Source: a virus
IMG/VR virus record: IMGVR_UViG_3300037147_000155
Coordinates: 1-56,836 of that record
Direction: 5' to 3' (one strand)
DNA length: 56,836 nucleotides
How positions within the stretch are numbered: the first letter of the stretch is position 1; the number at the start of each line of letters is the position of its first letter. Under the pieces are notes generated by a model. It searched no databases. It was not told where the DNA came from and saw nothing but the letters and a program-made list of their open reading frames with translations. The translations under genes were made by a program, and so were the position numbers. Positions 1-56,836 of this stretch are shown one piece after another.

Positions 1-7
1 CTGCCGT

Positions 8-133
8 ATGGCGCCACAATCACGATATCGCTATCGCAACTGTTCGCTATCGTCATCTCTCCCATACTCCTTTTTGATGTGCTCAATCCATCGCTGCTCA
101 GCCACCCTCTGATCCCTGACCACCCGCACAATC
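8..133. repeat. 126-bp direct repeat, left end
   Basis: These bases are identical to the last 126 bases of the window (56711-56836). The match stops on the right only because the window ends. The seven bases before it (1-7) do not match 56704-56710. The simplest reading is a circular genome cut open by assembly, with a few divergent bases at the contig tip; a short physical terminal repeat is the alternative. The repeat lies inside the gene at 31-234, so the right-hand end carries only the 3' part of that gene. Confidence 0.95.
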
Positions 134-234
134 TCATACCCGATCCATGCCACCGCAGCCATCAGCATCCCCAGCAGAACCTCTCCCACACTGACATAGC
201 TATCATCGAGTTTGATAGTCACTGTGTCCCCCAT
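31..234 (-). CDS. small single-pass membrane protein
   Basis: A 67-residue protein starting MGDTVTIKLDDSYVSVG. It has one hydrophobic segment around residues 20-38 (GEVLLGMLMAAVAWIGYEIV) and then a charged C-terminal tail rich in Arg, Asp and Glu. This fits an inner-membrane anchor with a cytoplasmic tail. No clear ribosome binding site precedes this ATG; a TTG nine bases upstream is the other possible start. Its 3' half is duplicated at the right end of the window, as expected for a circular genome. I do not recognise the family; small membrane proteins are common in phage early regions. Confidence 0.6.
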   Translation of the reverse strand: MGDTVTIKLDDSYVSVGEVLLGMLMAAVAWIGYEIVRVVRDQRVAEQRWIEHIKKEYGRDDDSEQLR

Positions 235-274
235 AGAGCACAAATACGTACTCAGTATGCTCTAACCGCCCCAC

Positions 275-293
275 AGGGACAGAATGTGTCCCT
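275..293. other. perfect hairpin between two small leftward genes
   Basis: AGGGACA and TGTCCCT form a perfect 7-bp stem with a 5-base loop (GAATG). It sits between the gene at 335-484 and the gene at 31-234. No T-run follows on the leftward strand, so it is more likely an RNA processing or stability element than a classical terminator. Confidence 0.45.
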
Positions 294-334
294 ACTGTAC
301 CTCAATGAGGCGGTTGCAGCACACTAGCTTCCCT

Positions 335-484
335 CTAGGACCATTCAGTGTCGATGTGCTCCACAAACCACATATCCCCTTCGATGGACGCTACTCTGTC
401 CGCCTCCGCAAGAATAGCCTCAAACGCCAACAGGTCGTAGTCCACTGGCCCTGATTGCTCCATATCCCTAACTTTGCGATCCAT
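335..484 (-). CDS. small hypothetical phage protein (49 aa)
   Basis: The protein starts MDRKVRDMEQSGPVDY and ends HIDTEWS. An excellent ribosome binding site, AAGGGAGGACACA, lies directly before the ATG and is the same type used throughout this phage, so the gene is well supported despite its size. It is acidic with a predicted central helix (LLAFEAILAEADRV). No known domain is recognised. Its first 17 bases overlap the end of the zinc-ribbon gene upstream, suggesting translational coupling. Confidence 0.7.
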   Translation of the reverse strand: MDRKVRDMEQSGPVDYDLLAFEAILAEADRVASIEGDMWFVEHIDTEWS

Positions 485-632
485 TGTGTCCTCCCTTTGG
501 AATCTCTTTCACGTTACTACTCCCGCATAGCCCACATCTGCGATACTCTCTATAGCCATACTCTGGAGCATAGAACTTCCAGCTACACTCCAGACAGAGC
601 ATCCTAACGGTGTACTGCCAGTTACAGCTCAC
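468..632 (-). CDS. small zinc-ribbon protein (54 aa)
   Basis: A GTG-initiated frame whose product has two CxxC knuckles: MLCLECSWKFYAPE at residues 11-24 and RRCGLCGSSN at 31-40. This is the usual four-Cys pattern of a zinc ribbon, which may bind nucleic acid or protein. AAGG lies only two bases before the GTG, so initiation may depend on coupling to the gene just upstream, which ends at 637. The C-terminus overlaps the next gene. Confidence rests on the paired Cys motifs and the tight packing. Confidence 0.6.
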   Translation of the reverse strand: MSCNWQYTVRMLCLECSWKFYAPEYGYREYRRCGLCGSSNVKEIPKGGHNGSQS

Positions 633-636
633 AGCC

Positions 637-792
637 TTAAATCATCCCAAGCTCTAACAGCCAGCTTGGGCATCCATGCGGACATGTCCCATCAGGCTCT
701 ACCCTACAGCCATCGGTCGCCTTACATACCCCTTCAGACTCCCACTTCTCCAGAGTCTTCAGAGACGGTTCCTTCGTGCGCTTCCTGTCCAT
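637..792 (-). CDS. conserved small phage protein with CPHGCPSWL motif
   Basis: A 51-residue protein beginning MDRKRTKEPSLKTLEKWESE. It contains GVCKATDGC followed by CPHGCPSWLLELGMI at the C-terminus. The pattern SLKTLEKW..G.C.ATDGC..EPDG.C.HG.PSWLL.LG.I is one I recognise from many small proteins of soil and aquatic phages; its function is unknown. The four to five Cys plus His suggest a metal site. The ribosome binding site GGGAGGACAGCG precedes the ATG. Confidence 0.75.
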   Translation of the reverse strand: MDRKRTKEPSLKTLEKWESEGVCKATDGCRVEPDGTCPHGCPSWLLELGMI

Positions 793-863
793 CGCTGTCC
801 TCCCAGGTCAAGTTAACTTCACTGGAGGCCCCATCGCTGAGGCCTCCTAGCAGCTAACTCGCG

Positions 864-1136
864 CTAGGCCTTGACCGCAGGGACGAATGGCACTCCCTTC
901 TTGGCCAGCTTTGACTCATTGGCGGCAATGAACGCCAATATCTTCGGAGCCATCTCGATAATGCTAATCCAGGTGTCGGCATAGTACGCAGCACCATACT
1001 TGCTCGCCACTCCCCTCAACACCACTGTCCCCTTGGGCCCGATACTCAGGCTCATATTCACCTTGCTGGCTTCCTTCGCCGCAGCGAGGTCAGACTCCAT
1101 CTTGGCCACAAGCGCCTTCAGTTGCTCATTGCTCAT
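864..1136 (-). CDS. conserved hypothetical phage protein (90 aa)
   Basis: It starts MSNEQLKALVAKMESDLAAA with an N-terminal helix or short coiled coil. A compact alpha/beta part follows: MSLSIGPKGTVVLRGV, a segment with YGAAYYADTWISI, and a helix with FIAANESKLAKKG. This order (short strands, Y..tW..il, F..aN...L..K) matches a widespread small phage family of unknown function found near early genes. The chosen ATG has only a close AGGGG upstream, so the start is uncertain. Downstream (leftward) come three to four further small genes of the same block. Confidence 0.65.
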   Translation of the reverse strand: MSNEQLKALVAKMESDLAAAKEASKVNMSLSIGPKGTVVLRGVASKYGAAYYADTWISIIEMAPKILAFIAANESKLAKKGVPFVPAVKA

Positions 1137-1248
1137 CCCCTGCGCATTGGTGTGACCTTGGCCACACTGGACACGGCTCAATGGGGGTTGCCATGGCGGG
1201 GCGATGCCGCAGATGATACTCATCGCGCTGGCTGTGACTCTATGAGCC

Positions 1249-1263
1249 GTCTACACTGTAGAC
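1249..1263. promoter_or_regulatory. perfect 15-bp palindrome, operator-like
   Basis: GTCTACA-C-TGTAGAC has perfect 7-bp arms around a single base. Its right half recurs in a degraded copy at 1829-1843, 580 bases away. Two such sites flanking a non-coding block are typical of a dimeric regulator or replication initiator. It lies about 110 bases upstream of the leftward gene at 864-1136, so it could also control that transcript. Confidence 0.5.
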
Positions 1264-1603
1264 AAGATCGTATTGGACTGCTAATTTTCGCGTGGCAACC
1301 GTGCCGCTAGTGCGTCCGGCGCTCGCAGTCGCTCACTCGTAAAGTCTGTTAGTGCTGTGACTTCCAGCGTTCGCAGAGCTGAGGTCGACTGCGCAGTCGT
1401 GGTTCAAATTGCCATCGCGTTCGATAAGGCTGGGTTATCACTCCGCCGTCCTCGATCGGCTTTCGTTATCGCTCGGAGTCGGTCTTCGCCATCGCCAACA
1501 GCGGGCATCCGGCGTCCGTTTCCGCCTTGCGATCACGCTAGCGCGGTTGCATACTGCAATCGGAGCGCCAAAAGCACGGTTTGCGTATGTTGTGGCAAAC
1601 GCA

Positions 1604-1621
1604 GGCACTTGTGCGAGTGCC
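1604..1621. other. hairpin in non-coding block
   Basis: GGCACT and AGTGCC form a perfect 6-bp stem around TGTGCG. The flanks (caaacgca and gttttg) can partly extend the stem. It is one of several hairpins clustered in the candidate origin region. Confidence 0.35.
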
Positions 1622-1694
1622 GTTTTGCTCGCCATGCAAACTATTGCACACAAATGGCATTTATGTGCCCGTTTGTCGCGCATTTTGGTCCAAT

Positions 1695-1711
1695 GTGACA
1701 CTTTTTGTCAC
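1695..1711. other. hairpin in non-coding block
   Basis: GTGACA and TGTCAC form a perfect 6-bp stem around a CTTTT loop. It could be an operator half-site pair or a DNA hairpin near an origin. Confidence 0.35.
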
Positions 1712-1776
1712 TGCGGCAAAACGCGCCGACAAGGCGAACAGCAAGCGAACAAACGACGAACGTAGTAGGCCGTCGT

Positions 1777-1824
1777 GTGGCACGTTAGACACAGGGTATT
1801 CCCTGTATGCGTGGTACGTTAGAC
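1777..1824. repeat. 14-bp direct repeat enclosing a hairpin
   Basis: GTGGCACGTTAGAC at 1777-1790 recurs as GTGGTACGTTAGAC at 1811-1824, 34 bases apart, which is roughly three helical turns. Between them, ACAGGG-TATT-CCCTGT (1791-1806) makes a perfect 6-bp stem with a 4-base loop. The arrangement looks like repeated protein-binding sites (iteron-like) or a promoter control element. Confidence 0.45.
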
Positions 1825-1828
1825 TCAG

Positions 1829-1843
1829 GTGAACACTGTAGAC
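1829..1843. promoter_or_regulatory. second, degenerate copy of the 15-bp palindrome
   Basis: GTGAACA-C-TGTAGAC keeps the right arm and centre of the perfect palindrome at 1249-1263 and has three changes in the left arm. The two copies bracket most of the non-coding block. Confidence 0.4.
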
Positions 1844-2035
1844 GCGGCTGCCGCTATTACCGCTTTGGCCAACATCGTGGCCATTGCGGAACAAGCAGTC
1901 ATCATCGTCTCCCCATGCCCCTGTCCAGGGACCCCTCACCTATCTCTCGACCACTCCCTCTCCAGGCAGGCTTCGGCGACTGCTGAGTCGCATGGATTAC
2001 GCAAAATAAATTGGTGGAATTCCTTCTAACCGTGG

Positions 2036-2179
2036 TTACTGAGGGCGATAATGTCCACGTGGCCGTGGAGCGCTGCGGCAGAATTTCGTGTGCCTCTTAG
2101 CGAATGACCAGTTGGCAAATGTGGCATCGCACCATGGACATCGAGGGCGGTCGGTGAGTTTGGGTGGGGCAGGGATCAC
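2036..2179 (-). CDS. small zinc-finger-like protein (47 aa)
   Basis: The GTG start overlaps the stop of the upstream gene (GTGA), as in the rest of this operon. Residues 13-33 give RCPWCDATFANWSFAKRHTK followed by FC, a C-x2-C-x12-H-x3-C zinc finger. The C-terminus is basic (RPRGHYRPQ). A nucleic-acid-binding or protein-contact role is likely but unproven. It is the last gene of the five-gene leftward unit 2985-2036, and non-coding sequence follows. Confidence 0.65.
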   Translation of the reverse strand: MIPAPPKLTDRPRCPWCDATFANWSFAKRHTKFCRSAPRPRGHYRPQ

Positions 2180-2433
2180 TTGACTCCTAGCAGTGGATAG
2201 TGGGACCCATCTGTAGTCCAGAACCTGCAGCGGGCCAGTGGGGGGATGTTGGAATCGTCCTCTAACCTCAACACTTCGCATACGTTAGTCATTCGGGTGG
2301 GGTTAGTAAAGAAGTGAATACATGAGCAGCAGACCTCAGGCGACTCGGATTCCTCCATGTAGCCGACCTCATCCGGGCCGAACTTGTCCGGGCGGTCCTC
2401 CAGCAAGGCCTCATACTCAGCTCGGCTGATCAC
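2176..2433 (-). CDS. Cys-rich phage protein, HiPIP-like or metal-binding
   Basis: An 85-residue protein. The Cys pattern in the second half is VCCSCIHFFTNPTRMTNVCEV then IPPLARCRFWTTDG. The order C..C..F......C..V.....I.P...C.fw is one I associate with a common small phage protein that resembles high-potential iron-sulfur or other metal-binding Cys-rich proteins. The N-terminal half (SRAEYEALLEDRPDKFGPDE) is acidic. It overlaps both neighbours by 4 bases, so it is translated with them. The function is unknown. Confidence 0.6.
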   Translation of the reverse strand: MISRAEYEALLEDRPDKFGPDEVGYMEESESPEVCCSCIHFFTNPTRMTNVCEVLRLEDDSNIPPLARCRFWTTDGSHYPLLGVK

Positions 2434-2729
2434 CGGACCCCCTTGAACCGTGCAGTAAAGTCTCGGCCGCTGCGATACCCGACTGGCTCCATAATTCCCA
2501 GCTCACAGCATTTTTCCATCAGGCAGGCGTGGGCGGTGATCCAGCCGCTGAAGTAGTCGCCATTTGCCTCCTGCTGCACGTCCTGCTCGACCAGCATCGC
2601 AAGGAGGGCAACTATTTCGATATCCTCGGTTGGGACATAGCGGACAGTGTCCTGCGCTGGCGGAGGATTGTCTATTTCACACCCTCGATCTGCTGCGTTG
2701 ATCCCTGGGTCATCAGGCTGGCGGCTCAC
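2430..2729 (-). CDS. hypothetical protein (99 aa)
   Basis: No domain is recognised. The N-terminal 30 residues are Pro- and Asp-rich and probably unstructured. Residues 34-75 look helical (DIEIVALLAMLVEQDVQ, then GWITAHACLMEKCCELG). It overlaps upstream and downstream genes by 4 bases (ATGA), so it is a true operon member. The central helical part may pack with a partner, but nothing in the sequence names one. Confidence 0.6.
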   Translation of the reverse strand: MSRQPDDPGINAADRGCEIDNPPPAQDTVRYVPTEDIEIVALLAMLVEQDVQQEANGDYFSGWITAHACLMEKCCELGIMEPVGYRSGRDFTARFKGVR

Positions 2730-2893
2730 TTGACGATCCCTTGCCGCCGCAGCCGCTTGGCCTCGACGGCCTTCTTTTGGTTGGCCCTGACAGCAGCCCG
2801 CTTGGCGTCGGACCTCGATTGGCCCCCACGTTTGCCAATGTTCGCTAGGTGAGCGCGCAGGGCGGGGTCATTCCAATCAACATGTTCTGCCAT
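2726..2893 (-). CDS. small very basic protein (55 aa)
   Basis: The product starts MAEHVDWNDPALRAHLANIG and then runs KRGGQSRSDAKRAAVRANQK to the end with many Lys and Arg. The GKRGGxxRS...A..A...R motif is common in small phage and plasmid proteins of unknown role, and the charge suggests nucleic-acid contact. The start ATG shares its A with the TAA stop of the upstream 30-residue gene (TAATG). GGAGG lies about 10 bases upstream. Confidence 0.65.
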   Translation of the reverse strand: MAEHVDWNDPALRAHLANIGKRGGQSRSDAKRAAVRANQKKAVEAKRLRRQGIVK

Positions 2894-2985
2894 TATCGCT
2901 TGACCTCCAGGATTAATATCATCGCTAACAATGCCGCTATCGCTACAACCACTATATCTCCTATCGCATGCGCGGGCTCCCACAT
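2893..2985 (-). CDS. 30-residue membrane peptide heading the leftward unit
   Basis: It starts MWEPAHAIGDIVVVAIAALL and continues as a single hydrophobic helix ending ILEVKR. A strong ribosome binding site, AAGGGGAGTCCA, precedes the ATG. It is the first gene of the leftward unit and lies back-to-back with the rightward unit starting at 3076. Single-helix peptides of this size in phage can act in lysis timing, superinfection exclusion or membrane anchoring; the sequence does not decide. Confidence 0.6.
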   Translation of the reverse strand: MWEPAHAIGDIVVVAIAALLAMILILEVKR

Positions 2986-2995
2986 TGGACTCCCC

Positions 2996-3024
2996 TTGAC
3001 ACCGGGCTGAGTGTGGCCTACCCT
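2996..3024 (+). promoter_or_regulatory. candidate rightward promoter for packaging and head genes
   Basis: A consensus -35 (TTGACA, 2996-3001) is followed after 17 bases by TACCCT (3019-3024), a weak -10. It lies in the divergent gap between the leftward unit and the first rightward gene at 3076. A CGCTTG-T-CAAGCG palindrome sits just downstream and contains TTGACA on the other strand. The CCCC before TTGAC recurs at other gene starts in this phage. Confidence 0.4.
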
Positions 3025-3075
3025 AACCACGCTTGTCAAGCGGCGAAAGGATGCCGCCAAAGGAGGACTCCATCG

Positions 3076-3507
3076 ATGGCTGACTCCCCAAAGTGGCGCA
3101 TCAAGCTCGCGGCAGCCCGCGAGGCCAAACGCATCGCCTGGGAGACTCGCCCCCGGCGCGTCCAGCACGAATGGCACCCTACGGCGAAAAGACGCCGCCA
3201 CTCCAAGAAGACCATGGCCGCGGTCGTAGTCGAGTATGAGCGCCTGATGAATCGCTACCGTGCGCGCAACGGTGGCGCGGAGCCGATCCCCTCTAAGCAA
3301 AAGTCGCTGTGGGCCAACGCTGTGGCCATCGTCACCTGGATCCGCACTCCAGCCTTCCAGAGCCTCCACCAGCGCAAGCGCTCTTACATCAACCACGCCC
3401 GCATACGCGAACGGGCGCGGGTAGCCAAGGAGTTAGCCACCGCCACCGCGGCAGCAGCGCCCCCCAAGCCAGTCGCCCGCAGCCGCTGGAGCCTGCCAGG
3501 CGTGTGA
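3076..3507 (+). CDS. basic hypothetical protein, first gene of the rightward operon
   Basis: The start at 3076 is set by AAAGGAGGACTCCATCG before the ATG. The 143-residue product is strongly basic and helical (KLAAAREAKRIAWETRPRR; MAAVVVEYERLMNRYRARN), with a Pro- and Ala-rich C-terminus. Its position, first in the packaging operon three genes before the large terminase, and its likely DNA-binding character make a small-terminase role possible, but no helix-turn-helix or family signature is visible. This is inference from position and charge. Confidence 0.65.
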   Translation: MADSPKWRIKLAAAREAKRIAWETRPRRVQHEWHPTAKRRRHSKKTMAAVVVEYERLMNRYRARNGGAEPIPSKQKSLWANAVAIVTWIRTPAFQSLHQRKRSYINHARIRERARVAKELATATAAAAPPKPVARSRWSLPGV

Positions 3508-3560
3508 GTGGGACGGCGATTCCCCTTGACCCTGTGTGATCTCTGTGAGACGTTGCGGAC

Positions 3561-3809
3561 ATGACACTGCCGCAATGTCCAAACTTCCTCAAGAAGGGTA
3601 CTTGTCCTAAGAGCGACCCAATCCTGCTAGGTGAAACTGATGGTGGTGGCCGTTATTACTCATTTGGCTGCCGCACTTGTCGCTGTACTTGGGCGTTGTC
3701 GAAGGAGTGGGGGACACAAGAAACCCGTTATCAAGCTGCCATTCAACATGCCCGCGAACAGGGCGAGCTGGAACGCCGTAAGCGCCTAGACCGTAAGTGG
3801 TTCATCTGA
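3561..3809 (+). CDS. small zinc-ribbon protein (82 aa)
   Basis: An N-terminal CPNFLKKGTC and a central FGCRTCRCTW give the four or more Cys expected of a zinc ribbon. A charged helix follows (RYQAAIQHAREQGELERRKR). It sits in the packaging operon between a basic protein and another Cys-rich protein. A DNA or terminase contact role is plausible but not shown. The site before the ATG is weak, and CCCCTTGACC, which resembles this phage's -35 motif, lies 30-40 bases upstream. Confidence 0.65.
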   Translation: MTLPQCPNFLKKGTCPKSDPILLGETDGGGRYYSFGCRTCRCTWALSKEWGTQETRYQAAIQHAREQGELERRKRLDRKWFI

Positions 3810-3817
3810 GGATCCCT

Positions 3818-4351
3818 ATGCCCCGCCCCCCATTGACTGATGCTCAAAAGGATGTCCTGCGAGCCCGGCTGGCCAACGCCAGGGCCGCCAAAGCCCTCTT
3901 GCCACCGAAGCCCAAGGGGCCAAGGGTGCCACGTTCGAAGGCCACCCCCGCTACTACACCAGTAGTGGCAGCAGTCGCGCCACCCTACGCCGTGTGGACC
4001 GAATCCCAGTGGCTAACCTCCCACGTCGACCTCTGCAAACAGCGCCTGGCGCTGCTGAAATCTGATTTCGAGACTGGGGCCAAAATTGTCGGCCAGCGTG
4101 GGGACTCAAACGACCCTAGGTCATATAGCTGCTTCGTCTGTGCGAATCCGGTGGCTGAGGTCAATCCCTCTGGCAGGGGACCTGGCTGGGTCTGGAAGCA
4201 CGATTACCTCAACACCCGCACTGGCTTATACGAGTCCGTAGTGATCTGCAACCAGCACTGCCACACTGTCTACGTCAATGATACTCGCCTGCAGCTCAAG
4301 CTGAAGGACCTCATCAGGGGTGAGGTATCCGCTCCCGAGGCGGCCGCGTGA
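3818..4351 (+). CDS. Cys-rich protein directly upstream of the large terminase
   Basis: The start at 3818 follows TGAGGATCCCT. The 177-residue product has a basic, Pro- and Ala-rich linker (to about residue 60). A folded part follows with CFVCANPV near residue 108 and VICNQHCH near residue 146, a likely metal site, with W-x-W and aromatic residues between. It ends in GTGA overlap with the large terminase, so the two are co-translated. By position it is the best candidate for a terminase partner, though it does not resemble classical small terminases. Confidence 0.65.
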   Translation: MPRPPLTDAQKDVLRARLANARAAKALLPPKPKGPRVPRSKATPATTPVVAAVAPPYAVWTESQWLTSHVDLCKQRLALLKSDFETGAKIVGQRGDSNDPRSYSCFVCANPVAEVNPSGRGPGWVWKHDYLNTRTGLYESVVICNQHCHTVYVNDTRLQLKLKDLIRGEVSAPEAAA

Positions 4352-6072
4352 ACCTCGAACGCGCCATCCAACTCCTCGACAAGCTGCCAATCAAGAATCG
4401 CGAAAACGGCACCATCCACAACTTCACTCTATTCCCCAACCAGCGAGTGTTTTGCGACAAAATCGGCAAACAAATTAGCGACATTGGTATGGTCCGCGCC
4501 ATCGTCCTCAAGGCCCGCCGCGTGGGCATCAGCTCGGTAACAGATGGACTGTTTGTACCTCATTGTCTCAGCCGTCCGCAGGCCCACGCCAAGATAGTCG
4601 CCCACCGCGCCGACACGGCTGAGGGACTTTTCAGAGTCCCCCGTGACCTTGCCAAGGCCATGCCCTTCTCAGTCGGCGAAATCATGACTCGCAAGATCGT
4701 CTTTCACCACCCCGCGGGCAACAGCCTCCTTGACATCGCCACAGCGGGCTCGGTCAGCGGCGGACGAGGGCTGACTCTATCCGCGCTACACCTCTCTGAG
4801 GCCGCTCAGTTTCCCGGCGATGACTCCTTCCTCTCGCTGCTGCCCGCCGTCCAGAACGGCCCTAACTCTGTCGTCGTCATCGAGTCCACCGCCAATGGCC
4901 GTGTAGGCCTAGGCAAGCCATTTTATGAATTCTGGAACAGCTCTGTAGAAGGCAAAACTGGTTACATTCCTATATTCTGTTCTTGGCTCGACGACCCTGG
5001 CTGCGTGCGCTCCCCTGAGGAGGCCCGAGACGCCCCCAAGACCGACATCGAACGATCTCTGATGGCCAAGCCCTTCTACGCCAACAAGGCTCAAATCGCC
5101 TGGTTCCGCCACACCCTCGAATCCCAATGTCAAGGATTCGTACCTAAATTCTTCCAAGAATATCCGCACACCCCTGAGGTCGCGTTCACCTCCTCAGGCG
5201 ACCCAGCGTTCACCGAAGACGAGATCGCCTACGTGAGGGAGACCGCCTGCGAGCCCCTGATCCTTGGCCACCTCGAACTCAAGGACGGCAAGCCGACTGT
5301 GGTCCACTCCCGCCGCGGAGCCCTGCTCGTGTGGGAACTCCCGGTCAACAATCACAAATATTACATCGGTGCCGACGCCGCCAGCGGAGTAGAAGATGGC
5401 GACTTCGCCGCTTACGCGGTCCTGGATGGCACGACAGGCCACATGGTGGCTCGCTTCGCAGAGCGCGTCCACCCGGAGGCCCTCGCCCGCGAACTCTGGA
5501 TGGCTGGCATCCTCTTCAACAAGGCCCTGATCAACGTAGAGTTGACCGGCGGCCTCGGCAGAGTCATCCAGCGCATCCTCCGGGACGACTACCATTACCC
5601 AGAACTCTACGGCTGGAAAGGTAAGGACGATCGGCCAGCAGGGACCCCCCGCACCCATGCCCCCCGCGGCTGGGAGACCTCCAGCTACAGCCGCCGGATC
5701 CTAATCGACAACTTCAGGCTCTCACTGCGGGCTGGCATCAAAGACGATCTAGGAGGAGTCGAGGTCTATGATAGGTCCCTCATTGACCAGATGGATCGCT
5801 GCACTATGGCTGAAGGCATGAATTGGGAAGTTGAGAAGGGGCACGACGATATTTTATTTGCGTGTATGCTCGCCGTCACCACTTGCATCCAATACCCGCC
5901 TCCCCACGTAGGCGTCCGCAGCCGCCGCCCTGACACCGAAGCGGACGATCCGAAATCCCGAATGCCCATCATCGTCAAGAACGAGCTGCCCATCTCACTC
6001 GGCGACCACCTACGACAGCTGGAGCGCACCATGAAGCGCGCTGGCCGACCCGAGAGTTTAGAAGGTATCTAG
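4348..6072 (+). CDS. terL: terminase large subunit
   Basis: A 574-residue protein, a normal length for TerL, which packages DNA into the prohead by ATP hydrolysis and cuts concatemers. The ATPase part shows an adenine-binding region near residues 25-35 (FTLFPNQRVF), a terminase-type Walker A (VLKARRVGISS, 53-63), a Walker B-like stretch (SALHLSEAAQF, about 145-155) and the coupling region VVVIESTANG (about 175-184). The C-terminal nuclease has the RNase H-like strand YYIGADAASG followed by EDGDFAAYAV, and later acidic residues (GHDDIL). The start is GTG, overlapping the previous stop by 4 bases. Confidence 0.95.
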   Translation: MNLERAIQLLDKLPIKNRENGTIHNFTLFPNQRVFCDKIGKQISDIGMVRAIVLKARRVGISSVTDGLFVPHCLSRPQAHAKIVAHRADTAEGLFRVPRDLAKAMPFSVGEIMTRKIVFHHPAGNSLLDIATAGSVSGGRGLTLSALHLSEAAQFPGDDSFLSLLPAVQNGPNSVVVIESTANGRVGLGKPFYEFWNSSVEGKTGYIPIFCSWLDDPGCVRSPEEARDAPKTDIERSLMAKPFYANKAQIAWFRHTLESQCQGFVPKFFQEYPHTPEVAFTSSGDPAFTEDEIAYVRETACEPLILGHLELKDGKPTVVHSRRGALLVWELPVNNHKYYIGADAASGVEDGDFAAYAVLDGTTGHMVARFAERVHPEALARELWMAGILFNKALINVELTGGLGRVIQRILRDDYHYPELYGWKGKDDRPAGTPRTHAPRGWETSSYSRRILIDNFRLSLRAGIKDDLGGVEVYDRSLIDQMDRCTMAEGMNWEVEKGHDDILFACMLAVTTCIQYPPPHVGVRSRRPDTEADDPKSRMPIIVKNELPISLGDHLRQLERTMKRAGRPESLEGI

Positions 6073-6080
6073 GAGACTCT

Positions 6081-6332
6081 ATGTATCCAGTCAGCCCAGT
6101 GATCGAAGGTTTCGAGCAACACGAAGTTGTCTTCGCTAAAGACCAGCCGCAATACAAGCCTCTACCTTCTTTGCCAATAGACGACGGAGAGTGCATCGTT
6201 ACCCGTTGGCAACTCTCCTGGAAGGAGGTCCTGCGATTGCTGCTAACCCGCAGTGTCTACCTTAAAGTGAAAACTTTTGGTCACCCACTTCAGCCAGTGA
6301 TGTTGAGCATAAATCCGCCAGAGGTAATCTGA
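6081..6332 (+). CDS. conserved small phage protein (83 aa)
   Basis: It contains VVFAKDQPQYKPLP, VTRWQLSWKEVLRLLLT and YLKVKTFGHPLQPVMLS. The order AkdqpeY.pLP...dg.vtrW.Ls..Er..ll....yl.v.tfg.plqP is one I recognise as a widespread small phage family, often close to terminase and structural genes. Its function is unknown. TAGGAG lies 5 bases before the ATG, and the stop shares bases with the next ATG. Confidence 0.75.
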   Translation: MYPVSPVIEGFEQHEVVFAKDQPQYKPLPSLPIDDGECIVTRWQLSWKEVLRLLLTRSVYLKVKTFGHPLQPVMLSINPPEVI

Positions 6333-6712
6333 TGCCCATCGAACGCGACCCCAACGAGCCCCTGGATGCGTTCCTATGTCGCATCCTCCTGGCTCTCGCC
6401 AAACAATGCGGTGGCGAGCTGCGCATCAAGGAAGAGACGATTGAGATTGACACCCGCGCCCTCCTTCTGCAAGACTTCGACCCGAAGACCAATGAGATCG
6501 TGTTTAGAGTTGCGTCCCGATATGCCCAGCCAATCTGGATCCAACCAAGGCAATCCGCGTGGACCATCCCCTTCGAAGACCGCGCCCGCCAACTGGGTCT
6601 CGACCAGGCCAGCCGCCACCACGTCCCAACCGATGACGAACTCGCAGCCAAGGAGTCAAGCCAACGCCTGAGGAAACAATCCCGGCCACAGGGTCCGCTG
6701 TCGAGCGCATAG
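6332..6712 (+). CDS. hypothetical protein between terminase and portal
   Basis: A 126-residue protein with a helical N-terminus (EPLDAFLCRILLALAKQCGG), a beta-rich centre (ELRIKEETIEID, NEIVFRVASRY) and a disordered, charged C-terminus. No family is recognised. Its last 75 bases run parallel to a second frame that stays open from 6637 into the next gene, so the border between the two genes is unusual and may involve a frameshift. Confidence 0.6.
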   Translation: MPIERDPNEPLDAFLCRILLALAKQCGGELRIKEETIEIDTRALLLQDFDPKTNEIVFRVASRYAQPIWIQPRQSAWTIPFEDRARQLGLDQASRHHVPTDDELAAKESSQRLRKQSRPQGPLSSA

Positions 6713-6786
6713 GGGCAGACAACGCCCCTAGAGGCAGACGGCCTCCCGACGCCCGCGCTGTCCTGCGCCAAATCGGCGAACAGTTC

Positions 6787-7044
6787 GTGCGGCTGCGCAA
6801 GGAATCCCGCGCAGGTGCGTGGGCCGATCTCCAGGAGCGCCTGATGACCAACATGGCAGCCCTGGTGCCCGACATCACCTCCCTCAAGGACATGCTAGGC
6901 CTATCAGTCTCGATCGAAGAGTTCATGAAGACCGAGGTAGGCAGCCAATCGCTCGACCCCTCTGAGGCCCTGCAGCGATTCCTCAATGCCCCCTCTCCAC
7001 GACCAGCCGCCGCCCACGACCGTGACGAAGGTCCAGTGCAATAA
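6787..7044 (+). CDS. hypothetical helical protein upstream of portal
   Basis: GTG 6787 is the first usual start codon, giving 85 residues with helices (ADLQERLMTNMAALVP; IEEFMKTEVGSQSLDPSEAL) and a Pro- and Ala-rich tail. The frame is open from 6637, and the extra 50 codons also look protein-like (RPPDARAVLRQIGEQFVRLR). The real start may therefore be a rare codon, or the frame may be entered by frameshift from the gene at 6332-6712. The stop overlaps the portal start (TAATG). Confidence 0.6.
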   Translation: MRLRKESRAGAWADLQERLMTNMAALVPDITSLKDMLGLSVSIEEFMKTEVGSQSLDPSEALQRFLNAPSPRPAAAHDRDEGPVQ

Positions 7045-8753
7045 TGGCCCGCCGAATCCGCTATGCTGCCGCCCGAGAGATCTCAAAACAAGACCCAGAC
7101 TTGACCATCGTGGCGCAGCTCGATAGCCTCCAAGATGCCGCCGACGCCGAACGCGATCGCCGCCTAGGCCAGGGATGGTTTGAGGAGGTGAGGACCTTCT
7201 TCAACATCGACCCGGCAACGTATAGCGCGCCGACCTTTAGGCCACGAATAGTCATCCCAGAGTTGCAGGTCCTGATGCTCAACGAAGCGACCGACCTCAG
7301 CGATGCGCTCCCGCGAATCTACATCACCCATAAGGAGGAGAGGGATAAGCTCCGTGAGAAGGCCTACCAGGAGAACTGGCGTCAGTCGTTCTACAACAAT
7401 AGGTTACTCGAAGCAGAAATATGGTCCCTCTTCTCGGGGACCGGCTTCGTGCAGGTAGGCTTCGATCCGCACGCCCGCCAGGGCAAAGGGGAAGTCTTCA
7501 TCGAGAGCAGGGATCCCGATACTGTCCACCCCGACCCCGGCACCAAGGACTGGAAGCGCTGGAGCTACGTCCAATTCGATGATCGCATGTACATCGACGA
7601 GGTGCGGTCGCGGTGGCCCGACTCTGGCTATCGAGTGATCCCCCGACGAGGCCCCGCGCCGGGCGTCCTGGCCAACTCTGGAACCATGGGCACCGGCATC
7701 AACATGCCCCCCGGCCCAATGTCGGCCGGGCCAGGAATGACGCAGCGCCTCATCAGCAGCGACAGCGTGGTCACCGTCCGCCACACCTTCATCCGCGACT
7801 ACACCGAGGTCGACATCACCAAGGACGAACGGGATCGCATGGCCCAGACCCTCGACAGCCTGTTGGCCATCCCCAAACGGAGGAGGATGTATCCAAATGG
7901 AAGGTGGATCGTCGACTGCGAGGGCATCATCCTCGCGGACGGCCCCAACCCATTCCCTCTCGGCCTATTCCCAATCATCCCCTACCGCGCCATGCCATCC
8001 CTTGGCTGGTTCTGGGGAGTGCCCCCCATCCGCTACACGCGCTCCATCCAACAAATCGCCGAGCGCATGATGACCCAGACCTTTGAGTCCGCGGTGCGCC
8101 TCAACAACGGCATGATCTTCATCGACGAGGCGACAGGGTTGGACGCTGACTCCTATAGTGGCTTGCCGGGGGAAATCGTAGTCATCAACGCCAACTCCAA
8201 GCCGCCCACCATCCAGTGGCCCACTCCCATGCCAGCCCACATGACTCAGCTGCCCAATATGTTGCTGGACCTGCAGAAGCGCCTGCAGGGATTCAGCCCT
8301 GCGCGGTCAGGCCAGACAAGTCCAGGCAATCAGTCCGCTGATCTCTATGACTCGACTATCTATCAGGCGCAGTCAATGACCAGGCTGCGAAGTCGCCTGA
8401 TGGCGGAGCCGATTCAAGCGACTGCTGAGATGGTCTTCTACACCATGTGCCGCTTTTATAAGGATGGAGCAGCATTCGCAGGCATCGACGGCAAGGACGT
8501 CAAGTGGACCAAGTGGACCGCCATGGGCGACGAATCGATGGAGGACTACGGCATCGTCCTCGACCCTGGATCACTCAAGCCAGTCTCCACGGCAGCCCTG
8601 CGCACCATCATCACCGACCTCCTGAAGGCTGGCCAGATTCCCCTCAAGTACGCCCTCGAAGTAATGGAGGTCCCCAACGGTGACGAAATCGCCGAGGCTC
8701 AGCAGCAGGCCCAAGAACTAGCGGCTTTGAGTAAGACTCGCAGGCCTCGATGA
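7044..8753 (+). CDS. portal protein
   Basis: A 569-residue protein in the correct place after the terminase. Portal dodecamers form the DNA entry channel of the head. Typical features are an N-terminal helical region, FRPRIVIPELQVLMLNEATD, the wing strands TGFVQVGFDPHA and IESRDPDTVHPDPGTKDWKR, and NPFPLGLFPIIPYRAMPSLG followed by YTRSIQQIAERMM, the stem helix region. A Gly- and Met-rich insertion lies near residues 215-235. The C-terminus has an Ala/Gln-rich helix (AEAQQQAQELAAL). It fits the podovirus portal group by size and pattern; no neighbour suggests another role. Confidence 0.9.
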   Translation: MARRIRYAAAREISKQDPDLTIVAQLDSLQDAADAERDRRLGQGWFEEVRTFFNIDPATYSAPTFRPRIVIPELQVLMLNEATDLSDALPRIYITHKEERDKLREKAYQENWRQSFYNNRLLEAEIWSLFSGTGFVQVGFDPHARQGKGEVFIESRDPDTVHPDPGTKDWKRWSYVQFDDRMYIDEVRSRWPDSGYRVIPRRGPAPGVLANSGTMGTGINMPPGPMSAGPGMTQRLISSDSVVTVRHTFIRDYTEVDITKDERDRMAQTLDSLLAIPKRRRMYPNGRWIVDCEGIILADGPNPFPLGLFPIIPYRAMPSLGWFWGVPPIRYTRSIQQIAERMMTQTFESAVRLNNGMIFIDEATGLDADSYSGLPGEIVVINANSKPPTIQWPTPMPAHMTQLPNMLLDLQKRLQGFSPARSGQTSPGNQSADLYDSTIYQAQSMTRLRSRLMAEPIQATAEMVFYTMCRFYKDGAAFAGIDGKDVKWTKWTAMGDESMEDYGIVLDPGSLKPVSTAALRTIITDLLKAGQIPLKYALEVMEVPNGDEIAEAQQQAQELAALSKTRRPR

Positions 8754-8986
8754 CCTTCCTCCCTCCCTTCCACACCGACCGCTCCCTCAGCTGGATCAGC
8801 GTGGACCGCGTTGCAGAAATCTGGCACCGCTCCCCTCGCCTCATCCGCCGCTGGTGCATGGATGGCACCCTCGTCGAGATGGGTGCTCGTGTCTATCGCG
8901 ACAAAGGTCGCTGGTGGATTGGCGTGGCACATTCGGAACTCCCGGAATACAAGTTGGAAAACTCCTTGCAACCGCTCCCCTTCTGA
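8750..8986 (+). CDS. helix-turn-helix protein, excisionase/MerR-like
   Basis: A 78-residue protein. WISVDRVAEIWHRSPRLIRR (residues 14-33) is a winged-helix type recognition motif: a conserved initial S/T-V-x-x-A, a turn, then a basic recognition helix and WCMDGTL. The strand RVYRDKGRWWIGVA forms the wing. Such small HTH proteins act as excisionases or transcription factors; here, embedded in the late operon by a 4-base overlap with portal, regulation of late genes is the more natural guess. Confidence 0.65.
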   Translation: MTFLPPFHTDRSLSWISVDRVAEIWHRSPRLIRRWCMDGTLVEMGARVYRDKGRWWIGVAHSELPEYKLENSLQPLPF

Positions 8987-8991
8987 CATCA

Positions 8992-9010
8992 TTGTGCCCC
9001 TGTGGCACAA
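8992..9010. other. perfect intergenic hairpin
   Basis: TTGTGCC and GGCACAA form a perfect 7-bp stem with a 5-base loop (CCTGT), between the HTH gene and the next gene. The GTG start at 9002 lies in its loop. Its right arm resembles the GTGGC hairpins at 9400, 10443, 35284 and 36168. Confidence 0.45.
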
Positions 9011-9244
9011 AGATATGAACTCCTATCCCTGGAATCCCACGGCGAATGGTACATCTGCCAGTTTGCCATCAACGATCACCTGGTCGAGGCCTTCTGGGAA
9101 CACAAATCCATCCGCGATAGCTACCTTACCGAGGACTCCTTCATGTCCTACCTTCGCGGCCGCGCCGATTCCCTACTGACCGAATTCGGCGACATCCGCC
9201 TGCGCGGACCAATCGAGGAGCAACATTATGGCCAAGCGGCGTAA
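9002..9244 (+). CDS. hypothetical protein (80 aa) starting within a hairpin
   Basis: GTG 9002 gives MAQRYELLSLESHGEWYICQ, a beta-rich N-terminus, then helices (DSFMSYLRGRADSLLTEFGD). No Shine-Dalgarno is seen; instead the start codon is in the loop of the perfect hairpin 8992-9010, which may control initiation. No family is recognised. It overlaps the next gene by 17 bases. Confidence 0.5.
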   Translation: MAQRYELLSLESHGEWYICQFAINDHLVEAFWEHKSIRDSYLTEDSFMSYLRGRADSLLTEFGDIRLRGPIEEQHYGQAA

Positions 9245-9365
9245 GGACGACATGGACGACACCTCCGGCTCCGAGATGCCCTTCGGCGGCAAAGGTAAGA
9301 TGGGTGGCGGTCGGGGCAAGCGCAAAAAGGGCCGCAAGGGCAAGCGCTCCAAGGGACGATATTAG
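9228..9365 (+). CDS. small, extremely basic protein with KKGRKGKR tail
   Basis: A 45-residue protein, MAKRRKDDMDDTSGSEMPFG, then a Gly-rich linker and GKRKKGRKGKRSKGRY at the end. GAGGAGCAACATT precedes the ATG. The tail is repeated in two neighbouring small genes (9451-9492 and the end of 9805-10011). The protamine-like composition inside the head operon suggests DNA or RNA binding, perhaps in the capsid; this is inference. Confidence 0.6.
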   Translation: MAKRRKDDMDDTSGSEMPFGGKGKMGGGRGKRKKGRKGKRSKGRY

Positions 9366-9399
9366 TTAGCCGACGAACTTCGGTGGGGGTCTCCCCTGG

Positions 9400-9416
9400 G
9401 TGGCAGAAAGCGCCAC
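9400..9416. other. dispersed 17-bp hairpin, copy A
   Basis: GTGGCAGAAAGCGCCAC: a 5-bp stem (GTGGC/GCCAC) with loop AGAAAGC. Near-identical copies lie at 10443-10459, 35284-35300 and, inverted, at 50133-50149. It sits between two small basic-protein genes, about 33 bases before the ribosome binding site of the next. Confidence 0.6.
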
Positions 9417-9450
9417 TGTAGGGTACCCACTGAGGAAAGGAGACCTCAAC

Positions 9451-9492
9451 ATGGCACGACGCAAAAAGGGCCGACACGGCAAACGCAAGTAA
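9451..9492 (+). CDS. 13-residue basic peptide
   Basis: MARRKKGRHGKRK, preceded by a strong AAAGGAGACCTCAAC site. It reproduces the basic tail of the gene just upstream (KRKKGRKGKR). A good ribosome binding site plus the repeated motif argue that this tiny frame is expressed. It may be a remnant of a duplicated tail or a functional protamine-like peptide. Confidence 0.45.
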   Translation: MARRKKGRHGKRK

Positions 9493-9584
9493 GCGCGGCC
9501 CAACATAGCACTCGAATCGATGAGGAGGGAATGGGGAGGGCAGGTAGGGCTGAGATAACCTCCCCCTTTCACTGGAGCCAGCAG

Positions 9585-9791
9585 ATGCGCAACAGCAAAA
9601 ATGTCATCCACGAAGAGGGCATCCCATCGAACCGCATCGCCTCGCCCATCACCACCGGCTTCAGCCCGGCCCAAGGCGGCACCTTGGACGACTTTCGCAC
9701 CGACGTAGAAGACGGCCGCCCAGCCGACCCACTGAACCTAACGCCCAACGATCTCATAGGCAACGCTCGCAAGACGCGGACGCGCAGGTAG
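9585..9791 (+). CDS. hypothetical protein (68 aa)
   Basis: It starts MRNSKNVIHEEGIPSNRIAS after GGAGCCAGCAG. An in-frame ATG at 9531, also with a purine-rich upstream sequence, would add 18 less convincing residues. The product is Pro-, Asn- and Asp-rich and probably mostly extended, with a basic end (ARKTRTRR). No family is recognised; the position suggests a minor head component. Confidence 0.5.
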   Translation: MRNSKNVIHEEGIPSNRIASPITTGFSPAQGGTLDDFRTDVEDGRPADPLNLTPNDLIGNARKTRTRR

Positions 9792-9804
9792 CAAAGGAGC
9801 CCAT

Positions 9805-10011
9805 ATGGCAAAATCTCGAAAAGGTGGCTGGCCCGAGAAGAACCCCGAAACGAGTTCATTCCCCGCCCTCACCACCCCACTTTCCACGACAGCCGCCCCA
9901 GCCGAACCCGGTCCCGGCGTCTACGACATCGTCCCCGACAACGCGAGCCCCGGCAATCCAGTAGGCTACAGCGGCATGGAGGGTGGCAAGAAGAAGGGAC
10001 GCAAGGGATAA
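9805..10011 (+). CDS. low-complexity protein ending in a basic GGKKKGRKG tail
   Basis: A 68-residue product starting MAKSRKGGWPEKNPETSSFP, then a Pro-, Ala- and Thr-rich stretch and a final GGKKKGRKG. AAAGGAGCCCAT precedes the ATG. The tail is shared with the two small basic genes upstream, pointing to a common binding partner such as packaged DNA or the portal vestibule. The function is unknown. Confidence 0.55.
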   Translation: MAKSRKGGWPEKNPETSSFPALTTPLSTTAAPAEPGPGVYDIVPDNASPGNPVGYSGMEGGKKKGRKG

Positions 10012-10014
10012 CTC

Positions 10015-10443
10015 GTGGCAGCCGCTGCAAATCCGTTAGCTACGGCAGTCCAGAGCAAACTTGCTCAACTGCAGGGTGGCGCTGACCCATCTGCCCAGGG
10101 TGGCGGTGGCGCACCGGGCGGCGGAATGCCCCCGTCCAGCGACGACAGCGGTGTCGGTGACCAACTAGCCCAACAGTCAGCCGAACTCCATGGAGCTGAC
10201 CCAGGCCTGATCCTGCAGCAGCTGCAGAAGATCCGTGGAGCGCTGGGCGTCATGTTCATTCAAACTTTCCAGTCGGTGCCCAATGTCGCGGGCCACGTAT
10301 CGAAGACTCTCGGCACCCTCGACAAAGCAATCAAGGAAGCTCAGAACGCAGCCCAGACCGCTAGCGCGGTACGGCCGCCAGTAGGCTTCAGCCTAGCTCA
10401 ACAGGGACCCGGTGGACCCGCTGGTCCATCAGCAGGAATGTAG
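10015..10443 (+). CDS. hypothetical structural-region protein (142 aa)
   Basis: It starts at GTG (MAAAANPLATAVQSKLAQLQ). It has a Gly/Pro-rich low-complexity part (residues 20-50), a helical core (DPGLILQQLQKIRGALGVMF, then HVSKTLGTLDKAIKEAQNAA) and a Gly/Pro-rich end. The composition resembles capsid assembly or minor virion proteins. The stop codon touches hairpin copy B (10443-10459). Confidence 0.6.
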   Translation: MAAAANPLATAVQSKLAQLQGGADPSAQGGGGAPGGGMPPSSDDSGVGDQLAQQSAELHGADPGLILQQLQKIRGALGVMFIQTFQSVPNVAGHVSKTLGTLDKAIKEAQNAAQTASAVRPPVGFSLAQQGPGGPAGPSAGM

Positions 10444-10459
10444 TGGCAGAAAGTGCCAC
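10443..10459. other. dispersed 17-bp hairpin, copy B
   Basis: GTGGCAGAAAGTGCCAC: here the stem is a perfect 6 bp (GTGGCA/TGCCAC) with a GAAAG loop. It begins at the stop codon of the preceding gene and lies about 10 bases before the ribosome binding site of the next. Confidence 0.6.
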
Positions 10460-10479
10460 ATAGAGAAGGGGAGATATCG

Positions 10480-10914
10480 ATGTCAACTCTCAAAGAACGC
10501 GCACCACAACTTTTCGAGACCTACGCTGTCGACTCCGGTGGCCGACCCGCCGACGATCCCAAGCGCCCAGGCCAATTGCTGTCCGCTGGCCCACGGGTGC
10601 CGAGCCCAGTCGAAGTGGTCTCCTTCGTCTTCTCCCAGCACCACATCACTCCCGACAACGGAGCCGCGATTGACATCGTGGCCTCCCTCGATGAGCTGAG
10701 CAAACTACCGAAGGCAGGCCCAGCACCGGGGCCGCAGCCCAACCCGCCGCAGCCAGCTAAGTATCTCGGCGCAGAACGTCGTGCGCGGGCTGGCACCTCG
10801 CCCACCGGCGCAGAACGGCGCGCCCTGTCGGCCAAGTACATCGGCCCTGAACGCCGCGTGAAGCTGCTGCCAATCACAATCCCTGACCGTCGCAAGCCAG
10901 CGCCCAAGGTATAG
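10480..10914 (+). CDS. hypothetical protein with repeated G-x-E-R-R motifs
   Basis: The start at 10480 is set by AAGGGGAGATATCG. The 144-residue product has an N-terminal helical/Pro-rich part and, near residues 99-130, three spaced copies of a motif: YLGAERRARAG, TGAERRAL and YIGPERRVK. Such G.ERR repeats are seen in short linear motifs of bacterial signalling proteins, but the role here is unknown. It lies just before the scaffold gene. Confidence 0.6.
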   Translation: MSTLKERAPQLFETYAVDSGGRPADDPKRPGQLLSAGPRVPSPVEVVSFVFSQHHITPDNGAAIDIVASLDELSKLPKAGPAPGPQPNPPQPAKYLGAERRARAGTSPTGAERRALSAKYIGPERRVKLLPITIPDRRKPAPKV

Positions 10915-10925
10915 GAGAGCCGCCG

Positions 10926-11705
10926 ATGCCCACACTCGAACAATTACTCGAAAACGCCCAGCTCACCGACGACATCAAGATCACCCTGCCCAACGTAGGC
11001 GAGGTGACGATCGGCGAACTGAGGCTATTCGCCTCAAATCAGAAGGCTGCCGTTGCTGACGCGCACAAGCGCAAAGCCGACGCCGAGGCAGAGATCGCCA
11101 AGGCCCAGCGCCTGGCGACTGACTCCCTCGCTCTCTGGGAAGAAGCGCAGAAACTGAAGAAGGCCCCGGCTGATCCCACCTCGTCCAACGCGGAGATCGA
11201 CTGGGACACCGACCCCGTCTACAAGCCAGTCGGCGCTCGATTCAAGGCGCAACAATCCGAACTCGCCGACGCCATCGAACAAGTGAAGCAACTCAAGTCA
11301 GCCTTCGGCGCTGGCTTCAAGTTCGTCACCGAGGACTACAACGAACGCCGTTGGAACGCGATCCCCGCGGCCCAACGTCCCAAGGACAAGTCCTGGCGCG
11401 ACTACATGTCCGACGCCGAGAAGGGCAACATCCGCGACAGCCATGGCCTCTTCGATCCCATCGAAACTTTCAACCGCGCCACGGCAGCCGACCGGCGGGC
11501 TGCAGAAATCGAAGACGCCCGCCAAAAGGGCATCAAAGAGGGCGAGAAGCGCGGGGCGCAGGCGAGTTTGCCCAGGCCCGGCGGCACACCACAGTCGATC
11601 AAGCGGCCCGCTGACGCCCCTCAGTACAAGGATCTCAGAGACGCATTCGCTCATGCAGCAAACGATCCAGAGATTCTGAGAATCGCGGCGGGGGATGAGA
11701 ATTAG
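10926..11705 (+). CDS. scaffolding protein
   Basis: A 259-residue, highly charged and largely helical protein directly upstream of the major capsid protein apart from an inserted HNH gene. Coiled-coil type heptads run from about residue 36 to 80 (KAAVADAHKRKADAEAEIAK). A second helical part lies at 100-125 (FKAQQSELADAIEQVKQLKS), and the C-terminus (LRDAFAHAANDPEILRIAAG) is typical of the capsid-binding end of scaffolds. Position, charge and coiled coil support the call. CCGCCG-type spacing after GGAGAG sets the start. Confidence 0.8.
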   Translation: MPTLEQLLENAQLTDDIKITLPNVGEVTIGELRLFASNQKAAVADAHKRKADAEAEIAKAQRLATDSLALWEEAQKLKKAPADPTSSNAEIDWDTDPVYKPVGARFKAQQSELADAIEQVKQLKSAFGAGFKFVTEDYNERRWNAIPAAQRPKDKSWRDYMSDAEKGNIRDSHGLFDPIETFNRATAADRRAAEIEDARQKGIKEGEKRGAQASLPRPGGTPQSIKRPADAPQYKDLRDAFAHAANDPEILRIAAGDEN

Positions 11706-11718
11706 TATATAGTGAACC

Positions 11719-12243
11719 ATGCCCTACTCACCTGAAACTCGAAAACAAAAGTCCCGTGAATACTACGAGCGCACTCGCGAGAAGGCGCTTGCTAGGCAGA
11801 AGGCCTACAGCGAGTCTCACAAAAAGGAACGCAAAGAGTACGTCGCTGCCAACCGCGAACTTGTTTATAAAGTAAACCGCGAGTGGCGTGAGCGTAACCG
11901 AGAACAGTGGCTTAAGATTTCTCGCAAAAAGAATCTCGCGTACCGGACTGGTTTGAAGGATGAGTTCATTGCGGCCTATGGCAGTCGTTGTGCGTGCTGT
12001 GGTGAGGACTATCGAGAGTTTCTAACTGTTGATCACATTGGTGGCGGTGGTGCTACCGAACGGCGCACACTGGGTTGGCGCGGGTTAGGTGCAGCTTTTT
12101 ATTTGCATCTCAAGAAGCTTGGATGGCCGAAGGATCGCTATCGGCTTCTGTGTATGAACTGCAATTTTGCGACGCGGAATGGTAAGCCATGTCCGCATAC
12201 GACAGAGTCCACGCTTCATGTTGTCGAAGGACTAGTCTGCTAA
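11719..12243 (+). CDS. HNH homing endonuclease (between scaffold and capsid)
   Basis: A 174-residue protein. The basic N-terminal half (KQKSREYYERTREKALARQK) is a likely DNA-recognition helix region. The nuclease part has CACCGEDYREFLTVDHIGGG (zinc knuckle, then the catalytic D-H) and LLCMNCNFATRNGKPCPH (second knuckle with N). The same fold and spacing recur in the HNH gene at 41935-42384. Free-standing HNH genes are mobile; this one splits the scaffold-capsid pair without breaking either. Its AT-richer codon use differs from the neighbours. Confidence 0.85.
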   Translation: MPYSPETRKQKSREYYERTREKALARQKAYSESHKKERKEYVAANRELVYKVNREWRERNREQWLKISRKKNLAYRTGLKDEFIAAYGSRCACCGEDYREFLTVDHIGGGGATERRTLGWRGLGAAFYLHLKKLGWPKDRYRLLCMNCNFATRNGKPCPHTTESTLHVVEGLVC

Positions 12244-12253
12244 CGGAGGATTT

Positions 12254-13237
12254 ATGGCGTACGGTACCATAGGCACGGGTATTAGCCAGCCAAGTGCACA
12301 GTTAGTAGCTACCTTGAATGCTATTACTCAGAAGTATATTTTCCCGACAATTGGTGATCAAGTGTTCATCCCAAGTCCTTTGTTTTGGGGACTTACGAAA
12401 CGCGGCAAAGACATCCGCGAGGGCGCTGAGATTGTGTATCCGTTGGCGACCACCGAAGAAATGACCGGCGGCAGCTACTACGGCGACCAGTTGCTGAACA
12501 CAACCGTGGTCGATTCGATCCAGCCCGCAAACCAGGTATGGCGACCCTACTACCAATCCGTCGCCGTCCCTGTGACTGACATCATCCTGGGCCGCGGAGG
12601 TCCGATGGGACTGGACCTCGTCAGGTCAAAAATGGAGATCGGCGGGGCGTCGTTCCTGCAGAAGTTGTGCAGAGCCATGTGGCACACTTCGCCACAGAAC
12701 ACCTCGACCGACATCGACGACCTCGACTCGTGGGTGCGGCTGACCTCCAACACCATCGCTGGCATCAATCGCTCGACCTCAACCTTCTGGCAGCCCGCAG
12801 CGAATGGCGCTGGCGGGGCGGCCGCGTTGACGCCCACTGTCTTCGAGAACGCCTACCAATCGGTCACCTATGGCTACGACGAACCCGACCTCTGCGTCAT
12901 GGACAACACTCGCTTCGCCGCCTTCAAACTTAACTTCACCACTCTCGTGCGCTTCACCGAACTGGAGCAAGACGACACCGCCCTGCAGGCTGGCTTCCGC
13001 TACCACTTCGTCGTCAACAACGCGGTGATCATGGCCGACCGCTTTACACCAGCCCAGCGCGCATACATCCTGAACTCCAAATATATCTTCCCCATCTTCA
13101 ACGCGAACGACTATTTCAAGATCGATCCCTGGATGCAGCCAACGAACCAGCGAGTTGTGGTATCGAAAATATATCTCACATGGCAGCTTGCTAACATTTC
13201 CCCTCGCATGTGCGTTTGTATCACTAATTTGGCATAA
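12254..13237 (+). CDS. major capsid protein
   Basis: A 327-residue protein after scaffold, the expected size for a HK97-fold shell protein. It has an N-terminal arm, a strand-rich region (GKDIREGAEIVYPLATTEEM; WRPYYQSVAVPVTDIILGRG), a spine helix region (LDLVRSKMEIGGASFLQKLC), then the A-domain (ENAYQSVTYGYDEPDLCVMD) and C-terminal strands (QRVVVSKIYLTWQLANISPR). It resembles capsid proteins of podovirus-like environmental phages in this layout. ACGGAGGATTT precedes the ATG. Confidence 0.85.
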   Translation: MAYGTIGTGISQPSAQLVATLNAITQKYIFPTIGDQVFIPSPLFWGLTKRGKDIREGAEIVYPLATTEEMTGGSYYGDQLLNTTVVDSIQPANQVWRPYYQSVAVPVTDIILGRGGPMGLDLVRSKMEIGGASFLQKLCRAMWHTSPQNTSTDIDDLDSWVRLTSNTIAGINRSTSTFWQPAANGAGGAAALTPTVFENAYQSVTYGYDEPDLCVMDNTRFAAFKLNFTTLVRFTELEQDDTALQAGFRYHFVVNNAVIMADRFTPAQRAYILNSKYIFPIFNANDYFKIDPWMQPTNQRVVVSKIYLTWQLANISPRMCVCITNLA

Positions 13238-13268
13238 CTGCCGTAGAATGAGTTAGATAGGAGACAAT

Positions 13269-13664
13269 ATGGCAATCGTAAACAGCGTTGAACGAATCGG
13301 CGGCTACGGCATCGGCTCTAACTACACGACCGCCGCAGGAGTAGCCCTGGCAGCGGCCTCGACCACGACCACGGTCACCGTCGGCACCCAAGGCTATACA
13401 TCTGGCCTGATCCGCGTGAAGGTCTATAACGGTGGCAGCAGCACGACCGCCGCCGCAGTCACCGTGACAGTCACCGACGGCACCAACACTTACCTGGTTG
13501 GCTCGATCGCCGTCTACACCATCGCCAACGTAGCCAACGGCGGCCTCGATCATGTCTTCACTGTGCTGGTCGATATCCAGATCGCCACCGTGACCATCAT
13601 CACAGCGCTGACCGTGGGCACCGCGACCGCGACCCTCGACTACGAGGTCCTGCTCAACCCATAG
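13269..13664 (+). CDS. beta-rich capsid-associated protein, possible decoration protein
   Basis: A 131-residue product almost free of Lys and rich in Thr, Val, Ala and Gly with alternating strands (TTTTVTVGTQGYTSGLIRVK; AAAVTVTVTDGTNTYLVGSI). This is a beta-sandwich-like composition. GATAGGAGACAAT precedes the ATG. Its place directly after the capsid gene and before a terminator suggests a head decoration or cement protein made in high amount. No family is recognised. Confidence 0.65.
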   Translation: MAIVNSVERIGGYGIGSNYTTAAGVALAAASTTTTVTVGTQGYTSGLIRVKVYNGGSSTTAAAVTVTVTDGTNTYLVGSIAVYTIANVANGGLDHVFTVLVDIQIATVTIITALTVGTATATLDYEVLLNP

Positions 13665-13713
13665 ATAGTAAAGGACTTATTGTGGATCACGGTTAAGTAT
13701 AGATGTTGTAAAC

Positions 13714-13732
13714 AGGGGCGCTGTCAGCCCCT
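13714..13732 (+). other. hairpin after capsid genes
   Basis: AGGGGC and GCCCCT form a 6-bp stem with a 7-base loop. It precedes the stronger terminator at 13756-13794 and may help stabilise the capsid mRNA 3' end. Confidence 0.4.
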
Positions 13733-13755
13733 CTCCTGTGCGTCAGGTAGGCTGG

Positions 13756-13794
13756 GGGGCTGATCGATGGGCATCGATTGGCCCCATTTGTTTT
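13756..13794 (+). terminator. intrinsic terminator after the head genes
   Basis: A 14-bp stem (13756-13769 with 13772-13785, two G-U pairs) of the form GGGGCTGATCGATG / CATCGATTGGCCCC is followed by ATTTGTTTT. This is the clearest Rho-independent terminator in the window. It would lower expression of the tail genes relative to capsid. The next ribosome binding site (TTGAGGAG) begins inside its T-rich tail. Confidence 0.75.
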
Positions 13795-13808
13795 GAGGAG
13801 CATCGAGC

Positions 13809-15062
13809 GTGTCAACTTTGGTAGGGGACATTGTGCAGCAATTTAGGGACCTTGCTCAAGACCCCCCGCAGACCCTTGCGGCCCCCGGCATCACTGCGCT
13901 CACCGCCATCTCAACGGTGGGCGGTACCATTCCCCTCGGCACCTACTATCTAGTCTTGACCATCTACAACCAGTGGGGCGAGACAGTTGCATCGAACGAG
14001 CAGTCGGCCACCCTTAGCGGAATCCAAAATTCCATCCAGATCACCTGGACCTCTGCACCCCTTGGTTCCATCGCTGGAGGACTGCGAGCTTATATCGGCC
14101 TCGCAGCGGCAGCCGAGAACTCCTATATACCCTTCTCATTCCCGGCCAGCCAACCGCTACTGCTGACCTCCCCCGGTACGAATGCCGGTGCGCCCCCTGC
14201 GACCTCAACCGCCTACCTGCCCGACACCGATGGCAGCTATGTGAGGGCGAGCCCAGTTTTCAGGTGGCTCAACGATGCCCTGCGCCAGGGGAGTCGTCTA
14301 ATGAATGGCTTCACCGATTACTCAGGCTTCCCCTCGACGATCAACTTTGCGACCTACCTCATCACCGGCGAGTGGACCAAGATGACCCAGGCTTGGTATG
14401 ACGGCTACCCAGTCTCATTCGCGCCCACATCTGGCTTCTTCAAACGCAACACGGTGACCAGCTCAATCCTTGCAGGCTGGTCGATCTCGTTCTACAACAA
14501 CCAACTGGGCGTCGAGGTCTGGCCACAACCCGCTCGCACCGCCACAGTGACCTCACTCGCGCTACCGATGCTGCCCACCGACACCGTGGCCACCCTGACC
14601 TCCACTGGCGGCTTCCTGCTGCCTACCTACGGCATGGTCCAGTTCGGCACCGAAATCTGCGCCTACAACGGCATCAGCGGCAATCAGCTGATTGGCCTGC
14701 TGAGGGGCCTCGGTGGCACTGCGGCCTCTGCGTGGGCCGCATCCACGCCAGCCACCGAACTCAACGCGTTCTTCCAAGGCAAGCGAGTGTTCAACACTCA
14801 GTACACTCCAGGTCAGGCATCCCTCAACCTGCCGATCCCCGCTGGCATGGACGGCATCTTGATCAACTTTCTTATGAGCAAGTTCCTCGAAACTGAACGC
14901 GACTGGCAAGGCGCGAAGGCCAAAATGGACTCCTTCACTGCGCAAATTAAAGACTACATGCGCATGAACCGGCAGATCGCCGGACCCGTTCAGGCAGGGT
15001 CACGCGACTACCAATTTGTCGTTTTCGGGGGGACCCGGTTTGGTGGTACAATTCTGCCATGA
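13809..15062 (+). CDS. head-tail connector/tail tubular-type structural protein
   Basis: A 417-residue product. The N-terminus, TLVGDIVQQFRDLAQDPPQT, resembles the start of connector (adaptor) proteins. Residues 25-110 look like an inserted fibronectin/Ig-like domain (GTYYLVLTIYNQWGETVASN). The rest carries connector-like features (FRWLNDALRQGSRLMNG) and a C-terminal helix region (FLMSKFLETERDWQGAKAKM). Order after capsid and before the nozzle-like protein fits a head completion or tail-tube role. The start is GTG after TTGAGGAGCATCGAGC. Confidence 0.65.
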   Translation: MSTLVGDIVQQFRDLAQDPPQTLAAPGITALTAISTVGGTIPLGTYYLVLTIYNQWGETVASNEQSATLSGIQNSIQITWTSAPLGSIAGGLRAYIGLAAAAENSYIPFSFPASQPLLLTSPGTNAGAPPATSTAYLPDTDGSYVRASPVFRWLNDALRQGSRLMNGFTDYSGFPSTINFATYLITGEWTKMTQAWYDGYPVSFAPTSGFFKRNTVTSSILAGWSISFYNNQLGVEVWPQPARTATVTSLALPMLPTDTVATLTSTGGFLLPTYGMVQFGTEICAYNGISGNQLIGLLRGLGGTAASAWAASTPATELNAFFQGKRVFNTQYTPGQASLNLPIPAGMDGILINFLMSKFLETERDWQGAKAKMDSFTAQIKDYMRMNRQIAGPVQAGSRDYQFVVFGGTRFGGTILP

Positions 15063-15787
15063 AACCTACAATCATTTACGCGCTTGTTGATCCACGAGAT
15101 CAATCTATTCGTTACGTTGGCAAGACAGTAAACAAACGCTGTCGTATGTCTGTGCATCGCTGGGCCGCAGGGAAGGGCTCTAAGCGAATGATGTGGCTCT
15201 TGGACCTCGTGAAGTTAGGGCTCCAGGCAGAGTTCAGGGTGCTAGAAACTGTTGAGGGGGATGCTTGGATCGAACGAGAGCGTTACTGGATCAAATATTA
15301 TCGAGACCTTGGTGCTCCACTCACAAACATTCGAGATGGTGGAGACACTAATCATCCCGACAACGAAGAACTCCGCAAGTGGCGGAGCAAATTCATGACC
15401 GGCCATACCCTCTCAGCAGAGTCACGTCACAAGATCAGTGTGGCTAACTCGGGCAGAGTTCGTTCGGCTGAATGGCGTGAGAAGCTCTCTGCTGGAATGC
15501 GTGGTCGTGTGATGCCGGAGGAACAACGCCAACGCATGATTGGCAGGAAGCAGTCTACTGAAACTGTAGCAAAGAGAGTGGCCCACTATAAGGATCGTGG
15601 ACTGTATAAATCTGAGGAAGCTCACCAACGCGTGATTGCTGGCTCCCGTAAACACTGGACTGGTAGGAAGCGCTCAGATGAGCAGAAGGCTAAGATTCGG
15701 GAGTCACTCAGGCAATATTGGGCTAATCTTACTCCCGAACGTAAAGCTGAGATCGAATCACAAACTCTTCGGAGGCGTTGGGCGTAA
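15059..15787 (+). CDS. GIY-YIG homing endonuclease with NUMOD3 repeats
   Basis: A 242-residue protein. The N-terminal nuclease domain begins IIYALVDPRDQSIRYVGKTV, the GIY and YVG strands, followed by a conserved E-R-E-R-Y-W-I helix (WIERERYWIKYYRDLG). The second half carries several NUMOD3-type DNA-binding repeats (RHKISVANSGRVRSAEWREK; KAKIRESLRQYWANLTPERK). This is the modular design of T4 Seg-type enzymes. It is inserted between two tail genes by overlaps at both ends (ATGA; TAATG), leaving both intact. Codon use is AT-richer than the neighbours. Confidence 0.9.
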   Translation: MKPTIIYALVDPRDQSIRYVGKTVNKRCRMSVHRWAAGKGSKRMMWLLDLVKLGLQAEFRVLETVEGDAWIERERYWIKYYRDLGAPLTNIRDGGDTNHPDNEELRKWRSKFMTGHTLSAESRHKISVANSGRVRSAEWREKLSAGMRGRVMPEEQRQRMIGRKQSTETVAKRVAHYKDRGLYKSEEAHQRVIAGSRKHWTGRKRSDEQKAKIRESLRQYWANLTPERKAEIESQTLRRRWA

Positions 15788-18354
15788 TGCCTCTACAGAA
15801 CATCAGCCAGAAAAGTTTTTTCAAAGGTGTGAACGCCAGTGCTGCCTACAACAGTCAGCCCAAGGGGACAGTGCCCAGGGTCAGCAACATGACCCTGACC
15901 ACCCGTGGCGCGCTGCGGTCGTGTGACCAAAACTTGGGCATCTGCACCCTTAACGGAACAGGACCTGCTGTGGCTGAGGGTCCGTTCACCTCGATCCAAT
16001 TCTTCCAACCGAATCCCTCGCTGCGAAAAGTTCTCGCCTTCCAGCGCGACACCGACACTCAGGTCCCCACTCCCGCTGGCCTCGCCGCAGCCAATGGCGG
16101 CCTGGGCGGAACCCTGCCCATCGGCACCTACTACTACGTCATCACCGCAACCGACGGCGCGGGCGGGGAGACTCCAAAGTCAAACGAGGTTACGATCACG
16201 ACCGCTGCAATCGACCTGGTCAATCTGAGCTGGACCGCCGAGCCCGCTGCCGCCGCCTACAACATCTATCGCGGCCCGACCTCAGGCTCTGAGACCCTGT
16301 TGGCCTCAGGCATCGTCGGCACTACCTACGTAGACAATGGCTCAGCGACCGTGGCTCCCTCCAGCTATACCCTCCTAGCCTCCCCCAACGGGGCCACAAT
16401 GGCCATCGCAGGCACCCGCGCCACCTACACCTTCACCACCACGGGGACCAACCGCGTCGCTCCAGGCGGGCTATTCTCGATCTCCGGGGCGTCGCCCGCG
16501 GGTTACAACAGCAGCTACGCTTGCCAATCCCGCAGCGGCAACTCGGTCATCGCGGTGAAGTTCAATCAGACTCTGCTGGCGGCAGGCGGCGGCGGCACCC
16601 TGCTCGCCTCCGCGTCTCCACCCACCGTTAACACGACCCAAACTCTATCACTCATCAACGCAAGCGGCCTCGTATTCACCAAGCCGGGCAGCATTATCTA
16701 CACTTTCCCCAGCGGCCAATATCCTCCCAACCCTCCATTCCCCGTGGGCGCGGTGGGCGGATCGTACTCTGGCATCAGCGGCGGCGGCACCTTAGTCAAC
16801 CCAGCCCCCGGCAATATCGTCGGCCAATCTGGCCCACTCCCCGACCAGATCCCCTTCGCTGGCCTGATGATGTTGATCCTGGGGAATGGCCTACCTCCCT
16901 GTCAAACCGATGGCTCAACGGGAGGCACCGAGGTCCTGGGCAATACCTTCACCGGCGCATTCCCCAGCTGGTTCGCCACAACCGCCTATGCGGTCGGCGA
17001 CATCGTCCAGCCGGTGACTCCAAATGGCTTTGTCTACACGGTCACCCAGGGGGGCATCAGCGGCGGCAGCGAGCCAACTTTCCCCGCTGGCCCCGGCCAA
17101 ACGGTCGGCGACAACAACATCATCTGGACTCAAACGGGCTCGAACGCTACCCCTGCTCCCCGTGGAGCTGCCCACGCGATCAGCCACGCGGGCTCCCTGT
17201 GGCTCTGGAACACCGCGCCCACCGACAGCTCGGACCTCCTTGACGGCCCATCGATCCTGAAGATGTCCGACGCCAATAATCCCAACAGTTGGAATCCAGT
17301 GAACGTGGCAGCGGTGGGCAAAAATGATGGCCAGCAGGGCATGGGCATGGCGGCGTTTACGATTGCCGAGTCAGGCATCCCACCAGAAGGCTCCCTCGTG
17401 CTGTTCAAGGAATACTCAACTTATCAGGTCATCGGCGTCTTCGGCGCGACCGACTTCACGATCCAGGAGGCCCAGACCGACCTCGGCTGCATCTCCCCGC
17501 GAACGATCAAATTTGTCCCCGGATTCGGCATCGTGAGGCTGACTCACCTCGGCTTCGCAGTCTTCGATGGCGTCCGCGACAGACTCATCAGCGAAGAAAT
17601 TCGCCCATACCTCTTTGGCGATCAGGCCGACATCTCCCAGATGGACTTCAGCTGGGCATACACCGCGAAGGCCGACATCACCGCGGTCCCGCCGATGTAC
17701 TGTGCTGCGATCCCGGTGCTAGGTCAAGGCAACGATGGCCGCCTGACTCGCCTCTGCTGCTACGACCTCGTCCTGAAGGCCTGGACCATCATCGACCTCC
17801 CCTTCGGCATCTCTGCGGTCGAGCAGCTGAAGATCCCCGGCAGTGAACCAATCACCGTCTTCGGCGGCTGGTCCGATGCCATGATCAGCCGCTGGCAGGT
17901 TGGCGATCAAACCGGCTGGCAATCGTGGCTCGATCCCTCGCTCGTCGTCCACACTGGAGTCCCCCTCGTGTGGAGCCTCCGTACCCCGGCGGCGGTTGGC
18001 CAATCGGCGAACGATCGGATCACCTTCCGTCGCGTCCTGGCCCATGCGAGCTGGCTTGGATCATCCACGATAGGCAGTGCCATGATGCCCAACTCCCTGA
18101 GCACCACAAGTTTCAGCGTCGCGATCACGGTAGACGGCTCCTCAATGCCCACCGCGCCAGTGCGACCCCTGCTGGCCCCCTCGGGCGCATCCACCGATTC
18201 CTCGGTGCAATTGGCGGCTGAGATCGGCCGCACCGGCCTCGATGCCTACGCTACCATCAGTGGAGTCCAGGCGATCAATGGCTCCCCGATCGTAATTGAC
18301 GAGGTCGACTGGGCTCTCATCCAGCGGCCCACCGGCTCACTGGTGCGCGTATGA
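15787..18354 (+). CDS. tail nozzle-like/tail tubular protein
   Basis: An 855-residue protein. The N-terminus, KSFFKGVNASAAYNSQPKGT then VPRVSNMTLTTRGALRSCD, has the 'G..QP.G.vpr..N...t.rGalr' look of podovirus tail nozzle and tube B proteins. Residues 90-190 hold a fibronectin-like insertion (GTYYYVITATDGAGGETPKS). Later parts are beta-rich with propeller-like repeats (GSLVLFKEYSTYQVIGVFGA; FGIVRLTHLGFAVFDGVRD). The start at 15787 shares bases with the GIY-YIG stop (TAATG). Called from composition, size and position. Confidence 0.7.
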   Translation: MPLQNISQKSFFKGVNASAAYNSQPKGTVPRVSNMTLTTRGALRSCDQNLGICTLNGTGPAVAEGPFTSIQFFQPNPSLRKVLAFQRDTDTQVPTPAGLAAANGGLGGTLPIGTYYYVITATDGAGGETPKSNEVTITTAAIDLVNLSWTAEPAAAAYNIYRGPTSGSETLLASGIVGTTYVDNGSATVAPSSYTLLASPNGATMAIAGTRATYTFTTTGTNRVAPGGLFSISGASPAGYNSSYACQSRSGNSVIAVKFNQTLLAAGGGGTLLASASPPTVNTTQTLSLINASGLVFTKPGSIIYTFPSGQYPPNPPFPVGAVGGSYSGISGGGTLVNPAPGNIVGQSGPLPDQIPFAGLMMLILGNGLPPCQTDGSTGGTEVLGNTFTGAFPSWFATTAYAVGDIVQPVTPNGFVYTVTQGGISGGSEPTFPAGPGQTVGDNNIIWTQTGSNATPAPRGAAHAISHAGSLWLWNTAPTDSSDLLDGPSILKMSDANNPNSWNPVNVAAVGKNDGQQGMGMAAFTIAESGIPPEGSLVLFKEYSTYQVIGVFGATDFTIQEAQTDLGCISPRTIKFVPGFGIVRLTHLGFAVFDGVRDRLISEEIRPYLFGDQADISQMDFSWAYTAKADITAVPPMYCAAIPVLGQGNDGRLTRLCCYDLVLKAWTIIDLPFGISAVEQLKIPGSEPITVFGGWSDAMISRWQVGDQTGWQSWLDPSLVVHTGVPLVWSLRTPAAVGQSANDRITFRRVLAHASWLGSSTIGSAMMPNSLSTTSFSVAITVDGSSMPTAPVRPLLAPSGASTDSSVQLAAEIGRTGLDAYATISGVQAINGSPIVIDEVDWALIQRPTGSLVRV

Positions 18355-18734
18355 ATATCCGACACTTACTGCCAAACGAAGACTGGCCAGCCAACGTGCC
18401 CATCGGCGTCCCTGCGGCCTCGCTCGACCATCGCTGGTGTTGGGTGGCAGAGGACTCGACTGGCCCTCAGGGCGGCCTCCTGGCCTGCCCCATGCACCAT
18501 GCGATATTCTTGCTGCGCGTGGTAGTCGCCGCCCGAGCGCCCAAGATTACCCTGCTGGCCCTCCTGCGCGGATCACTTCGGGAAGCCAAGGGGGCTGGCT
18601 ACAACGGCTTCATCACCATGATCGAACCCGGCAAACGCTGCGGCGAGCGGCTGGCAAAGTTGGCCACCCGCATCGGCGGCCTGCGTACGACCGACAATTT
18701 CAACCTCGTCTGCGGCTCCCTGGAGCGTCTCTGA
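18351..18734 (+). CDS. small protein with GNAT-like pattern
   Basis: A 127-residue product with ACPMHHAIFLLRVVVAARAP and ARGY-like GAGYNGFITMIEPGKRCGER then LAKLATRIGG. This order of a strand, a G-Y-x-G-F-I strand and a following helix resembles GNAT-like proteins often encoded beside podovirus internal proteins. The acetyl-CoA P-loop is not clear, so activity is doubtful. It overlaps both neighbours, so it is co-translated with the tail and ejection genes. Confidence 0.5.
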   Translation: MNIRHLLPNEDWPANVPIGVPAASLDHRWCWVAEDSTGPQGGLLACPMHHAIFLLRVVVAARAPKITLLALLRGSLREAKGAGYNGFITMIEPGKRCGERLAKLATRIGGLRTTDNFNLVCGSLERL

Positions 18735-19132
18735 TGCCCTTCCTTGCTGGCATCGCTGGCTTGATACCGGCCCTGATTGGCGCTGGCGTAACCGGCGTGA
18801 CCACCGGACTCGAAGCCTCAGGGGCCATCGGAGGCGGTGGGGGCAGCAGTACCGCCCCTCCCAACCCAGCCCAGCTGGCCAGCCAGGTCGCCCAGCAAAA
18901 GGCCCAACTCGCCTCGACGCTGAACCAAAATAAGGGTAACGTACAGGAGCAGACCGGCGGAGGCTTGGCCCCTGACGCGGTCGCCCAGCTAGTGGGTGGC
19001 GAGACCGGCAACCTGAACAACATCAACTCTCTGCAAGACCTCGTCAGCTCTCAGAGCGGCCAGGCCATCCAGCAGCCCTCCCAGCCCGGAGCAGGCGGCC
19101 TGGCTGACAGCGGCATCTATGGAGCCAGCTAA
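18734..19132 (+). CDS. putative internal virion protein, small
   Basis: A 132-residue protein. The N-terminal hydrophobic Gly/Ala segment, PFLAGIAGLIPALIGAGVTG (residues 2-21), is followed by a Gly-rich linker and a Gln/Ala helix (AQLASQVAQQKAQLASTLNQ). Hydrophobic-plus-Gln-rich composition before larger helical proteins matches ejection protein cassettes of podoviruses, where the products enter the cell wall with the DNA. The function is inferred from order and composition. Confidence 0.6.
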   Translation: MPFLAGIAGLIPALIGAGVTGVTTGLEASGAIGGGGGSSTAPPNPAQLASQVAQQKAQLASTLNQNKGNVQEQTGGGLAPDAVAQLVGGETGNLNNINSLQDLVSSQSGQAIQQPSQPGAGGLADSGIYGAS

Positions 19133-19776
19133 TGGATAGCATCGTCACCGCACTCCAAGGCGCATTCACCGGCCCAGGCGCGCTCGGCAACATCCTCAAG
19201 ACCGGCGTCACCGCCGCGGGCGGCATCGGCGACATCATCTCCCAGCAGAAGCAGAATTCTTCGCTCAATCAGGTGCTGCAGTACCAAAAGAATCCAGCCC
19301 TCGCAGCGCAGAAAATCGCCCAGATGACTCAACCCTTGAGCCAGGGCCTGACGCAGGACGTTGGCAACAATGTTCAAGGCTACCTCGGCGAACGCGGCCT
19401 GTCGGGCAGCCCTAACATTACCGCATCAGTGCTGGCTCAGGCCCTAGCTCCCTATCAGCAGCAGAATCAGCAACTAGCCACCAGCCAGTTCGGACAGTTG
19501 CTCAATCCAGCCGGTGCTGGCTTCGGCAAACCAATCGACTGGGGCAGCTTGATGAAGCTGTGGATGCCTGCGCCGAAGCTGAACCCCGCCGGAACAAATC
19601 CAGCCTCCACTGGACCATTCCCCAACATGAATACCGCCGGAACCAGCGGCACCTTGAACTCAACGCCGCCATTCTTCCCGACGACCGGCCCCAGCTTGAG
19701 TCAAGCAGCTCAACCACCCGACATGTCTGGCATGGACGACTTCAGCGGCCTCGATAGCTACCCAGGTGGTCAATGA
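19132..19776 (+). CDS. putative internal virion (ejection) protein
   Basis: A 214-residue product, Gln-, Ala- and Gly-rich. The N-terminal amphipathic region, ALQGAFTGPGALGNILKTGV, and a helical core (LAAQKIAQMTQPLSQGLTQD) precede a Pro/Asn/Thr-rich C-terminus. It has 1-base and 4-base overlaps with its neighbours. Similar composition and order are typical of podovirus internal proteins such as the P22 gp7/gp20/gp16 set, though no direct similarity is claimed. Confidence 0.6.
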   Translation: MDSIVTALQGAFTGPGALGNILKTGVTAAGGIGDIISQQKQNSSLNQVLQYQKNPALAAQKIAQMTQPLSQGLTQDVGNNVQGYLGERGLSGSPNITASVLAQALAPYQQQNQQLATSQFGQLLNPAGAGFGKPIDWGSLMKLWMPAPKLNPAGTNPASTGPFPNMNTAGTSGTLNSTPPFFPTTGPSLSQAAQPPDMSGMDDFSGLDSYPGGQ

Positions 19777-21050
19777 GCGCCCTCGCACAATCGATCGCAA
19801 CCTCCCTCGGCTCAGCCGGAGGCGGCTACGGCGCTGCCCGCGACGCGCAGACCGACGAGAAGAATCAGGTTACCCAGGCTACCTCAGCTGCCGACCAGGC
19901 CAACTTCGAACGCTCCATGCGGATTAAGCAATTCATCCTGGAGCAGCAGACTCAAAAGCGCCTGGCTGACTCAGCTGAACTCCAGAACCGCGTTCAGTCA
20001 GCTCTCATGGCTGGCTCATGGACTGACACTGGCGCTCCAGTCCGCATGAAAGGTGGCGGTCTGGGGATGATTCAGCACAATAGTAAGACCAACGAGACTC
20101 GTGTTGCTGCCCTTCCTGAGGGCACTGAGCCTCAGAACGATGACGAATCCAAGTGGGACCAATACCGTTCCGCCTACAAGCAAGCCTTCGGCAAGGAGCC
20201 CGACGACGACCTCCGCAAAACCTTCTTCAACAAGATGGCTGGAGCCCCCGCGCCCAAGGACCAAACTGAATTCGAAGCCTGGCGCGAGGCCTTCAAGGCC
20301 GCCCACGGCAAGGAACCAGGCGCTGCCGAGATCGCCGACTGGCACCGCGCACCCAAGGCTGAGAAGGGCGCAAAGGACGACGGCACGAGTGACCTTGGCT
20401 CCTTCGCTCAGCAGCTCGCAACCAAGAATCTCACCCTGGCCCAGGTGCCCAGTAAACTTCGCGGCCCTCTGCTCTCCTACATGCACGATCAAGGGATGAA
20501 GTTGCCAAATCAACTCAGTCCCGCGCTTGAAGACAAACTTATGCAGCGCTCTGACGCGCTCCAAAACACTGTCGACCTGATCGACCAGATTCGTCCCGAC
20601 CTCGACTTGATCAAGACTCTCCCATCGGCCTCCTTGGTCGAACTGGCTCAGTCCCCCGAATCAGTCAAAGCTGCCCTGACTCGCTACTTCACCTGGATGC
20701 AGAAGCCCCAGGACAGAATGCGAATCGAGCGCCTGGCAGGTAACCTGCGCTCCCTCCAGGAGGCGGTCAACGTAATCCGTGGCCCCCTGGGCGCAACCGG
20801 CTTCCGCGGCAAAGAGGGCTGGGATGCCCTGCAGAATCAAACCGTCCGCGCCCTGTCCGCGCCCGGCGTCAACGCTCAGGTACTCGACAACACCGAGAAG
20901 ATCGCGAAGTCACTGCTGAACTCAACGCATCAAGTTCTCGGCGACTCAGGCGAGGAGGCCACTCCATCAGCTGCCTCCGCCAAGCCGTCATCCAGCAGCG
21001 ATCTCCACTTCGACTCAAAGGGGAACATAATTGCCGCTCCCGCAAAATAG
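19773..21050 (+). CDS. putative internal virion (ejection) protein, helical
   Basis: A 425-residue, mostly helical protein. It has an N-terminal Ser/Ala/Gly segment, then helices such as NFERSMRIKQFILEQQTQKR, a charged repeat-like pair (YRSAYKQAFGKEPDDDLRKT and WREAFKAAHGKEPGAAEIAD), and a C-terminal helical domain (DLIDQIRPDLDLIKTLPSAS). The internal duplication '(Y/W)R.A(Y/F)K.A.GKEP...' is clear. The last 20 bases overlap the next gene. Confidence 0.6.
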   Translation: MSALAQSIATSLGSAGGGYGAARDAQTDEKNQVTQATSAADQANFERSMRIKQFILEQQTQKRLADSAELQNRVQSALMAGSWTDTGAPVRMKGGGLGMIQHNSKTNETRVAALPEGTEPQNDDESKWDQYRSAYKQAFGKEPDDDLRKTFFNKMAGAPAPKDQTEFEAWREAFKAAHGKEPGAAEIADWHRAPKAEKGAKDDGTSDLGSFAQQLATKNLTLAQVPSKLRGPLLSYMHDQGMKLPNQLSPALEDKLMQRSDALQNTVDLIDQIRPDLDLIKTLPSASLVELAQSPESVKAALTRYFTWMQKPQDRMRIERLAGNLRSLQEAVNVIRGPLGATGFRGKEGWDALQNQTVRALSAPGVNAQVLDNTEKIAKSLLNSTHQVLGDSGEEATPSAASAKPSSSSDLHFDSKGNIIAAPAK

Positions 21051-22455
21051 CCCCGAGCGCACCGCCCACCTGGCTGACGGCCGGACTCTCCATTTCCCTG
21101 CCGACACCCCTGACGCCGTCATCAGCGCTACGGTAAAGAAGATGCTAAACGCTGAACCATCTGCGCCCGCCGTCCCAGCTCAGGGAGCCCCCCTCGCCCA
21201 GCCCTCTGGCCCCACTTCCATGCGCGCCTACACCATGGGCGACCGCCTGAAGCAGGCCATCAACTCAGGCAAGGAAGGCCTACCAGCCATCGGTGCCGGC
21301 CTCGCAGCGGCAGCCGCCCCCACCTCAGGCGGCCTAAGCGAACTTATTGTCCCAGTCCTCGCTGCCCTGATGGGGGGCGCTGCTGGGACCTCCGCCAAAC
21401 AAGGAGTCTCAGCAGCCATCGGCAGTGGCGATCGCCCCAAGTCCACCACCGATGCCTTGACTGAGGTCGGCGTGGGCGGCATCCATCAAGCCGAATACGA
21501 AATGAGCGCAAAGCCTCTCGATGCCTTCCTTGGCCACGTCATCGGCACCACCGCCTCGAAGGCCAACCGCGCCCGAGTAGCCAACCTAACCGCCATGACC
21601 GGCAAGGGCGATCAGACTGGCGCAAATTTCGAAAAGATCCTCTCTGACATCGACGATACAGTGAAGGTCTCAGGTCGCCCTAAGTCCCCCTTGGGCGTGT
21701 TCAACGTCATCAAGCAGACCGGCAAGCGCCTCGATAGCGAATTCAACAACTCACTTGCCCTGGTGGGCAACCAGCGCGTGGTCCCCATGGACATTGCCAA
21801 TCGCATCCATAGCCTGATCACCCCCGACATGGCCTACACCGCCGAAGGCCGGGCTGCCCGCAAGGAGATCCTCGACGCCGAGGTCGAATATCAGAAGCCT
21901 TGGACTTACTACGCCCTCAACAGTAAGCGCATGACCAACAATAATCTCCTTGATCCTCTCTACAACAAGGGCTCTCAAGGTCAAGCCGCCGCCCTGTCAG
22001 ACGTGCAGAAGAAAATCGCCAAAGCCGTCCGCGATGAGTCGGCCAACATGGTCTACAGCGCCGTGGACAAGGTCAATCCTGCTATCGATGCTCAACTGCT
22101 GAAGCAAAGACAGGGAGCCCTCTGGTCGCTATCTGATCAACTCAGTGATCGCGTAAGCGAGATCCACGACGCCCAGCTGACCGAGGAAGGCAAAACTTTA
22201 CGCCAGAAGGTCAGCCCCAGCGCCGTCGTCACTCCAAAGTCCGCCCATGGCTACGTTCGCGGGGTGAGCAAACTAATCCCCGGCGGCGGACCCGAGCGTC
22301 AAGCAGCCATTCAAACTCGCCGAGCCTTCAAGGATTCCAGCTCAGCGATCGCCCGCCGTCGTGCAATCCTCGCAGCCCCAGTAGCCAACATCATGCGCGG
22401 CGTGGGCGCGGTTGGATCCGCAGCCACTTCAGAGGACGACAACGATGACCAATAA
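21031..22455 (+). CDS. putative internal virion (ejection) protein
   Basis: TTG start at 21031 with GGGGAACATAA upstream gives MPLPQNSPERTAHLADGRTL. The phrase 'DGRTLHFPADTPDAVISATV' is the common N-terminal module of phage internal and tail proteins. Residues 85-115 are hydrophobic Gly/Ala-rich (possible membrane insertion), and the rest is helical with many charged residues. It ends NDDQ just before the signal-peptide genes. By order it closes the ejection protein set. Confidence 0.6.
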   Translation: MPLPQNSPERTAHLADGRTLHFPADTPDAVISATVKKMLNAEPSAPAVPAQGAPLAQPSGPTSMRAYTMGDRLKQAINSGKEGLPAIGAGLAAAAAPTSGGLSELIVPVLAALMGGAAGTSAKQGVSAAIGSGDRPKSTTDALTEVGVGGIHQAEYEMSAKPLDAFLGHVIGTTASKANRARVANLTAMTGKGDQTGANFEKILSDIDDTVKVSGRPKSPLGVFNVIKQTGKRLDSEFNNSLALVGNQRVVPMDIANRIHSLITPDMAYTAEGRAARKEILDAEVEYQKPWTYYALNSKRMTNNNLLDPLYNKGSQGQAAALSDVQKKIAKAVRDESANMVYSAVDKVNPAIDAQLLKQRQGALWSLSDQLSDRVSEIHDAQLTEEGKTLRQKVSPSAVVTPKSAHGYVRGVSKLIPGGGPERQAAIQTRRAFKDSSSAIARRRAILAAPVANIMRGVGAVGSAATSEDDNDDQ

Positions 22456-22468
22456 AGGGAGCCAGCTC

Positions 22469-25400
22469 ATGAAGTGGACAATCAGCATCATCTTGACACT
22501 CATAGCGCTGCTGACCATGGCTCAGTCGGCCACGGCCCAGGCTGGCTACACGACCGTCACCGGCACCGTGGTCGATGCCAACTCAGTTCCCTACGTGGCT
22601 GGCAACTACAACGTGACCTTCGTCAACACGACCGGACAACAGGCGATGTTTCAGGGCAGCGTTCTCAACCAGACAACCTTCAGCGGCAAGTTGACCTCTA
22701 CCGCCACCTTCTCGATCGTGCTGCCAGCGAACTCCGGTGCGGGCGCTATTAGCCCGCTGGGCACGCAATGGAACTTCAGCTTTACCGCCAGCGACGGCGG
22801 CTCCCCCTTCAACATCAACGCGACCATCACTGGCTCCACTCAGTCGCTCAGCACTGCAATCGCCGCTGCCGCGCCCATTCTCACCTTCACTATCGGCGGA
22901 CCAAGCGGCGAGCCAATCCCCGTCGGCCCCTCCGCTGACTGCCCCGCATCGAATGGCACCTTGAGTTACTGGATTCCCTGTGCGGGTGGCGGTCCTCCAA
23001 CTGGGGCCGCCGGGGGCGTATTGGCTGGTACATATCCCAACCCCACCTGTTCAACATGCGCCATTACCGCGAATCCACTTTCCCAATTCGCACCCACAAC
23101 CTCAGCCCAGCTTCGAGGTGTACTCAGCGATGAGACCGGAACAGGCGCAGCCGTCTTCGGAACCTCGCCAACTCTAATCACTCCTGCTCTTGGCACTCCT
23201 ACTGCATTAGTTCTAACAAGCGCGACGGGATTGCCCCTGTCTACCGGAGTGGTCGGTCAATTGCCAATCGGCAGCGTAGGCAGCGCGGGTTTGAGTGGGA
23301 CATCTCCCATCGCGATTGCTTCTACCGGTGTGATTAGTTGCACCACTTGCGGAGTGATCACGGTACCGGTGGGAGCTGATCCTTCGGGCGCAACTGATTC
23401 TCGCGTTGCTTTACAGGCGGCACTGACCATAGGGGCAACCACACCTTATCCGGCAGTATTTATCCCGGCAGGAAGCTACATAGTCTCTTCGCCAGGCCTA
23501 AGCTGCCCGTCAAGTTCCTGCAAGATATTTGGCTCAGGCGGTAACACTACCTCAATCCAGGCCAGCGCCAGCGGCTACAACACACTGGTAATTGGAGGAC
23601 CATACGTCTCGCAAAACCCGTCAGGATGGACAAAGGACATCGCAGTTAGCGGCTCCGGAAGGCCAGGTTCGATAACTGGGGTTTCAGCACTCCAACTCAA
23701 TGATGTGCAGAACTACCGCATCGAAAATGTCAGCCTCTATAACGACGACATCGGGCTTGACCTCATAAATAATTGCTACGGGCTTCTTGCCGAGAATATT
23801 CGCGGAGGTGGTGGAAGTCTAAATGTCGGCATCAACCTCCGCACGGGATCACAATCGGGATCGGACCTTGTTTTTAACAGCGTATGGGTGGAAGGGATAT
23901 TCGCAGGTGTGTCTATATCCCCCGGTGGAGGAGGATATCACTTCTATGGTGGGCAGCTTGGCACAGATCTAAACTTCGGTTCCGCGAACGACCTTGCCGG
24001 GACCGTCGTCATGGGCAAGGACTACATCACAGGGTCTACGGCTGGCGGCGGGACAAGCGCCAATTTCGATGGAACGAGCTTTGAGGGCACCAACTACGCC
24101 TGGGTGTTCCGTGCGTACGGATCTGCTTATCTCTTTACCAATGAAATCGCCATGAACCCATCGAACGCCAGCTATCCCGCCATTGGCGTCTACAAGAACA
24201 CCACCTTCGGCACGGGCCAGCTTGAGATGCGCGGCAGCTCAATCAGTGGCGCATGGGCTAACACGAATACCGGCGGGGCCTTGATAGTCGTATCCGGAGT
24301 GACGCAAAGCCTCAATCCCTATCCAATCATCGAAGAGGGGACAATCGTAACTGGGAGCACGCCATATATAAATGGGGTTGCCACGAATATATCTTCGATC
24401 ACCGACCAATCGGGCGTGCAGCAATACGCTACTTCTCACAGTGGCCAAGGCATCGAACATAATGGCCTTCTTTTTAGGAATAACGGCGGGGTTCTACAGA
24501 CATCCTTGAACCAGGGAGGTACTTGGGGCAACGTTCCGCAGCTAACAACTATCGGTGACGTGGGCTACGGAGGCTCTTCGGGAACTCCCACACGCCTTCC
24601 AGGAAACACCACGAACACCGATCAAGTTCTAGTCTCACACGGCACGGGCGGCGCGGCAGCAGCACCTACCACGAAAACATGCGTCTCTGGAACAGGAGGA
24701 GCGGGAACTTCCACCACGTGCACCTGGAGTACTCCGCCACAAGCAGGAGAGTTCGTTGCCATCGCGGTCAACAACTTCACCTCGGCTACCTACACGGTGA
24801 CGGACTCCGCAGCCAACTCTTATAGCGCGTATGGCAGTGTTCACAGTTCAGCCTCAACCGGCTACACGCAAACATTTTACTTCGGCCCCCTCGCCGCGCC
24901 CATCACCACCACGACGGTGACGGCGACTGCGGGCAGCTATTTGAACATAGCTGGGCAGACAGCCGCAAACATTGCAACCTCTTCGCCGACAGATGGGCAA
25001 GGCACGATAGACGCGACTGGAACGGCGAATGTTCCCCCGAACGGTTATTCTCCGATCACACTGGGATCCCCGATCACGACCACTGTAAATGGCGACTATA
25101 TTTTCTGCCCCACCTATGGACAATATCTCAGCGCACTTTCTCCAGGAGTTGGTTTCACTCAAGGTTCGCAATTAGGGAATATGTACTATCCCCTAGAAAC
25201 TAATTCTTTATCGCAGTATCTAGTGCAAGCGACAGCAGGGGCTATCACTCCAAGCATGATAGGCACGCAGGGGCTCATATCCACAATGACTTGCAGCGCG
25301 TTCAAGTCTGCCGGGGGATCAGTGGGAGGGGGAACTGCGGCAGCTCCTTATCTAACGAGCACTCCAAGTTTCGCCAAGGTTCTTACTGCCTCAAATTGTT

Positions 25401-25696
25401 CTAACTCAGCTTCTCCAGCGGTATGTGGCTCGGCAGCATCGGGTAGCGTAGCTCTCCCGACAGGAACTAATCCGACTCTCGTTGTAAACTCGACTGCTGT
25501 CACAGCCAACAGCCAGATCATGCTCACTGTGGATGAGAGCCTAGGGACCAAGCTGAGCGTCACCTGCAATACAACGCTATCCACCTTGCTCAACCCAGTA
25601 GTCACAGCGCGCACGGCGGCTACTAGCTTCACTTTCACGATTGGCGCGATCATCGCCACCAACCCAGCATGTGTCAGCTACACGATCATAAACTGA
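22469..25696 (+). CDS. large secreted beta-helix protein with N-terminal signal peptide
   Basis: The start at 22469 follows AAAGGGAGCCAGCTC and gives a signal peptide, MKWTISIILTLIALLTMAQS, ending near ATAQ|AG. Residues 25-150 form a beta-sandwich (YTTVTGTVVDANSVPYVAGN to FSFTASDGG) shared with the next gene. A collagen/phage-fibre-like linker follows, then a pectate-lyase-type beta-helix starting GADPSGATDSRVALQAALTI and FIPAGSYIVSS. The C-terminal third is Thr/Ser/Gly-rich. In total 1075 residues: a tailspike or depolymerase by fold, but export by Sec is unusual for a virion protein. Confidence 0.75.
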   Translation: MKWTISIILTLIALLTMAQSATAQAGYTTVTGTVVDANSVPYVAGNYNVTFVNTTGQQAMFQGSVLNQTTFSGKLTSTATFSIVLPANSGAGAISPLGTQWNFSFTASDGGSPFNINATITGSTQSLSTAIAAAAPILTFTIGGPSGEPIPVGPSADCPASNGTLSYWIPCAGGGPPTGAAGGVLAGTYPNPTCSTCAITANPLSQFAPTTSAQLRGVLSDETGTGAAVFGTSPTLITPALGTPTALVLTSATGLPLSTGVVGQLPIGSVGSAGLSGTSPIAIASTGVISCTTCGVITVPVGADPSGATDSRVALQAALTIGATTPYPAVFIPAGSYIVSSPGLSCPSSSCKIFGSGGNTTSIQASASGYNTLVIGGPYVSQNPSGWTKDIAVSGSGRPGSITGVSALQLNDVQNYRIENVSLYNDDIGLDLINNCYGLLAENIRGGGGSLNVGINLRTGSQSGSDLVFNSVWVEGIFAGVSISPGGGGYHFYGGQLGTDLNFGSANDLAGTVVMGKDYITGSTAGGGTSANFDGTSFEGTNYAWVFRAYGSAYLFTNEIAMNPSNASYPAIGVYKNTTFGTGQLEMRGSSISGAWANTNTGGALIVVSGVTQSLNPYPIIEEGTIVTGSTPYINGVATNISSITDQSGVQQYATSHSGQGIEHNGLLFRNNGGVLQTSLNQGGTWGNVPQLTTIGDVGYGGSSGTPTRLPGNTTNTDQVLVSHGTGGAAAAPTTKTCVSGTGGAGTSTTCTWSTPPQAGEFVAIAVNNFTSATYTVTDSAANSYSAYGSVHSSASTGYTQTFYFGPLAAPITTTTVTATAGSYLNIAGQTAANIATSSPTDGQGTIDATGTANVPPNGYSPITLGSPITTTVNGDYIFCPTYGQYLSALSPGVGFTQGSQLGNMYYPLETNSLSQYLVQATAGAITPSMIGTQGLISTMTCSAFKSAGGSVGGGTAAAPYLTSTPSFAKVLTASNCSNSASPAVCGSAASGSVALPTGTNPTLVVNSTAVTANSQIMLTVDESLGTKLSVTCNTTLSTLLNPVVTARTAATSFTFTIGAIIATNPACVSYTIIN

Positions 25697-25707
25697 TGAG
25701 GGTCAGG

Positions 25708-27777
25708 ATGATTAGACGATTACTATGGCTGATGTTGTTGGGGCTGCTGAGCAGCCTGCCCACGTTGGCCCAACAGGGATTCACTGTTGTCAGTGGCACG
25801 GTCGTGGACAGCAATGGATCAGTCTACTCCAACGCTACCTTCAATGTGGGATTCGTGAATCCAGGCACCCCAGCAGGTGTGCTGCCCCTGCTCAACGGCT
25901 CCACGTTTCAGCAACAATATGTGGGAGTAGTCACCGACTCCTTCGGGCGCTTCTCGCTGGCCATCCCCGACAACAATGTGATCGCCCTCTCGGGGGCGCT
26001 GAACACGCAATGGAACTTTAGTTTCTGCAGCGTGCTATACCCGGCACCCAACCAAAAATACTGCTTCAACACGAACTTGACGATCACCGGCCCGACGATG
26101 AATATCAGTACTCAATTGACTGCTGCAGCGGCGATCTTGCCCCCTATAGGAGGCGGTGCGACATTGGCCTTCTTATATACGCAGGCCACCCCTGCAACTA
26201 GCTGGGAAATCGTCCACAACTTGAATACGCCCTCGGTGACGTTTGATTGTTTCGATGCGAACCAGCAATACGTGGTACCAGACACGGTCACTAACACCAA
26301 TGTAAACACTTTGATGGTAACCTTCACTGTGGCGCAAGCAGGAACCTGCATAGTGTTAGGCGCTGGAGCCGCCAGCTCAACGAGTGGAGGAGGTGGCGCT
26401 ACCCTGACAGCCACGCAAAACGGTTTCGGTTCATCCGGGAACGCATTGACTGGCGACCCTACCTACACATTCAATTCCACCACAAAAAATGAACAAGTAC
26501 CTTCAATCAACCAAACTATCTACATCGACGGCGTGAAATATCCGCAATCCGACATTGGGGCCGGGATTAATGCTGCTTACGCTGCGCTCCCGGCGAATGG
26601 CGGAACAATCATCATTCCCGCAAGCGCTACCTGCTACCAAACATCGACGGCCATGAACTTTGCGACCGAAGGCAAGTTCCCCCTTATCGTTTCTTCCCCT
26701 GGCGGATCAGCCTGCATCCAGTGGACCTCGACAACTGGCACGGCGATAACTTTCAACTCAGGAGAAGGCGTTCTCGCTACTCACCCGCGAGCATTCGGAT
26801 TGCGCGATATTGAACTTGTAGGACCGAACGGAAGCACGGGACCCACGAACATTTGCACGTCCCTTTCAGGCGTGACAGCGACAGCACTTCTACTCGGTGG
26901 CACGAATGGAGCAGAAGGATTTGGCGCTTACGGAATCAACATCAATTGCTTTGGGACGGGCGTGACCTACGGGAACAATACCTGGGGCACACTGTTCAAA
27001 CACGGCACGATCCGCAACAACACAAAAGACCTGAACATTACGGGCTCCCTCTCGAACACAGGCGAGCAACTAGCCTTCGATGAAATCTCCTGGATTTACG
27101 ACCTGGCATCAGCCCCGGCCTGCGTAGTGAACATGAATCCTACCGGGATCACACTCGAAACCGAGTTCGTAAATAACTCGTTCGATGGCGCGGAATTCTG
27201 CCCTCTCGGCATCTCTCACCTGATCAATCCGCACTTTGAGAATCCAGGGAACAATATGACGTTCCCGTTCATCGTGAACTCGGCCAACCTGGAGATTTTA
27301 GGCGGAACATTCCTTGAGGACTACACTTCGACATTTGTACCCAACGAGTACATCGCCAACACGGGAAATAACGCCGTCCTGCTCCTGCATGGGTTCAACG
27401 CCTACGCTGGATCGGTGCTCAGCTACTTCGTGGGCGATGCCAATAACGCTGTAACCAATATCGATGGGCTGATGACCGGCACGTTTTCTTGGTCCGCGTG
27501 GATCAACCATACCGGAACGGGAACCTGTCTGATTGACGGTTACGGTACCGCATCTGGGGTCGGAGACTTCTACTCTTGCCAGCCGATAATCTTCCGAGGA
27601 GGCATCCAGCTCAATAATCCCGTGACTACTCTCCCATCAGCAAGTGCAGCTAATACAGGGCAGGTGATGACAGTTAGTAATTCAACCACCGTGGTAACTG
27701 AAGGACAGGTATGTGCGCTCAGCGGTTCTAGTTTTGCTATCGCTATATCTACTGGTTCCGTATGGAAATGCTTCTAA
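25708..27777 (+). CDS. secreted beta-helix protein, paralogue of upstream gene
   Basis: MIRRLLWLMLLGLLSSLPTL then AQQ is a signal peptide; GAGGGTC lies before this ATG, and ATG 25696 is an in-frame alternative. Residues 23-140 (GFTVVSGTVVDSNGSVYSNA, TQWNFSFCSV) repeat the N-terminal domain of the gene at 22469. A beta-helix follows from YIDGVKYPQSDIGAGINAAY and GGTIIIPASATCYQ. In total 689 residues, probably a polysaccharide-binding or -cleaving protein. The C-terminal end (TEGQVCALSGSSFAIAIS) is a small terminal cap. Confidence 0.75.
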   Translation: MIRRLLWLMLLGLLSSLPTLAQQGFTVVSGTVVDSNGSVYSNATFNVGFVNPGTPAGVLPLLNGSTFQQQYVGVVTDSFGRFSLAIPDNNVIALSGALNTQWNFSFCSVLYPAPNQKYCFNTNLTITGPTMNISTQLTAAAAILPPIGGGATLAFLYTQATPATSWEIVHNLNTPSVTFDCFDANQQYVVPDTVTNTNVNTLMVTFTVAQAGTCIVLGAGAASSTSGGGGATLTATQNGFGSSGNALTGDPTYTFNSTTKNEQVPSINQTIYIDGVKYPQSDIGAGINAAYAALPANGGTIIIPASATCYQTSTAMNFATEGKFPLIVSSPGGSACIQWTSTTGTAITFNSGEGVLATHPRAFGLRDIELVGPNGSTGPTNICTSLSGVTATALLLGGTNGAEGFGAYGININCFGTGVTYGNNTWGTLFKHGTIRNNTKDLNITGSLSNTGEQLAFDEISWIYDLASAPACVVNMNPTGITLETEFVNNSFDGAEFCPLGISHLINPHFENPGNNMTFPFIVNSANLEILGGTFLEDYTSTFVPNEYIANTGNNAVLLLHGFNAYAGSVLSYFVGDANNAVTNIDGLMTGTFSWSAWINHTGTGTCLIDGYGTASGVGDFYSCQPIIFRGGIQLNNPVTTLPSASAANTGQVMTVSNSTTVVTEGQVCALSGSSFAIAISTGSVWKCF

Positions 27778-27801
27778 TTCCATACGTTGATTGAGGCGGC
27801 T

Positions 27802-28740
27802 ATGATTAAACGATCCTTGATACTGTTGACGCTAATCATTGGCCTGACTCTGACCGCTCAGGCGCAGACCGCTGGTACGCAAGTTGGCCGGGTGTCTTTA
27901 ACCCAAGGAGCGTCGGTAAGTCAGCAAGGATACATAGCTGGAGGCTCAATCATTCTTGGTCAGCTTGTCACCATCAATTCATCGGGGCAGGTAATCGCCG
28001 CGACGACTTCCACAACCGATGGGGTCATCGGCGTCGCCAAGAATAGTGGGACAACCTCACAGCCAGTAGATGTAGCCCTAATCGGGCAGGTAGCTGCCTT
28101 ATCAGATGGTACCTGCTCACAAGGTCAACTACTGCAAATTTCCATTATCTCTGCTGGGCGTGTTAACTGTACACCGTCTATCATCAATCAGCAAATCGGT
28201 ATAAGCGATTCCAGCGTAGCTGGACCGGGAAATATCACCGCGGTATTGACAGGTGGCGGGTCGTCTGGCAGCAGTGGTGGCGCGAACACGACGCTATCGA
28301 ACCTCGGCACGACGGCTCTTAACGCCGATCTGATGTGCGCCACCGCAGGGAGCTGCAACCTTGGATCCGCCGCGGATCCAGTCAACGGAGTCTACTTGAA
28401 ATTCTTCCAGCTGAATACTCCAGGGGCGCTGATACTCGGCTACCCTGGTCCCTGCGCTGCCCCCGGCCCCAGCCAAATCGGCTCATGTTTTGGCGACTCC
28501 AATGGGGCGATCGATGATTGGGATGGCTATTCGGCTACCTTTAGGCCTCACGCGCTGGCGCTCGTGCCGGGCACCTTCGCGGCCTTGAGCGCTGAGTATC
28601 CCTGTCCTGGCTCGGAAGGGCAAGGGGGTTCAGTAACCGACTCGACCACGAACACATGGGGGGCGACAGTAGTCGGCGGCGGGGCGGATCATGTTCTGGC
28701 GTACTGTGACGGCAGCGCTTGGACTGTCGCGGCTAAATAA
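27802..28740 (+). CDS. secreted small fibre-like protein
   Basis: The start follows GAGGCGGCT and gives the signal peptide MIKRSLILLTLIIGLTLTAQ, cleaved near AQA. The 312-residue product begins with a head-fibre-like beta domain (GGSIILGQLVTINSSGQVIA; DGVIGVAKNSGTTSQPVDVA), the pattern of phage DUF2190-type decoration proteins, then a Ser/Gly linker and a C-terminal domain ending WTVAAK. The last codons are echoed after the inserted HNH gene at 29270. Confidence 0.65.
   Translation: MIKRSLILLTLIIGLTLTAQAQTAGTQVGRVSLTQGASVSQQGYIAGGSIILGQLVTINSSGQVIAATTSTTDGVIGVAKNSGTTSQPVDVALIGQVAALSDGTCSQGQLLQISIISAGRVNCTPSIINQQIGISDSSVAGPGNITAVLTGGGSSGSSGGANTTLSNLGTTALNADLMCATAGSCNLGSAADPVNGVYLKFFQLNTPGALILGYPGPCAAPGPSQIGSCFGDSNGAIDDWDGYSATFRPHALALVPGTFAALSAEYPCPGSEGQGGSVTDSTTNTWGATVVGGGADHVLAYCDGSAWTVAAK
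28720..28740 (+). repeat. gene-end sequence duplicated around inserted HNH, left copy
   Basis: Codons for WTVAAK-stop end the gene at 28740. The same peptide-coding stretch, with synonymous changes, recurs at 29270-29290 on the other side of the HNH gene. This suggests recombination between related gene ends when the endonuclease cassette entered. Confidence 0.6.
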
Positions 28741-29245
28741 TATGACGCCAACTAATACGAAGCCTGATCTGAGAAATACTTTGCTTGTTGACGCCAAATC
28801 GTTGCGCCAAAACTTTCCCTGGCTCAATACTCTGCCTTATTTCGCGTACGGCTTCTTCCGTGAGTCTAGAGTTTCCACAAGTTTCCCCCCGCGGCATCTT
28901 CCCATTGCGATAAGCGTGCATCCAGTTTTCACGGCTAGTCATGTACTCCAAGTTTGCAGGCCAGCGATTATCTGTCTTCTTGCCATTCTTGTGATTGGCA
29001 GTATGTCCATCTGGGCACACCCCTACGAAACTTCCCATCACAAGAGAGTGAACTTTACGGTACGCGGTTTTTCCAGCGGCACTCAGGTGAACTACTTTGT
29101 ACCCATAGAAATCAATAGTGGGATTCAGAATCTTCCCAACATGGGTATGCGGACCTGGTGCTATCCTTCGTACGCGGCCTCTGTCAGAAACTTGGTAGTA
29201 ATCATCAAAGCCAAAAACTGGAAGCCATTTTTCGGAGTTACCCAT
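28733..29245 (-). CDS. NUMOD4-HNH homing endonuclease, antisense in tail region
   Basis: A 170-residue protein. The N-terminal NUMOD4 motif, EKWLPVFGFDDYYQVSDRGR, is followed by the HNH core (VHSLVMGSFVGVCPDGHTAN then HKNGKKTDNRWPANLEYMT). A C-terminal helix-turn-helix follows (LTEEAVREIRQSIEPGKVLA; RFGVNKQSISQIRLR). It lies opposite to the surrounding late genes, so it needs its own promoter. Its stop overlaps the end of the upstream gene by 8 bases. Coding composition is AT-richer than its neighbours, as expected for a mobile gene. Confidence 0.9.
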   Translation of the reverse strand: MGNSEKWLPVFGFDDYYQVSDRGRVRRIAPGPHTHVGKILNPTIDFYGYKVVHLSAAGKTAYRKVHSLVMGSFVGVCPDGHTANHKNGKKTDNRWPANLEYMTSRENWMHAYRNGKMPRGETCGNSRLTEEAVREIRQSIEPGKVLAQRFGVNKQSISQIRLRISWRHII

Positions 29246-29269
29246 AAGGATCTATTGTATCACACAAAA

Positions 29270-29290
29270 TGGACGGTGGCTGCGAAATGA
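29270..29290 (+). repeat. gene-end sequence duplicated around inserted HNH, right copy
   Basis: TGGACGGTGGCTGCGAAATG corresponds to WTVAAK-stop and overlaps the ATG of the next gene (29287). Without the HNH insertion, either copy would join the upstream gene directly to the next by a stop-start overlap. Confidence 0.6.
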
Positions 29291-32200
29291 TGAAGCGACT
29301 TTTGACATTGCTGACCTTACTGTTCGGCCTGACCTGGACGGCCAACGCTCAATTTACCTGTCCACCCTCGTGTGCCCGGCTGACCTCCAACGCGACCAAC
29401 AGCATCGTTCCGCAGGGTGGATTTGGGTCGGCGTTCCGCGCTTATGTGTACGGTAAGACCTTTCAGGCTCCCAATGCGGTCAATGCCGTCACCTGGAGCA
29501 TCTCAGTAGGCACCCTCCCTGCTGGCCTGACCCTGGGTGCGTCCACCAGCAATACGGCCACGATCGTAGGCACCCCAACCGGCACCGGATCGTCGGCATT
29601 CACCTTAAAGGGAGTCGATAGCATTGGGCAGATATTCCTGCTGCCCACCACGATTACTGTCTATGTGTCCACTGGAGTGTCGGTGACGCCAACGGGCCAG
29701 AGCATCAAGACCGGGGCGACCCTGCAACTTACCGCCCTCAGCCTAGAGTCAGACTCCATCACCACTCTCCAAATATCGTCGATCGCTACATGGGCATGTA
29801 GTGGGACCGGCTACTCATCGATCTCCATGAGCGGCCTGTTCACCGCCAGCGGCTCGACTGGTTCGCCATCCTGCACGGCGGCGTTCGATAGCCAGACCAG
29901 CGCGGGGGTCACCATCACCATTGGCTCATCTGTCCCGACGATCACCAACTCAGCCACATTGCCAGCGCCATGCGATATAAATTTTCCATGCCCAGGATTG
30001 CAGCTGAATGCCACGGGAGGCGTAACTCTTCCTTACGTGTGGACTATTACCAGCGGAGCACCTGCGGGATGCACAACCTCGGTATCTTCGACAGGCTTCT
30101 ATGCCTGCACGCCAACGACGGCGACGACATATTCTAGTTTCATCATTCAAGTTTGCGACAGCGCGGGCTCACCGAATTGCACCTCAAAGACTTTCACTCA
30201 GGTGGTCGGGTCGCTCTCTTCCATCGCGGTTACAGGGATGGCTTCCATCTCAGTTAATGGGAGCACTCAGCTAACCGCGACCGGGACATATAGCGGCGCT
30301 GGCACGCACGATATTACCATTGGCACTGGTGGTGGCACGGTCGCATGGACCTACATCCGAGGTAATAACGTCATTAATTCCTCGACGACCACCGCAGTCG
30401 TACCGCTCAACAATGTCGTCGCTGGTGACACGATTATTTGCGCCCCCATCTACGTTAACGGCGCGGGGTCCGGTCAAACGCTTACGAGCGTGAAGGACCA
30501 AGCAGCGGCAGCCTTCACTGCTACCACGCATTCGCCAACAACTTTTCTCGCAAGCGTTGGGCAAGCGTGGATGTACTACCAACTCAGCGCGGCAGGCGGC
30601 AACGAGACATTCACTGGAACGTGGTCAACTGTTGGAGCAGCCTTCGGAATGGGATGCGACGAATTTAGGGCCTCGGGAGGAACGCCAGCATATGACGTGG
30701 ACGCCGCGCAATCCTCCGGAGCGTCGGGTACCGCCAACACTGGCCTAACCATCACGCCAGCCGGAGCAGGCAAACTCATCTATGCCGTGGACGTGCCTGT
30801 GAACGCGATCACCGCTGCGGGCGCTCCGTTTACCCTTGGCTCAGGTGGATTCTTCGATGCGGCGGCAACAGAATACTTACTCAGTTCAGTAGCGGGCGCG
30901 AACTCGATCAACTTCGCACAGGCTCCAGCAGGGGCTTATGCGGCAATCGAAGCGGCATTCAGCGTCACGCCAACCAGCGGAGGAGTGGGCACCGTATGGA
31001 CGGCTACTACACTAACCGGCAATGCGCCGTGCTCAGTGAATGGGAGTGGGCTCGTACAAGGGCTAAGTGCTGGGACTTGCAGCGCGAAGGCCGCGGTGGG
31101 TGCGGTAAACGGCACGCTCACTGTCACCGTGACAGCGCCGACCGACACGACCATAACGGTCGCTCCACCCACAGGGTCTCAACTAATTGGAGGACAGTTT
31201 ACATTCTCTGCAACCGGCAATCCCAGCGGCACGATAGACACTGGCGCACCGACCGTCTGGTCATCGAGCAGTCCATCTACCCTATCGATGGTAGGTAATA
31301 TAGGAACGTGTAAGGCTGCTGGGTCGGCAGTGATTACTGCTACCGTGAACTCCAACCTAAGCGGCTCTACCAATGCTCTTACAAATAACCCCATCATTTG
31401 CGTCACGGCGGTCGCGGGGGGCGGGAACCTTTCCAACTGTGTCGTTACCGGCAGTACTCCCACCTCTACCGCGAGTGTGACGGGATGCGCTAATTCCTGG
31501 CCTCCTGCTGGATGGACTCTGGTTATTGCAGATGGAGCGAATGGAGCGCAGCCATCAAATGTAGCCCTCGCGGGCATAACGAAAAAGCTTCCATTCGGTC
31601 ACTCTGGGGCTAATTCCTATGGACTTAATTTAACTGGTAACGGATCGGAAGCTGGCTGGTATGTCAGCGGATCATCCCTCACAACTTTCAGCCAGGTGGA
31701 TATTTCCTATTGGGAATATGACGACAGCAACGCGATGTATGCGAACTCGGATTACTACCTAGTTTCACTTCGCAGCAACTTGGCGTGCTCTGGGCAAGGC
31801 CAAGCTGTCGGCATAAACGCCCAACTCTACAATGTTCCCGTAAATACTGCTTCAGTTCTCAAGGGAGCGTTCTTCTCATCTCCCGTACTGGGAAACCCAG
31901 CCAACAATGCGTGTCAAGGGGCGATCTGGCAGCAGGGTTTCAATATGGGCATCAATGCGGGAGTGTGGCGACAGTACGAATTTCTGATTATCCCTAACAC
32001 GACCGAAACGGGAGGGCAAGTTTTCCCTCCGCCGAATTGCAACAACCTAAGTCCTTCGACCATCGGATGCGGAAATGGAACGATGACGGTGTGGGTAAAT
32101 GGCGTGCAGGTCGTCACTTACCTCAACGCTAATTTGCAAGGGACTCAGACTCTCGGGAGCAATTCTGATACGGCAGTGGAAGTTGGCGGCGTCATGTCAT

Positions 32201-32343
32201 CATTTTCCAACATGAATTTTACTACACCTTGCAACTCATGGAGCGCCACCGGAGGTGGTTCGTGTCCCGGAACTCAGCCAGGCACAGGCGCTCCGCAACC
32301 ATTCCATCGTTATCTTGCCGACATCGTGGTTATCAAGCAATGA
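29287..32343 (+). CDS. large secreted Ig-like repeat protein with lectin-like C-terminus
   Basis: Signal peptide MMKRLLTLLTLLFGLTWTAN then AQ. In total 1018 residues. Successive Ig-type modules follow: a cadherin/putative Ig form (WSISVGTLPAGLTLGASTSN; GTPTGTGSSAFTLKGVDS), Big2-like pieces (ISVNGSTQLTATGTYS), and a second 'GLP'-type module. The C-terminal 250 residues look like a concanavalin-type jelly roll (FSQVDISYWEYDDSNAMYAN; MTVWVNGVQVVTYLN). This suggests adhesion to a cell surface or polysaccharide. Start: the ATG overlaps the duplicated stop, with a second ATG three bases later. Confidence 0.7.
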   Translation: MMKRLLTLLTLLFGLTWTANAQFTCPPSCARLTSNATNSIVPQGGFGSAFRAYVYGKTFQAPNAVNAVTWSISVGTLPAGLTLGASTSNTATIVGTPTGTGSSAFTLKGVDSIGQIFLLPTTITVYVSTGVSVTPTGQSIKTGATLQLTALSLESDSITTLQISSIATWACSGTGYSSISMSGLFTASGSTGSPSCTAAFDSQTSAGVTITIGSSVPTITNSATLPAPCDINFPCPGLQLNATGGVTLPYVWTITSGAPAGCTTSVSSTGFYACTPTTATTYSSFIIQVCDSAGSPNCTSKTFTQVVGSLSSIAVTGMASISVNGSTQLTATGTYSGAGTHDITIGTGGGTVAWTYIRGNNVINSSTTTAVVPLNNVVAGDTIICAPIYVNGAGSGQTLTSVKDQAAAAFTATTHSPTTFLASVGQAWMYYQLSAAGGNETFTGTWSTVGAAFGMGCDEFRASGGTPAYDVDAAQSSGASGTANTGLTITPAGAGKLIYAVDVPVNAITAAGAPFTLGSGGFFDAAATEYLLSSVAGANSINFAQAPAGAYAAIEAAFSVTPTSGGVGTVWTATTLTGNAPCSVNGSGLVQGLSAGTCSAKAAVGAVNGTLTVTVTAPTDTTITVAPPTGSQLIGGQFTFSATGNPSGTIDTGAPTVWSSSSPSTLSMVGNIGTCKAAGSAVITATVNSNLSGSTNALTNNPIICVTAVAGGGNLSNCVVTGSTPTSTASVTGCANSWPPAGWTLVIADGANGAQPSNVALAGITKKLPFGHSGANSYGLNLTGNGSEAGWYVSGSSLTTFSQVDISYWEYDDSNAMYANSDYYLVSLRSNLACSGQGQAVGINAQLYNVPVNTASVLKGAFFSSPVLGNPANNACQGAIWQQGFNMGINAGVWRQYEFLIIPNTTETGGQVFPPPNCNNLSPSTIGCGNGTMTVWVNGVQVVTYLNANLQGTQTLGSNSDTAVEVGGVMSSFSNMNFTTPCNSWSATGGGSCPGTQPGTGAPQPFHRYLADIVVIKQ

Positions 32344-33620
32344 GAACTCTACTCCTAATCCTTCTCTGCGTCGCTCCGTTGCGAGCGCAGACTGGCACCC
32401 CGGCAAGTTTCTTCTCAATGACCATGAACACTCAGGGGCACGAAACGATACTCCCTATCGGTGGCCTGCGTCTTTGGGATACGTCCGCTACGTGGCCCTC
32501 GATAGAAACGGCTAACGGGACTTACAGTTACACCACGCTCGATGCGTGGTTGGCCGAGGCGCAGATGCTGAACGCGGATGTTACGTTCACTGTGGGCGGT
32601 CAAACGCCACCTTGGGCCATAACTGGTAGCTGCACGGGGACATACTCAGGCTCCTCTCCCAAAGGCTGCGCTCAAGTACCGTCCGATATCGGTTCAGGTG
32701 ACAACATCTGGAAAGCGTTCATTACTGCGTTGGTAAAACATTCTCTCGCATCCTCGACAGCGCACATCAAGTTTTATGAATGTTGGAACGAACCGGACCT
32801 GACAGGGACTTTCGCTGGCACCGTCCCGCAGCTCGTTACTCTCTGCCACGACCTCTACACGACCGTCCATGCACTCGACCCTAACGCCTTGGTGATTGGT
32901 CCGTCTCCATCCACCGGATGTACGAACAACTGCGGCATTCACACTCTGCCTACATACTATGCCTACGGTGGTGCTCCCTACGAAGACATCGTGGGAATGC
33001 ACGCATACATGTACCAATTCCAGACCACGCCAGAGCCAATTTCCAACATCGTCACTCAGCTCCAGACGCTGATGACCGCCAATGGCATTGGCGCGTTACC
33101 GATATTTTTCACCGAGGGCAACGAAGGCAACTCGACCCAAGCTCCGATCAGCACTATGACCGATGCTCAGAAGGTCGCCTATCTGATGCGCGAATACTTA
33201 TTGATGTGGATGGTCCCGCAAGTTCAGCGGTACTACTGGTACGCTTGGGACAACGCGAACTACGGGACTTTGTACAGCAATGGCGCACTGACGCAAGCGG
33301 GCATTGCCTACAAAACGCTGCAAAGCTGGCTGGTCGGCTCGACGCATCCCGCGAACCAGTGTAGCAAGGATAGCAATGGGACATGGTCCTGCACGCTGAT
33401 CTACCAGGGCAATCCAGCGCTGATCCTGTGGAACCAGACGACCACGCCAAGCACGCCAGTCCCAGAGACGTTCGCTCATGTGCTCTCGTATACCGGTACT
33501 AGGAGTGCCATCGTCGCGAACGCGGTCACTGCTGGCCCGATTCCGCAGATGGCTGTCCCTGATAGCTGGATATGGAATTGCACCGGTGCCCAAACTTTTA
33601 TTTGCACGGGTAAGACATGA
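32340..33620 (+). CDS. secreted clan-A glycoside hydrolase (GH39/GH5-like)
   Basis: Signal peptide MRTLLLILLCVAPLRAQ. The 426-residue product is a TIM-barrel hydrolase: FYECWNEPD (Glu151 as acid/base in the classical W-N-E-P motif) and LPIFFTEGNEGN (Glu259 as nucleophile at the end of strand 7). Other barrel features are GGLRLWDTSATW, DIVGMHAYMY and YYWYAWDN. Such enzymes cleave beta-linked polysaccharides. The ATG overlaps the preceding stop by 4 bases. With export and surrounding beta-helix genes, degradation of host exopolysaccharide is the likely role. Confidence 0.8.
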   Translation: MRTLLLILLCVAPLRAQTGTPASFFSMTMNTQGHETILPIGGLRLWDTSATWPSIETANGTYSYTTLDAWLAEAQMLNADVTFTVGGQTPPWAITGSCTGTYSGSSPKGCAQVPSDIGSGDNIWKAFITALVKHSLASSTAHIKFYECWNEPDLTGTFAGTVPQLVTLCHDLYTTVHALDPNALVIGPSPSTGCTNNCGIHTLPTYYAYGGAPYEDIVGMHAYMYQFQTTPEPISNIVTQLQTLMTANGIGALPIFFTEGNEGNSTQAPISTMTDAQKVAYLMREYLLMWMVPQVQRYYWYAWDNANYGTLYSNGALTQAGIAYKTLQSWLVGSTHPANQCSKDSNGTWSCTLIYQGNPALILWNQTTTPSTPVPETFAHVLSYTGTRSAIVANAVTAGPIPQMAVPDSWIWNCTGAQTFICTGKT

Positions 33621-35284
33621 TGAGATTATTGTCCCTACTTCTCCTGTTCGCGCTTCCCGCGAGCGCTGCGAATTCCGTCTACATCGCGCAGACCGCCGCT
33701 GGAGGCAACACGGGGGCAGATTGCCTGGACGCGAAGCCGGTCATCTACTTCAACACTTCGGGAAACTGGAGCGCGACGCCTACAGGCATTCAGATCGGCC
33801 CTGGCACGGCTGTCCATCTCTGCGGCACGTTCACCGGGACCGCTGGCAGTACGATGCTGACCGTTCAAGGATCGGGAGCGAGCAATAATCCGGTTACGAT
33901 TATCTTCGAGGCGAACGCCCAGTTGAGCGCTCCCTACTGGGGCTCAAGTAATTTTACAGGCTCCGGCGCGGCAATTGTTTGCAGCAACTTCAATTACATC
34001 ACGGTAAACGGCGGGGTTAACGGCTTGATAGCCAACACGGCCAACGGCACTGTCTTAGCCAACCAGGCGGGCACTACGGCAGTAAACTTCTCCGGATGTA
34101 ACCACGTCACGATCACCCACCTCAACGTCTCGAATATGTACGTCAAAACATCAGCCAGCGATGAAGGTCAGAGTGGTGGTGGTGCGACCGGAATTGCTGT
34201 TGGCAGTGCGGACTTCCTGACGATCACGAACAACGTAGTCAAGCAGGTGCGCGACGGTATCGATGTGGGCTATATCACGCTAACGTCCGCCACGATCACA
34301 GGCAACACGGTCGATTATGGCTGCCATCTCGTAACGGTGGGCGACATTCTTGGGAACAGCACCGCTTCAGGAGTAGTCCTTAGCAACAACACGATTGGGC
34401 CGCATCAGTCGATCTGGGGCGACCCGTCGCAGAACTGCCACGGCGACGGGTTCATACTTTCAGCATTCAATTCTGGATCAGTATGGTCGAATTCTACAAT
34501 CTCCAATAACAACTTCTCGTCTGACATGTGTGCCCTTGGTGGGAATTGCACCGCACCGCTATTCCTCACGGGAGACTTCTCGAACATCGCGATATACAAC
34601 AACGTGCTCAGTTATGTGAACGCTGGAAGCGGTAACGGCGGCGGTGAATCGCTGATCCGCATGGGCGTGGGAAGCTACACGGGCGCGCAGATGACCAATA
34701 TGGGCATCTACAACAACACGTTCACTGGACTAGCCGCCCCTGGGATCAAGATAGACGCCGATCCAACTCCAGGATTCATCGTCAAGAACAATATTTTCGT
34801 TAACATGTCTCCCGCGTTGCTGGAAAATCCGACGAACAACCTAGACTGGGCGGCCAGCGATTATAACGATTTTTATAATTCGACCGTTGCCGCGAACGGC
34901 TCATTCTCGGGTATGGTGACGAACTACAATACGCTGGCAAGTTGGCAAGTTGCCACAATCTCCGCATCAGCACATCCCGATCCAGACAGCATTACCGGCA
35001 ATCCTCTGCTGAACTCAGCCTTCATCCCCCAGCCAGGGTCGGCGGCCATTGCGGCAGCCTTGAACTTGACCAGCTTATCGATCGCAGCACTCGACAGCGA
35101 CAAGAGCGGCCGCGCACGGCCAGCCAGCACAGCTTGGGACATCGGAGCATTCAGCACCACCGGCATCGTCACGCCTCCGCCTAACAATTGGGTCTGGAAG
35201 GGGACCATCGTCACGCCCATGACCATTAGCTGCGTTTGCAATGGAGTTATTCAGTTTTGCAATTGCGTGCTCGTGCAGCCATGA
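33617..35284 (+). CDS. secreted right-handed beta-helix protein
   Basis: Signal peptide MMRLLSLLLLFALPASA then ANSVYIAQTAAGGNTGADCL. The 555-residue product has many beta-helix rungs with N-x-hydrophobic spacing (ITNNVVKQVRDGIDVGYITL; ATITGNTVDYGCHLVTVGDI; NMGIYNNTFTGLAAPGIKID), as in pectate lyase and mannuronan epimerase folds. A C-terminal cap (DSDKSGRARPASTAWDIGAF) is typical of such bacterial secreted proteins. It overlaps the glycoside hydrolase by 4 bases; probably a polysaccharide lyase or epimerase. Confidence 0.75.
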   Translation: MMRLLSLLLLFALPASAANSVYIAQTAAGGNTGADCLDAKPVIYFNTSGNWSATPTGIQIGPGTAVHLCGTFTGTAGSTMLTVQGSGASNNPVTIIFEANAQLSAPYWGSSNFTGSGAAIVCSNFNYITVNGGVNGLIANTANGTVLANQAGTTAVNFSGCNHVTITHLNVSNMYVKTSASDEGQSGGGATGIAVGSADFLTITNNVVKQVRDGIDVGYITLTSATITGNTVDYGCHLVTVGDILGNSTASGVVLSNNTIGPHQSIWGDPSQNCHGDGFILSAFNSGSVWSNSTISNNNFSSDMCALGGNCTAPLFLTGDFSNIAIYNNVLSYVNAGSGNGGGESLIRMGVGSYTGAQMTNMGIYNNTFTGLAAPGIKIDADPTPGFIVKNNIFVNMSPALLENPTNNLDWAASDYNDFYNSTVAANGSFSGMVTNYNTLASWQVATISASAHPDPDSITGNPLLNSAFIPQPGSAAIAAALNLTSLSIAALDSDKSGRARPASTAWDIGAFSTTGIVTPPPNNWVWKGTIVTPMTISCVCNGVIQFCNCVLVQP

Positions 35285-35606
35285 TGGCAGAAAGCGCCAA
35301 GAGGCCCATGCTCAGCATTGCAAGCAAGGGGGGCTCGGGGGTAGAAATGGTCTCGGGAGCGGCGTATAGTGGCTGCGACGTTGAGGGAAGGGGCTGGAGT
35401 ACTATTGACGTAGTAGGCCCTGAGGGCTCTGATTCGAAGACGGCGCAGTCAGGGGGGCAGACATACAGGGAGCCCGGCCCGCCGCCAGTGCCTTCGAATG
35501 TCAGCGTATCCTGGCGCATATCGAGCCTGTGGTCGGGGGTGGGCGAAGTCGGTCCACTCGGATGAAATGTGGTCAGCAGGGCGAGTAGGGCAATTGTGGG
35601 TGTCAT
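35247..35606 (-). CDS. PEP-CTERM-like secreted protein on the opposite strand
   Basis: The start at 35606 follows AAGGGTGCTT. The 119-residue product has an N-terminal hydrophobic signal (TPTIALLALLTTFHPSG), a Pro/Ser-rich body with two Cys (VCPPDC), and a C-terminal sorting tripart: TPEP, the hydrophobic run LLAMLSMGLLALSAIMA, and the basic ARAR cluster. This is the PEP-CTERM architecture recognised by exosortase in Gram-negative biofilm formers. Its 3' end overlaps the end of the gene at 33617-35284. A possible promoter with TTGCGT and TTATAA lies just upstream. Confidence 0.6.
   Translation of the reverse strand: MTPTIALLALLTTFHPSGPTSPTPDHRLDMRQDTLTFEGTGGGPGSLYVCPPDCAVFESEPSGPTTSIVLQPLPSTSQPLYAAPETISTPEPPLLAMLSMGLLALSAIMAARARNCKTE
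35284..35300. other. dispersed 17-bp hairpin, copy C
   Basis: ATGGCAGAAAGCGCCAA, 15 of 17 bases like copy A. It falls immediately after the stop of the beta-helix gene, inside the antisense PEP-CTERM gene. Confidence 0.5.
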
Positions 35607-35641
35607 AAGCACCCTTATAACTCATCTGAGGAGAGAACGCA

Positions 35642-35980
35642 ATGGCACATTTCGTCGCTGCAGTCGAGCCTACGCTGGTAGCATTTCTGACCTTGGTGAT
35701 CCCAGCCCTTGGACTATGGATCGTTAATCAGCTGAACGCCAATCATGCGGCTACTGTCGCTGCAGCGAAGGAGTCAACCACAGCGGTTGCTGCGGTCAGC
35801 CAGAAGGTGGATAGCATCGATACCAAGGCGAGTAGCATCGTCCATGCGACCGATGGCATCAACACCGGCCTCAGGGAGACCATTGCAGCGCAGCAAACGA
35901 CCGCCGAGCACCTGGCTGTCGTCAATAACTATCGGGCTCAGATCGCAGAATTGACTAAGAAGGTCAACGGAGGGACATAA
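35642..35980 (+). CDS. membrane-anchored coiled-coil protein, holin- or spanin-like
   Basis: A 112-residue protein. One transmembrane segment lies at the N-terminus (EPTLVAFLTLVIPALGLWIV, residues 9-28), followed by an Ala/Thr-rich helix and coiled coil (VAAVSQKVDSIDTKASSIVH to the end, AQIAELTKKVNGG). The N-in anchor plus long periplasmic or cytoplasmic coil and its place before the lysozyme-like gene suit a holin or i-spanin role. GAGGAGAGAACGCA precedes the ATG. Confidence 0.6.
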   Translation: MAHFVAAVEPTLVAFLTLVIPALGLWIVNQLNANHAATVAAAKESTTAVAAVSQKVDSIDTKASSIVHATDGINTGLRETIAAQQTTAEHLAVVNNYRAQIAELTKKVNGGT

Positions 35981-35981
35981 T

Positions 35982-36137
35982 ATGGGATCGATGATATTGC
36001 TGGTGGCGGCGTTTCTGTGCTGCCTCGGGGCCGCGTTTTGGTATCCGGCAGGGAATCCATCACCGTATCGGCCACATTTGGGCTGGCTCGGGATGGCAGC
36101 ATATTTTTTGAGCCTGCTGGTTGCGGGGCACCGATAG
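35982..36137 (+). CDS. two-helix membrane protein, holin candidate (51 aa)
   Basis: It begins MGSMILLVAAFLCCLGAAFW (first helix), then NPSPYRPHLGW and a second helix GMAAYFLSLLVAGHR. The pattern of a helix, a short Pro/Asn/Arg loop, then a helix matches small conserved phage membrane proteins seen in lysis or early genes. The site GGAGGGACATAAT and a two-base gap from the upstream gene support expression. Two helices and small size suit a class II holin. Confidence 0.65.
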   Translation: MGSMILLVAAFLCCLGAAFWYPAGNPSPYRPHLGWLGMAAYFLSLLVAGHR

Positions 36138-36167
36138 TACTTGGCTCCAGCCAGTCGGTGTGCTAAA

Positions 36168-36186
36168 GGTGGCAGCGTTGGCCACC
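36168..36186. other. GTGGC-type intergenic hairpin, copy E
   Basis: GGTGGC and GCCACC make a 6-bp stem with the 7-base loop AGCGTTG. It lies between the holin candidate and the next gene, about 4 bases before the ribosome binding site AGGAGGGTAGG. The stem is shared with the dispersed hairpin family, but the loop is different. Confidence 0.5.
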
Positions 36187-36208
36187 TCAGGAGGGTAGGC
36201 TTCCCATT

Positions 36209-36718
36209 ATGTCTGCCGAAGTGGAGATCCTCAAGGAAATCAGGGACGCAATACGGTTCCTCAACGACACCTTCATCCAGGGATTTCAGGCCCTGTTGGC
36301 AATCCTGAAACCGCAGCCCCCGGTCGCAAGTGGGGTAATTATTTATCAAATCTCCTCAGGAGGAAATCGCATGAGTATCACAGGTACCAATGTAGGCGGG
36401 CAGAGCACATTCGAGGCTGATGCCCTTTTGGCGGGAGTGGCGGATCCGGCTGGATTTCCGGCTGGCTCGGTCGACACCTGGACCGTGGACGATGTAAACG
36501 TGACGCTGGGACCGGATAGCGGCCCCAATGGCAGCCAGGTGGTGGCATCAGTGTCACCGACCGACACCGCGACGAGCTACAACCTTACCGTGTCGGTGCA
36601 GATGCCTACGCCATCGAGTGGAGTCGCCCCGGCCCCGTTGACCGCAACCGTCAATGTGCCGATCATTGCTGCGCCACCGCCGACGCCTAACGGCGTAACG
36701 ATCACGCAAGTGGCCTGA
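36209..36718 (+). CDS. virion-associated Ig-like protein
   Basis: A 169-residue product. An N-terminal helix (EILKEIRDAIRFLNDTFIQG, residues 5-24) is followed by an immunoglobulin-like beta-sandwich (SITGTNVGGQSTFEADALLA to SYNLTVSVQMPTPSSGVAPA). Ig-like domains on phages often bind carbohydrate. Position between membrane proteins and the lysozyme-like protein leaves the role open. AGGAGGGTAGGC sets the start, and its stop overlaps the next ATG. Confidence 0.55.
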   Translation: MSAEVEILKEIRDAIRFLNDTFIQGFQALLAILKPQPPVASGVIIYQISSGGNRMSITGTNVGGQSTFEADALLAGVADPAGFPAGSVDTWTVDDVNVTLGPDSGPNGSQVVASVSPTDTATSYNLTVSVQMPTPSSGVAPAPLTATVNVPIIAAPPPTPNGVTITQVA

Positions 36719-37068
36719 TGGCCGTAACGATCCAACAACTCGCTCAGGCAATCACCAAAGCAGAAAACTCTCCGCCTGAGTGGAATAATCCCGGCTCACT
36801 TACAGGGGCCGACAAGGGCAGCTTCCAGACGTGCGGTTTCGGCAATAAGGAGGGCGTCTGGAAGTTTGTCAACCGAGCGGATGGAGAGAAGGCGCTAGAG
36901 GTCAAGTGTGCGCGGATGCTGTTAGGGAAGTCGACAGTTTATCCGCCGCAGATGGACCTCATTGAGGTTGGGCTGAAGTATAGTGGCGGCAACCCCAACT
37001 GGTCCAAGAATGTCGCGGCCATCCTGGGCGTCCCCGAGACTACGACCATAGCAGAGCTAGGAGAATAA
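36718..37068 (+). CDS. lysozyme-like/transglycosylase-fold protein
   Basis: A 116-residue protein. The motif ITKAENSPPEWNNPGSLTGA has the catalytic-type Glu (residue 15) followed by NNPG, seen in phage structural transglycosylases (lysozyme superfamily). Then come GFGNKEGVWKFVNRADGEKA and PPQMDLIEVGLKYSGGNPNW. It lacks a signal peptide, so it depends on a holin or acts in the virion. The role would be cutting host peptidoglycan for entry or lysis. The pattern is good but short, so confidence is moderate. Confidence 0.65.
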   Translation: MAVTIQQLAQAITKAENSPPEWNNPGSLTGADKGSFQTCGFGNKEGVWKFVNRADGEKALEVKCARMLLGKSTVYPPQMDLIEVGLKYSGGNPNWSKNVAAILGVPETTTIAELGE

Positions 37069-37070
37069 TT

Positions 37071-37676
37071 ATGGCTATCACTCGCAGACAGTTCGCAGGG
37101 CATCTAGTCAGAGGGGGGATGGTCATCGCAGCCGGGGGCAGCCTGTTCATCATCGAGGGCTGCAATGCGGCCAGTGTGTTCGCATCCATCCAAGTCTGGA
37201 TCCCCGTAGGCGAGAAGGCGTTCGCTGGCATAGTCACCCTCGTAGGGCCATTTTTGCCGCCTGGCACGGCTGCCATTGTGACGCTGGTGAATGCGTCCCT
37301 GACTGCCCTCGGCGACGTGATCGCAGAGTACATGGCCGCCAGCGCTGCGGCGAAGTCGACCTTGCTAGGCAAGATCCAGACTGCCCTCACCGCGGTCAGC
37401 GATAATATCTCCAATTTCCTCGCCGCCCTGAACCTTAGCGGCAATCCTCTCATTGCGGTCATCAGCGGCCTGGCGCAGATCATTCTGTCCACCATTGCAG
37501 CATTCATGGCTGCCCTGCCCGCACCAGTAGCGGGTGCGATGACAATCAAGAAGTCATTTGTGCTCAGCGGGGTCACGTTCCCCATCGTGCCTAAGATGCG
37601 AACGGTGGCTCAATTCAAGGCGTCCTATAACGCCATCGCGGACGCGAATAATCATCCTGAGGTCGACCTCCAGTGA
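37071..37676 (+). CDS. Tat-like lipoprotein of unknown function
   Basis: The N-terminus MAITRRQFAGHLVRGGMVIA has a twin-arginine motif (R-R-Q-F). A hydrophobic run and lipobox-like IIEGC (Cys near residue 31) follow, so the product may be folded before export and lipid-anchored. The rest (201 residues in all) is helical and hydrophobic with Ala-rich helices (AIVTLVNASLTALGDVIAEY; VSDNISNFLAALNLSGNPLI). No family is recognised. It is one of many exported proteins of this phage and overlaps the papain-like gene by 4 bases. Confidence 0.6.
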   Translation: MAITRRQFAGHLVRGGMVIAAGGSLFIIEGCNAASVFASIQVWIPVGEKAFAGIVTLVGPFLPPGTAAIVTLVNASLTALGDVIAEYMAASAAAKSTLLGKIQTALTAVSDNISNFLAALNLSGNPLIAVISGLAQIILSTIAAFMAALPAPVAGAMTIKKSFVLSGVTFPIVPKMRTVAQFKASYNAIADANNHPEVDLQ

Positions 37677-38434
37677 TCGATCGCAGGCTAGGCAAGCTAC
37701 CGCCGCGGTGGGATCGCAGGACGCTGAAGATGGCGCGTTTTCTCACTCCTGCGTTGACTCCACCTCCTCCAGCAGTCTATTGGTCAAAGGGATTCCCATC
37801 GTGGGGAATGTATCTCAACGACCAATTAGGTGACTGTACTATTGCAGCAATTGCCCACGCGATACAAACATGGAAGATCAATCTAGGCCACAATGTCAAT
37901 CTAGCTAAAGTAAGCCCCCTTAGTTCAGCAATTCTCTCGGCCTATGAGGACTGGTGCGGCTACGTTGACGGTGATCCTTCAACTGACAACGGCGGTGTGG
38001 AACTCGATGTGTTGAACAACTGGAGGAAACTTGGTCTCGGGGGCACTGATCGTATTCTAGCCTATGCTGACCCCGCTCCCGCGGATGTGCTGCACATTAA
38101 GCAGGCTGTCACACTGTTCGGCGGGGTTTATTTGGGCTTCAACGTGCCGCAATCCGCGATGGATCAAAATGCAGCTGGCCTACCATGGACTGTCGTTCCC
38201 GATGACGGAGGCATCGTTGGAGGTCATGCCATTTGGTGTCCTGATTACAACCCTACGTACCTCTATTGCATAACATGGGGACAACGTCAGGCGCTTTCGT
38301 GGGAATTTTTTCTCAAGTACACAGATGAAGCCCACGCTTTACTATCTCCAGACTGGATAAACTCTAGCAACTTCGCGCCGAATGGAGTGGATTTGGCCCA
38401 ACTGCAAGCTGACCTTCAAGGAGTGATCTCGTAG
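37673..38434 (+). CDS. papain-like cysteine peptidase-fold protein
   Basis: A 253-residue product starting at GTG. LGDCTIAAIAHAIQTW (Cys55) is the nucleophile helix; GGHAIWCPDY (His185) and LYCITWGQ (about 198-205) supply the general base strand and the N/Q-W-G element. The order C...H...W-G matches C1/C39-type papain-fold enzymes that I associate with soil phages and Acidobacteria. The substrate is unknown; cleavage of peptidoglycan stem peptides or host surface proteins is possible. It stands between a lipoprotein and an HNH gene. Confidence 0.65.
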   Translation: MIDRRLGKLPPRWDRRTLKMARFLTPALTPPPPAVYWSKGFPSWGMYLNDQLGDCTIAAIAHAIQTWKINLGHNVNLAKVSPLSSAILSAYEDWCGYVDGDPSTDNGGVELDVLNNWRKLGLGGTDRILAYADPAPADVLHIKQAVTLFGGVYLGFNVPQSAMDQNAAGLPWTVVPDDGGIVGGHAIWCPDYNPTYLYCITWGQRQALSWEFFLKYTDEAHALLSPDWINSSNFAPNGVDLAQLQADLQGVIS

Positions 38435-38908
38435 ATGCCTCCTCTTAGAGACTTGAGTGGAATGAGATTCGGACTACTCCAACCCATGTGGCCCGCTGGG
38501 CATTTTAGCAAGTATCATAAGGTTATGTGGCTTTGCCAGTGCAGCGAAGGGAATCTCACCGTTGTATCCGCTGGAAACCTTTGTAACGGCCAAGTACTTT
38601 CCTGTGGATGTCTTCACGCGAACGCTGCCAAGAACCGTCATTTTATGGGAGGGATGAAACTCCCAGAACGCAGACTCTATTGGGCTGCCAAGGAGCGCTG
38701 CGGGAATCCACATAACAAGAGCTACAAGGATTATGGGGGCAGAGGTATCGAGTTTCGATTCAAGTCATTCGAGGAGTTTTACAAAGAACTCGGACCACGC
38801 CCCGCCCCACACCTGACTATTGACCGCATCGACAACGATGGTCATTACGAACCCGGCAACGTCCACTGGGCTACGCGCCTTGAGCAGCGGCATAACAGAA
38901 GGTCCTAG
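38435..38908 (+). CDS. HNH homing endonuclease, end of rightward block
   Basis: A 157-residue protein. WLCQCSEGNLTVVSAGNLCN and LSCGCLHANA form the N-terminal Cys-rich module. YWAAKERCGNPHNKSYKDYG then GRGIEF is the conserved recognition part, and LTIDRIDNDGHYEPGNVHWA the HNH core. This is the typical phage HNH architecture with two knuckles and 'SYKDYGGRGI'. It starts immediately after the papain-like stop and ends tail-to-tail with the leftward gene at 38905. Confidence 0.9.
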   Translation: MPPLRDLSGMRFGLLQPMWPAGHFSKYHKVMWLCQCSEGNLTVVSAGNLCNGQVLSCGCLHANAAKNRHFMGGMKLPERRLYWAAKERCGNPHNKSYKDYGGRGIEFRFKSFEEFYKELGPRPAPHLTIDRIDNDGHYEPGNVHWATRLEQRHNRRS

Positions 38909-39147
38909 CTAACTGTCTGCACGATGGCATAGTCCCTTCCCTCCTCGACTCCGAACTCTACTGAGTATTCCACCCCTGCCTCATCGAGGGACTGCCTGAT
39001 CAGCGCTAGACGCCGCTGGTATGACTCAGGGCGCGGTTCGACTGCCAGCTCAGGAGCGTGTTCAGAGGTGGCCCACTCGGACAGTTCGGCGAACAGTTGA
39101 AGGCGTTCGGCTGAGGGTTCAAGCCAGATGCGATAGGTGGCCCTCAT
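38905..39147 (-). CDS. hypothetical protein (80 aa), last gene of the leftward replication block
   Basis: It begins MRATYRIWLEPSAERLQLFA. The fold looks alpha/beta: a strand (TYRIWLEP), a helix, a long helix (ESYQRRLALIRQSLDEAGVE) and terminal strands (YSVEFGVEEGRDYAIVQTVS). A ferredoxin-like small domain is possible. It overlaps the upstream gene by 4 bases and converges on the HNH gene. No function can be named. Confidence 0.6.
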   Translation of the reverse strand: MRATYRIWLEPSAERLQLFAELSEWATSEHAPELAVEPRPESYQRRLALIRQSLDEAGVEYSVEFGVEEGRDYAIVQTVS

Positions 39148-39332
39148 TGATTCTGCCCCTGCTGCCAGTTGGTGCCAGCCTCCAGCCTGTGGACCTTAGT
39201 CTGCAGATCGACCACCTGTTGCTGCAACACCTTGATGGCCTGATGCAGCAGCCCATCGCTGTGATTGAGCTGCTCGCAGACCTTGACGAGATCTCGTAGG
39301 GGCTCATTTACTGTTGCGTATCCTTCAGCCAT
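39144..39332 (-). CDS. small coiled-coil protein (62 aa)
   Basis: It begins MAEGYATVNEPLRDLVKVCE and continues with a coiled coil (LHQAIKVLQQQVVDLQTKVH). The short dimerising helix lies directly after the DNA polymerase gene with an 8-base overlap. It may be a polymerase accessory or regulatory peptide. The start is supported only by overlap. Confidence 0.55.
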   Translation of the reverse strand: MAEGYATVNEPLRDLVKVCEQLNHSDGLLHQAIKVLQQQVVDLQTKVHRLEAGTNWQQGQNQ

Positions 39333-40590
39333 TCCACACCTCCATTCCAGTTGGATTTGAATCAGACCTTGGAGCCCAGTTGCCCCCGACTGCGCTCATG
39401 GATATCTCCGCGCCCACGCTCAGGCCACCCAGCTCGGGGATGGGCATGGTGAATATGCGCTGCAGGGTCGCTGCGGCCGCTGCAGCCTCGCTCTGGGGGA
39501 CATAACTCAACAGGTCGTCATGGACCGGCAGAACGCACCAGGAGGCCAGCGGGGTCTGCCACAGAGCCTCGATGTAGACATCCTGGATCGCCGAGGCCGT
39601 GCTCTGAGGCAGGAACGCTATGGCCCTCTTGGCGTCGTCGCCATTGGGCTCCCACCCTTGAGTCCTGCGATTGTAGTTGAACACATGGAAGAATCTGTGC
39701 CGGAAGCCAAAGGGATTCAGCAGGGAGCGATTAGGCGGGCCAGCCATGGTCAGCACCTGCCTCCACCAGCGCACGATGTCTTGGCCGGGCTCGGACGCCA
39801 AGTACACGTTCTGCAGCCTCCGTGCGTGGGCCACCGACTCGAAATCATCGGGGTACTCCTCGAACATCCGCTCGGGGGTGCCGCGATAGTTACTAAGATG
39901 CACAACTCTTTTAGCTGTCTCGCGGCTGGGCTTGTCGTAACGATGCTTGGCTTCTTGGCAGGCTGTCCTCAATGCTGCATCATCGAGGTGAAGATCAATC
40001 GCCTCATTATGGACCACGCTATTAAACCAGTCGTGAACGCCAGCCTTGGCCAGCGCGATGTATCGAGGGGACTGAGCGAAGTAGCCTACTAGGACTGCCT
40101 CGATCGCTGAGCTGTCACAAGCCATGATGACGTGGCCGGGCGGGGCGATGACCATCCTACGAAACTCGTCTGCGAGAGCCGACCTCTTAGGAATATTTTG
40201 GGCGTTTATGTTCCGGCAGGATTTCCTCCACGTACTCGGATGGTGCCCGATCGTGTAGTGGATGCGATTGTTTGCATCCAACTTCCACTTATAGGTCGAG
40301 ATCATCTTCCAGCGTTCCTTGCACGCGAGTACTTTCGCGAAGACGGGATACTTGCGGGCCGCCTTGAGCAGGAACTTTTTTTCTGTTGAGAGCGCGTTCT
40401 CATCATCGCTGTCTTTACGATGAGGGAGTCGCACGTTGAAGTGAGCCGCCAACGATTGAACTTCTAAATAGCTATCGGGATTGAAGTCGCAGACCTTGAC
40501 ATATTTGTTGGGCAAGGGAGGACGTTTGGCGCGAGGCTTCTTCACTGGGGCGCTGTCCAGCTCAGTCAGCAGGGTATCGATGTCAGACAA
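39325..40590 (-). CDS. family A DNA polymerase, polymerase domain only
   Basis: A 421-residue product. Thumb/palm features are YKWKLDANNRIHYTIGHHPS then RNINAQNIPK, motif A MACDSSAIEAVLVGYFA (Asp then E), motif B RETAKRVVHLSNYRGTPERM, and motif C VLPVHDDLLS (catalytic Asp pair). Motif A has ACDSS for the usual DYSQ, and motif B is unusual. There is no 3'-5' exonuclease here; it is in the upstream gene. The start is TTG with an 8-base overlap, so the two subunits may be made together. Confidence 0.85.
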   Translation of the reverse strand: MSDIDTLLTELDSAPVKKPRAKRPPLPNKYVKVCDFNPDSYLEVQSLAAHFNVRLPHRKDSDDENALSTEKKFLLKAARKYPVFAKVLACKERWKMISTYKWKLDANNRIHYTIGHHPSTWRKSCRNINAQNIPKRSALADEFRRMVIAPPGHVIMACDSSAIEAVLVGYFAQSPRYIALAKAGVHDWFNSVVHNEAIDLHLDDAALRTACQEAKHRYDKPSRETAKRVVHLSNYRGTPERMFEEYPDDFESVAHARRLQNVYLASEPGQDIVRWWRQVLTMAGPPNRSLLNPFGFRHRFFHVFNYNRRTQGWEPNGDDAKRAIAFLPQSTASAIQDVYIEALWQTPLASWCVLPVHDDLLSYVPQSEAAAAAATLQRIFTMPIPELGGLSVGAEISMSAVGGNWAPRSDSNPTGMEVWNG

Positions 40591-41938
40591 TCTCAGTCAC
40601 CCCAGTGAGATCCTTAGGAGCGCGCTTCCAGTATTTGCGCTTCTTGATGCTGTCGGGGACTAGTTGTTGAAGGTCAGCGTTCGCAGCTTCCCACTCTTGG
40701 TCCAGGCGATCCATGAATGCAGCCTGATAGACTGGATCCACAAGGAGTCCTCGTTCGCCCATCACTCGCAGCGGTTCATCCATGCGGATGCAGTGGCGTT
40801 CGAAGGCGGCCCAGCGGGATTGGGCAATGAGGGTGTCGCGGGTGCCGCAGTAAACATCCATCGTCACCGCGTTGTCCATGGCGTTGTAGAAGGCGGGTCG
40901 GGCGGCTGACTGGGACTTCCAAGGAGGGCCTGCGTAATAGAAGGGGGCCACTGCGCCAAGGCCCTTGCGGAGGTCGCTCTCCAGGAAGTGCCATGCCCAC
41001 ATTGAGGACACGATGCGCGCAGGGAGGCGCAACCCAGCGTGACGCAAACGCCTACTATCGAAGTTATTATCGGCATGTTCTATCACCTCCTCACTGAGGT
41101 CGAGGGCCTCCTGCAGCAGGCCAATGTAGGGTGGCTGCCAGGGGAAGGTCACCGCGCTGCCCCGCCGCACGCTGAAGCCTGCCCTTACGATGGTCCACGA
41201 TGCCCCCTCCTGTTCGATCTCCTCCTCGTCCAGGCGATCAGACTCTGGAGTCTCAATGTCGACCACGAGAGTAGGGATACGGCCGCCATGTTCACCGTGA
41301 ATGCTTTGGCCGCTTCGTATGTAATCGCGGACGCGATCCGGTGGCGGATCAAGTAAGAGATCATATTTGCTCTCCTGATAAGTACCTTGAGCAATCGAGC
41401 GGGCCCTGTTCAGCGCAAACACCGCCGACGCGTTCAACTTTTGCTGCCCCCGTTGGATGAAGGCTGGATGAAAAGTTGGAACGGCAGGGATTCCGTACGG
41501 CGTTGCCATGACATAACCCGCGTGGGACTCGATGCCCGATACCCCACATATTCGTCGTAGCGCAACGTTGCCCATTGGCACGATGACCTTAGGCTGGGCT
41601 CGCTCGATGAGTCCATCAAGATTAGGCCTACAATGGGTGATCGCGGCTTCGGCATCTCTGAACCTCTCCGGGAAATCCATCCATTTGAGTCGCAGTGGCT
41701 TACACCAGATGGTGTTGGAGGTCATCACATTCGACCTCTCGATGCCAACCAGGCTCAGCATGCGGTTATAGGTGAAGCCAGCGGCCCCGGCGAAGTTGCG
41801 GCCTGCGGCCATTTCCTCCATCCATGGGGAGTCGCCGACCAGCAAAACTCCTGAGTCACCAGAGCCGTCAGGTTCGATAAACCTCTGACCAAGTTCTCTG
41901 TGAGGACACGTTCCACAATGAGGGCCACTTGGAATCAC
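40583..41938 (-). CDS. fusion of family 4 type uracil-DNA glycosylase and 3'-5' exonuclease
   Basis: GTG 41938 overlaps the HNH stop. Residues 5-15 (GPHCGTCPHRE) give Fe-S-type Cys. GVLLVGDSPWMEEMAAGRNF with AGAAG is the UDG motif, then TSNTIWCKPLR, ITHCRPNLDGLI and VIVPMGNVALRRI. The second half is a DnaQ-like exonuclease: TLVVDIETPE (D-x-E), EHADNNFDSRRL, AWHFLESDLRKGL and YCGTRDTLIAQSRW. In all 451 residues. The polymerase domain follows as a separate frame, so this gene plus 39325-40590 equals UDG-Exo-PolA split in two. Confidence 0.8.
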   Translation of the reverse strand: MIPSGPHCGTCPHRELGQRFIEPDGSGDSGVLLVGDSPWMEEMAAGRNFAGAAGFTYNRMLSLVGIERSNVMTSNTIWCKPLRLKWMDFPERFRDAEAAITHCRPNLDGLIERAQPKVIVPMGNVALRRICGVSGIESHAGYVMATPYGIPAVPTFHPAFIQRGQQKLNASAVFALNRARSIAQGTYQESKYDLLLDPPPDRVRDYIRSGQSIHGEHGGRIPTLVVDIETPESDRLDEEEIEQEGASWTIVRAGFSVRRGSAVTFPWQPPYIGLLQEALDLSEEVIEHADNNFDSRRLRHAGLRLPARIVSSMWAWHFLESDLRKGLGAVAPFYYAGPPWKSQSAARPAFYNAMDNAVTMDVYCGTRDTLIAQSRWAAFERHCIRMDEPLRVMGERGLLVDPVYQAAFMDRLDQEWEAANADLQQLVPDSIKKRKYWKRAPKDLTGVTEIV

Positions 41939-42384
41939 TTGAGGCCCCCATGAGGGCAGTACCCATAGAATCCCAGAGACATATTGCAGTTGTGGCACAA
42001 CACACGAAATCCTCCCCGCTTTTCACGAAGCAGCCGTCCAACATATCCAGCTCCACTAGCTACAGACTTTCTATGTTGCTTTCCCCCACCATTAACGTGA
42101 TCGATAGCCATGAACTCAAAAGTGGCCTCACCACAGCAGGCGCACTTGCCGCCATACATCTCGATCATCTTTTTTCGATTAGACTGCCGCAATTTAGACA
42201 GCTTGCTAAGGTGAGCAACGTACTTAATAGGGTCATTGCGGATAGATAGGTAATACTGGCTCTTTTTAGCCTTACCCGCAACGCTACGACTCCATTTTAG
42301 CTTGTGAGCGTTCAATCGGAAGTGATTCTCTCGATAGTACTTCTTCGACCATGCACGCCTCTTCTCTGGAGTGTTATGGGGCAT
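41935..42384 (-). CDS. HNH homing endonuclease upstream of UDG-Exo
   Basis: A 149-residue protein, a paralogue of the HNH gene at 11719-12243. The basic N-terminus (KRRAWSKKYYRENHFRLNAH) is followed by KCACCGEATFEFMAIDHVNG and LCHNCNMSLGFYGYCPHGG. Its ATG shares a base with the stop of the +1-shifted tail of the upstream gene (TAATG), and its stop overlaps the start of UDG-Exo (GTGA). The insertion is thus exactly seated between two replication genes. Confidence 0.9.
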   Translation of the reverse strand: MPHNTPEKRRAWSKKYYRENHFRLNAHKLKWSRSVAGKAKKSQYYLSIRNDPIKYVAHLSKLSKLRQSNRKKMIEMYGGKCACCGEATFEFMAIDHVNGGGKQHRKSVASGAGYVGRLLREKRGGFRVLCHNCNMSLGFYGYCPHGGLK

Positions 42385-42472
42385 TAGAAGGGCATCTCCT
42401 CGCCAGGCTCATCCTCATCGCGCTCGGGGTTAGGTGCCTGCTCAACTGCTGGATTGCTGAACCCAGGTCTCC
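42384..42472 (-). other. orphan SSB-like acidic C-terminal tail in the +1 frame
   Basis: A frame that opens after a TAG and has no start encodes SGRPGFSNPAVEQ followed by APNPERDEDEPGEEMPF and TAA. The acidic stretch ending in M-P-F is very like the protein-binding tip of single-stranded DNA-binding proteins. The TAA overlaps the HNH ATG. It can only be translated as a continuation of the gene at 42442-43521 through a +1 shift, for example at AGT-TGA-G, where skipping one base passes the stop. Confidence 0.6.
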
Positions 42473-43521
42473 CTGACTATGATCGTGCCATCGGGGTTGG
42501 GGACTGGATCGATAGTTCGCTCGGGGAGGCCAGTCGTCCACAGGCTGCGACGGATATACTCGTCCCAGGTACGCTGTGGCGGCTCCACAACGTCCCTGAT
42601 CGTGCCGTCGAGAGGATTGAGTATTCGCAGGGGTGGGAGCTCCTGAAGTTGTGGGGCGTCTTCTGCCCCAGGCACTCCAATATTGGTCAGCCTGACCTGA
42701 TTGCGAGGATTGTCAGCCATCGCTGCCTCGTAGGCGGTCCAGTTGAGTGCGACAGTCTCCGGATTGACGTTGACGTATTGCAGGATTGGTTGGGCAGCCA
42801 ACTCGGCAGCGGTCCAACCACGCTCCGCGGGTGGCATGGGGGCCTGCCACACTTCCTGATTAGTCTCAATAGGGATAGGAGCGCCAACCATTCCCGCAGT
42901 CATTGCAGGACGGCCCCAAATGTCGCGCACGGCATAAGTCGCATTGGTGGCAGTTTGCTGTACATTGTCCCGCTGTCTGGCTGCGAGATACTCTCGCGTA
43001 GGAGTATCGTCCCATGGATAGGGTCCACCAAGCGTGGGCATGGGGACGAACCGTGCCCAGTCCACTTGATCCTGCTCACGGATCATCTCGTTCCGCACCA
43101 TGGTGATACACTCTGCGATACCCCAATCTAGATGCGCCCTCTGCATGCTGACGACACGATTACGGAAGCCCGCAGTGCGGTCAGGGTTGGGAAGCGGTCG
43201 CGTCGTCGGCGCTGTGGGGGGCCCTGCGGTTGCAGGGATTGAGGAGGCTTCCTGATCATCCATATCCTGCCTGATGCCCACCACTGCACCCCGGCCGAAT
43301 CGACCCTCAATGGCTGCATATAACCGATTACGCCAATTTAAGGCGACCTCTGCAGGATCAGCGGGGACAGGAGGGCGCTGGCCACCCTCCTCAGCAATCT
43401 CAGCCAACCGCTCCAGCGCGTCGGCAATGCGATTGGCCGCGGTCAGCAGGGGCTCTAGGTCGACCGACTCATCGACCTGTGCGTTCTGCCATATCTCGCT
43501 GACTGCCTTGGTGATGTTCAC
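42442..43521 (-). CDS. hypothetical replication-region protein, may extend by frameshift to 42384
   Basis: A 359-residue zero-frame product. The N-terminal region is helical (NITKAVSEIWQNAQVDESVD; AANRIADALERLAEIAEEGG). Residues 60-125 are linker-like, and the rest is Pro- and Trp-rich with no recognised domain. It ends WVQQSSS. A +1 shift before or at the stop would replace this end with an acidic SSB-type tail that fits the next gene's start. This would make it a DNA-metabolism protein that docks partners. The start ATG has GGAGGCCACGATC upstream. Confidence 0.65.
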   Translation of the reverse strand: MNITKAVSEIWQNAQVDESVDLEPLLTAANRIADALERLAEIAEEGGQRPPVPADPAEVALNWRNRLYAAIEGRFGRGAVVGIRQDMDDQEASSIPATAGPPTAPTTRPLPNPDRTAGFRNRVVSMQRAHLDWGIAECITMVRNEMIREQDQVDWARFVPMPTLGGPYPWDDTPTREYLAARQRDNVQQTATNATYAVRDIWGRPAMTAGMVGAPIPIETNQEVWQAPMPPAERGWTAAELAAQPILQYVNVNPETVALNWTAYEAAMADNPRNQVRLTNIGVPGAEDAPQLQELPPLRILNPLDGTIRDVVEPPQRTWDEYIRRSLWTTGLPERTIDPVPNPDGTIIVRETWVQQSSS

Positions 43522-43533
43522 GATCGTGGCCTC

Positions 43534-43770
43534 CTAGTTGAGTTCCGAACTTTGCGGTGGGGACTGTTCGTGAGGCGCTTTCTGCCTCCTGACATCCCCA
43601 TACATGGCCAAACTCCCTTCCTCCCCTGCATCCTCGGGCAGCATCCCATGGACAACCGCTCCGATCTCGGTGCCCATCCGCGTGGCCACCTGCTCCTTGG
43701 ACTCCCCCTCCACCGTGGCTGTGATCTCGACGTAGAGGTGAACGAGGAAGCGATGGAGGATAGCCGTCAC
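43534..43770 (-). CDS. hypothetical protein (78 aa)
   Basis: It begins MTAILHRFLVHLYVEITATV. A beta-helix-beta beginning (HLYVEITATVEGESKEQVAT then RMGTEIGAVV) is followed by an acidic, unstructured tail (EDAGEEG...QSSELN). The 4-base overlap with the phosphatase gene shows co-translation. No family is recognised. Confidence 0.55.
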   Translation of the reverse strand: MTAILHRFLVHLYVEITATVEGESKEQVATRMGTEIGAVVHGMLPEDAGEEGSLAMYGDVRRQKAPHEQSPPQSSELN

Positions 43771-44252
43771 TTGGACTCCTCACTGGCGAAGCCAGTCCAG
43801 GTACGGTTCAGGCCAAAATTCAGCCAGTCGCGATATCCAAATCGCAGCGCCTCATCCATGGCGGCCTCCTTGGACCAGTCACAGCTGACCACGCGGTAGG
43901 CGGCTACCACGAGCCCTGTGCGATCCTGACCGTGCTGACAGTGGACCAGCGCTGGCTTGGGAGCCTGAGCGATCGTCTCCAGGATCACTTCGAGCGCGCC
44001 CTGGGTGATGCCGATGGCATAAATCTGCCATGCTGAGATCGGCCTGGAGATGACGCCGGTTGGCTCCAGCTCAACCGCCTCCCGCTCGTCCTCGGCGAGG
44101 CCCTCTAAGCTGATCACTGACCTAAATTGTGCTCGGATGGCCGCGAATGCTGCCTCACCGGCTGGCCTGGCGCTACGCCATAGGTCATCGGTTACGCGGG
44201 TGAATGGAGTCGGAGCTGCCAAAGGACCCTCCACCTGAGGGACTTGGACCAT
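43767..44252 (-). CDS. dual-specificity/tyrosine-type protein phosphatase
   Basis: The start at 44252 is fixed by AAGGAGACATAAA directly upstream; the longer frame has no site. The 161-residue product has DDLWRSARPAGEAAFAAIRA (the usual 'vyRs.qP' entry of DSP-like proteins), SVISLEGLAEDE and the signature VHCQHGQDRTGLVV (Cys105, Arg111 of C-x5-R). The general acid would be an Asp/Glu near 70-75. In a phage it may act on host phospho-proteins, nucleotides or phosphoinositols. Confidence 0.8.
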   Translation of the reverse strand: MVQVPQVEGPLAAPTPFTRVTDDLWRSARPAGEAAFAAIRAQFRSVISLEGLAEDEREAVELEPTGVISRPISAWQIYAIGITQGALEVILETIAQAPKPALVHCQHGQDRTGLVVAAYRVVSCDWSKEAAMDEALRFGYRDWLNFGLNRTWTGFASEESK

Positions 44253-44253
44253 T

Positions 44254-44622
44254 TTATGTCTCCTTGGGAGCCGCTCTCCATTTCCCCGGTTTCGCAGGTT
44301 CAATTCCTGATTTCAGGATGTAATGACAAGCGGCGCATGTAATCCAACCTTCGTCCTTCATCGACACTTCAAATGAGGTACCCTCGCCACATCGGGGACA
44401 GGGATATGAACAACTGTTAATGACCAAAAACTGACGGAACGTAAGCTGATTCGTAGGAGTGGGCGCTATGTTCCCGCCTGCCATCGCCCACCACTCCGCG
44501 AATTCAACAAACAGATGGATGTTGGAATAGGTTCGCCAATCCCTGCCAGTTTCCTCGCAAAACGACTGCCATTGTCCCTGCTCGCTTACGTCCTCTGGCT
44601 TGCTCGCTCGCTCATCGGTCAT
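44254..44622 (-). CDS. zinc-ribbon protein (122 aa)
   Basis: The start at 44622 follows AAGGAGCCATTCG. The N-terminal half is helical (QWQSFCEETGRDWRTYSNIH; FVEFAEWWAMAGG). The second half carries YPCPRCGEGTSFEVSMKDEG and TCAACHYILK, a classical C-x2-C...C-x2-C zinc ribbon. It overlaps the upstream lipoprotein gene by 4 bases (ATGA) and lies two bases before the phosphatase. The role is unknown; a nucleic-acid-binding or protein-docking factor. Confidence 0.65.
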   Translation of the reverse strand: MTDERASKPEDVSEQGQWQSFCEETGRDWRTYSNIHLFVEFAEWWAMAGGNIAPTPTNQLTFRQFLVINSCSYPCPRCGEGTSFEVSMKDEGWITCAACHYILKSGIEPAKPGKWRAAPKET

Positions 44623-45032
44623 CGAATGGCTCCTTGGCTGAGGGCGAGGCAATGAAATTTGCCATCAGCGGCTGGCAGCATAAAGTAGACTGATTTTGGC
44701 TCGGGGCACTCCATATGATGAACCTTCACTGGCCCCTTGGAATTGTCAGGACATCCGCCCTCTGGGTACATTTCGCACAATCCTCCCCTCATTATGGCCG
44801 GACAGCATGACATCACGGTCTCATCCCATTCCTTCGGAGCCATATCGAAGGGCGGCATGGACGCATGATCGAGCTGCACTCGATTCACGTGTCCTGTTAC
44901 GGGCTTGGGCAACTCTACGCATCCACTGTCAGTTAGCAGACAGGAATATGTGCCGCTGTCCTGCGCTTCCACCTTCGTCAAGTGGCCGCAGCCGCACAGC
45001 GTAAGCAAGAGAATGGTGGCTAGGGGCCTCAT
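44619..45032 (-). CDS. lipoprotein
   Basis: The start at 45032 follows GAGGTGACC, and the frame upstream of it lacks a site. MRPLATILLLTLCGCGHL is a lipoprotein signal with lipobox LTLC/LCGC. The mature 120 residues contain about eight further Cys (SCLLTDSGC; MSCCPAIMRGGLCEMYPEGG), so disulfide bonds in the periplasm are likely. An early phage lipoprotein may block superinfection at the outer membrane (as known for some phage lipoproteins) or bind metal. No family is recognised. Confidence 0.7.
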   Translation of the reverse strand: MRPLATILLLTLCGCGHLTKVEAQDSGTYSCLLTDSGCVELPKPVTGHVNRVQLDHASMPPFDMAPKEWDETVMSCCPAIMRGGLCEMYPEGGCPDNSKGPVKVHHMECPEPKSVYFMLPAADGKFHCLALSQGAIR

Positions 45033-45039
45033 GGTCACC

Positions 45040-45096
45040 TCAATTGTATATATCCTGCAATCGAACCTCGACGTGGATCTGACGCTGGACTTCCAT
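45040..45096 (-). CDS. possible 18-residue leader peptide
   Basis: MEVQRQIHVEVRLQDIYN, with GAGGGGGAATAA before the ATG, ending 7 bases upstream of the lipoprotein start. The purine-rich site is good, but the frame is very short, so this may be chance or a translational coupler. Confidence 0.3.
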   Translation of the reverse strand: MEVQRQIHVEVRLQDIYN

Positions 45097-45151
45097 TTAT
45101 TCCCCCTCTCGTTGGGGTAGGGCAAGGCTTCGGGCTAAGGCCCAAAGACTA

Positions 45152-45568
45152 CTATACCGCTGACTTCCTTGCTTGATAACGATCCCGGCTTTCTGTTAGA
45201 AGTCGCTCTCTATGACGCATGTACCATTTATGCTTCTTCTGTCTTAACAACTCAGTATGCCGAGACGGCTGGGCATTGCGGCAGGTAACACACTCTCTGG
45301 TACCGTTGGGTCGTTCGTATAGATTAGGCCCTTCTAGCTTGTGTCCCTTACCGCAATGATGTACGTCGATGATCCGCAACGCCGCATGAAGTGATTGATG
45401 CTCATGCTTCGTCAGCAGTTGAAGGTTCGATGGGTCGTTGTTGGTCGGGTCGCCGTCGACGTGATGCACTACTTCGTAGCGACTGTCCAACTTACGACCC
45501 ACCAATCGTCTAACAATACCGCGAGCCCGATGGCGACTTGCGGAATGCTTCTTACTGAACTCCCTCAT
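45152..45568 (-). CDS. HNH endonuclease
   Basis: A 138-residue protein. The N-terminus is basic (KKHSASRHRARGIVRRLVGR). YEVVHHVDGDPTNNDPSNLQ is the HNH core (H-H...N...N-L) and LLTKHEHQSLH follows. The C-terminal half has a zinc ribbon (HHCGKGHKLEG and ECVTCRNAQPS) and a basic helix. This is the HNH_3-type homing endonuclease layout. TGGAGTGTAGAA before the ATG overlaps the end of the SSB-like gene. Confidence 0.85.
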   Translation of the reverse strand: MREFSKKHSASRHRARGIVRRLVGRKLDSRYEVVHHVDGDPTNNDPSNLQLLTKHEHQSLHAALRIIDVHHCGKGHKLEGPNLYERPNGTRECVTCRNAQPSRHTELLRQKKHKWYMRHRERLLTESRDRYQARKSAV

Positions 45569-45570
45569 TT

Positions 45571-46182
45571 CTACACTCCATTACTGCTAGGCAATTTGAA
45601 GGAGATTATCCGCTCCTTTCCATAAGCTGAGTCTCCAGATTCAGGAAAGGTCACAGTTTGTGTGTAGCGGCCATCGGCTCCCTTTGGCCATGCGATATCC
45701 ACCTTGCCATTCTTGCGAGCCTTCTTTCGTGGATTGGTCGAGGCAGTTTCTCCGGTGTCTCGTGAAAAGGCCTCCCATCCGATCACCGCCTCCCCCCTGG
45801 CCCTGCCATCAGCGGCCTGCAGCGCTGCCACGATGGATCGATTGTTGGCTGCGTCCGCCTTGATGCCCAGGCAGCGAAGTAACTCTGCCCCGTCGCTGTT
45901 GGCCATCTTGGGGTGCTTATAGAAGGAGGCTCGCAGAAATTTCACCCTCACCCCCTCGGGCTTCTCTGCGGTGGCTATCTCGGCTTCGAAGGTGACGTTA
46001 AGGTATGGCCTCCCTTCGACCACCATCTTATCGAACGGCTCCGCTGCGAGGTGGAAGATGAATGGATGCCTGCCTGGATATACCTGCGGCGGAAAGCTCC
46101 CCGACTCTGGGGCGTCGTAATTTATCTCAACCTCGGGCTCCGCGTCCAGGGTGGACAACAATGTCTCTAGATCGTCAGCCAC
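45571..46182 (-). CDS. probable single-stranded DNA-binding (OB-type) protein
   Basis: A 203-residue product, GTG start after AAGGAGGTGAAATA. The N-terminus is acidic (DDLETLLSTLDAEPEVEINY). It is then beta-rich: YPGRHPFIFHLAAEPFDKMV, YLNVTFEAEIA, GVRVKFLRASFYKHPKMANS then ELLRCLGI, a helix and strands again, ending RIISFKLPSSNGV. This resembles phage proteins of the replication block annotated as ssDNA-binding. No acidic C-terminal tip is present, unlike the frame at 42384. The neighbours support a DNA replication or recombination role. Confidence 0.6.
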   Translation of the reverse strand: MADDLETLLSTLDAEPEVEINYDAPESGSFPPQVYPGRHPFIFHLAAEPFDKMVVEGRPYLNVTFEAEIATAEKPEGVRVKFLRASFYKHPKMANSDGAELLRCLGIKADAANNRSIVAALQAADGRARGEAVIGWEAFSRDTGETASTNPRKKARKNGKVDIAWPKGADGRYTQTVTFPESGDSAYGKERIISFKLPSSNGV

Positions 46183-46400
46183 TATTTCACCTCCTTCTGA
46201 AAGTATGGATTATTGGCCATGGCCTTCTTGGCGAAGAACGATGCCTCCTCCAGCTTGGTGCGGACCAGCGACATCTCCCTGCTGGGGCTGGGATTGATGG
46301 CTACGATCTCATCCAGCAAGGTACTGAAGACAGTCGCCAGCTGTTGAGCCTTCTTGATCCCCTCATCGTTGAGCAAATGGACCTGAAACTCTGCGTTCAT
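46182..46400 (-). CDS. Acb2/Tad1-hairpin-like protein, candidate anti-CBASS sponge
   Basis: A 72-residue helical protein. HLLNDEGIKKAQQLATVFST makes the first helix, and REMSLVRTKLEEASFFAKKA then MANNP the second. The 'R-E-x-S-x-x-x-T-K-L-E-E-A-x-x-x-A-x-x-A' pattern is what I recognise from the Acb2/Tad1 hairpin family, whose known members bind cyclic nucleotides and block CBASS or Thoeris signalling. The start has GGAGGTCGCATA and overlaps the previous stop (TAATG). The function is inferred from the motif. Confidence 0.65.
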   Translation of the reverse strand: MNAEFQVHLLNDEGIKKAQQLATVFSTLLDEIVAINPSPSREMSLVRTKLEEASFFAKKAMANNPYFQKEVK

Positions 46401-46615
46401 TATGCGACCTCCTGTGTCTGAGTCGCAGGCGTGAATGTAGATGCAGGCTTAGTGCTGCGCTGCGCTTTGACTCTCTTGGCAACGGACTTACTGGGGGTGT
46501 AGAACCGCTCCCTGACCACATCCTGCACCAGCTGATAGACTGCCTTCACCTCTCCTGAATCGCCTGACCTGAAGAACTCCAGTATCGCTCCAGCCCTACT
46601 TCGCCGTCGTGGCAC
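46400..46615 (-). CDS. small basic protein (71 aa)
   Basis: It begins at GTG after GGAGGCAATCA, overlapping the ATPase end by 20 bases. MPRRRSRAGAILEFFRSGDS, then a helical part (VYQLVQDVVRERFYTPSKSV) and a basic Thr/Ala-rich C-terminus. Nucleic acid contact is plausible. It lies between the P-loop ATPase and the Acb2-like gene. No family is recognised. Confidence 0.6.
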   Translation of the reverse strand: MPRRRSRAGAILEFFRSGDSGEVKAVYQLVQDVVRERFYTPSKSVAKRVKAQRSTKPASTFTPATQTQEVA

Positions 46616-47531
46616 TGATTGCCTCCTTTGGGGCCGCGGCCCCCTTCATTGATTCGAGTAAATCATACAGTTTTCCTAAGTCAGGTGGGTCCATATATGG
46701 CTGTCCACCCATGGCCTTGCTAAACTCCCCCGCCTTGTCGAATGGTACTCTGACCTTGGCTGGGAATGGAATCTTAGCGATGACATCCGCGTGTGGTTGA
46801 ATATACATCACCCTACGCTGGAGATGATTAATCTGCTTAGTAGCGGGGTCTGCTACCTCAGTCACCAACATTTCTAAGTGGATCATATTGCCGAACCACT
46901 GACCTGCCTTGCCGGTAGACTTCTTGCCTACGATCGATGGGCCATAGGTGGGCGATTTCGTCCCCTCCTCCTCGCCGCGGCCCTCCAGGGCGGTCCAGAT
47001 CACTCGCTCGACTGGCAGCATGGACGACTTCACAACGAAATCGTAGATGCGATTTTGGATCTCGCCATAGTAGCTCATGTTGGTGCCGGAGAATTCTGTC
47101 TTCCCGTCAACGTAGGTATATGCCGGATCCTGACTCAAGCGCTTCTTGGTGTGGCTTAGGTGCCGCATCATGATATCCCCGAACGAGGTTAGGCCCTCGA
47201 ACACATATAGGCCGATGTCTTGACCACCTGCGGACGGAGCGCCTGGCGACACCAAGAATCCCTTATCGTCGGGCCAATACCCCTGTGCTACCTTATCGAG
47301 TGTCTCAATGGGGTATGGGTCATTCGCCACCACGAACGGTATCACGATCCCCTCATCGACCAGGCTGCCCATGGTATCGAATCCACCGGTGTCGCCTGCC
47401 ACGAGGCGGGTCCGCTTGCCGAACTTGTCCCACATCCTTCGGGCCGCGATGGCGCATTGATGAGTTTTACCGCAACCCGTGTTTCCGTATAGGGCGTCGG
47501 CCACAAACCTTGCTCTGGGCTGAAGGGTCAT
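46596..47531 (-). CDS. P-loop ATPase, Sak4/AAA_24-like recombination candidate
   Basis: The start at 47531 follows AAGGGAGGACAGCCG. The 311-residue product has Walker A LYGNTGCGKTHQCAIAARR (near residues 15-33) and a RecA-like order: TRLVAGDTGGFDTMGSLVDE, then a DIGLYVFEGLTSFGDIMMRH Walker-B region, and RVIWTALEGRGEEEGTKSPT further on. This matches phage nucleotide-binding proteins of the AAA_24 or Sak4 type, single-strand annealing-related factors. Neighbouring SSB-like and nuclease genes support recombination or replication. Confidence 0.7.
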   Translation of the reverse strand: MTLQPRARFVADALYGNTGCGKTHQCAIAARRMWDKFGKRTRLVAGDTGGFDTMGSLVDEGIVIPFVVANDPYPIETLDKVAQGYWPDDKGFLVSPGAPSAGGQDIGLYVFEGLTSFGDIMMRHLSHTKKRLSQDPAYTYVDGKTEFSGTNMSYYGEIQNRIYDFVVKSSMLPVERVIWTALEGRGEEEGTKSPTYGPSIVGKKSTGKAGQWFGNMIHLEMLVTEVADPATKQINHLQRRVMYIQPHADVIAKIPFPAKVRVPFDKAGEFSKAMGGQPYMDPPDLGKLYDLLESMKGAAAPKEAISATTAK

Positions 47532-47572
47532 CGGCTGTCCTCCCTTGCTGACCGCTTTGTGGTCAGGGTCAT
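47528..47572 (-). CDS. 14-codon bridging ORF between two genes
   Basis: MTLTTKRSAREDSR begins at an ATG sharing a base with the upstream stop (TAATG) and ends at a TGA overlapping the ATG of the ATPase gene (ATGA). It fills the 40-base gap exactly, which favours translational coupling across it. No separate function is implied. Confidence 0.4.
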   Translation of the reverse strand: MTLTTKRSAREDSR

Positions 47573-48054
47573 TAATCACGCTCCTTATCGGAGCCCAACA
47601 CTGCGCGGACATTCTTAGTGAACACATGCGTCTTCAGAGGCCTACCTGTGCCGCGATCCCTAACTCTGCCGCCTGGCCTGCCTGATGCGATCTTCTGACA
47701 CGCAGACGGATGCTTCAACGTATACCTGCCAGGCTCAAAAGTGGCCCCGCGATCGAACGACACCACTTCCCTGCTCAAGTGCTCGGGGACCATGAGCCTG
47801 GTGGCAACATTCCCCTTGATGAGGTATGCGGTCGAGGTGGCAATGATGACTCCATCGAGGTGCATGGCTCGTTTGCAGGCCACCGCCATGGCGCACCCCG
47901 CGTGCTTCTTGCGCTCGCTCGTGCTCACGTCCCTGCGAGTGACCTCAACCACCGCATCCTCGCTGGCATCCTCTACACTCTCCACGTTGGGAAAATACAT
48001 CCTCACGCGAGTCAATGCATTGGTGGTACCGACCTTCCTTGCTCTGCTGCTCAT
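47572..48054 (-). CDS. hypothetical basic protein (160 aa)
   Basis: GAGGAGGGTAGC precedes the ATG. It has a basic N-terminus (SSRARKVGTTNALTRVRMYF), an alpha/beta centre (AMAVACKRAMHLDGVIIATS; STAYLIKGNVATRLMVPEHL) and a basic end with GRPGGRVRDRGTGR. The 'KKHAGCAMAVACKRA' helix and its following strands suggest an RNase H-like or resolvase-type small fold, but no catalytic set is visible. Neighbours: HTH protein upstream, ATPase downstream. Confidence 0.6.
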   Translation of the reverse strand: MSSRARKVGTTNALTRVRMYFPNVESVEDASEDAVVEVTRRDVSTSERKKHAGCAMAVACKRAMHLDGVIIATSTAYLIKGNVATRLMVPEHLSREVVSFDRGATFEPGRYTLKHPSACQKIASGRPGGRVRDRGTGRPLKTHVFTKNVRAVLGSDKERD

Positions 48055-48203
48055 GCTACCCTCCTCAGGCGATCCTCAACACTTCGCACATCGACGATCC
48101 ACTGCCTGCCCTTCTTGCGTCCCTTGACCACTCCCTGCCGGAGTAGCCGATATAGATAGTTTAGATCGATACTTAGCCTATTTGCCGCTTCTACGGGAGT
48201 CAC
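48051..48203 (-). CDS. short helix-turn-helix (excisionase-like) protein
   Basis: A 50-residue frame, GTG start after AGGAGAGCGGCA. TPVEAANRLSIDLNYLYRLL is a compact HTH (T-x-x-E-A-A-x-x-L, turn, recognition helix), and GVVKGRKKGRQWIVDVRSVE forms the wing ('G.W.id..sv'). This is the MerR/excisionase HTH_17 type. The 4-base overlaps at both ends (GTGA, ATGA) support it. It probably regulates early transcription or acts in DNA recombination. Confidence 0.7.
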   Translation of the reverse strand: MTPVEAANRLSIDLNYLYRLLRQGVVKGRKKGRQWIVDVRSVEDRLRRVA

Positions 48204-48424
48204 TGCCGCTCTCCTGGGTGGCCGACATCGCCGACCTCGCCACTCGATTCCAACTTAGCTAACCTTCGCCTGGCCTCTGCGCCGGTGATCATCTTGGGGA
48301 ACGCGGCCTCGGCGGCCACCTTCAGTTGCGCATAGATGTCGGGCTGATTGGCCCGCAGCCACTGGGCGCAGAGTTTGACTAAGTGAACATGGCGCTTGGT
48401 GTTGTTGTAGCCCTGGGCGGTCAC
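48200..48424 (-). CDS. small helical protein, paralogue of the next gene upstream
   Basis: GTG 48424 overlaps the stop of the upstream gene (GTGA); a longer frame to 48451 is less fitting. Residues 12-42 (HVHLVKLCAQWLRANQPDIY then AQLKVAAEAAFP) align with the gene at 48421-48615 in the order L...W(L/I)..N.PD.(Y/W)A.(L/F).. A....P. This indicates a tandem duplication. The function is unknown. Confidence 0.6.
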   Translation of the reverse strand: MTAQGYNNTKRHVHLVKLCAQWLRANQPDIYAQLKVAAEAAFPKMITGAEARRRLAKLESSGEVGDVGHPGERQ

Positions 48425-48615
48425 TTGAGTCCCTTGATCATCTTTAGCCACTCCAGTCGATTCTTGCTCGCAACGACCTTACGTGGAGAGCTGGGATACT
48501 TTTTCAGGGCTATCTTACGGAACTTGGCCCACAGATCGGGGCGGTTCTGCGAAATCCAAATCACCGATAGGCTCCTAATCAAGTTCTGCCTATGATTCGC
48601 GTCACGTTGGCTCAT
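48421..48615 (-). CDS. small helical basic protein, paralogue of 48200-48424
   Basis: A 64-residue product starting MSQRDANHRQNLIRSLSVIW, then ISQNRPDLWAKFRKIALKKY. CGGAGAACAA precedes the ATG. It shares the W-x2-N-x-P-D core with the next gene downstream. It is basic (pI clearly above the paralogue), so the copies have diverged in charge. Confidence 0.6.
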   Translation of the reverse strand: MSQRDANHRQNLIRSLSVIWISQNRPDLWAKFRKIALKKYPSSPRKVVASKNRLEWLKMIKGLK

Positions 48616-48727
48616 TTGTTCTCCGATGCTCCCTTTCCAGCTTGACCAGCCGCCTGATGATGATGCCGATGGTCATCGACATGACTATGCTTGCGGCCGT
48701 GTTTGCGACTAGGATTGTTCCTACCAC
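48602..48727 (-). CDS. possible 41-residue membrane protein
   Basis: GTG 48727 opens a frame with a hydrophobic segment (MVGTILVANTAASIVMSMTI) and a charged end (RRLVKLEREHRRTN). It overlaps the nuclease gene's stop and the start of the next gene. The ribosome binding site is weak (GAGATCGCA), but the hydrophobic-then-basic pattern is protein-like. Confidence 0.4.
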   Translation of the reverse strand: MVGTILVANTAASIVMSMTIGIIIRRLVKLEREHRRTNEPT

Positions 48728-50013
48728 TGCGATCTCAAGTGAGGTCGTTCGCTAAACTCCTGTGGATGGTTGGCCGACCTGGCCCGGAAGCCATTGCCAG
48801 CCAGGTCATCCCTGGCCACGCCATGGCAAATCTCGAACGCCATACACTTGGTGGGCCAGACACAGTTGCCCTCTGCCGTGCTCATGGGGAACCATTTGTC
48901 GAGGAGGTCCTCACGAGTGACAGTGTGAGTGTCGTCAGAGTCATCGACCTCGTTCAGCTCGTTGAGGAAATCGCGGTGTTCGCGTATGTCGACCTCGCGG
49001 GGCAGCGCCTGGCGCTTCCAGCGTTCGACTTCGTAGGGTGACCTGAGAATGGCTGGCAACTCCACAAATTGCTCCTCCAGCAGGGAACGGTCAGCCACAG
49101 CGAGATACGATATCCAGCCGCTGATGCCACCGAGGCGCTCGGTGACAGGTGCCTTCCTGACTCCGCTGAGCCTGTGGTTCGCGCCGCCAGCGCATCGCTT
49201 CCCCCTGCCCATCTCGTGGGGCGCTGTGCATTGCCACTCATACCTCGCATACCAGGCGTCGTCCATGCCCGGCCCCTCGGCTTCGCGCTTCCAGGCCCAC
49301 AGCAAGGGAGAGTTTGACCAGTGAAACTTTCCAGGGCCGACGTTTGGCCCTAGGTCGCGCTCATAGTCGCTGCGGCTCCCTTTCAGCAGGCCAGCGATGA
49401 TCGTGCCTGCCACTGGCTCGCCCAGCGTCGACTCCACTGCGGCGGCCTCGGAGAAAGTTTGCATGTCAAAACGCCACTTGGTGCGCCATTTGTCATCGAC
49501 CCGCGATGCTGTCTTAAGGTTGAGGATGAATAGGGAGCGATCGGCCTTCCTTCGTATCACGATGTCTGGGCGACTGAGTTGCCTGATCGTGCGGCCACCG
49601 ACGACCCAGTCCACGCTCATCTCGCGTTCGATAGCTATGACCTCGTTGGCGTCCAGCAGCGGGGCCAGCCTGACCGCTGCCCACCCACGCACCAGTGCCT
49701 CCATGAGGTCAGCCCCCTCAGCCACATCTAACTCGGGGTCGAGTGACTGCTTGTAGACCGAGATTGGCCCCTCGCGCCGAGCTGCCATGATGGTCTCCCT
49801 ACCGACCGCTACTGCCTCATTTATACTGCCAGGGGCCGTAAGGAGGTGCTCGATGGCATCATGCGTCGCGGTGCCAATGAGGGGATCCAGCCACTGGCCA
49901 GCCTGTTCGATGCCCACGCCGTCGTGTTCGTAGTGCCAATAGCGGTAGCGCATACACTTTTCGGCAGCGGTGACCCTCGATCGATCGATGGCTATGATGG
50001 GCAGGTCGCTCAT
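48721..50013 (-). CDS. PD-(D/E)XK superfamily nuclease (RecB/Cas4-like)
   Basis: A 430-residue product. SRVTAAEKCMRYRYWHYEHD and TATHDAIEHLL open a RecB-type nuclease (first Cys and the H-D/E-x-x-H-x-like region). The core is RPDIVIRRKADRSLFILNLK then TAS: the D...N-L-K form of the PD-(D/E)xK site with Asn in place of the usual Glu/Asp. A pair CVWPTKCMAFEIC near the C-terminus gives three Cys, so a Cas4-like Fe-S site is possible. It probably processes phage DNA ends in recombination. Confidence 0.75.
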   Translation of the reverse strand: MSDLPIIAIDRSRVTAAEKCMRYRYWHYEHDGVGIEQAGQWLDPLIGTATHDAIEHLLTAPGSINEAVAVGRETIMAARREGPISVYKQSLDPELDVAEGADLMEALVRGWAAVRLAPLLDANEVIAIEREMSVDWVVGGRTIRQLSRPDIVIRRKADRSLFILNLKTASRVDDKWRTKWRFDMQTFSEAAAVESTLGEPVAGTIIAGLLKGSRSDYERDLGPNVGPGKFHWSNSPLLWAWKREAEGPGMDDAWYARYEWQCTAPHEMGRGKRCAGGANHRLSGVRKAPVTERLGGISGWISYLAVADRSLLEEQFVELPAILRSPYEVERWKRQALPREVDIREHRDFLNELNEVDDSDDTHTVTREDLLDKWFPMSTAEGNCVWPTKCMAFEICHGVARDDLAGNGFRARSANHPQEFSERPHLRSQW

Positions 50014-50186
50014 GATTTCAGCCTCGATGAGTGCCTAGGTGAGTGCTTTCGTGCCATCTTGCGGTCCTTCAATAATTGTTTGAATTGTTGCGGGGTGAGT
50101 ATGGGACCGCGAATGTCGTCGGCGTCTTCGGTGTGGCGCTTTGTGCCACTGTGCTGCTTCTTCTGCTTACTGTCGATTGTTGTCAT
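50010..50186 (-). CDS. first gene of the leftward replication operon (58 aa)
   Basis: MTTIDSKQKKQHSGTKRHTE follows TGGAGCCCG. The second half contains TPQQFKQLLKDRKMARKHSP, a basic amphipathic helix. It ends with a 4-base overlap (ATGA) with the nuclease gene. It heads the leftward operon directly under a consensus promoter. No family is recognised; a small regulatory or DNA-binding role is possible. Confidence 0.6.
   Translation of the reverse strand: MTTIDSKQKKQHSGTKRHTEDADDIRGPILTPQQFKQLLKDRKMARKHSPRHSSRLKS
50133..50149. other. dispersed 17-bp hairpin, copy D (inverted)
   Basis: On the minus strand this reads GTGGCACAAAGCGCCAC, 16 of 17 bases like copy A at 9400. Here it lies within the gene at 50010-50186 near its start, not between genes. 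Confidence 0.5.
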
Positions 50187-50197
50187 CGGGCTCCAGC

Positions 50198-50226
50198 AAC
50201 ATAGATCGTTGCAAAAAGGTTGTCAA
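50198..50226 (-). promoter_or_regulatory. consensus sigma70-type promoter of the leftward replication operon
   Basis: On the minus strand a perfect -35 (TTGACA) is followed after 17 bases by TATGTT (-10). Transcription would begin near 50190, giving a very short leader before the GGAG at 50191-50194. It is preceded by CCCC like the promoter motif at 2996. Confidence 0.65.
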
Positions 50227-50248
50227 GGGGATTCGTGCTGAAAATAAC
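50220..50248 (+). promoter_or_regulatory. candidate divergent rightward promoter
   Basis: TTGTCA at 50220-50225 is the near-palindromic partner of the leftward -35, so the two promoters share it. AATAAC follows after 17 bases. The resulting transcript would have a leader of about 110 bases with the hairpin 50313-50341. Confidence 0.4.
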
Positions 50249-50312
50249 GCTGGACACGATTTTATTTTGGTGCGAGACTGCGAACGGTTAAGCGGATTGA
50301 GGTCGAATCACC

Positions 50313-50341
50313 GGGGGCGGGTGCCCTGAACGCTCGCCCCC
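50313..50341 (+). promoter_or_regulatory. long leader hairpin before the ATPase transcript
   Basis: 11 base pairs between 50313-50323 and 50331-50341, with two G-U pairs and a 7-base loop (CCCTGAA). The base of the stem is GGGGGCG/CGCCCCC. No T-run follows. It may be a regulator-binding RNA element or a DNA hairpin at an origin. Confidence 0.5.
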
Positions 50342-50363
50342 AATCCTTTCAGGGAGGATTTAG

Positions 50364-50390
50364 ATGATCTCCGCGGATTCGATCCAATGA
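50364..50390 (+). CDS. 8-residue leader peptide (MISADSIQ)
   Basis: A very strong site, AGGGAGGATTTAG, precedes this ATG rather than the ATPase start. The mini frame ends in TGA overlapping the ATPase ATG (ATGA at 50387). The ATPase itself has no ribosome binding site, so its translation is expected to depend on the leader. Confidence 0.55.
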   Translation: MISADSIQ

Positions 50391-51556
50391 CAGTTGTAGT
50401 AGAGTCGGCCACCGCCGCCTGGACCGCCCTCACTTCCCACCTCAATCAATGGTTTTATCAGCCCGACATCGAAGCCCTTGCGTGCGTCCTTGCGGCTGTC
50501 CGCGCCCACTACGGCGACGACGAGCCGGTGTGGCTATTCGTTATTGGTCCCAGCGGGAGCGGCAAGACAGCAATCGCGGCCAACTGCGCGGCTGGCTTCC
50601 CTCTGGCTCACTTGGAGGGCGACATCAACATGCGGGCCATGATGAACTGCCAACGGGGCGGTGAGAACCTAAGTGTCCTCGACGGCGAGAAGGGGTATGG
50701 TAAGTCGTTCATACTTGTCTTCAAGGACTTCACCTCGATCATCTCCAAGAAGGACGAGGATCAGAAAGAGTTGCTGGGACTGTTCAGGGAACTCTACGAC
50801 GGCGCATACGAACGCAAGACCGCTGGCCGGTGGGGATCTTGGAAAGGGAAGGCAACCATTCTAGCCTGTACTACTCCAGCCATCGAGCGCGCCTGGGCAG
50901 CCTACCGTGCCCTCGGTGAACGCTTCCTACAGGTCCGCTGGCCCAATAGCGATCCTATCCAGATCGCCCGCCGCGCCCGTGCCCAAAGGGGACTTGAGAA
51001 ATCCATCGCCCACGAGATGCGCGAACTGTCCCACGACTTGTTCAGGGCTACCTCTACTCATCCGGCCCCATCCCTAACCGAGGCGCAAGGATTCCAGATT
51101 GACTCCCTGGCCAGCATGATTGCCAAGCTACGCCAGCACGTCACCCGCGATAGCCATGGCGACCGATCAGTCATTGAGGTCAGCGCGGCCGAGGAGCCTA
51201 CACGGATAGCTAAATGTCTGGAGACCCTCGCCTGCCATCATGCCCTGCTATGGGGCCGAGACCACGTTGAGCAGGCCGACCTCAGAATAGCCGTCCGCGT
51301 GGGCTTCGACTCGATCCCCCACAATCGCTCAAAGATTATCCGTTCGATTCCATCTGACGCTCCCATGCCTGTAGTAGATATCCGCAAAATGACCTCCATG
51401 GTCCGCTCGACTATATTCTGGGTCGGCGACGAATTAGTGGCCATGAATATCCTCGAACAGATAGGCTCCATGGAAGACGAAATCAGCTATCGTTTTACCC
51501 CAGAATTTGCCGAAATGTGGCGTAACAGCAACCTACCCCCCTGCGTCGAGGTCTGA
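50387..51556 (+). CDS. AAA+ ATPase, probable replicative or primase-associated helicase
   Basis: A 389-residue product. Walker A is VWLFVIGPSGSGKTAIAANC (near residues 47-66), the Walker B region SFILVFKDFTSIISKKDEDQ, then LFRELYDGAYERKTAGRWGS, sensor KATILACTTPAIERAW, and the arginine-finger region GERFLQVRWP. This is an AAA+ phage ATPase with the 'FKDFTSI' type Walker B that I associate with replication ATPases. The C-terminal part has a winged-helix-like segment (LVAMNILEQIGSMEDEISYR). It alone faces rightward here, driven from the divergent control region. Confidence 0.75.
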   Translation: MTVVVESATAAWTALTSHLNQWFYQPDIEALACVLAAVRAHYGDDEPVWLFVIGPSGSGKTAIAANCAAGFPLAHLEGDINMRAMMNCQRGGENLSVLDGEKGYGKSFILVFKDFTSIISKKDEDQKELLGLFRELYDGAYERKTAGRWGSWKGKATILACTTPAIERAWAAYRALGERFLQVRWPNSDPIQIARRARAQRGLEKSIAHEMRELSHDLFRATSTHPAPSLTEAQGFQIDSLASMIAKLRQHVTRDSHGDRSVIEVSAAEEPTRIAKCLETLACHHALLWGRDHVEQADLRIAVRVGFDSIPHNRSKIIRSIPSDAPMPVVDIRKMTSMVRSTIFWVGDELVAMNILEQIGSMEDEISYRFTPEFAEMWRNSNLPPCVEV

Positions 51557-51638
51557 CTTCCCGCAGACCATTTTATTTCCCCTAACCCCTTTATAATACT
51601 ACTAAATACACCACACAGGGGGGGAGTTGCTGTTACGG

Positions 51639-51660
51639 TTCAAGTAATACTTGAAGTATT
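51639..51660. promoter_or_regulatory. two overlapping perfect palindromes in a convergent gap
   Basis: TTCAAGTA-A-TACTTGAA (51639-51655) and AATACTT-G-AAGTATT (51646-51660) overlap by ten bases. They lie between the end of the AAA+ gene and the end of the leftward gene at 51670. AT-rich, with no terminator-like T-run; the repeated AAGTAT units suggest binding of a regulator or structural protein. Confidence 0.45.
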
Positions 51661-51669
51661 GCGGCCAGC

Positions 51670-52002
51670 TCAAACTCTGCTCTCGCGCTCCCTCTCCCAC
51701 TCCGCACGGGCTCGCGCCAGCTCGGATTCGACAATAGGTATAATCTTGTCCGCATAATCAAAGCATGTACATTCATAGCCTTGAGCTATTACCCTCTCCC
51801 AATTTCCGTAATCGCTACCACATAATCCGCCTTGGTGCAATTCCTTCGCCAACAGCTCCCGCAGCCCGCTCCCCGCCTCTGAGGGCGCAGATTCGCGCCC
51901 TGGTTGACCAGCTACCTTCCCACAGCTGAGCCACTCCCCCTTCCCTTCAGTCTCTGGGATAGGGGAGTAGCAGGCCTTGGTGTGCTTATGCGTCTCAGAC
52001 AC
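51670..52002 (-). CDS. hypothetical protein (110 aa), end of the Ubl operon
   Basis: GTG start after AAGGAGGCCAATC, overlapping the upstream gene. The N-terminus MSETHKHTKACYSPIPETEG is followed by a helical region (GLRELLAKELHQGGLCGSDY), then NWERVIAQGYECTCFDYADK and a charged helix to the end. Several Cys. It may be related to the small phage protein upstream in function. No family is recognised. Confidence 0.6.
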   Translation of the reverse strand: MSETHKHTKACYSPIPETEGKGEWLSCGKVAGQPGRESAPSEAGSGLRELLAKELHQGGLCGSDYGNWERVIAQGYECTCFDYADKIIPIVESELARARAEWERERESRV

Positions 52003-52282
52003 GATTGGCCTCCTTCGACCTGGCGAAAATCGCTGCCTTCTCCACGATCTCCTCCATGAGGAGCATGCAAATGGAGCACTCCATCGCGGATGGCTCAGCG
52101 TCGTGGCGGTTGCGGTGGAGGACGAGGTGGGCGCTTAGGTCATATTGTTTCGCTAGGCGATCGCGTAGGCGCTCGGCGTCGAAGCGGTCCAGGTTATGGC
52201 CCACACAGCACCATGCCGCTGGAGTGTTGGCTACCGGGTCCGCGGGCTCCCAGATAATCACTGCTGCGATTGGTTCGAGCAT
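51995..52282 (-). CDS. hypothetical protein (95 aa) in the Ubl operon
   Basis: The start overlaps the JAB stop (TGATG) and has AAGGAGGCAGCTG. MLEPIAAVIIWEPADPVANT opens a strand, and residues 25-60 form helices (DRFDAERLRDRLAKQYDLSA). A C-x2-C pair lies near the end (MECSICMLLME). A small domain following the JAB protease may be accessory to the conjugation system, but no known family is seen. Confidence 0.6.
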   Translation of the reverse strand: MLEPIAAVIIWEPADPVANTPAAWCCVGHNLDRFDAERLRDRLAKQYDLSAHLVLHRNRHDAEPSAMECSICMLLMEEIVEKAAIFARSKEANRV

Positions 52283-53184
52283 CAGCTGCCTCCTTTACCG
52301 GTGTGATAGCCATTGTAGCTATCAAATGACATACTGTCATAGATGGCATCGACGGCCGCGGCGTGATCGCTGCCCGCTGCCTCGCCATAGCCTGCCAGGT
52401 TGGCCGCTGGCTTGATGGCCTCCTTGAGTTGGTCGCGATAGGTGTCGGCCGCCCTGATGCCCACTAGGATAACCTTGCCATCAGCCCGGCTGAATCGTCC
52501 ACACTCCAGCTTGATGCGCATGCGACACTTTGACTCTCCCTTCGCATTGATCACGATCTCAATGGGCCAGTTGGCATGGGCCTCGTCGGTCGCAGACCAA
52601 AACGCGCCCATCTGGACGTGACTGTGGATGGCGGCGATCGTGCCCGGCCTGACACGGAACTGGTCGTCTGGCATCTCTACGTGAGCGCCAGAGGCTGATT
52701 GAGGTGGAAAGTACATCTCGCGTATCGCCGCCCGGCCAGTGGACTGATTGAGGTCTCCGATGAGATATGCCATCCATTCGGTGTCAAACTCATCTGCGAG
52801 TTCAGTGCAGGCTCGGTACATATCAAGTGGCATCTCCACTTGTGGCTCGGCGGCGATGGGGCAGCCCTTGACGTCGGCCACCGGGCAGGTCCAGTCAGTG
52901 TCAGGCGGCCGCGTGGCTATGGGAACGATGACTGTAGTGGAATGGTCGCTTCCACTACGGCTGCCCATCCTGTCGCCGAACCTCTGCTGACCATTGCGCT
53001 GCCAGTCCCTGTGGGATGCGACTGACTGGCTGCCCTGGCTGCCCTCTGTGATATAGTTGGCGTTATGTGCAGCGACTGCATTAGATATGTCCTCGATCCC
53101 TGGCGCTGGCCTCTCGTCGACCAGGATCCAGTTATCGCCTGCCAGGATCTCCTTTATTTTGCGCTCACTACGTTTGCGTCCCAT
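52282..53184 (-). CDS. JAB/MPN (JAMM) metalloprotease
   Basis: The start at 53184 follows AAGGGAGGACTTAGCC. The 300-residue product has an N-terminal 120-residue region, then a JAB domain: Glu136 in EWMAYLIGDL, then AAIHSHVQMGAFWSATDEAH, where His187, His189, Ser197 and Asp200 complete E...H-x-H-x7-S-x2-D exactly. This binds zinc and hydrolyses isopeptide or peptide bonds after a Ubl C-terminal Gly in known families. It follows the E1 gene by 49 bases and belongs to the Ubl cassette. Confidence 0.85.
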   Translation of the reverse strand: MGRKRSERKIKEILAGDNWILVDERPAPGIEDISNAVAAHNANYITEGSQGSQSVASHRDWQRNGQQRFGDRMGSRSGSDHSTTVIVPIATRPPDTDWTCPVADVKGCPIAAEPQVEMPLDMYRACTELADEFDTEWMAYLIGDLNQSTGRAAIREMYFPPQSASGAHVEMPDDQFRVRPGTIAAIHSHVQMGAFWSATDEAHANWPIEIVINAKGESKCRMRIKLECGRFSRADGKVILVGIRAADTYRDQLKEAIKPAANLAGYGEAAGSDHAAAVDAIYDSMSFDSYNGYHTGKGGS

Positions 53185-53233
53185 GGCTAAGTCCTCCCTT
53201 GGGGGCAAAGTACGCCCCCTGTTGCGATTGCTG

Positions 53234-53878
53234 CTAAACGGCCACATATTGATTCACTCGCAGACCAGAGTCAGACCAGTCGACGCGAAAGGTGTCTCGG
53301 ACTGGTAAGCCTAGTAGAATGTAGTAGATAGCAATGGATGCAGCCATTGTGCATGGCCCAACGTGGACCGGCACGCTCGCATACCCTGGCTCATTCTCGG
53401 CCTCGGTCGACCATTCGGCTGGACTGCCGGTGACGGTCAGACCGTGACCATCTGCGCCTAGCTCAACGTAGCGTCCATGATAGTGCCCTCCTGCCCTCCC
53501 TACGGCCTCGTAGACCATCCTACGGCTACGCAGCGAGTCAGTTGACACGATTACCCTATTGGCTGACCTGATGGCTTCAGAATGCCACTCAGGGTCAAAA
53601 TGGCCATGCGCGTTTATGGTGACATCGGGCCTGGCACGTCTGATCAACCCAGCCAGCGCGATTGACTTCGGCAGTCCGATGGCTGCTGAGTCAAAGGGTA
53701 GGCGATTCAGGTTATGCCCCTCGATCAGATCACCGTCAAAGAGTTCCAGCTGGCGGACACCGGCCAGGCCAAGGAAATATCCGCACCAACTTCCGATGCC
53801 GCCGCAGCCCACTACCAGCACGGTCTGGTCCTGGATAATGCCCAACGACTCTTGCCTGCTATACGTGTTGTCAGTCAT
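53234..53878 (-). CDS. ThiF/E1-like adenylyltransferase
   Basis: A 214-residue product with AGGAGGACGAA before the ATG. Residues 19-40 have VLVVGCGGIGSWCGYFLGLA, the nucleotide-binding G-x-G-G-x-G. LFDGDLIEGHNLNRLPF is the D-x-D...N-x-N-R core, PKSIALAGLI gives the conserved Lys, and VIVSTDSLRSRRMVYEA the conserved Asp/Arg region. Cys176 in VGPCTMAA is a possible thioester site. E1-type enzymes adenylate the C-terminal Gly of a Ubl. Its overlap with the upstream gene shows co-translation. Confidence 0.85.
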   Translation of the reverse strand: MTDNTYSRQESLGIIQDQTVLVVGCGGIGSWCGYFLGLAGVRQLELFDGDLIEGHNLNRLPFDSAAIGLPKSIALAGLIRRARPDVTINAHGHFDPEWHSEAIRSANRVIVSTDSLRSRRMVYEAVGRAGGHYHGRYVELGADGHGLTVTGSPAEWSTEAENEPGYASVPVHVGPCTMAASIAIYYILLGLPVRDTFRVDWSDSGLRVNQYVAV

Positions 53879-54123
53879 TTCGTCCTCCTGCGACCCTTAA
53901 CCCTCTTGGCCCGCTTGATTCGCTTATGGGTACCTGGCTTACTCAGCTTCTCCAAGGTGTTGGCTCTGCGCCGGCCCATCATCTCCAAGATATCCAGGAA
54001 TCTCTGCGCCAGCTCATATAGGTCCCTAGTCTGCTGCCTGTCAGCAGCATCTGCTGCCATGAGTATGTCAGGATCATCGATGTCATGCATACCCCACGTA
54101 TATCTATCCTCACTATCCATCAT
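53875..54123 (-). CDS. small protein of the Ubl operon with a very basic tail
   Basis: GGGAGGACT precedes tandem ATGs (54123 and 54120). It begins MMDSEDRYTWGMHDIDDPDI, acidic, then a helix (QQTRDLYELAQRFLDILEMM) and a C-terminus of Lys and Arg (THKRIKRAKRVKGRRRTK). It could bind nucleic acid or membrane or serve as a Ubl acceptor (many Lys). This is inference from position and composition. Confidence 0.6.
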   Translation of the reverse strand: MMDSEDRYTWGMHDIDDPDILMAADAADRQQTRDLYELAQRFLDILEMMGRRRANTLEKLSKPGTHKRIKRAKRVKGRRRTK

Positions 54124-54146
54124 AGTCCTCCCTTTGGGCAGCCTGA

Positions 54147-55388
54147 CTACCTGCCCCAGATAACGCCTGCGGCCTCCCTGGCCACCTCTCGTGCCCCAAA
54201 CTCGAATGCATTAGTGGCATCCATGCCCTCGTCCCGCCAATGGTCATACCAATCCCTTACTCCCTGTGGACAACTCACCTTGACCTCTGGCGACCAGTCG
54301 CTCATGGACACGAGTAGGCTACTCAGGTTGACCTCCTTGTAGGCGCGATTGATGCAGGCGACCACCCTGGTCAGGCTAGCCTGGTCAACAATCGCCGCAG
54401 GCAATCCCTGTGGCTGACAGCAGATCGATCCATGGTCCGCATGGGGCAACTTTGGACTCCATTCGGCTATCTTGGACTGATTGAGTTCAAACGCCCCCGT
54501 GGATGGCATAAACGTAATCCAGATCCAGGGATAGATTGGCTCAGCTTGCTCAGCGCTCCATTCGATCTCACAGACTCTATTGCGAACCATTTCGTCGTCA
54601 GGGGTAGGATCTTCAAAGCCATTAGCCCGCTCCCAAACCTCCCACCCAGGATAGCTGAATCGCGTCGGCTGATAGCTGAGGCGCTGCAGGACCTCAATGG
54701 CTCCATCGATTGACCTCGACTGCCTAATGGCGACTCCCTGTCCATTGAGCCACCCCGGCACAGCGAATACATTACGCGTGGCCAACCTGGCTGCCTCGGC
54801 TGCTATCTGCTGCTCCCTGCGGAACGCAGCCCGCTCAGCCTCCACTTGCTGCCTGACTATCCTCGCCTGCGTGGTCGCGGCCGCAATCATGGCATCTCTC
54901 TCCCTGCGTATGGCCTCGGCTGCCTTCCTGCGCAGATTGACCAGCAGCTTGCCACCCGTGGCGGAAGGCTCGCCACTGGACATCAGCCTGAACGTGCGGC
55001 CGCCAATGGTTAGATATCCTGGCTCGGCGGCAGTTAGCCGACTGATGACCTCCTCGTCTGACTCCAATGTGGCCACCGCGCCATTGTCATCCTGCCCTAC
55101 CAACTCCGCTGCTATCTCACTCACATAGCTACGGATAGCGTCAGCCAGGATAGCCGGCGACAGCGATGGCATACCAGCGTCATAGTTGGCCCCTAGATAA
55201 TTAGCCAGCGACCTCGCCCGCTGGCGATTGATGCTCATATACCCACGGTGCGGCCCAGGCAGATAGCCACGGAAGGCGACCATTTTGGTATTCCCTACCT
55301 GCTCAGTGACATCCCTATCGCCAATGGTTACATGGAGCTGTAGCGCCCGTGTGCCCTGCGGTGATAACTCTACCCTTATCTCGTCCAT
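54147..55388 (-). CDS. coiled-coil protein with E2-like C-terminal domain
   Basis: The start at 55388 follows AGGGAGGACATCG. The 413-residue product has an N-terminal alpha/beta part. A charged coiled coil lies near residues 140-190 (RRKAAEAIRRERDAMIAAAT; RQQVEAERAAFRREQQIAAE). A C-terminal domain follows whose strands (IYPWIWITFMPSTGAF) precede LPHADHGSICCQPQGLPAAI. The form P-H-x-D-H-G-x-I-C(C) is the active-site loop pattern of ubiquitin E2/RWD-like proteins, Cys323/324. Together with E1, JAB and Ubl genes this supports an E2-like role, not yet known from experiment. Confidence 0.65.
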   Translation of the reverse strand: MDEIRVELSPQGTRALQLHVTIGDRDVTEQVGNTKMVAFRGYLPGPHRGYMSINRQRARSLANYLGANYDAGMPSLSPAILADAIRSYVSEIAAELVGQDDNGAVATLESDEEVISRLTAAEPGYLTIGGRTFRLMSSGEPSATGGKLLVNLRRKAAEAIRRERDAMIAAATTQARIVRQQVEAERAAFRREQQIAAEAARLATRNVFAVPGWLNGQGVAIRQSRSIDGAIEVLQRLSYQPTRFSYPGWEVWERANGFEDPTPDDEMVRNRVCEIEWSAEQAEPIYPWIWITFMPSTGAFELNQSKIAEWSPKLPHADHGSICCQPQGLPAAIVDQASLTRVVACINRAYKEVNLSSLLVSMSDWSPEVKVSCPQGVRDWYDHWRDEGMDATNAFEFGAREVAREAAGVIWGR

Positions 55389-55400
55389 CGATGTCCTCCC

Positions 55401-55447
55401 TGGGATAGTGAGCATCCCACTGAGGGGACAATATAAAATTATCCCCT
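55401..55447 (-). other. two hairpins between the Ubl and E2-like genes
   Basis: AGGGGACAAT (55423-55432) pairs with ATTATCCCCT (55438-55447), 10 bp with one G-U and a 5-base loop. TGGGAT (55401-55406) pairs with ATCCCA (55414-55419). Such tandem hairpins may allow different levels of the Ubl and E2 mRNAs by processing or attenuation. Confidence 0.5.
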
Positions 55448-55470
55448 CTAGCGAAGCTCTCTAACCGTGC

Positions 55471-55725
55471 TTAGCCTCGCGCATCCTTGGCCACCAACTC
55501 AACCACTGTGGCCCTCAGAGCCGCCAGCGTCTGACTGCCTGCGCTGACCTCCGCCTTCGATCCATTGACCAGCACATTGAAGGTCCGTAGGCCATGATTG
55601 GCCGAATACTCCTTGGCCACGTCGGCCAGGGTGTCCTCGCCATCCGCCGACCCGACAGTTTCTCCATTAACTTTAATCGTTACTGATGGATAGCCGCCAT
55701 TCCCTGCTTCCCATACGTCTGTCAT
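55471..55725 (-). CDS. ubiquitin-like (beta-grasp) candidate ending in Gly
   Basis: An 84-residue protein after GGGGAGGACTAGCT. SVTIKVNGETVGSADGEDTL, then a helix ADVAKEYSANHGLRT, then strand FNVLVNGSKAEV and a last helix or strand. Strand-turn-strand, helix, strand is the beta-grasp order, and the tight 'KVNG' and 'LVNG' turns are typical. The C-terminus is KDARG with no residues after Gly, ready for adenylation. Paired with E1, E2-like and JAB genes it is very probably a Ubl, though fold prediction is needed. Confidence 0.65.
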   Translation of the reverse strand: MTDVWEAGNGGYPSVTIKVNGETVGSADGEDTLADVAKEYSANHGLRTFNVLVNGSKAEVSAGSQTLAALRATVVELVAKDARG

Positions 55726-55740
55726 AGCTAGTCCTCCCCT

Positions 55741-55890
55741 TCATGGATTGACTACATCCCCAGCAGGACGCTGGGAAACTTTGGTGGGAATCTTCGCAGG
55801 GCTCCCACCTGGCCCCGACCGTCCCGCATGGACAGCCATACATGTGCGAACTTTGGGGACTGAGGACGTTGTGGCACTTGGGAGGACCAT
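55741..55890 (-). CDS. possible 49-residue protein heading the Ubl operon
   Basis: TGAGGGTAGA precedes the ATG; the frame starts MVLPSATTSSVPKVRTCMAV and ends 15 bases before the Ubl start. It is Pro-, Ser- and Gly-rich and basic. An alternative longer frame (55752-55943) covers the same bases without a good site. Kept with low confidence. Confidence 0.35.
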   Translation of the reverse strand: MVLPSATTSSVPKVRTCMAVHAGRSGPGGSPAKIPTKVSQRPAGDVVNP

Positions 55891-56102
55891 TCTACCCTCA
55901 GCCCCCGGCGCTGCGGTGCGCCATCCCCTGATCTAGCCAGCAATGGCCTCAGGGGAACTCGATACTAAATAATCCCTATGCGTCATAGCCACAGTGTGCT
56001 ATCCTCCCCCTACGCACAGAGAGGGGAGGCCGGACGCTTAGACGCTCTGAGGCCTCCTCGCTGTCAGTGGCTGACCTCACTCCCCATAGGGCGCTTTTGG
56101 CC
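55891..56102 (-). promoter_or_regulatory. hairpin-rich leader upstream of the Ubl operon
   Basis: No gene is seen in these 212 bases. Inverted repeats are CCCCTGA/TCAGGGG (55925-55955, with a nested GCCA-GCAA-TGGC hairpin), CCTCCCC/GGGGAGG (56003-56029) and GGAGGCC/GGCCTCC (56025-56057). The last two share bases 56025-56029, so only one can form at a time, as in attenuators. ATAGGGC/GCCCTAT (56086-56106) closes the upstream gene. Confidence 0.5.
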
Positions 56103-56171
56103 CTATCGCTCATAACACACATAGATCAGGAATGCCACCAGAGCGAACAGGATGACCACGCTGTCAGGCAT
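56103..56171 (-). CDS. 22-residue membrane peptide
   Basis: MPDSVVILFALVAFLIYVCY then ER: one hydrophobic helix with a charged end. The ATG overlaps the last codons of the upstream gene. Tiny membrane peptides like this occur in phage lysis and host-takeover regions. The start is uncertain, because the longer open frame upstream is not protein-like. Confidence 0.45.
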   Translation of the reverse strand: MPDSVVILFALVAFLIYVCYER

Positions 56172-56346
56172 TGCGGATACCCCCCGCAATAGAGCGGAAT
56201 AGCTCAGCCACCTGCGGTCGCTTAGCCTCAACGATGCCATGCCCTGTGACTGAGGCAGCCATGAACTGAGCCTCATTGGCTCCTTTGGCCAGCGCAGCCT
56301 CAATGATGGGAGTGATCCAGGATTGCCAATCGCTACGATCAGTCAC
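56164..56346 (-). CDS. small hypothetical phage protein (60 aa)
   Basis: GTG 56346 with GGAGGTCAAC upstream overlaps the end of the previous gene. MTDRSDWQSWITPIIEAALA then GANEAQFMAASVTGHGIVEA. A single alpha-helical bundle is likely. No family is recognised. Confidence 0.5.
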   Translation of the reverse strand: MTDRSDWQSWITPIIEAALAKGANEAQFMAASVTGHGIVEAKRPQVAELFRSIAGGIRNA

Positions 56347-56539
56347 GTTGACCTCCAGGTCCACACTCGCCTGCAATATAGTCTAACCATCGCTGACGGT
56401 TGAAACGCAAGCTCTGTGACTCGCAGAAGTCTGCTAGGGTATTGAGGTAGATCTCAGTAAATCCATCCCCATACTGAGAATACAGTCGATTATGTTCCCT
56501 TATCGCATCCGCCAAAGCTATAAAGTGTTTCTTGGTCAT
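56339..56539 (-). CDS. small conserved phage-type protein (66 aa)
   Basis: It begins MTKKHFIALADAIREHNRLY and ends with SLRFNRQRWLDYIAGECGPG. The 'fal A..ir......' N-terminus and 'F-N-R-x-R-W-L-x-Y-I-x-G-E-C-G' C-terminus are shared with many small phage proteins of unknown role. GGGAGGTAGTCGAGCAG lies upstream. It is the first gene after the junction-side non-coding stretch. Confidence 0.65.
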   Translation of the reverse strand: MTKKHFIALADAIREHNRLYSQYGDGFTEIYLNTLADFCESQSLRFNRQRWLDYIAGECGPGGQRD

Positions 56540-56733
56540 CTGCTCGACTACCTCCCTGCGGTCGACGAACCGCCACCCAAACTTTCAATCGAACGCTCGA
56601 CGTTGCCATTTGCCGCGACACCGACCGCCCGCCAAGCGACGCAAACGCAAACAAGCCACTTTGCCACGTTCGCCTGCCGTGCGTCGCCCTACTAGCCCCG
56701 CAACGCGAAAATGGCGCCACAATCACGATATCG
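56540..56733. other. non-coding stretch before the genome junction
   Basis: About 190 bases without a credible gene. It contains short repeats of CGATATCGCTATCGC type near the end and AAACGCAAACAAGCC-like tracts. Composition resembles the block at 1264-1760. No terminator or promoter can be claimed. Confidence 0.4.
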
Positions 56734-56836
56734 CTATCGCAACTGTTCGCTATCGTCATCTCTCCCATACTCCTTTTTGATGTGCTCAATCCATCGCTGC
56801 TCAGCCACCCTCTGATCCCTGACCACCCGCACAATC
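56711..56836. repeat. 126-bp direct repeat, right end
   Basis: Identical to 8-133. It shows that sequence continues from the right end of the window into the left end, so the leftward gene block is continuous across the junction. Confidence 0.95.
56734..56836 (-). CDS. 3' part of the membrane protein gene, cut by the window end
   Basis: Codons for the last 33 residues of the protein at 31-234 (charged tail ending DDDSEQLR) repeat here because of the terminal overlap. It is not a separate gene. Confidence 0.8.
   Translation of the reverse strand, partial: IVRVVRDQRVAEQRWIEHIKKEYGRDDDSEQLR

Follow-up and report, generated by a model that had tools for sequence, protein, structure and literature searches.

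The tail fibres and tailspikes of T7- and P22-like podoviruses are large repetitive adhesins and enzymes, encoded in a slot that follows the internal virion proteins and precedes the right-hand genes (in the T7 record, gp13-16 are followed by gp17 and the holin). In the textbook view, tailed phages assemble in the cytoplasm, and we know of no precedent for tailed-phage assembly outside it. Seven isolate genomes are reported to have 0 to 2 signal peptides each (2, 1, 0, 0, 0 in PMC5723332; 1, 0 in PMC4128745).

Some phage proteins of other kinds do use host export. According to PMC4823517, pIII and pVIII of filamentous phages are made with a type I signal although they belong to the virion, and the adsorption protein is exported before assembly. 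However, filamentous phages assemble at the membrane, whereas the phage studied here is tailed, judging by its terminase, portal and major head protein families. Three further papers describe use of the host Sec pathway by the signal-bearing endolysins of fOg44 (Lys44) and the J5a clade and by SAR endolysins (PMC6116005, PMC8878798, PMC3765740), but these are lysis proteins rather than fibre-slot proteins. A search of open-access literature found signal-bearing endolysins and filamentous virion proteins, but no report of signal-bearing tailed-phage fibres.

Six genes with predicted signal peptides in the tail-fibre slot

The window, by which we mean the whole stretch analysed, is a single virus record of 56,836 bases. 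TerL (phrog_2), a portal (phrog_156) and a major head protein (phrog_9953) make up a tailed-phage gene set, and they are followed by tail genes, three cysteine-free proteins and the signal-bearing genes A to F:

19132..22455 (+): three cysteine-free proteins (214, 425 and 474 aa) at the place of the internal proteins, immediately upstream of A-F; same order in relatives
22445-35284 (+): six signal-bearing genes A-F, in a slot typical of tail fibres
22445..25696 (+): A, 1083 aa, from ATG 22445 (ATG 22469, the start in the initial annotation, is also in frame)
22445-22537 (+): A signal peptide, score 6.11, predicted cut SATA^QAG
22544..22882 (+): A shared N-terminal domain (HMM hit), without cysteines
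25669..27777 (+): B, 702 aa, although in-frame ATGs further downstream may serve as the start
25669-25770 (+): B signal peptide, score 5.62, predicted cut PTLA^QQG
25780..26142 (+): B shared N-terminal domain (HMM hit; model pLDDT 89.6), one cysteine pair
27802..28740 (+): C, 312 aa, weak match to phrog_1731 (virion structural family; E-value 0.025)
27802-27864 (+): C signal peptide, score 6.3, predicted cut AQA^QTA
28733..29245 (-): NUMOD4/HNH homing endonuclease (Pfam) between C and D, interrupting the block
29287..32343 (+): D, 1018 aa, Ig-like (Big_2 over the gathering cut-off)
29287-29349 (+): D signal peptide, score 5.59, predicted cut ANA^QFT
32340..33620 (+): E, 426 aa, predicted clan GH-A type glycosidase (PDB 8uwt, E-value 9.7e-6; Pfam GH39/GH5 under the cut-off)
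32340-32387 (+): E signal peptide, score 5.88, predicted cut LRA^QTG
33617..35284 (+): F, 555 aa, without Pfam or PHROG match
33617-33667 (+): F signal peptide, score 5.8, predicted cut ASA^ANS

The initial annotation described six consecutive large proteins with Sec signals. Type I signal features were indeed found at all six N-termini. The genes are consecutive on the plus strand, although not overall, as the minus-strand NUMOD4/HNH gene separates the third from the fourth, and 'large' does not suit C, which has merely 312-317 aa. A second homing endonuclease (phrog_314 type; 15059-15787, +) likewise lies inside the structural region.

The genes after the block (35642-38908) had been called lysis genes, a label that found no backing in Pfam, where none of the six products has a match. 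The product of 37071-37676 (+) has an N-terminus with a twin-arginine-like TRRQF and a lipobox-like IEGC, and RRxF-type N-termini also occur in relatives (G029 47728, G049 52775, G023 7718, G051 12533 and G038 33026); these are possibly phage Tat lipoproteins. At 44619-45125 (-), a lipobox-like LTLCG at the N-terminus possibly marks a lipoprotein.

Signal scores and controls

Signals were called with a custom scorer based on a charged n-region, an uncharged core of 8-12 residues and the -3/-1 rule, with a pass threshold of 5. A-F score 5.59-6.30, against 4.59 for the next best gene in the window; among the 55 greedy window genes of at least 110 aa, six pass, all within the A-F run. Shuffling the first 60 residues of A-F gave 4 to 55 passes per 2000 trials for each protein. 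In a stretch of E. coli K-12, with classes assigned from gene names and recall, 0/18 cytosolic, 3/4 exported and 2/11 inner-membrane proteins passed (the fourth exported protein scored 4.85), and hence the scorer can mistake a first membrane helix for a signal. The 19-residue hydropathy mean is 1.3-1.9 at the N-termini of A-F and reaches 1.0-1.8 in other stretches, so hydropathy alone leaves further membrane segments possible.

Five control phages (Mx8, BUCT555, ctMlz233, ppBjS10J-1 and T7) bear out the earlier statement that phage tail proteins normally lack export signals; among the 85 genes in them that encode 300 aa or more, the only one to pass belongs to Mx8 and lies outside the tail region. 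Tail-region signals are thus zero in all five, whereas here nearly all slot proteins carry one, together with paired cysteines.

Conservation among relatives

MCP relatives of the phage were found at 29 loci (47-90% identity), and a terminase relative once (71%); the nearest isolates have ~24% MCP identity. The MCP alignment drew on 154 relatives, of which 80 were kept. Bacterial genome contigs scanned with the terminase and with an MCP alignment contained no relative, and hence the host was not traced. Viral contigs were also scanned with B and with one internal protein, and no relative was found.

Across 25 long contigs, including the window, 93/1357 genes pass the scorer, compared with 23/1447 shadow ORFs. 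A comparison of slot gene order in these contigs places the signal genes after the cysteine-free proteins. Large genes directly following the cysteine-free proteins have a signal in 52/74 cases, against 9/210 for other large same-strand genes; this count covers 23 contigs, leaving out G043 and G011, both of which have signal genes but an MCP ORF outside the greedy set. A scorer artefact was rejected in view of shadow ORFs, of which only 2/215 pass. At least three large signal genes occur in 15/25 contigs, while the runs are significant on their own (permutation p < 0.05) in only 8/25. In the window, all six large slot genes are signal-bearing and a signal-less large fibre candidate is absent. 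The pattern is conserved, in that this phage and most of its relatives put predicted export signals on their slot proteins. Internal proteins ahead of the block follow a marked compositional rule of their own; nearly all of them, across the 25 contigs, lack cysteine completely.

Signal-less main fibres are found in three exceptions, G027, G028 and G030. In G027 and G028 (MCP 69% identical), the main fibre keeps its cysteines without a signal, and in G030 it has neither. At threshold 5, slot signals number zero in G028, G030, G038 and G016; the G038 slot has one signal at 4.8, and G016 has signal genes outside the slot. A recheck of start positions turned up a signal further downstream for the majority of the cysteine-rich genes that had been called signal-less, in some cases scoring below the threshold of 5; missed starts behind the signal-less calls were considered and set aside after this recheck. 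The upstream frames of G027 and G028 were also read for a frameshift hiding their signals, and none was found.

A shared N-terminal domain with paired cysteines

A and B have an N-terminal domain in common, which was found in 41 distinct proteins in a first set and in 87 after a wider scan. Of these 87, 77 are signal-bearing, one of them called by eye (L226 4386; one G038 row in the earlier set was also called by eye), and ten are signal-less. The number of cysteines in the domain is even in 76/77 and nonzero in 74/77 signal-bearing proteins, and even in 10/10 and nonzero in 2/10 signal-less ones. Below 80% identity, the first pair of cysteine columns has both cysteines in 25 proteins, a single one in 0 and neither in 53, and the second pair has both in 52, one in 1 and neither in 25. 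One of the search patterns of the wider scan includes a cysteine, so cysteine presence in that set is biased; the earlier set, less biased on cysteine though seeded with B, gave 16, 0 and 25 for one pair and 21, 1 and 19 for the other. Outside the domain, the median cysteine content is 1.73% in signal-bearing proteins and 0.11% in signal-less ones. The signal-less proteins of G027 and G028 have 1.6-3.1% there, which we read as a probable recent signal loss in a single lineage. The all-or-none pairs appear to be the trace of disulfides, and stable disulfides suggest a location away from the cytoplasm. The sequences thus point strongly to disulfides in exported proteins, and export via Sec is well supported.

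Predicted cut sites in 76 signal-bearing domain proteins have Ala at -1 in 69 and Gln at +1 in 56, although some of these preferences are built into the scorer. In the signal-less homologues, a Met is followed by the mature sequence, the entire signal segment being cleanly gone. As these forms begin at the mature N-terminus, the mature form is presumably the functional unit. Two signal-less domain copies (L032:2079-2717 and L033:8515-9153 (-)) lie in a frame that seems to begin without a usual start codon, where ATA fits.

By structure modelling, the shared domain is a predicted transthyretin-like sandwich. Its viral structure matches are led by phage fibres and esterase-type tail proteins, with the ctIlO27 tail fibre among the top ones (TMq 0.61, E-value 6.6e-4). 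Fold matches in the PDB belong to a common sandwich group that includes intradiol dioxygenases; phage neck and tail fibres and the lambda tail tip match at Z 7.1-7.8, where the arrangement alone may be shared, a sandwich fold at Z 7-8 being common. A PDB sequence search with the domain gave nothing significant, and its hhalign match to lambda Stf is weak (probability 6.8%, E-value 0.0053, just 21 columns). A further fold match (Z 7.5) is PDB entry 9yh9, which came out of a soil survey and is titled as a phage catechol 1,2-dioxygenase. Fibre domains of dioxygenase fold could pass for metabolic genes, or vice versa.

Adhesin- and enzyme-like proteins in the block

The C-terminus of A (106 aa) matches the signal-less relative G028 38179-41778 (E-value 4.1e-33), so that the two proteins have both the N-terminal domain and the C-terminus in common; a tblastn search against phages with the C-terminal 121 aa of A gave zero matches. 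Residues ~161-231 of B form a fibre-type segment that matches phrog_21918 and phrog_16122 (virion structural protein). Searched against phages by tblastn, whole B gave zero matches and the segment 25 weak ones (E-values of 0.01-0.1), which were not relied on. At the level of sequence or domains, A and C-F match known fibres weakly or not at all. A PF03906 search of the record gave zero matches, as it did for the control sequences.

The Ig-repeat protein and the clan-A glycosidase proposed from the sequence alone can be recognised in D, where Pfam finds an Ig-like domain, and in the GH39/GH5-like E. Like the beta-xylosidase-like GH39/GH5 glycosidases that it matches in sequence, E conserves the NEP and TE segments, but it is phage-borne. 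Both segments, with their catalytic-type glutamates, align with GH39 entries, and we take these glutamates to be the acid/base and the nucleophile of clan GH-A. The single-sequence model of E (pLDDT 33.8) is too poor to judge a (beta/alpha)8 barrel. Pectate-lyase-like beta-helices, suggested for A, B and F, go back to a motif seen by eye, and no supporting Pfam (threshold 0.1) or PHROG match was obtained for them.

In a set of 58 signal-bearing proteins, GH18, CBM_5_12, a polysaccharide lyase and a GDSL lipase were found in one member each, and several tail-fibre PHROGs were matched by one or two members each. When 29 of the 58 were compared with PHROGs one by one at 1e-5, the sole family matched was phrog_18474 'hydrolase', by three proteins; most tail-fibre PHROG matches therefore lie in members not individually assigned. 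Position, the fold of the shared domain and the absence of another candidate suggest that A-F are adhesins and depolymerases of tail-fibre type that end up in the virion.

A second lineage with signal-bearing proteins

The shared domain, used as a query, was found at 46 loci. Twenty-seven records were tested, of which 12 have the MCP and 15, some of them fragments, do not. The four MCP-less records that were read further have one (G065) to four large signal genes, the other three at least three each. Here too the signal genes lie downstream of cysteine-free proteins, with an ATP-grasp-type gene of ~430 aa in between:

L240:1214-2488: ~430-aa gene ahead of the signal genes
L242:17065-18372: ~430-aa gene ahead of the signal genes
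L246:63-1349: ~430-aa gene ahead of the signal genes
L248:13559-14842: ~430-aa gene ahead of the signal genes

The one of these genes that was scanned matches GARS ATP-grasp. Capsid family phrog_371 occurs in three of the four records and terminase family phrog_38 in one, and the tail family phrog_3287 is common to the window and one record. Another phage lineage, with a different capsid and terminase, is thus predicted to have the signal-bearing pattern too.

Possible roles of the exported proteins

The initial annotation had offered two readings, proteins secreted during infection or proteins matured outside the cell before assembly. Export itself is upheld by the slot enrichment and the cysteines; between the two readings, we merely lean to the second. 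The A-F block would be a set of tail fibres or spikes and envelope depolymerases synthesised as Sec pre-proteins. During infection these would leave the cytoplasm by export, have their signals removed by signal peptidase and acquire their oxidised fold outside it (in the periplasm, if the host is diderm). At lysis, particles built in the cytoplasm would encounter the mature fibres and take them on, with most of the attachment provided by the shared N-terminal sandwich domain, which cutting turns into the exact N-terminus. We give this series of events, from Sec export through extracytoplasmic disulfide formation to virion docking at lysis, a probability of about 0.5, as our favoured explanation. 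Its last step, docking at lysis, is suggested by the fibre slot, the fibre-like first domain, the signal-less forms of the same architecture and the absence of any other fibre candidate in the window. Counting against this explanation are the signal-less main fibres of G027, G028 and G030, the first two with cysteines retained, the commonness of the sandwich fold, the weak lambda Stf match and the want of a known precedent for such assembly; enzymes such as E, or the GH18 and polysaccharide lyase proteins of relatives, would also make sense in free form. The signal-bearing set may also be mixed, with some proteins docked and others free.

Perhaps the proteins never enter the virion, but are free enzymes and adhesins that open the host's envelope polysaccharide or the matrix around it, letting the progeny out to spread. 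The signals and the disulfide pattern fit this directly, as do the glycosidase-like E and the single GH18, CBM_5_12, polysaccharide lyase and GDSL members among the 58 proteins; the proposal that such proteins degrade exopolysaccharide and free the progeny stands only insofar as some members resemble glycosidases or lyases. However, free secretion would leave the window without a candidate adhesin, one would hardly expect free enzymes to hold a fixed position after the internal proteins or to carry fibre-type domains, and signal-less homologues exist, so we rate it below docking, though as a serious rival. The exported adhesins could instead coat the infected cell and mask its receptors, thereby excluding further phages and keeping progeny from binding again to debris. 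According to PMC4823517, the N-terminal domain of filamentous phage pIII makes a cell that contains it resistant to infection, indicating that exported adsorption proteins can mask receptors. Six different large proteins, with enzymes among them, nonetheless look excessive for this purpose, and masking as their role seems improbable.

Two further explanations dispense with export or with fibres, and we give very little credence to either. The hydrophobic N-termini might serve as anchors that are never cut or as elements of virion assembly; cutting is beyond what the scorer can prove, and some inner-membrane proteins do pass it, but the strong cut-site patterning, the paired cysteines and the clean loss of the segment in signal-less homologues all argue against this. 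Alternatively, the genes might be bacterial cargo, secreted host proteins acquired as accessory genes and unrelated to fibres. Glycosidase, Ig-like, CBM and similar modules are present, and such modules are frequent in bacteria. Cargo of this kind would hardly keep its slot in contigs with MCP identity down to 47%, and a fibre-like N-terminal domain in common, plus matches to fibre PHROGs, also speaks against it.

Returning to fibres that mature outside the cell and dock at lysis, we propose, somewhat more tentatively, that in at least two lineages of uncultivated tailed dsDNA phages the whole receptor-binding and depolymerase set may mature outside the cytoplasm in disulfide-bonded form, with the virion completed at or after lysis. 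If the exported fibre set is real, these phages would have a virion-completion step outside the cytoplasm and disulfide-stabilised adhesins. Receptor-binding proteins would already sit on the infected cell or close to it ahead of lysis, which would affect superinfection and binding to debris. Genes for 'secreted enzymes' in phage contigs may then be fibres, and a simple sequence rule, a signal and paired cysteines after cysteine-free internal proteins, could point to receptor-binding genes in phages known without a host.

Follow-up and report, generated by a model that had tools for sequence, protein, structure and literature searches.

Why should a phage gene stop just short of an acidic tail that lies open in its neighbouring reading frame, and what would such a tail be for? 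The question is raised by a gene in a 56.8-kb phage contig, which was analysed over its whole length of 56,836 nucleotides (the window); its late-gene half lies on the plus strand and its replication module, to which the gene belongs, on the minus strand (Table 1).

Table 1. Coordinates in the window of the tail gene, its extension and the neighbouring replication genes
Feature	Position	Strand	Remarks
DNA polymerase A domain	39325..40590	-	
UDG-like/3'-5' exonuclease part of family A polymerase	40583..41998	-	syntenic anchor, 72% identical to G001
Free-standing HNH endonuclease (Endonuclease VII/HNH)	41935..42384	-	inserted precisely at the junction of tail gene and UDG gene
+1-frame extension (E)QAPNPERDEDEPGEEMPF-TAA	42384..42441	-	SSB-tip-like
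Stretch that must hold the change of frame	42442..42477	-	between +1 TAG and zero-frame TGA
Tail-bearing gene	42442..43521	-	359 aa in the zero frame; starts with GTG, stops with TGA
SSB-like protein, resembling OB-fold proteins	45571..46182	-	no acidic tip; ends KLPSSNGV
Sak4-like ssDNA annealing protein	46596..47627	-	phrog_124, E 8e-9

The tail gene and its +1-frame extension

Translated as given, the zero frame of the tail gene yields a protein without a tip, ending in RETWVQQSSS before the TGA at 42444-42442. The +1 frame is open from a TAG at 42479-42477 to a TAA at 42386-42384 and reads into EQAPNPERDEDEPGEEMPF, so that acidic residues are followed by a hydrophobic-Pro-Phe end (DEDEPGEEMPF); its TAA shares the letters TAATG with the ATG of the HNH gene, a one-base overlap. 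The first-pass annotation had described the TGA after AGT, the +1 continuation and the TAATG overlap, and in coordinates and reading it was correct, but its statement that every other gene pair overlaps in this manner was too strong, gaps in the cluster ranging from -64 to +2268 nt. The only start codon in the +1 stretch is the final ATG (that of MPF), and the tail is therefore reachable only from the upstream gene; a separate open reading frame or re-initiation is rejected on the same ground.

The remainder of the protein is less informative. No Pfam, PHROG or NCBIfam family matches it, and its predicted structure (mean pLDDT 36.5) says nothing for or against an OB-fold. While the first 50 amino acids or so are common to an orthologue in the nearest relative (G001, see below), the middle part of about 300 amino acids is unique: no homology to it was found elsewhere in the window, in G001 or in phage records.

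It could be argued that the +1 tail is just downstream sequence without meaning, acidic by accident, as it comprises just 19-20 codons and its tip differs from the canonical DDDIPF. However, the six frames of the window contain six endings of the type 'PF-stop' that follow on 18 or more open codons, and of these no other than this tail is strongly acidic (net charge -6); none of 60 simulated windows, matched to the real one in dinucleotide make-up, contained a PF-stop ending at net -4 or beyond; moreover, the orthologue ends alike at the corresponding syntenic position. The acidic tail is not due to chance, an explanation we regard as extremely improbable. Measured against the codon usage of the phage itself, the zero frame is coding-like until about 42468-42444 and the +1 frame is coding-like from there; the best switch point, which this measure resolves to no better than about 25 nt, falls by preference into the last 25 nt or so before the TGA.

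The tip in the nearest relative

When IMG/VR was scanned with the UDG/exonuclease protein, it yielded G001 (IMGVR_UViG_3300036790_000209), in which a 146-aa gene (L002:886-1326), directly upstream of the UDG/exonuclease-polymerase gene, is the orthologue of the tail gene (38% identity in the first 50 residues; E 5e-5). It ends in the zero frame with SAPVREDDLPF, its acidic residues and hydrophobic-Pro-Phe end (REDDLPF) being read in frame, and its TGA overlaps the TTG with which the UDG gene begins. Since this orthologue carries the acidic tip in frame, the tip evidently belongs to the gene family as its normal C-terminus, and the window copy has lost the frame just before it. The proposal that the tail looks like the partner-docking tip of SSB is thus supported as a resemblance, by one in-frame orthologue. 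Relatives whose zero-frame end lacks an acidic tail had been named as evidence that would refute the proposal; the outcome is mixed, as G001 indeed ends in the zero frame but does have the acidic tail.

No close relatives of the tail gene product (searched by protein) or of the tail (searched by degenerate DNA) were found in IMG/VR, and among the more distant relatives, reached via polymerase, UDG, Sak4 and capsid proteins, the tail gene was found in none besides G001. Because the family diverges fast, this absence is weak evidence. An invented short coiled/tip peptide, used as a tblastn query, gave chance matches only.

Several further differences between the two genomes were noted. Homology of the UDG-like protein to G001 begins at about residue 21. 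In the window, the UDG/exonuclease and polymerase parts (39325-41998) are encoded by two overlapping reading frames, in G001 by two separate ones and in several relatives (L006, L014, L015 and L017) by a single one; by eye, the polymerase of L006 seems to contain an intein. Several free-standing HNH/GIY-YIG-like endonuclease genes, some recognised by eye, occupy gene junctions of the window at 11719-12243, 15059-15787, 28733-29245, 38435-38908, 41935-42384 and 45152-45568. Those at 11719 and 41935 are related to each other (29% identity, E 2e-14), and G001 has an endonuclease gene at neither of these two junctions.

Origin of the frame break

The first-pass annotation had likened AGT-TGA-G to the +1 shift of RF2, and with the prfB frameshift (PMC12421855) the locus does share a UGA stop and coding which continues in the +1 frame. 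The resemblance goes no further. In the RF2 motif, AGGGGG is followed after 3 nt by CTTTGAC (PMC12421855), whereas the site here is AGC AGT TGA G: no codon capable of re-pairing (CUU, or CCC/UUU) precedes the stop, the AGU tRNA suffering a middle mismatch on GUU; between the nearest purine-rich element, AGGGAG, and the AGT downstream of it lie 21 nt, not 3; and the UGA is followed by G instead of C. Neither is the break conserved, the sole orthologue found being in frame throughout. The AGU, the spacing and the UGA-G speak against an RF2-type site, and the comparison finds no support in re-pairing, structure or conservation either.

A programmed shift of another kind would let a fraction of the ribosomes move by +1 (or -2) near the TGA, giving a minor form with the tip and a major form without it. 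Several observations agree with such a mechanism: both frames are coding-like, each on its own side of the junction, the tail is undecayed and coupled by TAATG to the next gene, the stop is a UGA, and phages do use +1 shifts, as in Listeria phages PSA, A118 and A500 at CCC_UGA (or CCC) (PMC5009743). These phages resemble our case in having a phage gene with a +1 continuation at a stop, yet their shifts occur in capsid and tail genes, whereas here AGU_UGA terminates a gene of the replication module. More weight should be given to the absence of any known +1 signal: besides the AGU, the distant SD-like element and the UGAG already discussed, P-site codons of the prfB, PSA or antizyme type before the stop are absent, and the stop has none of the features in the +1 rules of PRFect (three identical bases, CUU* or UCC*), a program which seeks three or four identical bases and whose authors discuss CUU* and UCC* (PMC10885494). 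Full re-pairing within the eligible stretch is offered by AGG_G at 42474 alone, which precedes the common codon GAG and not a stop or a rare codon, and which codon usage favours less as a shift point. Shuffled versions of the RNA at the junction fold better than the RNA itself (z +1.87), so that no stimulatory structure is evident; as Rfam gave no match there either, a known RNA element or structure is rejected as the cause. The same holds for a tandem repeat or phase variation, the junction containing no tandem repeat. Considering also that the tip is in frame in G001, we regard a programmed shift as possible but unsupported, and as unlikely; that the phage keeps an SSB docking tip on a separate protein and sets its dose through an unconventional +1 shift at AGU-UGA is very unlikely.

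Recombination could also have truncated or rebuilt the gene, the unique middle part or the inserted HNH gene having come in out of frame and orphaned an old tip. The roughly 300 aa of middle sequence that have no counterpart in G001 would fit, as would the HNH gene, which starts inside the stop codon of the tip, is missing from the G001 junction and has counterparts at further junctions of the window genome. The zero frame, however, keeps a coding-like codon usage until roughly 25 nt before the TGA, which places the switch at a distance of some 60 nt or more from the start of the HNH gene and well past most of the middle region; we therefore hold this origin to be quite unlikely.

The frame break is best explained by an ordinary indel, with a probability of about 0.75 for the natural and the artefactual variants together. 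The tail gene would belong to a small family of the phage replication module whose C-terminus is an SSB-like tip, and a net +1 change within the last 35 nt or so before the present stop would have shifted this tip out of frame, caused either by a real mutation in the phage (or the strain dominating the sample) or by a single-base slip in assembly or sequencing. The in-frame tip of G001, an acidic tail beyond chance with coding-like codons and the lack of a recoding signal favour such an indel. The break is the only one seen among about 30 collinear genes shared with G001 (blastp, all stop-to-stop ORFs of the window), and the large GeneTack survey took singleton frameshifts to be indels or errors, indel mutations being more likely near 3' ends (PMC3711429). 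It should be noted that the tail sequence shows no decay, which counts against an indel: a natural one must be recent, or the tip must still be made. It also counts against it that the comparison covers a single orthologue and that a search for a near-identical record in which to check the base found none.

As to the two variants, a real mutation seems somewhat likelier than an assembly or sequencing error. An exact direct repeat of 126 bp at the contig ends (8-133 and 56711-56836, the first seven bases differing) suggests a circular or complete genome and a short-read assembly, such an overlap being, by inference, typical of de Bruijn assembly. Single-base indel errors are uncommon in short-read de Bruijn assemblies; a one-base error is hence possible but not expected, and given that no other shared gene is broken, it would need some luck to occur here.

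SSB-like proteins and the putative docking tip

If the tip is the normal end of the tail gene family, it has to be asked what it might bind, and which protein of the phage would otherwise carry it. Just downstream of the Sak4-like gene, with two small ORFs in between, lies an orphan gene for a 203-aa protein (45571-46182), homologues of which adjoin Sak4 in related contigs. The protein matches no family in Pfam (including DUF669), PHROG or NCBIfam, but its model (pLDDT 80.6) has PrgE as best match (Z 7.9), followed by RPA, PriB and SSBs (Z about 4), below the secure level of the tool; its resemblance to OB-fold ssDNA-binding proteins is suggestive rather than secure. Like the SSB-like protein of G001, it lacks an acidic C-terminal tip. 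Among homologues with a complete C-terminus, the only tip is found in G010 (IMGVR_UViG_3300044517_000018), where the protein encoded at L048:484-1161 ends in NHDAEVSDAPPF (SDAPPF). Several relatives contain CxxC pairs, which could form a zinc ribbon. A gene for a tyrosine/dual-specificity phosphatase (43767-44303) was also noted inside the replication module.

In phage HK620, a DUF669 SSB encoded next to sak4 ends in NDYPPF, and removal of its last six residues lowers Sak4 recombineering about tenfold and abolishes binding of Sak4 to SSB-coated ssDNA (PMC5928155). The window is similar in that a Sak4-like gene lies near an SSB-like gene with a putative OB fold, the end SDAPPF in G010 resembling that of HK620; it differs in that the SSB-like proteins of the window and of G001 have no tip and no match to Pfam DUF669. 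Compared with the SSB C-termini of E. coli (DDDIPF) and HK620 (PMC5928155), the tail likewise has a short acidic stretch and a hydrophobic-Pro-Phe end in a module with Sak4, SSB and polymerase, but it is situated on a separate protein and not on the putative OB-fold protein, and in the window it is out of frame. By analogy, the tip of intact family members would dock a partner in replication or recombination, plausibly the Sak4 or the polymerase encoded nearby, in the way that the HK620 SSB tip docks Sak4. It is a reasonable inference from two genomes that the lineage of the window and G001 has its docking tip on a separate protein instead of the SSB, and the tip may have moved from one to the other. 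In the window, the tip would survive only if the frame break is artefactual or bypassed.

Taken by itself, the frame break is most probably an ordinary one; were it programmed, it would represent a +1 site without any known signal. What is unusual and worthwhile here is the tip on a protein other than the SSB, and not the frameshift. Should the tip indeed act from a protein of its own in phages with a tipless SSB, the SSB docking peptide would be a movable module, and the arrangement would allow the recruitment of Sak4 recombinases to ssDNA to be tested in a simple manner.

Follow-up and report, generated by a model that had tools for sequence, protein, structure and literature searches.

A Stand-Alone Acb2-Type Hairpin Protein as a Candidate Cyclic-Oligonucleotide Sponge in an Uncultivated Phage

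Described hairpin sponges and the gene under study

Acb2 of Pseudomonas phages binds cyclic di- and trinucleotides. For the P. aeruginosa phage protein (p26; structures 8h2j and 8h2x), we take R67, Y11, and K26 to be the key residues, and R67 is presumably the CTN-pocket arginine, which matters for trinucleotides. In T4 Acb2 (Vs.4; 7uq2), F82 stacks on the dinucleotide, as stated in a passage of PMC12657218, and binding is reduced by the replacement T68M, according to a legend in PMC12657230. The P. aeruginosa protein, with Ala at the position of F82, binds 3'3'-cGAMP, and loops of the beta-domain of Tad1 form much of the gcADPR pocket (both from passages of PMC12043709).

In the window, which is the whole analysed stretch of 56,836 nucleotides of virus record IMGVR_UViG_3300037147_000155, a protein of 72 aa is encoded at 46182-46400 on the minus strand. 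A Pfam match, a profile match to 9ptq, a structure model, and matches in BFVD point to an Acb2/Tad1 hairpin (PF24729) protein and candidate cyclic-oligonucleotide sponge. By analogy with described proteins, we consider it likely to be a stand-alone Acb2-type hairpin and, as such, a candidate sponge for the cyclic oligonucleotides of CBASS.

The open reading frame begins with ATG, with AGGAGG located 7 bases 5' of it; its start shares bases with the upstream stop (TAATG), its stop shares bases with the downstream start (TAGTG), and its third-position GC is 0.77. When an HMM was built from 14 relatives with the window protein left out, the protein obtained 106.6 bits, none of 1000 shuffles of it was listed at E<=100, and of the window's 1139 six-frame pieces, the 72-aa frame was the only one listed at the same threshold. 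Of 105 clade pairs, 20 were usable for dN/dS, with a median of 0.32 and a maximum of 0.62, the other pairs being saturated or undefined. That the frame is a chance ORF or a decayed gene is almost inconceivable: its small size is the sole point in favour, conservation across the clade refutes this reading, and the AGGAGG with the overlaps, the HMM and shuffle test, and dN/dS are also contrary to it. The motif from which the original prediction had started, R41-E-x-S44-x3-T48-K-L-E-E-A53-x3-A57-x2-A60, is present letter for letter, and its occurrence purely by chance is ruled out by the HMM test against shuffles and six-frame pieces.

Family membership, fold, and relatives

The match to Pfam PF24729 (Acb2/Tad1 hairpin), which had been set beforehand as a test of the prediction, covers residues 10-62 with 33.3 bits against a gathering cut-off of 27. 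It was also found in the whole-record search, and all 15 members of the clade match the family at E<=0.01. The protein also matches PHROG 1454, a family with function unknown (3.6e-6). By sequence, 9ptq ("Acb2 homolog 43") is the one solved structure that is matched, with a single-sequence E of 1.3e-6, which improves to 1.2e-14 with a 15-sequence profile (A1), where T4 Vs.4 appears at 0.1. The alignment with 9ptq extends over residues 5-64, nearly full length, and shares GRE...TKLEEA.FFA.KA.A, whereas the identity is moderate; a paper on 9ptq and its ligand was not found in the literature search. NCBIfam gave only a chance-level match, and PADLOC made no call for the protein. Judged from the Pfam match over the cut-off, the 9ptq match, and the hhalign result with hairpin-only Acb2-type proteins given below, the protein is a member of the Acb2/Tad1 family, and the family assignment first proposed holds. 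PF24729 is a broad family that includes uncharacterised hairpins, and belonging to it does not by itself establish that a protein acts as a sponge. This breadth is illustrated by a different PF24729 hairpin beside the terminase (L046, 1963-2514) in the record of a sister phage (L039; G021). We know of no function for that terminase-side hairpin.

The translation has 72 residues and the AlphaFold2 model is a helical hairpin (helices 12-35 and 41-62; pLDDT 88.5), in agreement with the two-helix protein that had been expected; the mean pLDDT of residues 1-10 is only 59. The antiparallel two-helix hairpin of PF24729 is seen both in the model and in its BFVD matches, of which the best 10 of 214 are all named Acb2/Tad1 hairpin (top probability 1.00, TM 0.77), and "Acb2/Tad1 hairpin domain-containing protein" is the name of 13 among the best 19. 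Foldseek with the model against PDB gave no E below 0.001; Vs.4 was ranked third with E 2.0, and 9ptq was absent among the matches listed (best 50 of 73). In VIA, Vs.4 was ranked second (Z 6.8, rmsd 3.2, 63 aligned), tied with unrelated hairpins such as 4dci (Z 6.8), and Acb2 8h2x was ranked fourth (Z 6.3) and 8h2j had Z 6.2, unrelated hairpins scoring alike. Because the PDB Foldseek matches are not significant and unrelated hairpins equal Acb2 in VIA, the modelled structure is consistent with an Acb2 hairpin and not decisive.

Relatives were found in 20 uncultivated viral contigs, 17 loci from a viral-contig scan and 3 from a profile scan, and the Pfam cut-off is exceeded in all 20 records behind these loci. 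In A1, identity to the window protein is 48-59%, and the 15 sequences share 21 invariant positions, ten of them polar or charged: F5, H8, L10, N11, G14, A18, F25, R41, T48, K49, L50, E51, E52, A53, S54, F55, F56, A57, K58, K59, and A62. No match at 80% coverage was obtained in 50,697 phage records (best partial matches, E 0.2-0.9), a profile scan of cellular genome contigs gave 15 pattern matches and no confirmed relative, and a plasmid search gave one weak match only (Deinococcus, E 0.3). The clade has so far been seen only in uncultivated phages, and no tested protein belonging to it was found in the literature search. In one relative (L009, 4464-5201, plus strand), a 246-aa open frame carries the hairpin domain in its C-terminal part and matches PHROG 38666 (E 7e-18) in its N-terminal part, so that either a fusion or an internal start is present.

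Operon, neighbourhood, and a probable ubiquitin-like cassette

The four genes of the surrounding operon described here are on the minus strand, in the order of Sak4-like gene, 71-aa ORF, 72-aa hairpin gene, and 203-aa gene; HNH, UDG, and PolA genes come next. The Sak4-like ATPase / ssDNA annealing protein (46596-47627) matches PHROG 124 with E 8e-9, its AAA_24 match being below the cut-off; the 71-aa ORF (46400-46615) overlaps the start of the hairpin gene; and the 203-aa gene (45571-46182) lies directly downstream and comes after Sak4 in the sister phage L039. The 203-aa protein had no family match, and a scan with it gave no viral relative; it may have an SSB-like role. The PolA-type polymerase adjoins a 471-aa uracil-DNA-glycosylase-superfamily protein (39325-41998, minus strand). 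The earlier description of the hairpin gene as lying between replication genes is about right, since the Sak4-like gene is upstream and the 203-aa, HNH, UDG, and PolA genes are downstream, and the gene would be expressed early.

This arrangement also gives room to a different reading, in which a protein with the PF24729 fold binds no nucleotide and acts in the replication module, for example by pairing, as a small helical protein, with the Sak4-like or the 203-aa protein. The hairpin gene does lie inside a translationally overlapping operon with these two genes, many neighbours of its relatives in other phages are replication genes, and uncharacterised PF24729 members exist elsewhere. In L039, however, whose proteins have 45% (Sak4), 35% (203-aa protein), and 47% (UDG) identity to those of the window, the Sak4 gene adjoins the 203-aa gene, with neither the 71-aa ORF nor the hairpin gene in between, and this module therefore occurs there without the 72-aa gene. 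A PF24729 search of the sister records gave a match in that of L039 and none in that of L040; because the former is the terminase-side hairpin, the absence in L039 refers to the position between Sak4 and the 203-aa gene. The hairpin gene and the 71-aa ORF are an exchangeable accessory set located after Sak4 and before the next replication gene.

When 26 window proteins were compared by tblastn with the 20 relative loci (about 5 kb on each side), only the hairpin protein matched, except for terL in L013. The gene has no fixed partners, since the 25 other window proteins are unmatched near the relatives save for that terL. In a neighbour survey with 97 of 134 neighbouring ORFs at 17 loci, the PHROG matches in the 25 families listed of 101 include DNA primase/helicase (3), DnaB-like helicase (2), exonuclease (2), and UvsX, RecE, Sak4, and gp2.5-like SSB (one each), with head and metabolic families also among the neighbours. 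Because the surroundings are not shared and replication families are found among the neighbours, the hairpin gene moves between phages, often in replication modules. Its travel without fixed partners, its absence from the Sak4-203 module of L039, and invariant polar residues that fit the sponge motif all speak against a replication role, and we regard that role as unlikely.

Several further features of the window and of other phages were noticed. In Bacillus phages L031 and L032, Tad1-type genes are located directly upstream of the RecA gene, comparable to the hairpin gene near Sak4. A tyrosine/dual-specificity phosphatase-like protein (43767-44303, minus strand) is above two Pfam cut-offs; restriction alleviation protein Lar is matched weakly at 44254-44652 (minus strand; 17.9 bits, short of the 28.6 cut-off); and a homing-endonuclease-like gene is located within the structural module (15059-15787, plus strand). 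The host could not be assigned from the major capsid protein (MCP), which has at most 25.8% identity (8 records), or from terL, with at most 27.1% identity among the matches listed (best 15 of 1861), and no tRNA genes were found.

A probable phage ubiquitin-like conjugation cassette of five genes is located at 51995-55725 on the minus strand. It comprises an 84-aa Ubl with a beta-grasp fold and a C-terminal glycine (55471-55725; model pLDDT 84.6), for which the top PDB matches are nearly all to structures of ubiquitin, NEDD8, SUMO, or ISG15; a possible E2-like protein of 422 aa with a conserved HAD...CC stretch (54147-55415); an E1 (ThiF; 53234-53878, 74.6 bits); a JAB protein over the cut-off with a conserved and intact HxHx7SxxD (52282-53247); and a 95-aa ORF. 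All five genes are carried by the sister phage L040 with 40-64% identity, and the cassette resembles operon type 6d as described in a part of Iyer et al. 2006 (PMC1779556). One may imagine that the phage hits type II CBASS twice, the sponge taking the nucleotides and the cassette competing with or reversing the Cap2/Cap3 conjugation by which the CD-NTase is primed. We hold this to be very improbable. ThiF is over the threshold in none of the 20 records with relatives of the hairpin protein, which may be fragments, so that no link between hairpin and cassette is seen.

Predicted ligands and comparison with known sponges

In hhalign, A1 is closest to a set of six hairpin-only actinophage/Paenibacillus-phage proteins (98.5%, E 4e-15), followed by five T4-type Acb2 proteins (69%, E 4e-5) and four Tad1-type proteins (3.4%, E 0.013). 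This profile comparison groups the 72-aa protein with hairpin-only Acb2-type proteins. Xandras gp101, JSwag gp50, and PBL1c are likewise hairpin only and have an RE...TKLEEA-like block, and F-x-x-H is shared by 5 of the 6 members of the set; identity to the set is 22-31%, and the end reads WANAAIA there vs FFAKKAMA here. A passage of PMC11953737 calls Xandras gene 101 a CBASS antagonist.

Tad1 (7uav/8smd, 8kbc) resembles the protein in its C-terminal hairpin, which falls into the same Pfam family, and differs by its own N-terminal beta-domain, for which there is no counterpart in the all-helical, two-helix model. Membership in Tad1 is ruled out by the missing beta-domain and the hhalign value of 3.4%. 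The first proposal had allowed for binding of CBASS or Thoeris signals: its family part stands, and the Thoeris half is weaker because that beta-domain, the source of much of the gcADPR pocket, is absent. A sponge for another signal, either Thoeris cyclic ADP-ribose signals or a not-yet-named ligand, would be in keeping with the hairpin that Tad1 has in common by family name and with the alignment, across the SRE block, of Tad1 chains to the phage Zuko hairpin protein. Similarity to Tad1 is nevertheless the weakest of the three, and the domain described for the gcADPR pocket in part of PMC12043709 is missing from the model; we consider such a signal quite unlikely.

The Acb2-type reading leads to a prediction of ligands. 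Compared with P. aeruginosa Acb2, the protein is modelled with a like hairpin fold, R41 (invariant in 15 of 15 sequences) aligns with R67, and Ala62 corresponds to the Ala at the T4 F82 position; the Pseudomonas protein differs in its 93-residue chain, its longer inter-helix stretch, and Tyr11 vs His8 of the clade (weakly aligned). T4 Vs.4 has a similar second helix, TKLKEASMWACRAV, and its T68 aligns with T48, while it has 88 aa and has D and F82 in place of R41 and A62; T4 Tyr8 corresponds to His8 only via a weakly anchored N-terminal alignment. Because R41 and A62 align with R67 and Ala of Pseudomonas Acb2, our best guess from the alignments is a Pseudomonas-like dual sponge for cyclic dinucleotides and trinucleotides. 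By analogy with Acb2, the protein would assemble as a hexamer and would hold host cyclic oligonucleotides with no degradation, and CBASS-type effectors, perhaps including cA3-using ones, would stay inactive during infection.

Acb2 has already been annotated by similarity in phage genomes, as seen in passages of PMC13348362 and PMC11953737, and viral proteins in UniProt already carry the Acb2/Tad1 hairpin name. What is gained here is a coherent clade of Acb2-type candidate sponges in 20 uncultivated viral contigs with no high-coverage phage record, whose 21 invariant residues, kept by phages with almost nothing else in common near the gene, are direct targets for binding tests. Otherwise, a counter-defence strategy that is already known would be found again in a new lineage of phages.

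Follow-up and report, generated by a model that had tools for sequence, protein, structure and literature searches.

We propose, with somewhat more confidence than doubt, that the leftward locus at positions 51995-55725 of the window is a phage's own reversible system for the conjugation of a ubiquitin-like protein (Ubl), and that phage replication proteins are its most likely targets. The first part of the proposal, namely that the cassette is a Ubl conjugation system, appears quite probable from its sequences. The second part, namely that replication proteins are the conjugation targets, is held tentatively, and more so for the window's own branch, which is without a recognisable clamp. Gene content, gene order, the Ubl fold, the catalytic residues and the synteny were established by computation.

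The window, i.e. the whole stretch of DNA that was analysed, was a virus record of 56,836 bases, the last 126 of which repeated positions 8-133. Genes for terminase, portal, major head protein, family A DNA polymerase and a Sak4-like protein were found in it, and because of these genes and the terminal repeat the window was taken to be a real tailed phage, probably a complete one. The major capsid protein was 20-26% identical to its nearest relatives among GenBank phages (Mx8 and others). The family A DNA polymerase was divided between two overlapping open reading frames (39325-40590 and 40583-41998), both halves of which were matched by a single open reading frame in the phages L004 and L007. 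A tyrosine-phosphatase-like protein (PF03162, 1.5e-7) was encoded at 43767-44303, within the replication block.

The cassette was located on the minus strand and consisted of the following genes, listed in their order:

55471-55725, minus strand: Ubl, an 84-aa beta-grasp ubiquitin-like protein (AlphaFold2 model, Foldseek, C-terminal Gly)
54147-55388, minus strand: E2-like protein, 413 aa, with an N-terminal region, a coiled coil, a C-terminal UBC-like domain with an LPH...C catalytic loop and a W motif in the C-tail
53875-54123, minus strand: small basic protein, 82 aa, with a Lys/Arg-rich C-tail
53234-53878, minus strand: E1-like ThiF-fold adenylyltransferase, 214 aa (Pfam ThiF, 8.4e-21)
52282-53247, minus strand: JAB/JAMM metalloprotease, a predicted Ubl maturase and deconjugase (Prok-JAB, 5.5e-5)
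51995-52282, minus strand: 95-aa protein with conserved Cys and His, possibly Zn-binding

The intergenic gaps along the cassette were +55, +23, -4, -14 and -1 nt, and a purine-rich ribosome site preceded most of the genes; the cassette is one tight leftward operon. An earlier note had described these open reading frames with their positions, strand and order, and all of them were found as described. Its claim of a full Ubl, E2, E1 and JAB set in a phage was supported as well, by the true phage nature of the window and by the conserved motifs. Downstream, the same leftward block contained a conserved 430-aa protein (48721-50013) that gave no family match in profile scans, the Sak4-like protein and the DNA polymerase A. 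This replication block was largely common to the window, L001 and L006, and partly to L008.

The closest relative, L001, was a 51-kb phage recovered from IMG/VR by a scan with the E1. All six genes of the cassette were present in it in unchanged order, with identities to the window of 72% for the Ubl, 40% for the E2, 64% for the E1, 49% for the JAB, 43% for the 95-aa protein and 27% for the small basic protein, the last being a positional counterpart. The four core genes were found in the order Ubl-E2-E1-JAB in L004, L006, L007 and L008, which were obtained by alignment-based IMG/VR scans, and a large terminase was present on all six contigs. The earlier note had also raised the case of E1 and JAB homologues occurring without the other two genes; in the close family these genes and the other two were always kept together. 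Among GenBank phages, tblastn cut at 1e-5 or 1e-2 gave no relatives of the E1, JAB or E2, and the loose E1 matches there included crAss-like phages.

The Ubl ended in ...VELVAKDARG with a single terminal Gly, and a DVW motif was present in its N-tail. Its AlphaFold2 model, built with 23 homologues, reached a pLDDT of 84.7 (about 93 in the core) and had the element order beta-beta-alpha-beta-alpha-beta. When the model was compared with the PDB by Foldseek, ubiquitin, ISG15 and SUMO were the top matches (prob 1.0, TM about 0.6, E about 1e-3), so that the fold prediction bore out the beta-grasp candidate ending in Gly that had been suggested earlier; the match to ThiS was weak (E 0.059). The C-terminal Gly was present in 22 of the 23 homologues, the exception being the Ubl of L007, one of six in the window's branch. 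A beta-grasp fold and a C-terminal Gly that is either free or could be exposed by the JAB, as expected of a modifier, were thus present, save for the Gly of the L007 protein. The closest three ended in KDxRG, and the residues following the Gly differed among the homologues (RGN, AGI, AGR, PGVE, AGA, AGL), for which reason the JAB probably trims Ubl precursors. When the Ubl, E2 and clamp alignments were used as profiles against the sequences of the PDB, no significant match was obtained.

The E1 (214 aa) consisted of a single ThiF domain without a Cys or UFD domain and was closest to the ThiF/MoeB models. The residues R8, GCGGxG 24-29, D50, N56, R59, K71 and D114 were invariant in 26 homologues, hence the Arg, GxGGxG, DxD, N/R, Lys and Asp by which adenylation is recognised in the ThiF/MoeB/E1 superfamily were all in place. 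The GxGGxG, DxD and HNLNR motifs, noticed before in the single sequence, were conserved together with K71 and TD and did not arise by chance. No invariant catalytic Cys was found among the 26 homologues; C176 was kept in 5/6 members of the window's branch and was absent from the other branch. Since no thioester Cys is conserved in the E1, the Ubl may go straight from the adenylate to the Cys of the E2.

The E2-like open reading frame opened at 55415 (422 aa), and the inner ATG (54147-55388) was preferred as the start because the L001 homologue begins there; the residue numbers H325 and C332 refer to the 422-aa frame. LPH325...C332 was invariant in all six relatives. A P-H-x-D-H-G-x-I-C-C loop had been put forward earlier as E2-like, of which the His and the first Cys (C332) proved invariant and the second Cys did not. 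The protein thus had a catalytic Cys with a nearby His, as required of an E2, and this site was in register with the HxH..DC and HPN..C members. A model from six sequences had a mean pLDDT of 64, and its better region (~220-395) comprised strands, the active-site loop and then a helix. The best Foldseek rows for this model were E2s, but with E about 0.4 or worse. VIA-align superimposed residues about 215-382 of the model (pLDDT 64) on UBC E2s over 109-119 residues with weak Z values of 4.2-4.7; UBC E2s made up nearly all of the globular matches, and the higher-scoring rows were coiled-coil matches. It is likely, judging from these models, that the C-terminal half has a UBC fold. In hhalign, the E2 family of the window was related to a second phage family, E2b (P 95.2, E 2.7e-8), the two active-site residues, His and Cys, being in register, and E2b included textbook E2 loops, HPNVNDDGMVCLG and HCNLNSEGSVCLG. 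This profile-profile kinship is a stronger argument for the E2 identity than the fold matches. The idea that the C-terminus of 54147-55388 is an RWD/UBC domain was accordingly upheld in part: UBC folds were matched and the profile kinship to E2b was found, but the matches were weak.

The JAB matched Prok-JAB at 5.5e-5, slightly below the curated cut-off. Its E157, H208, H210, S218 and D221 (HxHx7SxxD) were invariant in 15 phage homologues, so the JAMM metal site (Glu plus HxHx7SxxD) pointed out earlier was intact. Because the catalytic residues of the cassette were invariant at identities as low as 20-40%, they must be kept by selection.

The 82-aa basic protein was poorly conserved, having a positional counterpart (27% identity) in L001 only and being absent in L004; a substrate, an adaptor or a DNA-binding protein are its candidate roles. 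In the 95-aa protein, C25, H29, H52, H56, H60, C69 and C72 were conserved; it was found only in the closest relative, at the same place and 43% identical, and could be a Zn-binding adaptor. Zn-finger-like Cys/His modules fused to the JAB or beside it were observed in L004 (9752-10768), in L008 (10737-12188), in the JABs of L010, L019 and L084 and in the window (51995-52282), and these recurrent modules are possibly adaptors or E3-like parts. An acidic-W motif ended the E2 in 13/14 clamp-linked members vs 25/402 other open reading frames (p 5e-14, relatedness not corrected for), a W occurred in the N-tail of 19/23 Ubls, and a W preceded the JAB domain in most JABs. Three cassette proteins share this motif at their ends, where it may serve to dock a common partner. 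The W motif at the C-terminus of the DNA polymerase (GMEVWNG) was considered as cassette-linked and dropped, as it was not kept in relatives.

The wider family comprised 57 viral E1 loci. A second branch had E2s with an HxH..DC(W)G site, and its clamp-linked gene order was gp44-like clamp loader, gp62-like clamp loader, 245-aa protein, Ubl, E2, E1 and JAB. The clamp linkage was recorded in 22 distinct contigs, 14 from the E1 loci and eight via the E2 profile (seven viral, one Thermoplasmata MAG). E1 and JAB followed where the contig continued; three short clamp-linked contigs (L091, L095, L098) showed neither, about 900 bases separated E2 from E1 in L096, and six further E2b loci (L014, L017, L018, L032, L033, L035) had no clamp nearby. 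The loader genes of L019 matched gp44/RFC at 3e-46 and gp62 (PF16790) at 5e-11. One member of the 245-aa family matched the PHROG DNA polymerase processivity factor at 5e-4, and the family aligned with the T4-like gp45 (P 90.7, E 1.2e-6); by these profile matches the protein is a distant gp45-type sliding clamp. A sliding clamp was sought in the window's branch with the 245-aa clamp profile and was not found. The clamp-linked sequences made up one supported clade (99/98) of the E1 tree, with the window's branch outside; because they form a single clade, the linkage probably arose once and was kept, and it may have been kept by operon inertia.

The full clamp-Ubl cassette of the Thermoplasmata MAG was on a contig (L084) that appears to be viral and to have been binned with the archaeon. 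A cellular source of the cassette was sought and discarded: scanning 84,980 genomes for the JAB yielded none, and the E2b scan yielded this contig only. In L013 (8228-9217 and 9224-9970), and likewise in L030, one cassette contained two tandem E2-like genes.

The catalysis, the conjugation and the target, which we infer, would be as follows. The E1 would adenylate the C-terminal Gly of the Ubl with ATP, and the E2-like protein would receive the Ubl on its Cys332, probably with no conserved E1 thioester in between. The E2-like protein would then attach the Ubl to lysines of the targets, and the JAB would trim Ubl precursors and take the Ubl off the targets. Replication proteins are proposed as the targets because of the gene neighbourhoods, namely the clamp/loader synteny of the related branch and the replication/recombination block of the window; in the clamp-linked branch the sliding clamp above all would be tagged, as PCNA is. 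In eukaryotes, ubiquitylation and SUMOylation of PCNA represent the action of Ubl machinery on a sliding clamp, and by the synteny a similar logic is possible in the phages. A more specific version, in which phages tag their own sliding clamp or replisome through an E1 that lacks a conserved Cys and passes the Ubl directly to the E2, and in which the window phage uses a variant of this system on its own replication/recombination proteins, is regarded as doubtful.

Those Ubl conjugation systems of bacteria that have been tested are known mainly as anti-phage defences, and conserved complete cassettes in phages would place Ubl tagging in viral hands. The clamp synteny offers a concrete, testable target, and the minimal E1 a simple model for the E1-to-E2 step; if true, the proposal bears on the origin of ubiquitin-type control of DNA replication. 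No description of phage-encoded Ubl cassettes of this kind was found in the open-access literature, to which the search was confined.

Bil and PRTRC had been named as parallels in the earlier note. The defining features of both were looked for and not found, hence the parallels hold as analogies only: the cassette appears from its sequences to work like the Bil and PRTRC systems, but it belongs to neither. As in BilABCD, Ubl, E2, E1 and JAB are encoded in one operon, the Bil Ubl is matured by the JAB (PMC11354881), and the JAMM site (E157, H208, H210, S218, D221) is shared. However, BilA has two Ubl domains, BilD has inactive and active adenylation domains and an 80-aa Cys domain, and BilB has a CEHH motif (PMC11354881), whereas the window encodes an 84-aa Ubl with one beta-grasp domain and a 214-aa E1 with a single ThiF domain and no Cys domain. 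In place of CEHH, with Glu/His at +6, +8 and +13 of the Cys, C332 is followed by CQPQGLPAAIVDQ, without Glu or His, and the upstream His (LPH...C) is unlike Bil. The window cassette is also phage-borne, unlike the anti-phage BilABCD.

Operon type 6d of Iyer et al. 2006 (PMC1779556) corresponds, by our own reading, to PRTRC, and shares with the window a small Ubl with a terminal Gly, a ThiF, a JAB, an E2-like protein and occurrence in mobile elements. The PRTRC models scored far below their cut-offs (TIGR03736, 15.8 bits vs 144.75; TIGR03735, 16.8 vs 101.8), the Ubl model gave no match, and a ParB-related protein, which is a PRTRC feature, was not found when the cassette proteins and their neighbours were scanned. 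Among the PRTRC proteins of Azotobacter pAcX50f only ThiF was similar (P 94.7) in hhalign of single sequences, a comparison that may miss remote kinship. The CBASS Cap2/Cap3 and 6A-MBL systems have a related E1 domain (PADLOC E1-E2 up to 5e-15; NCBIfam 6A-MBL 2e-10), yet in them E1 and E2 form one polypeptide, whereas the window has separate genes and a separate Ubl. TAPI (Ubl) and TAPK (JAB) of Lambda/T1 tail assembly are a phage Ubl with a JAB for which no E1 or E2 is described (PMC1779556); these are tail genes, whereas the window cassette lies with replication genes and has both E1 and E2.

The same conjugation chemistry could be directed at host proteins or at the phage's own virion, for take-over or for marking and protection of the virion, since bacterial relatives act in phage-host conflict (Cap2 Ubl-like conjugation in CBASS, PMC10097602; BilABCD, PMC11354881). 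We consider such targets unlikely: the cassette was not near the structural genes of the window and was joined to clamp genes in 22 relatives. The host, virion and Bil targets suggested earlier received no specific support; what the gene neighbourhoods suggest instead is an action on replication proteins.

A sulfur-carrier (ThiS/MoaD-like) or CysO/Mec-like pathway, in which the adenylate is converted to a thiocarboxylate, the product is set free by the JAB and the E2-like protein acts as a partner without catalytic activity, would agree with an E1 nearest to ThiF/MoeB models and without a conserved thioester Cys, with the weak ThiS match of the Ubl and with the known Ubl-E1-JAB sulfur operons (PMC1779556). 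It is thought improbable, given that none of the scanned proteins was recognised as belonging to sulfur metabolism, that the E2 has retained its His/Cys pair between branches with very little identity and that some members have textbook E2 loops. Counter-defence, in which for instance a competing Ubl or deconjugation by the JAB would disturb the Bil or CBASS system of the host, seems more improbable still. In its favour are the resemblance of the JAB and Ubl to Bil/CBASS parts and the distant kinship of the E1 with PADLOC E1-E2 models. However, an E1 and an E2 would be superfluous in a decoy, and all four genes are kept; they are linked to replication genes, and their sequences are far from the Bil and CBASS proteins.

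Related enzymes were observed in further viruses. In PhiCrAssBcn17 (crass-like) and Dulem virus 41 (L104, 254-4663; L105, 1218-4648), the genes between primase and uracil-DNA glycosylase included those of a JAB and a ThiF with clear kinship to the cassette enzymes of the window (hhalign P 98.6 and 99.2); beside them were a protein whose N-terminus may be a Ubl and another with HSH...C, neither with profile similarity. More distant viral E1/JAB loci were L028 (7922-9676), L031 (9141-9989), L036 (9264-9980) and L045 (1702-2475). The upstream protein of these loci had E2-like loops (HPNVSSSGQVCM, HTMYGSNVCT, HTFGSGDVCT), and most of its C-termini contained a W.
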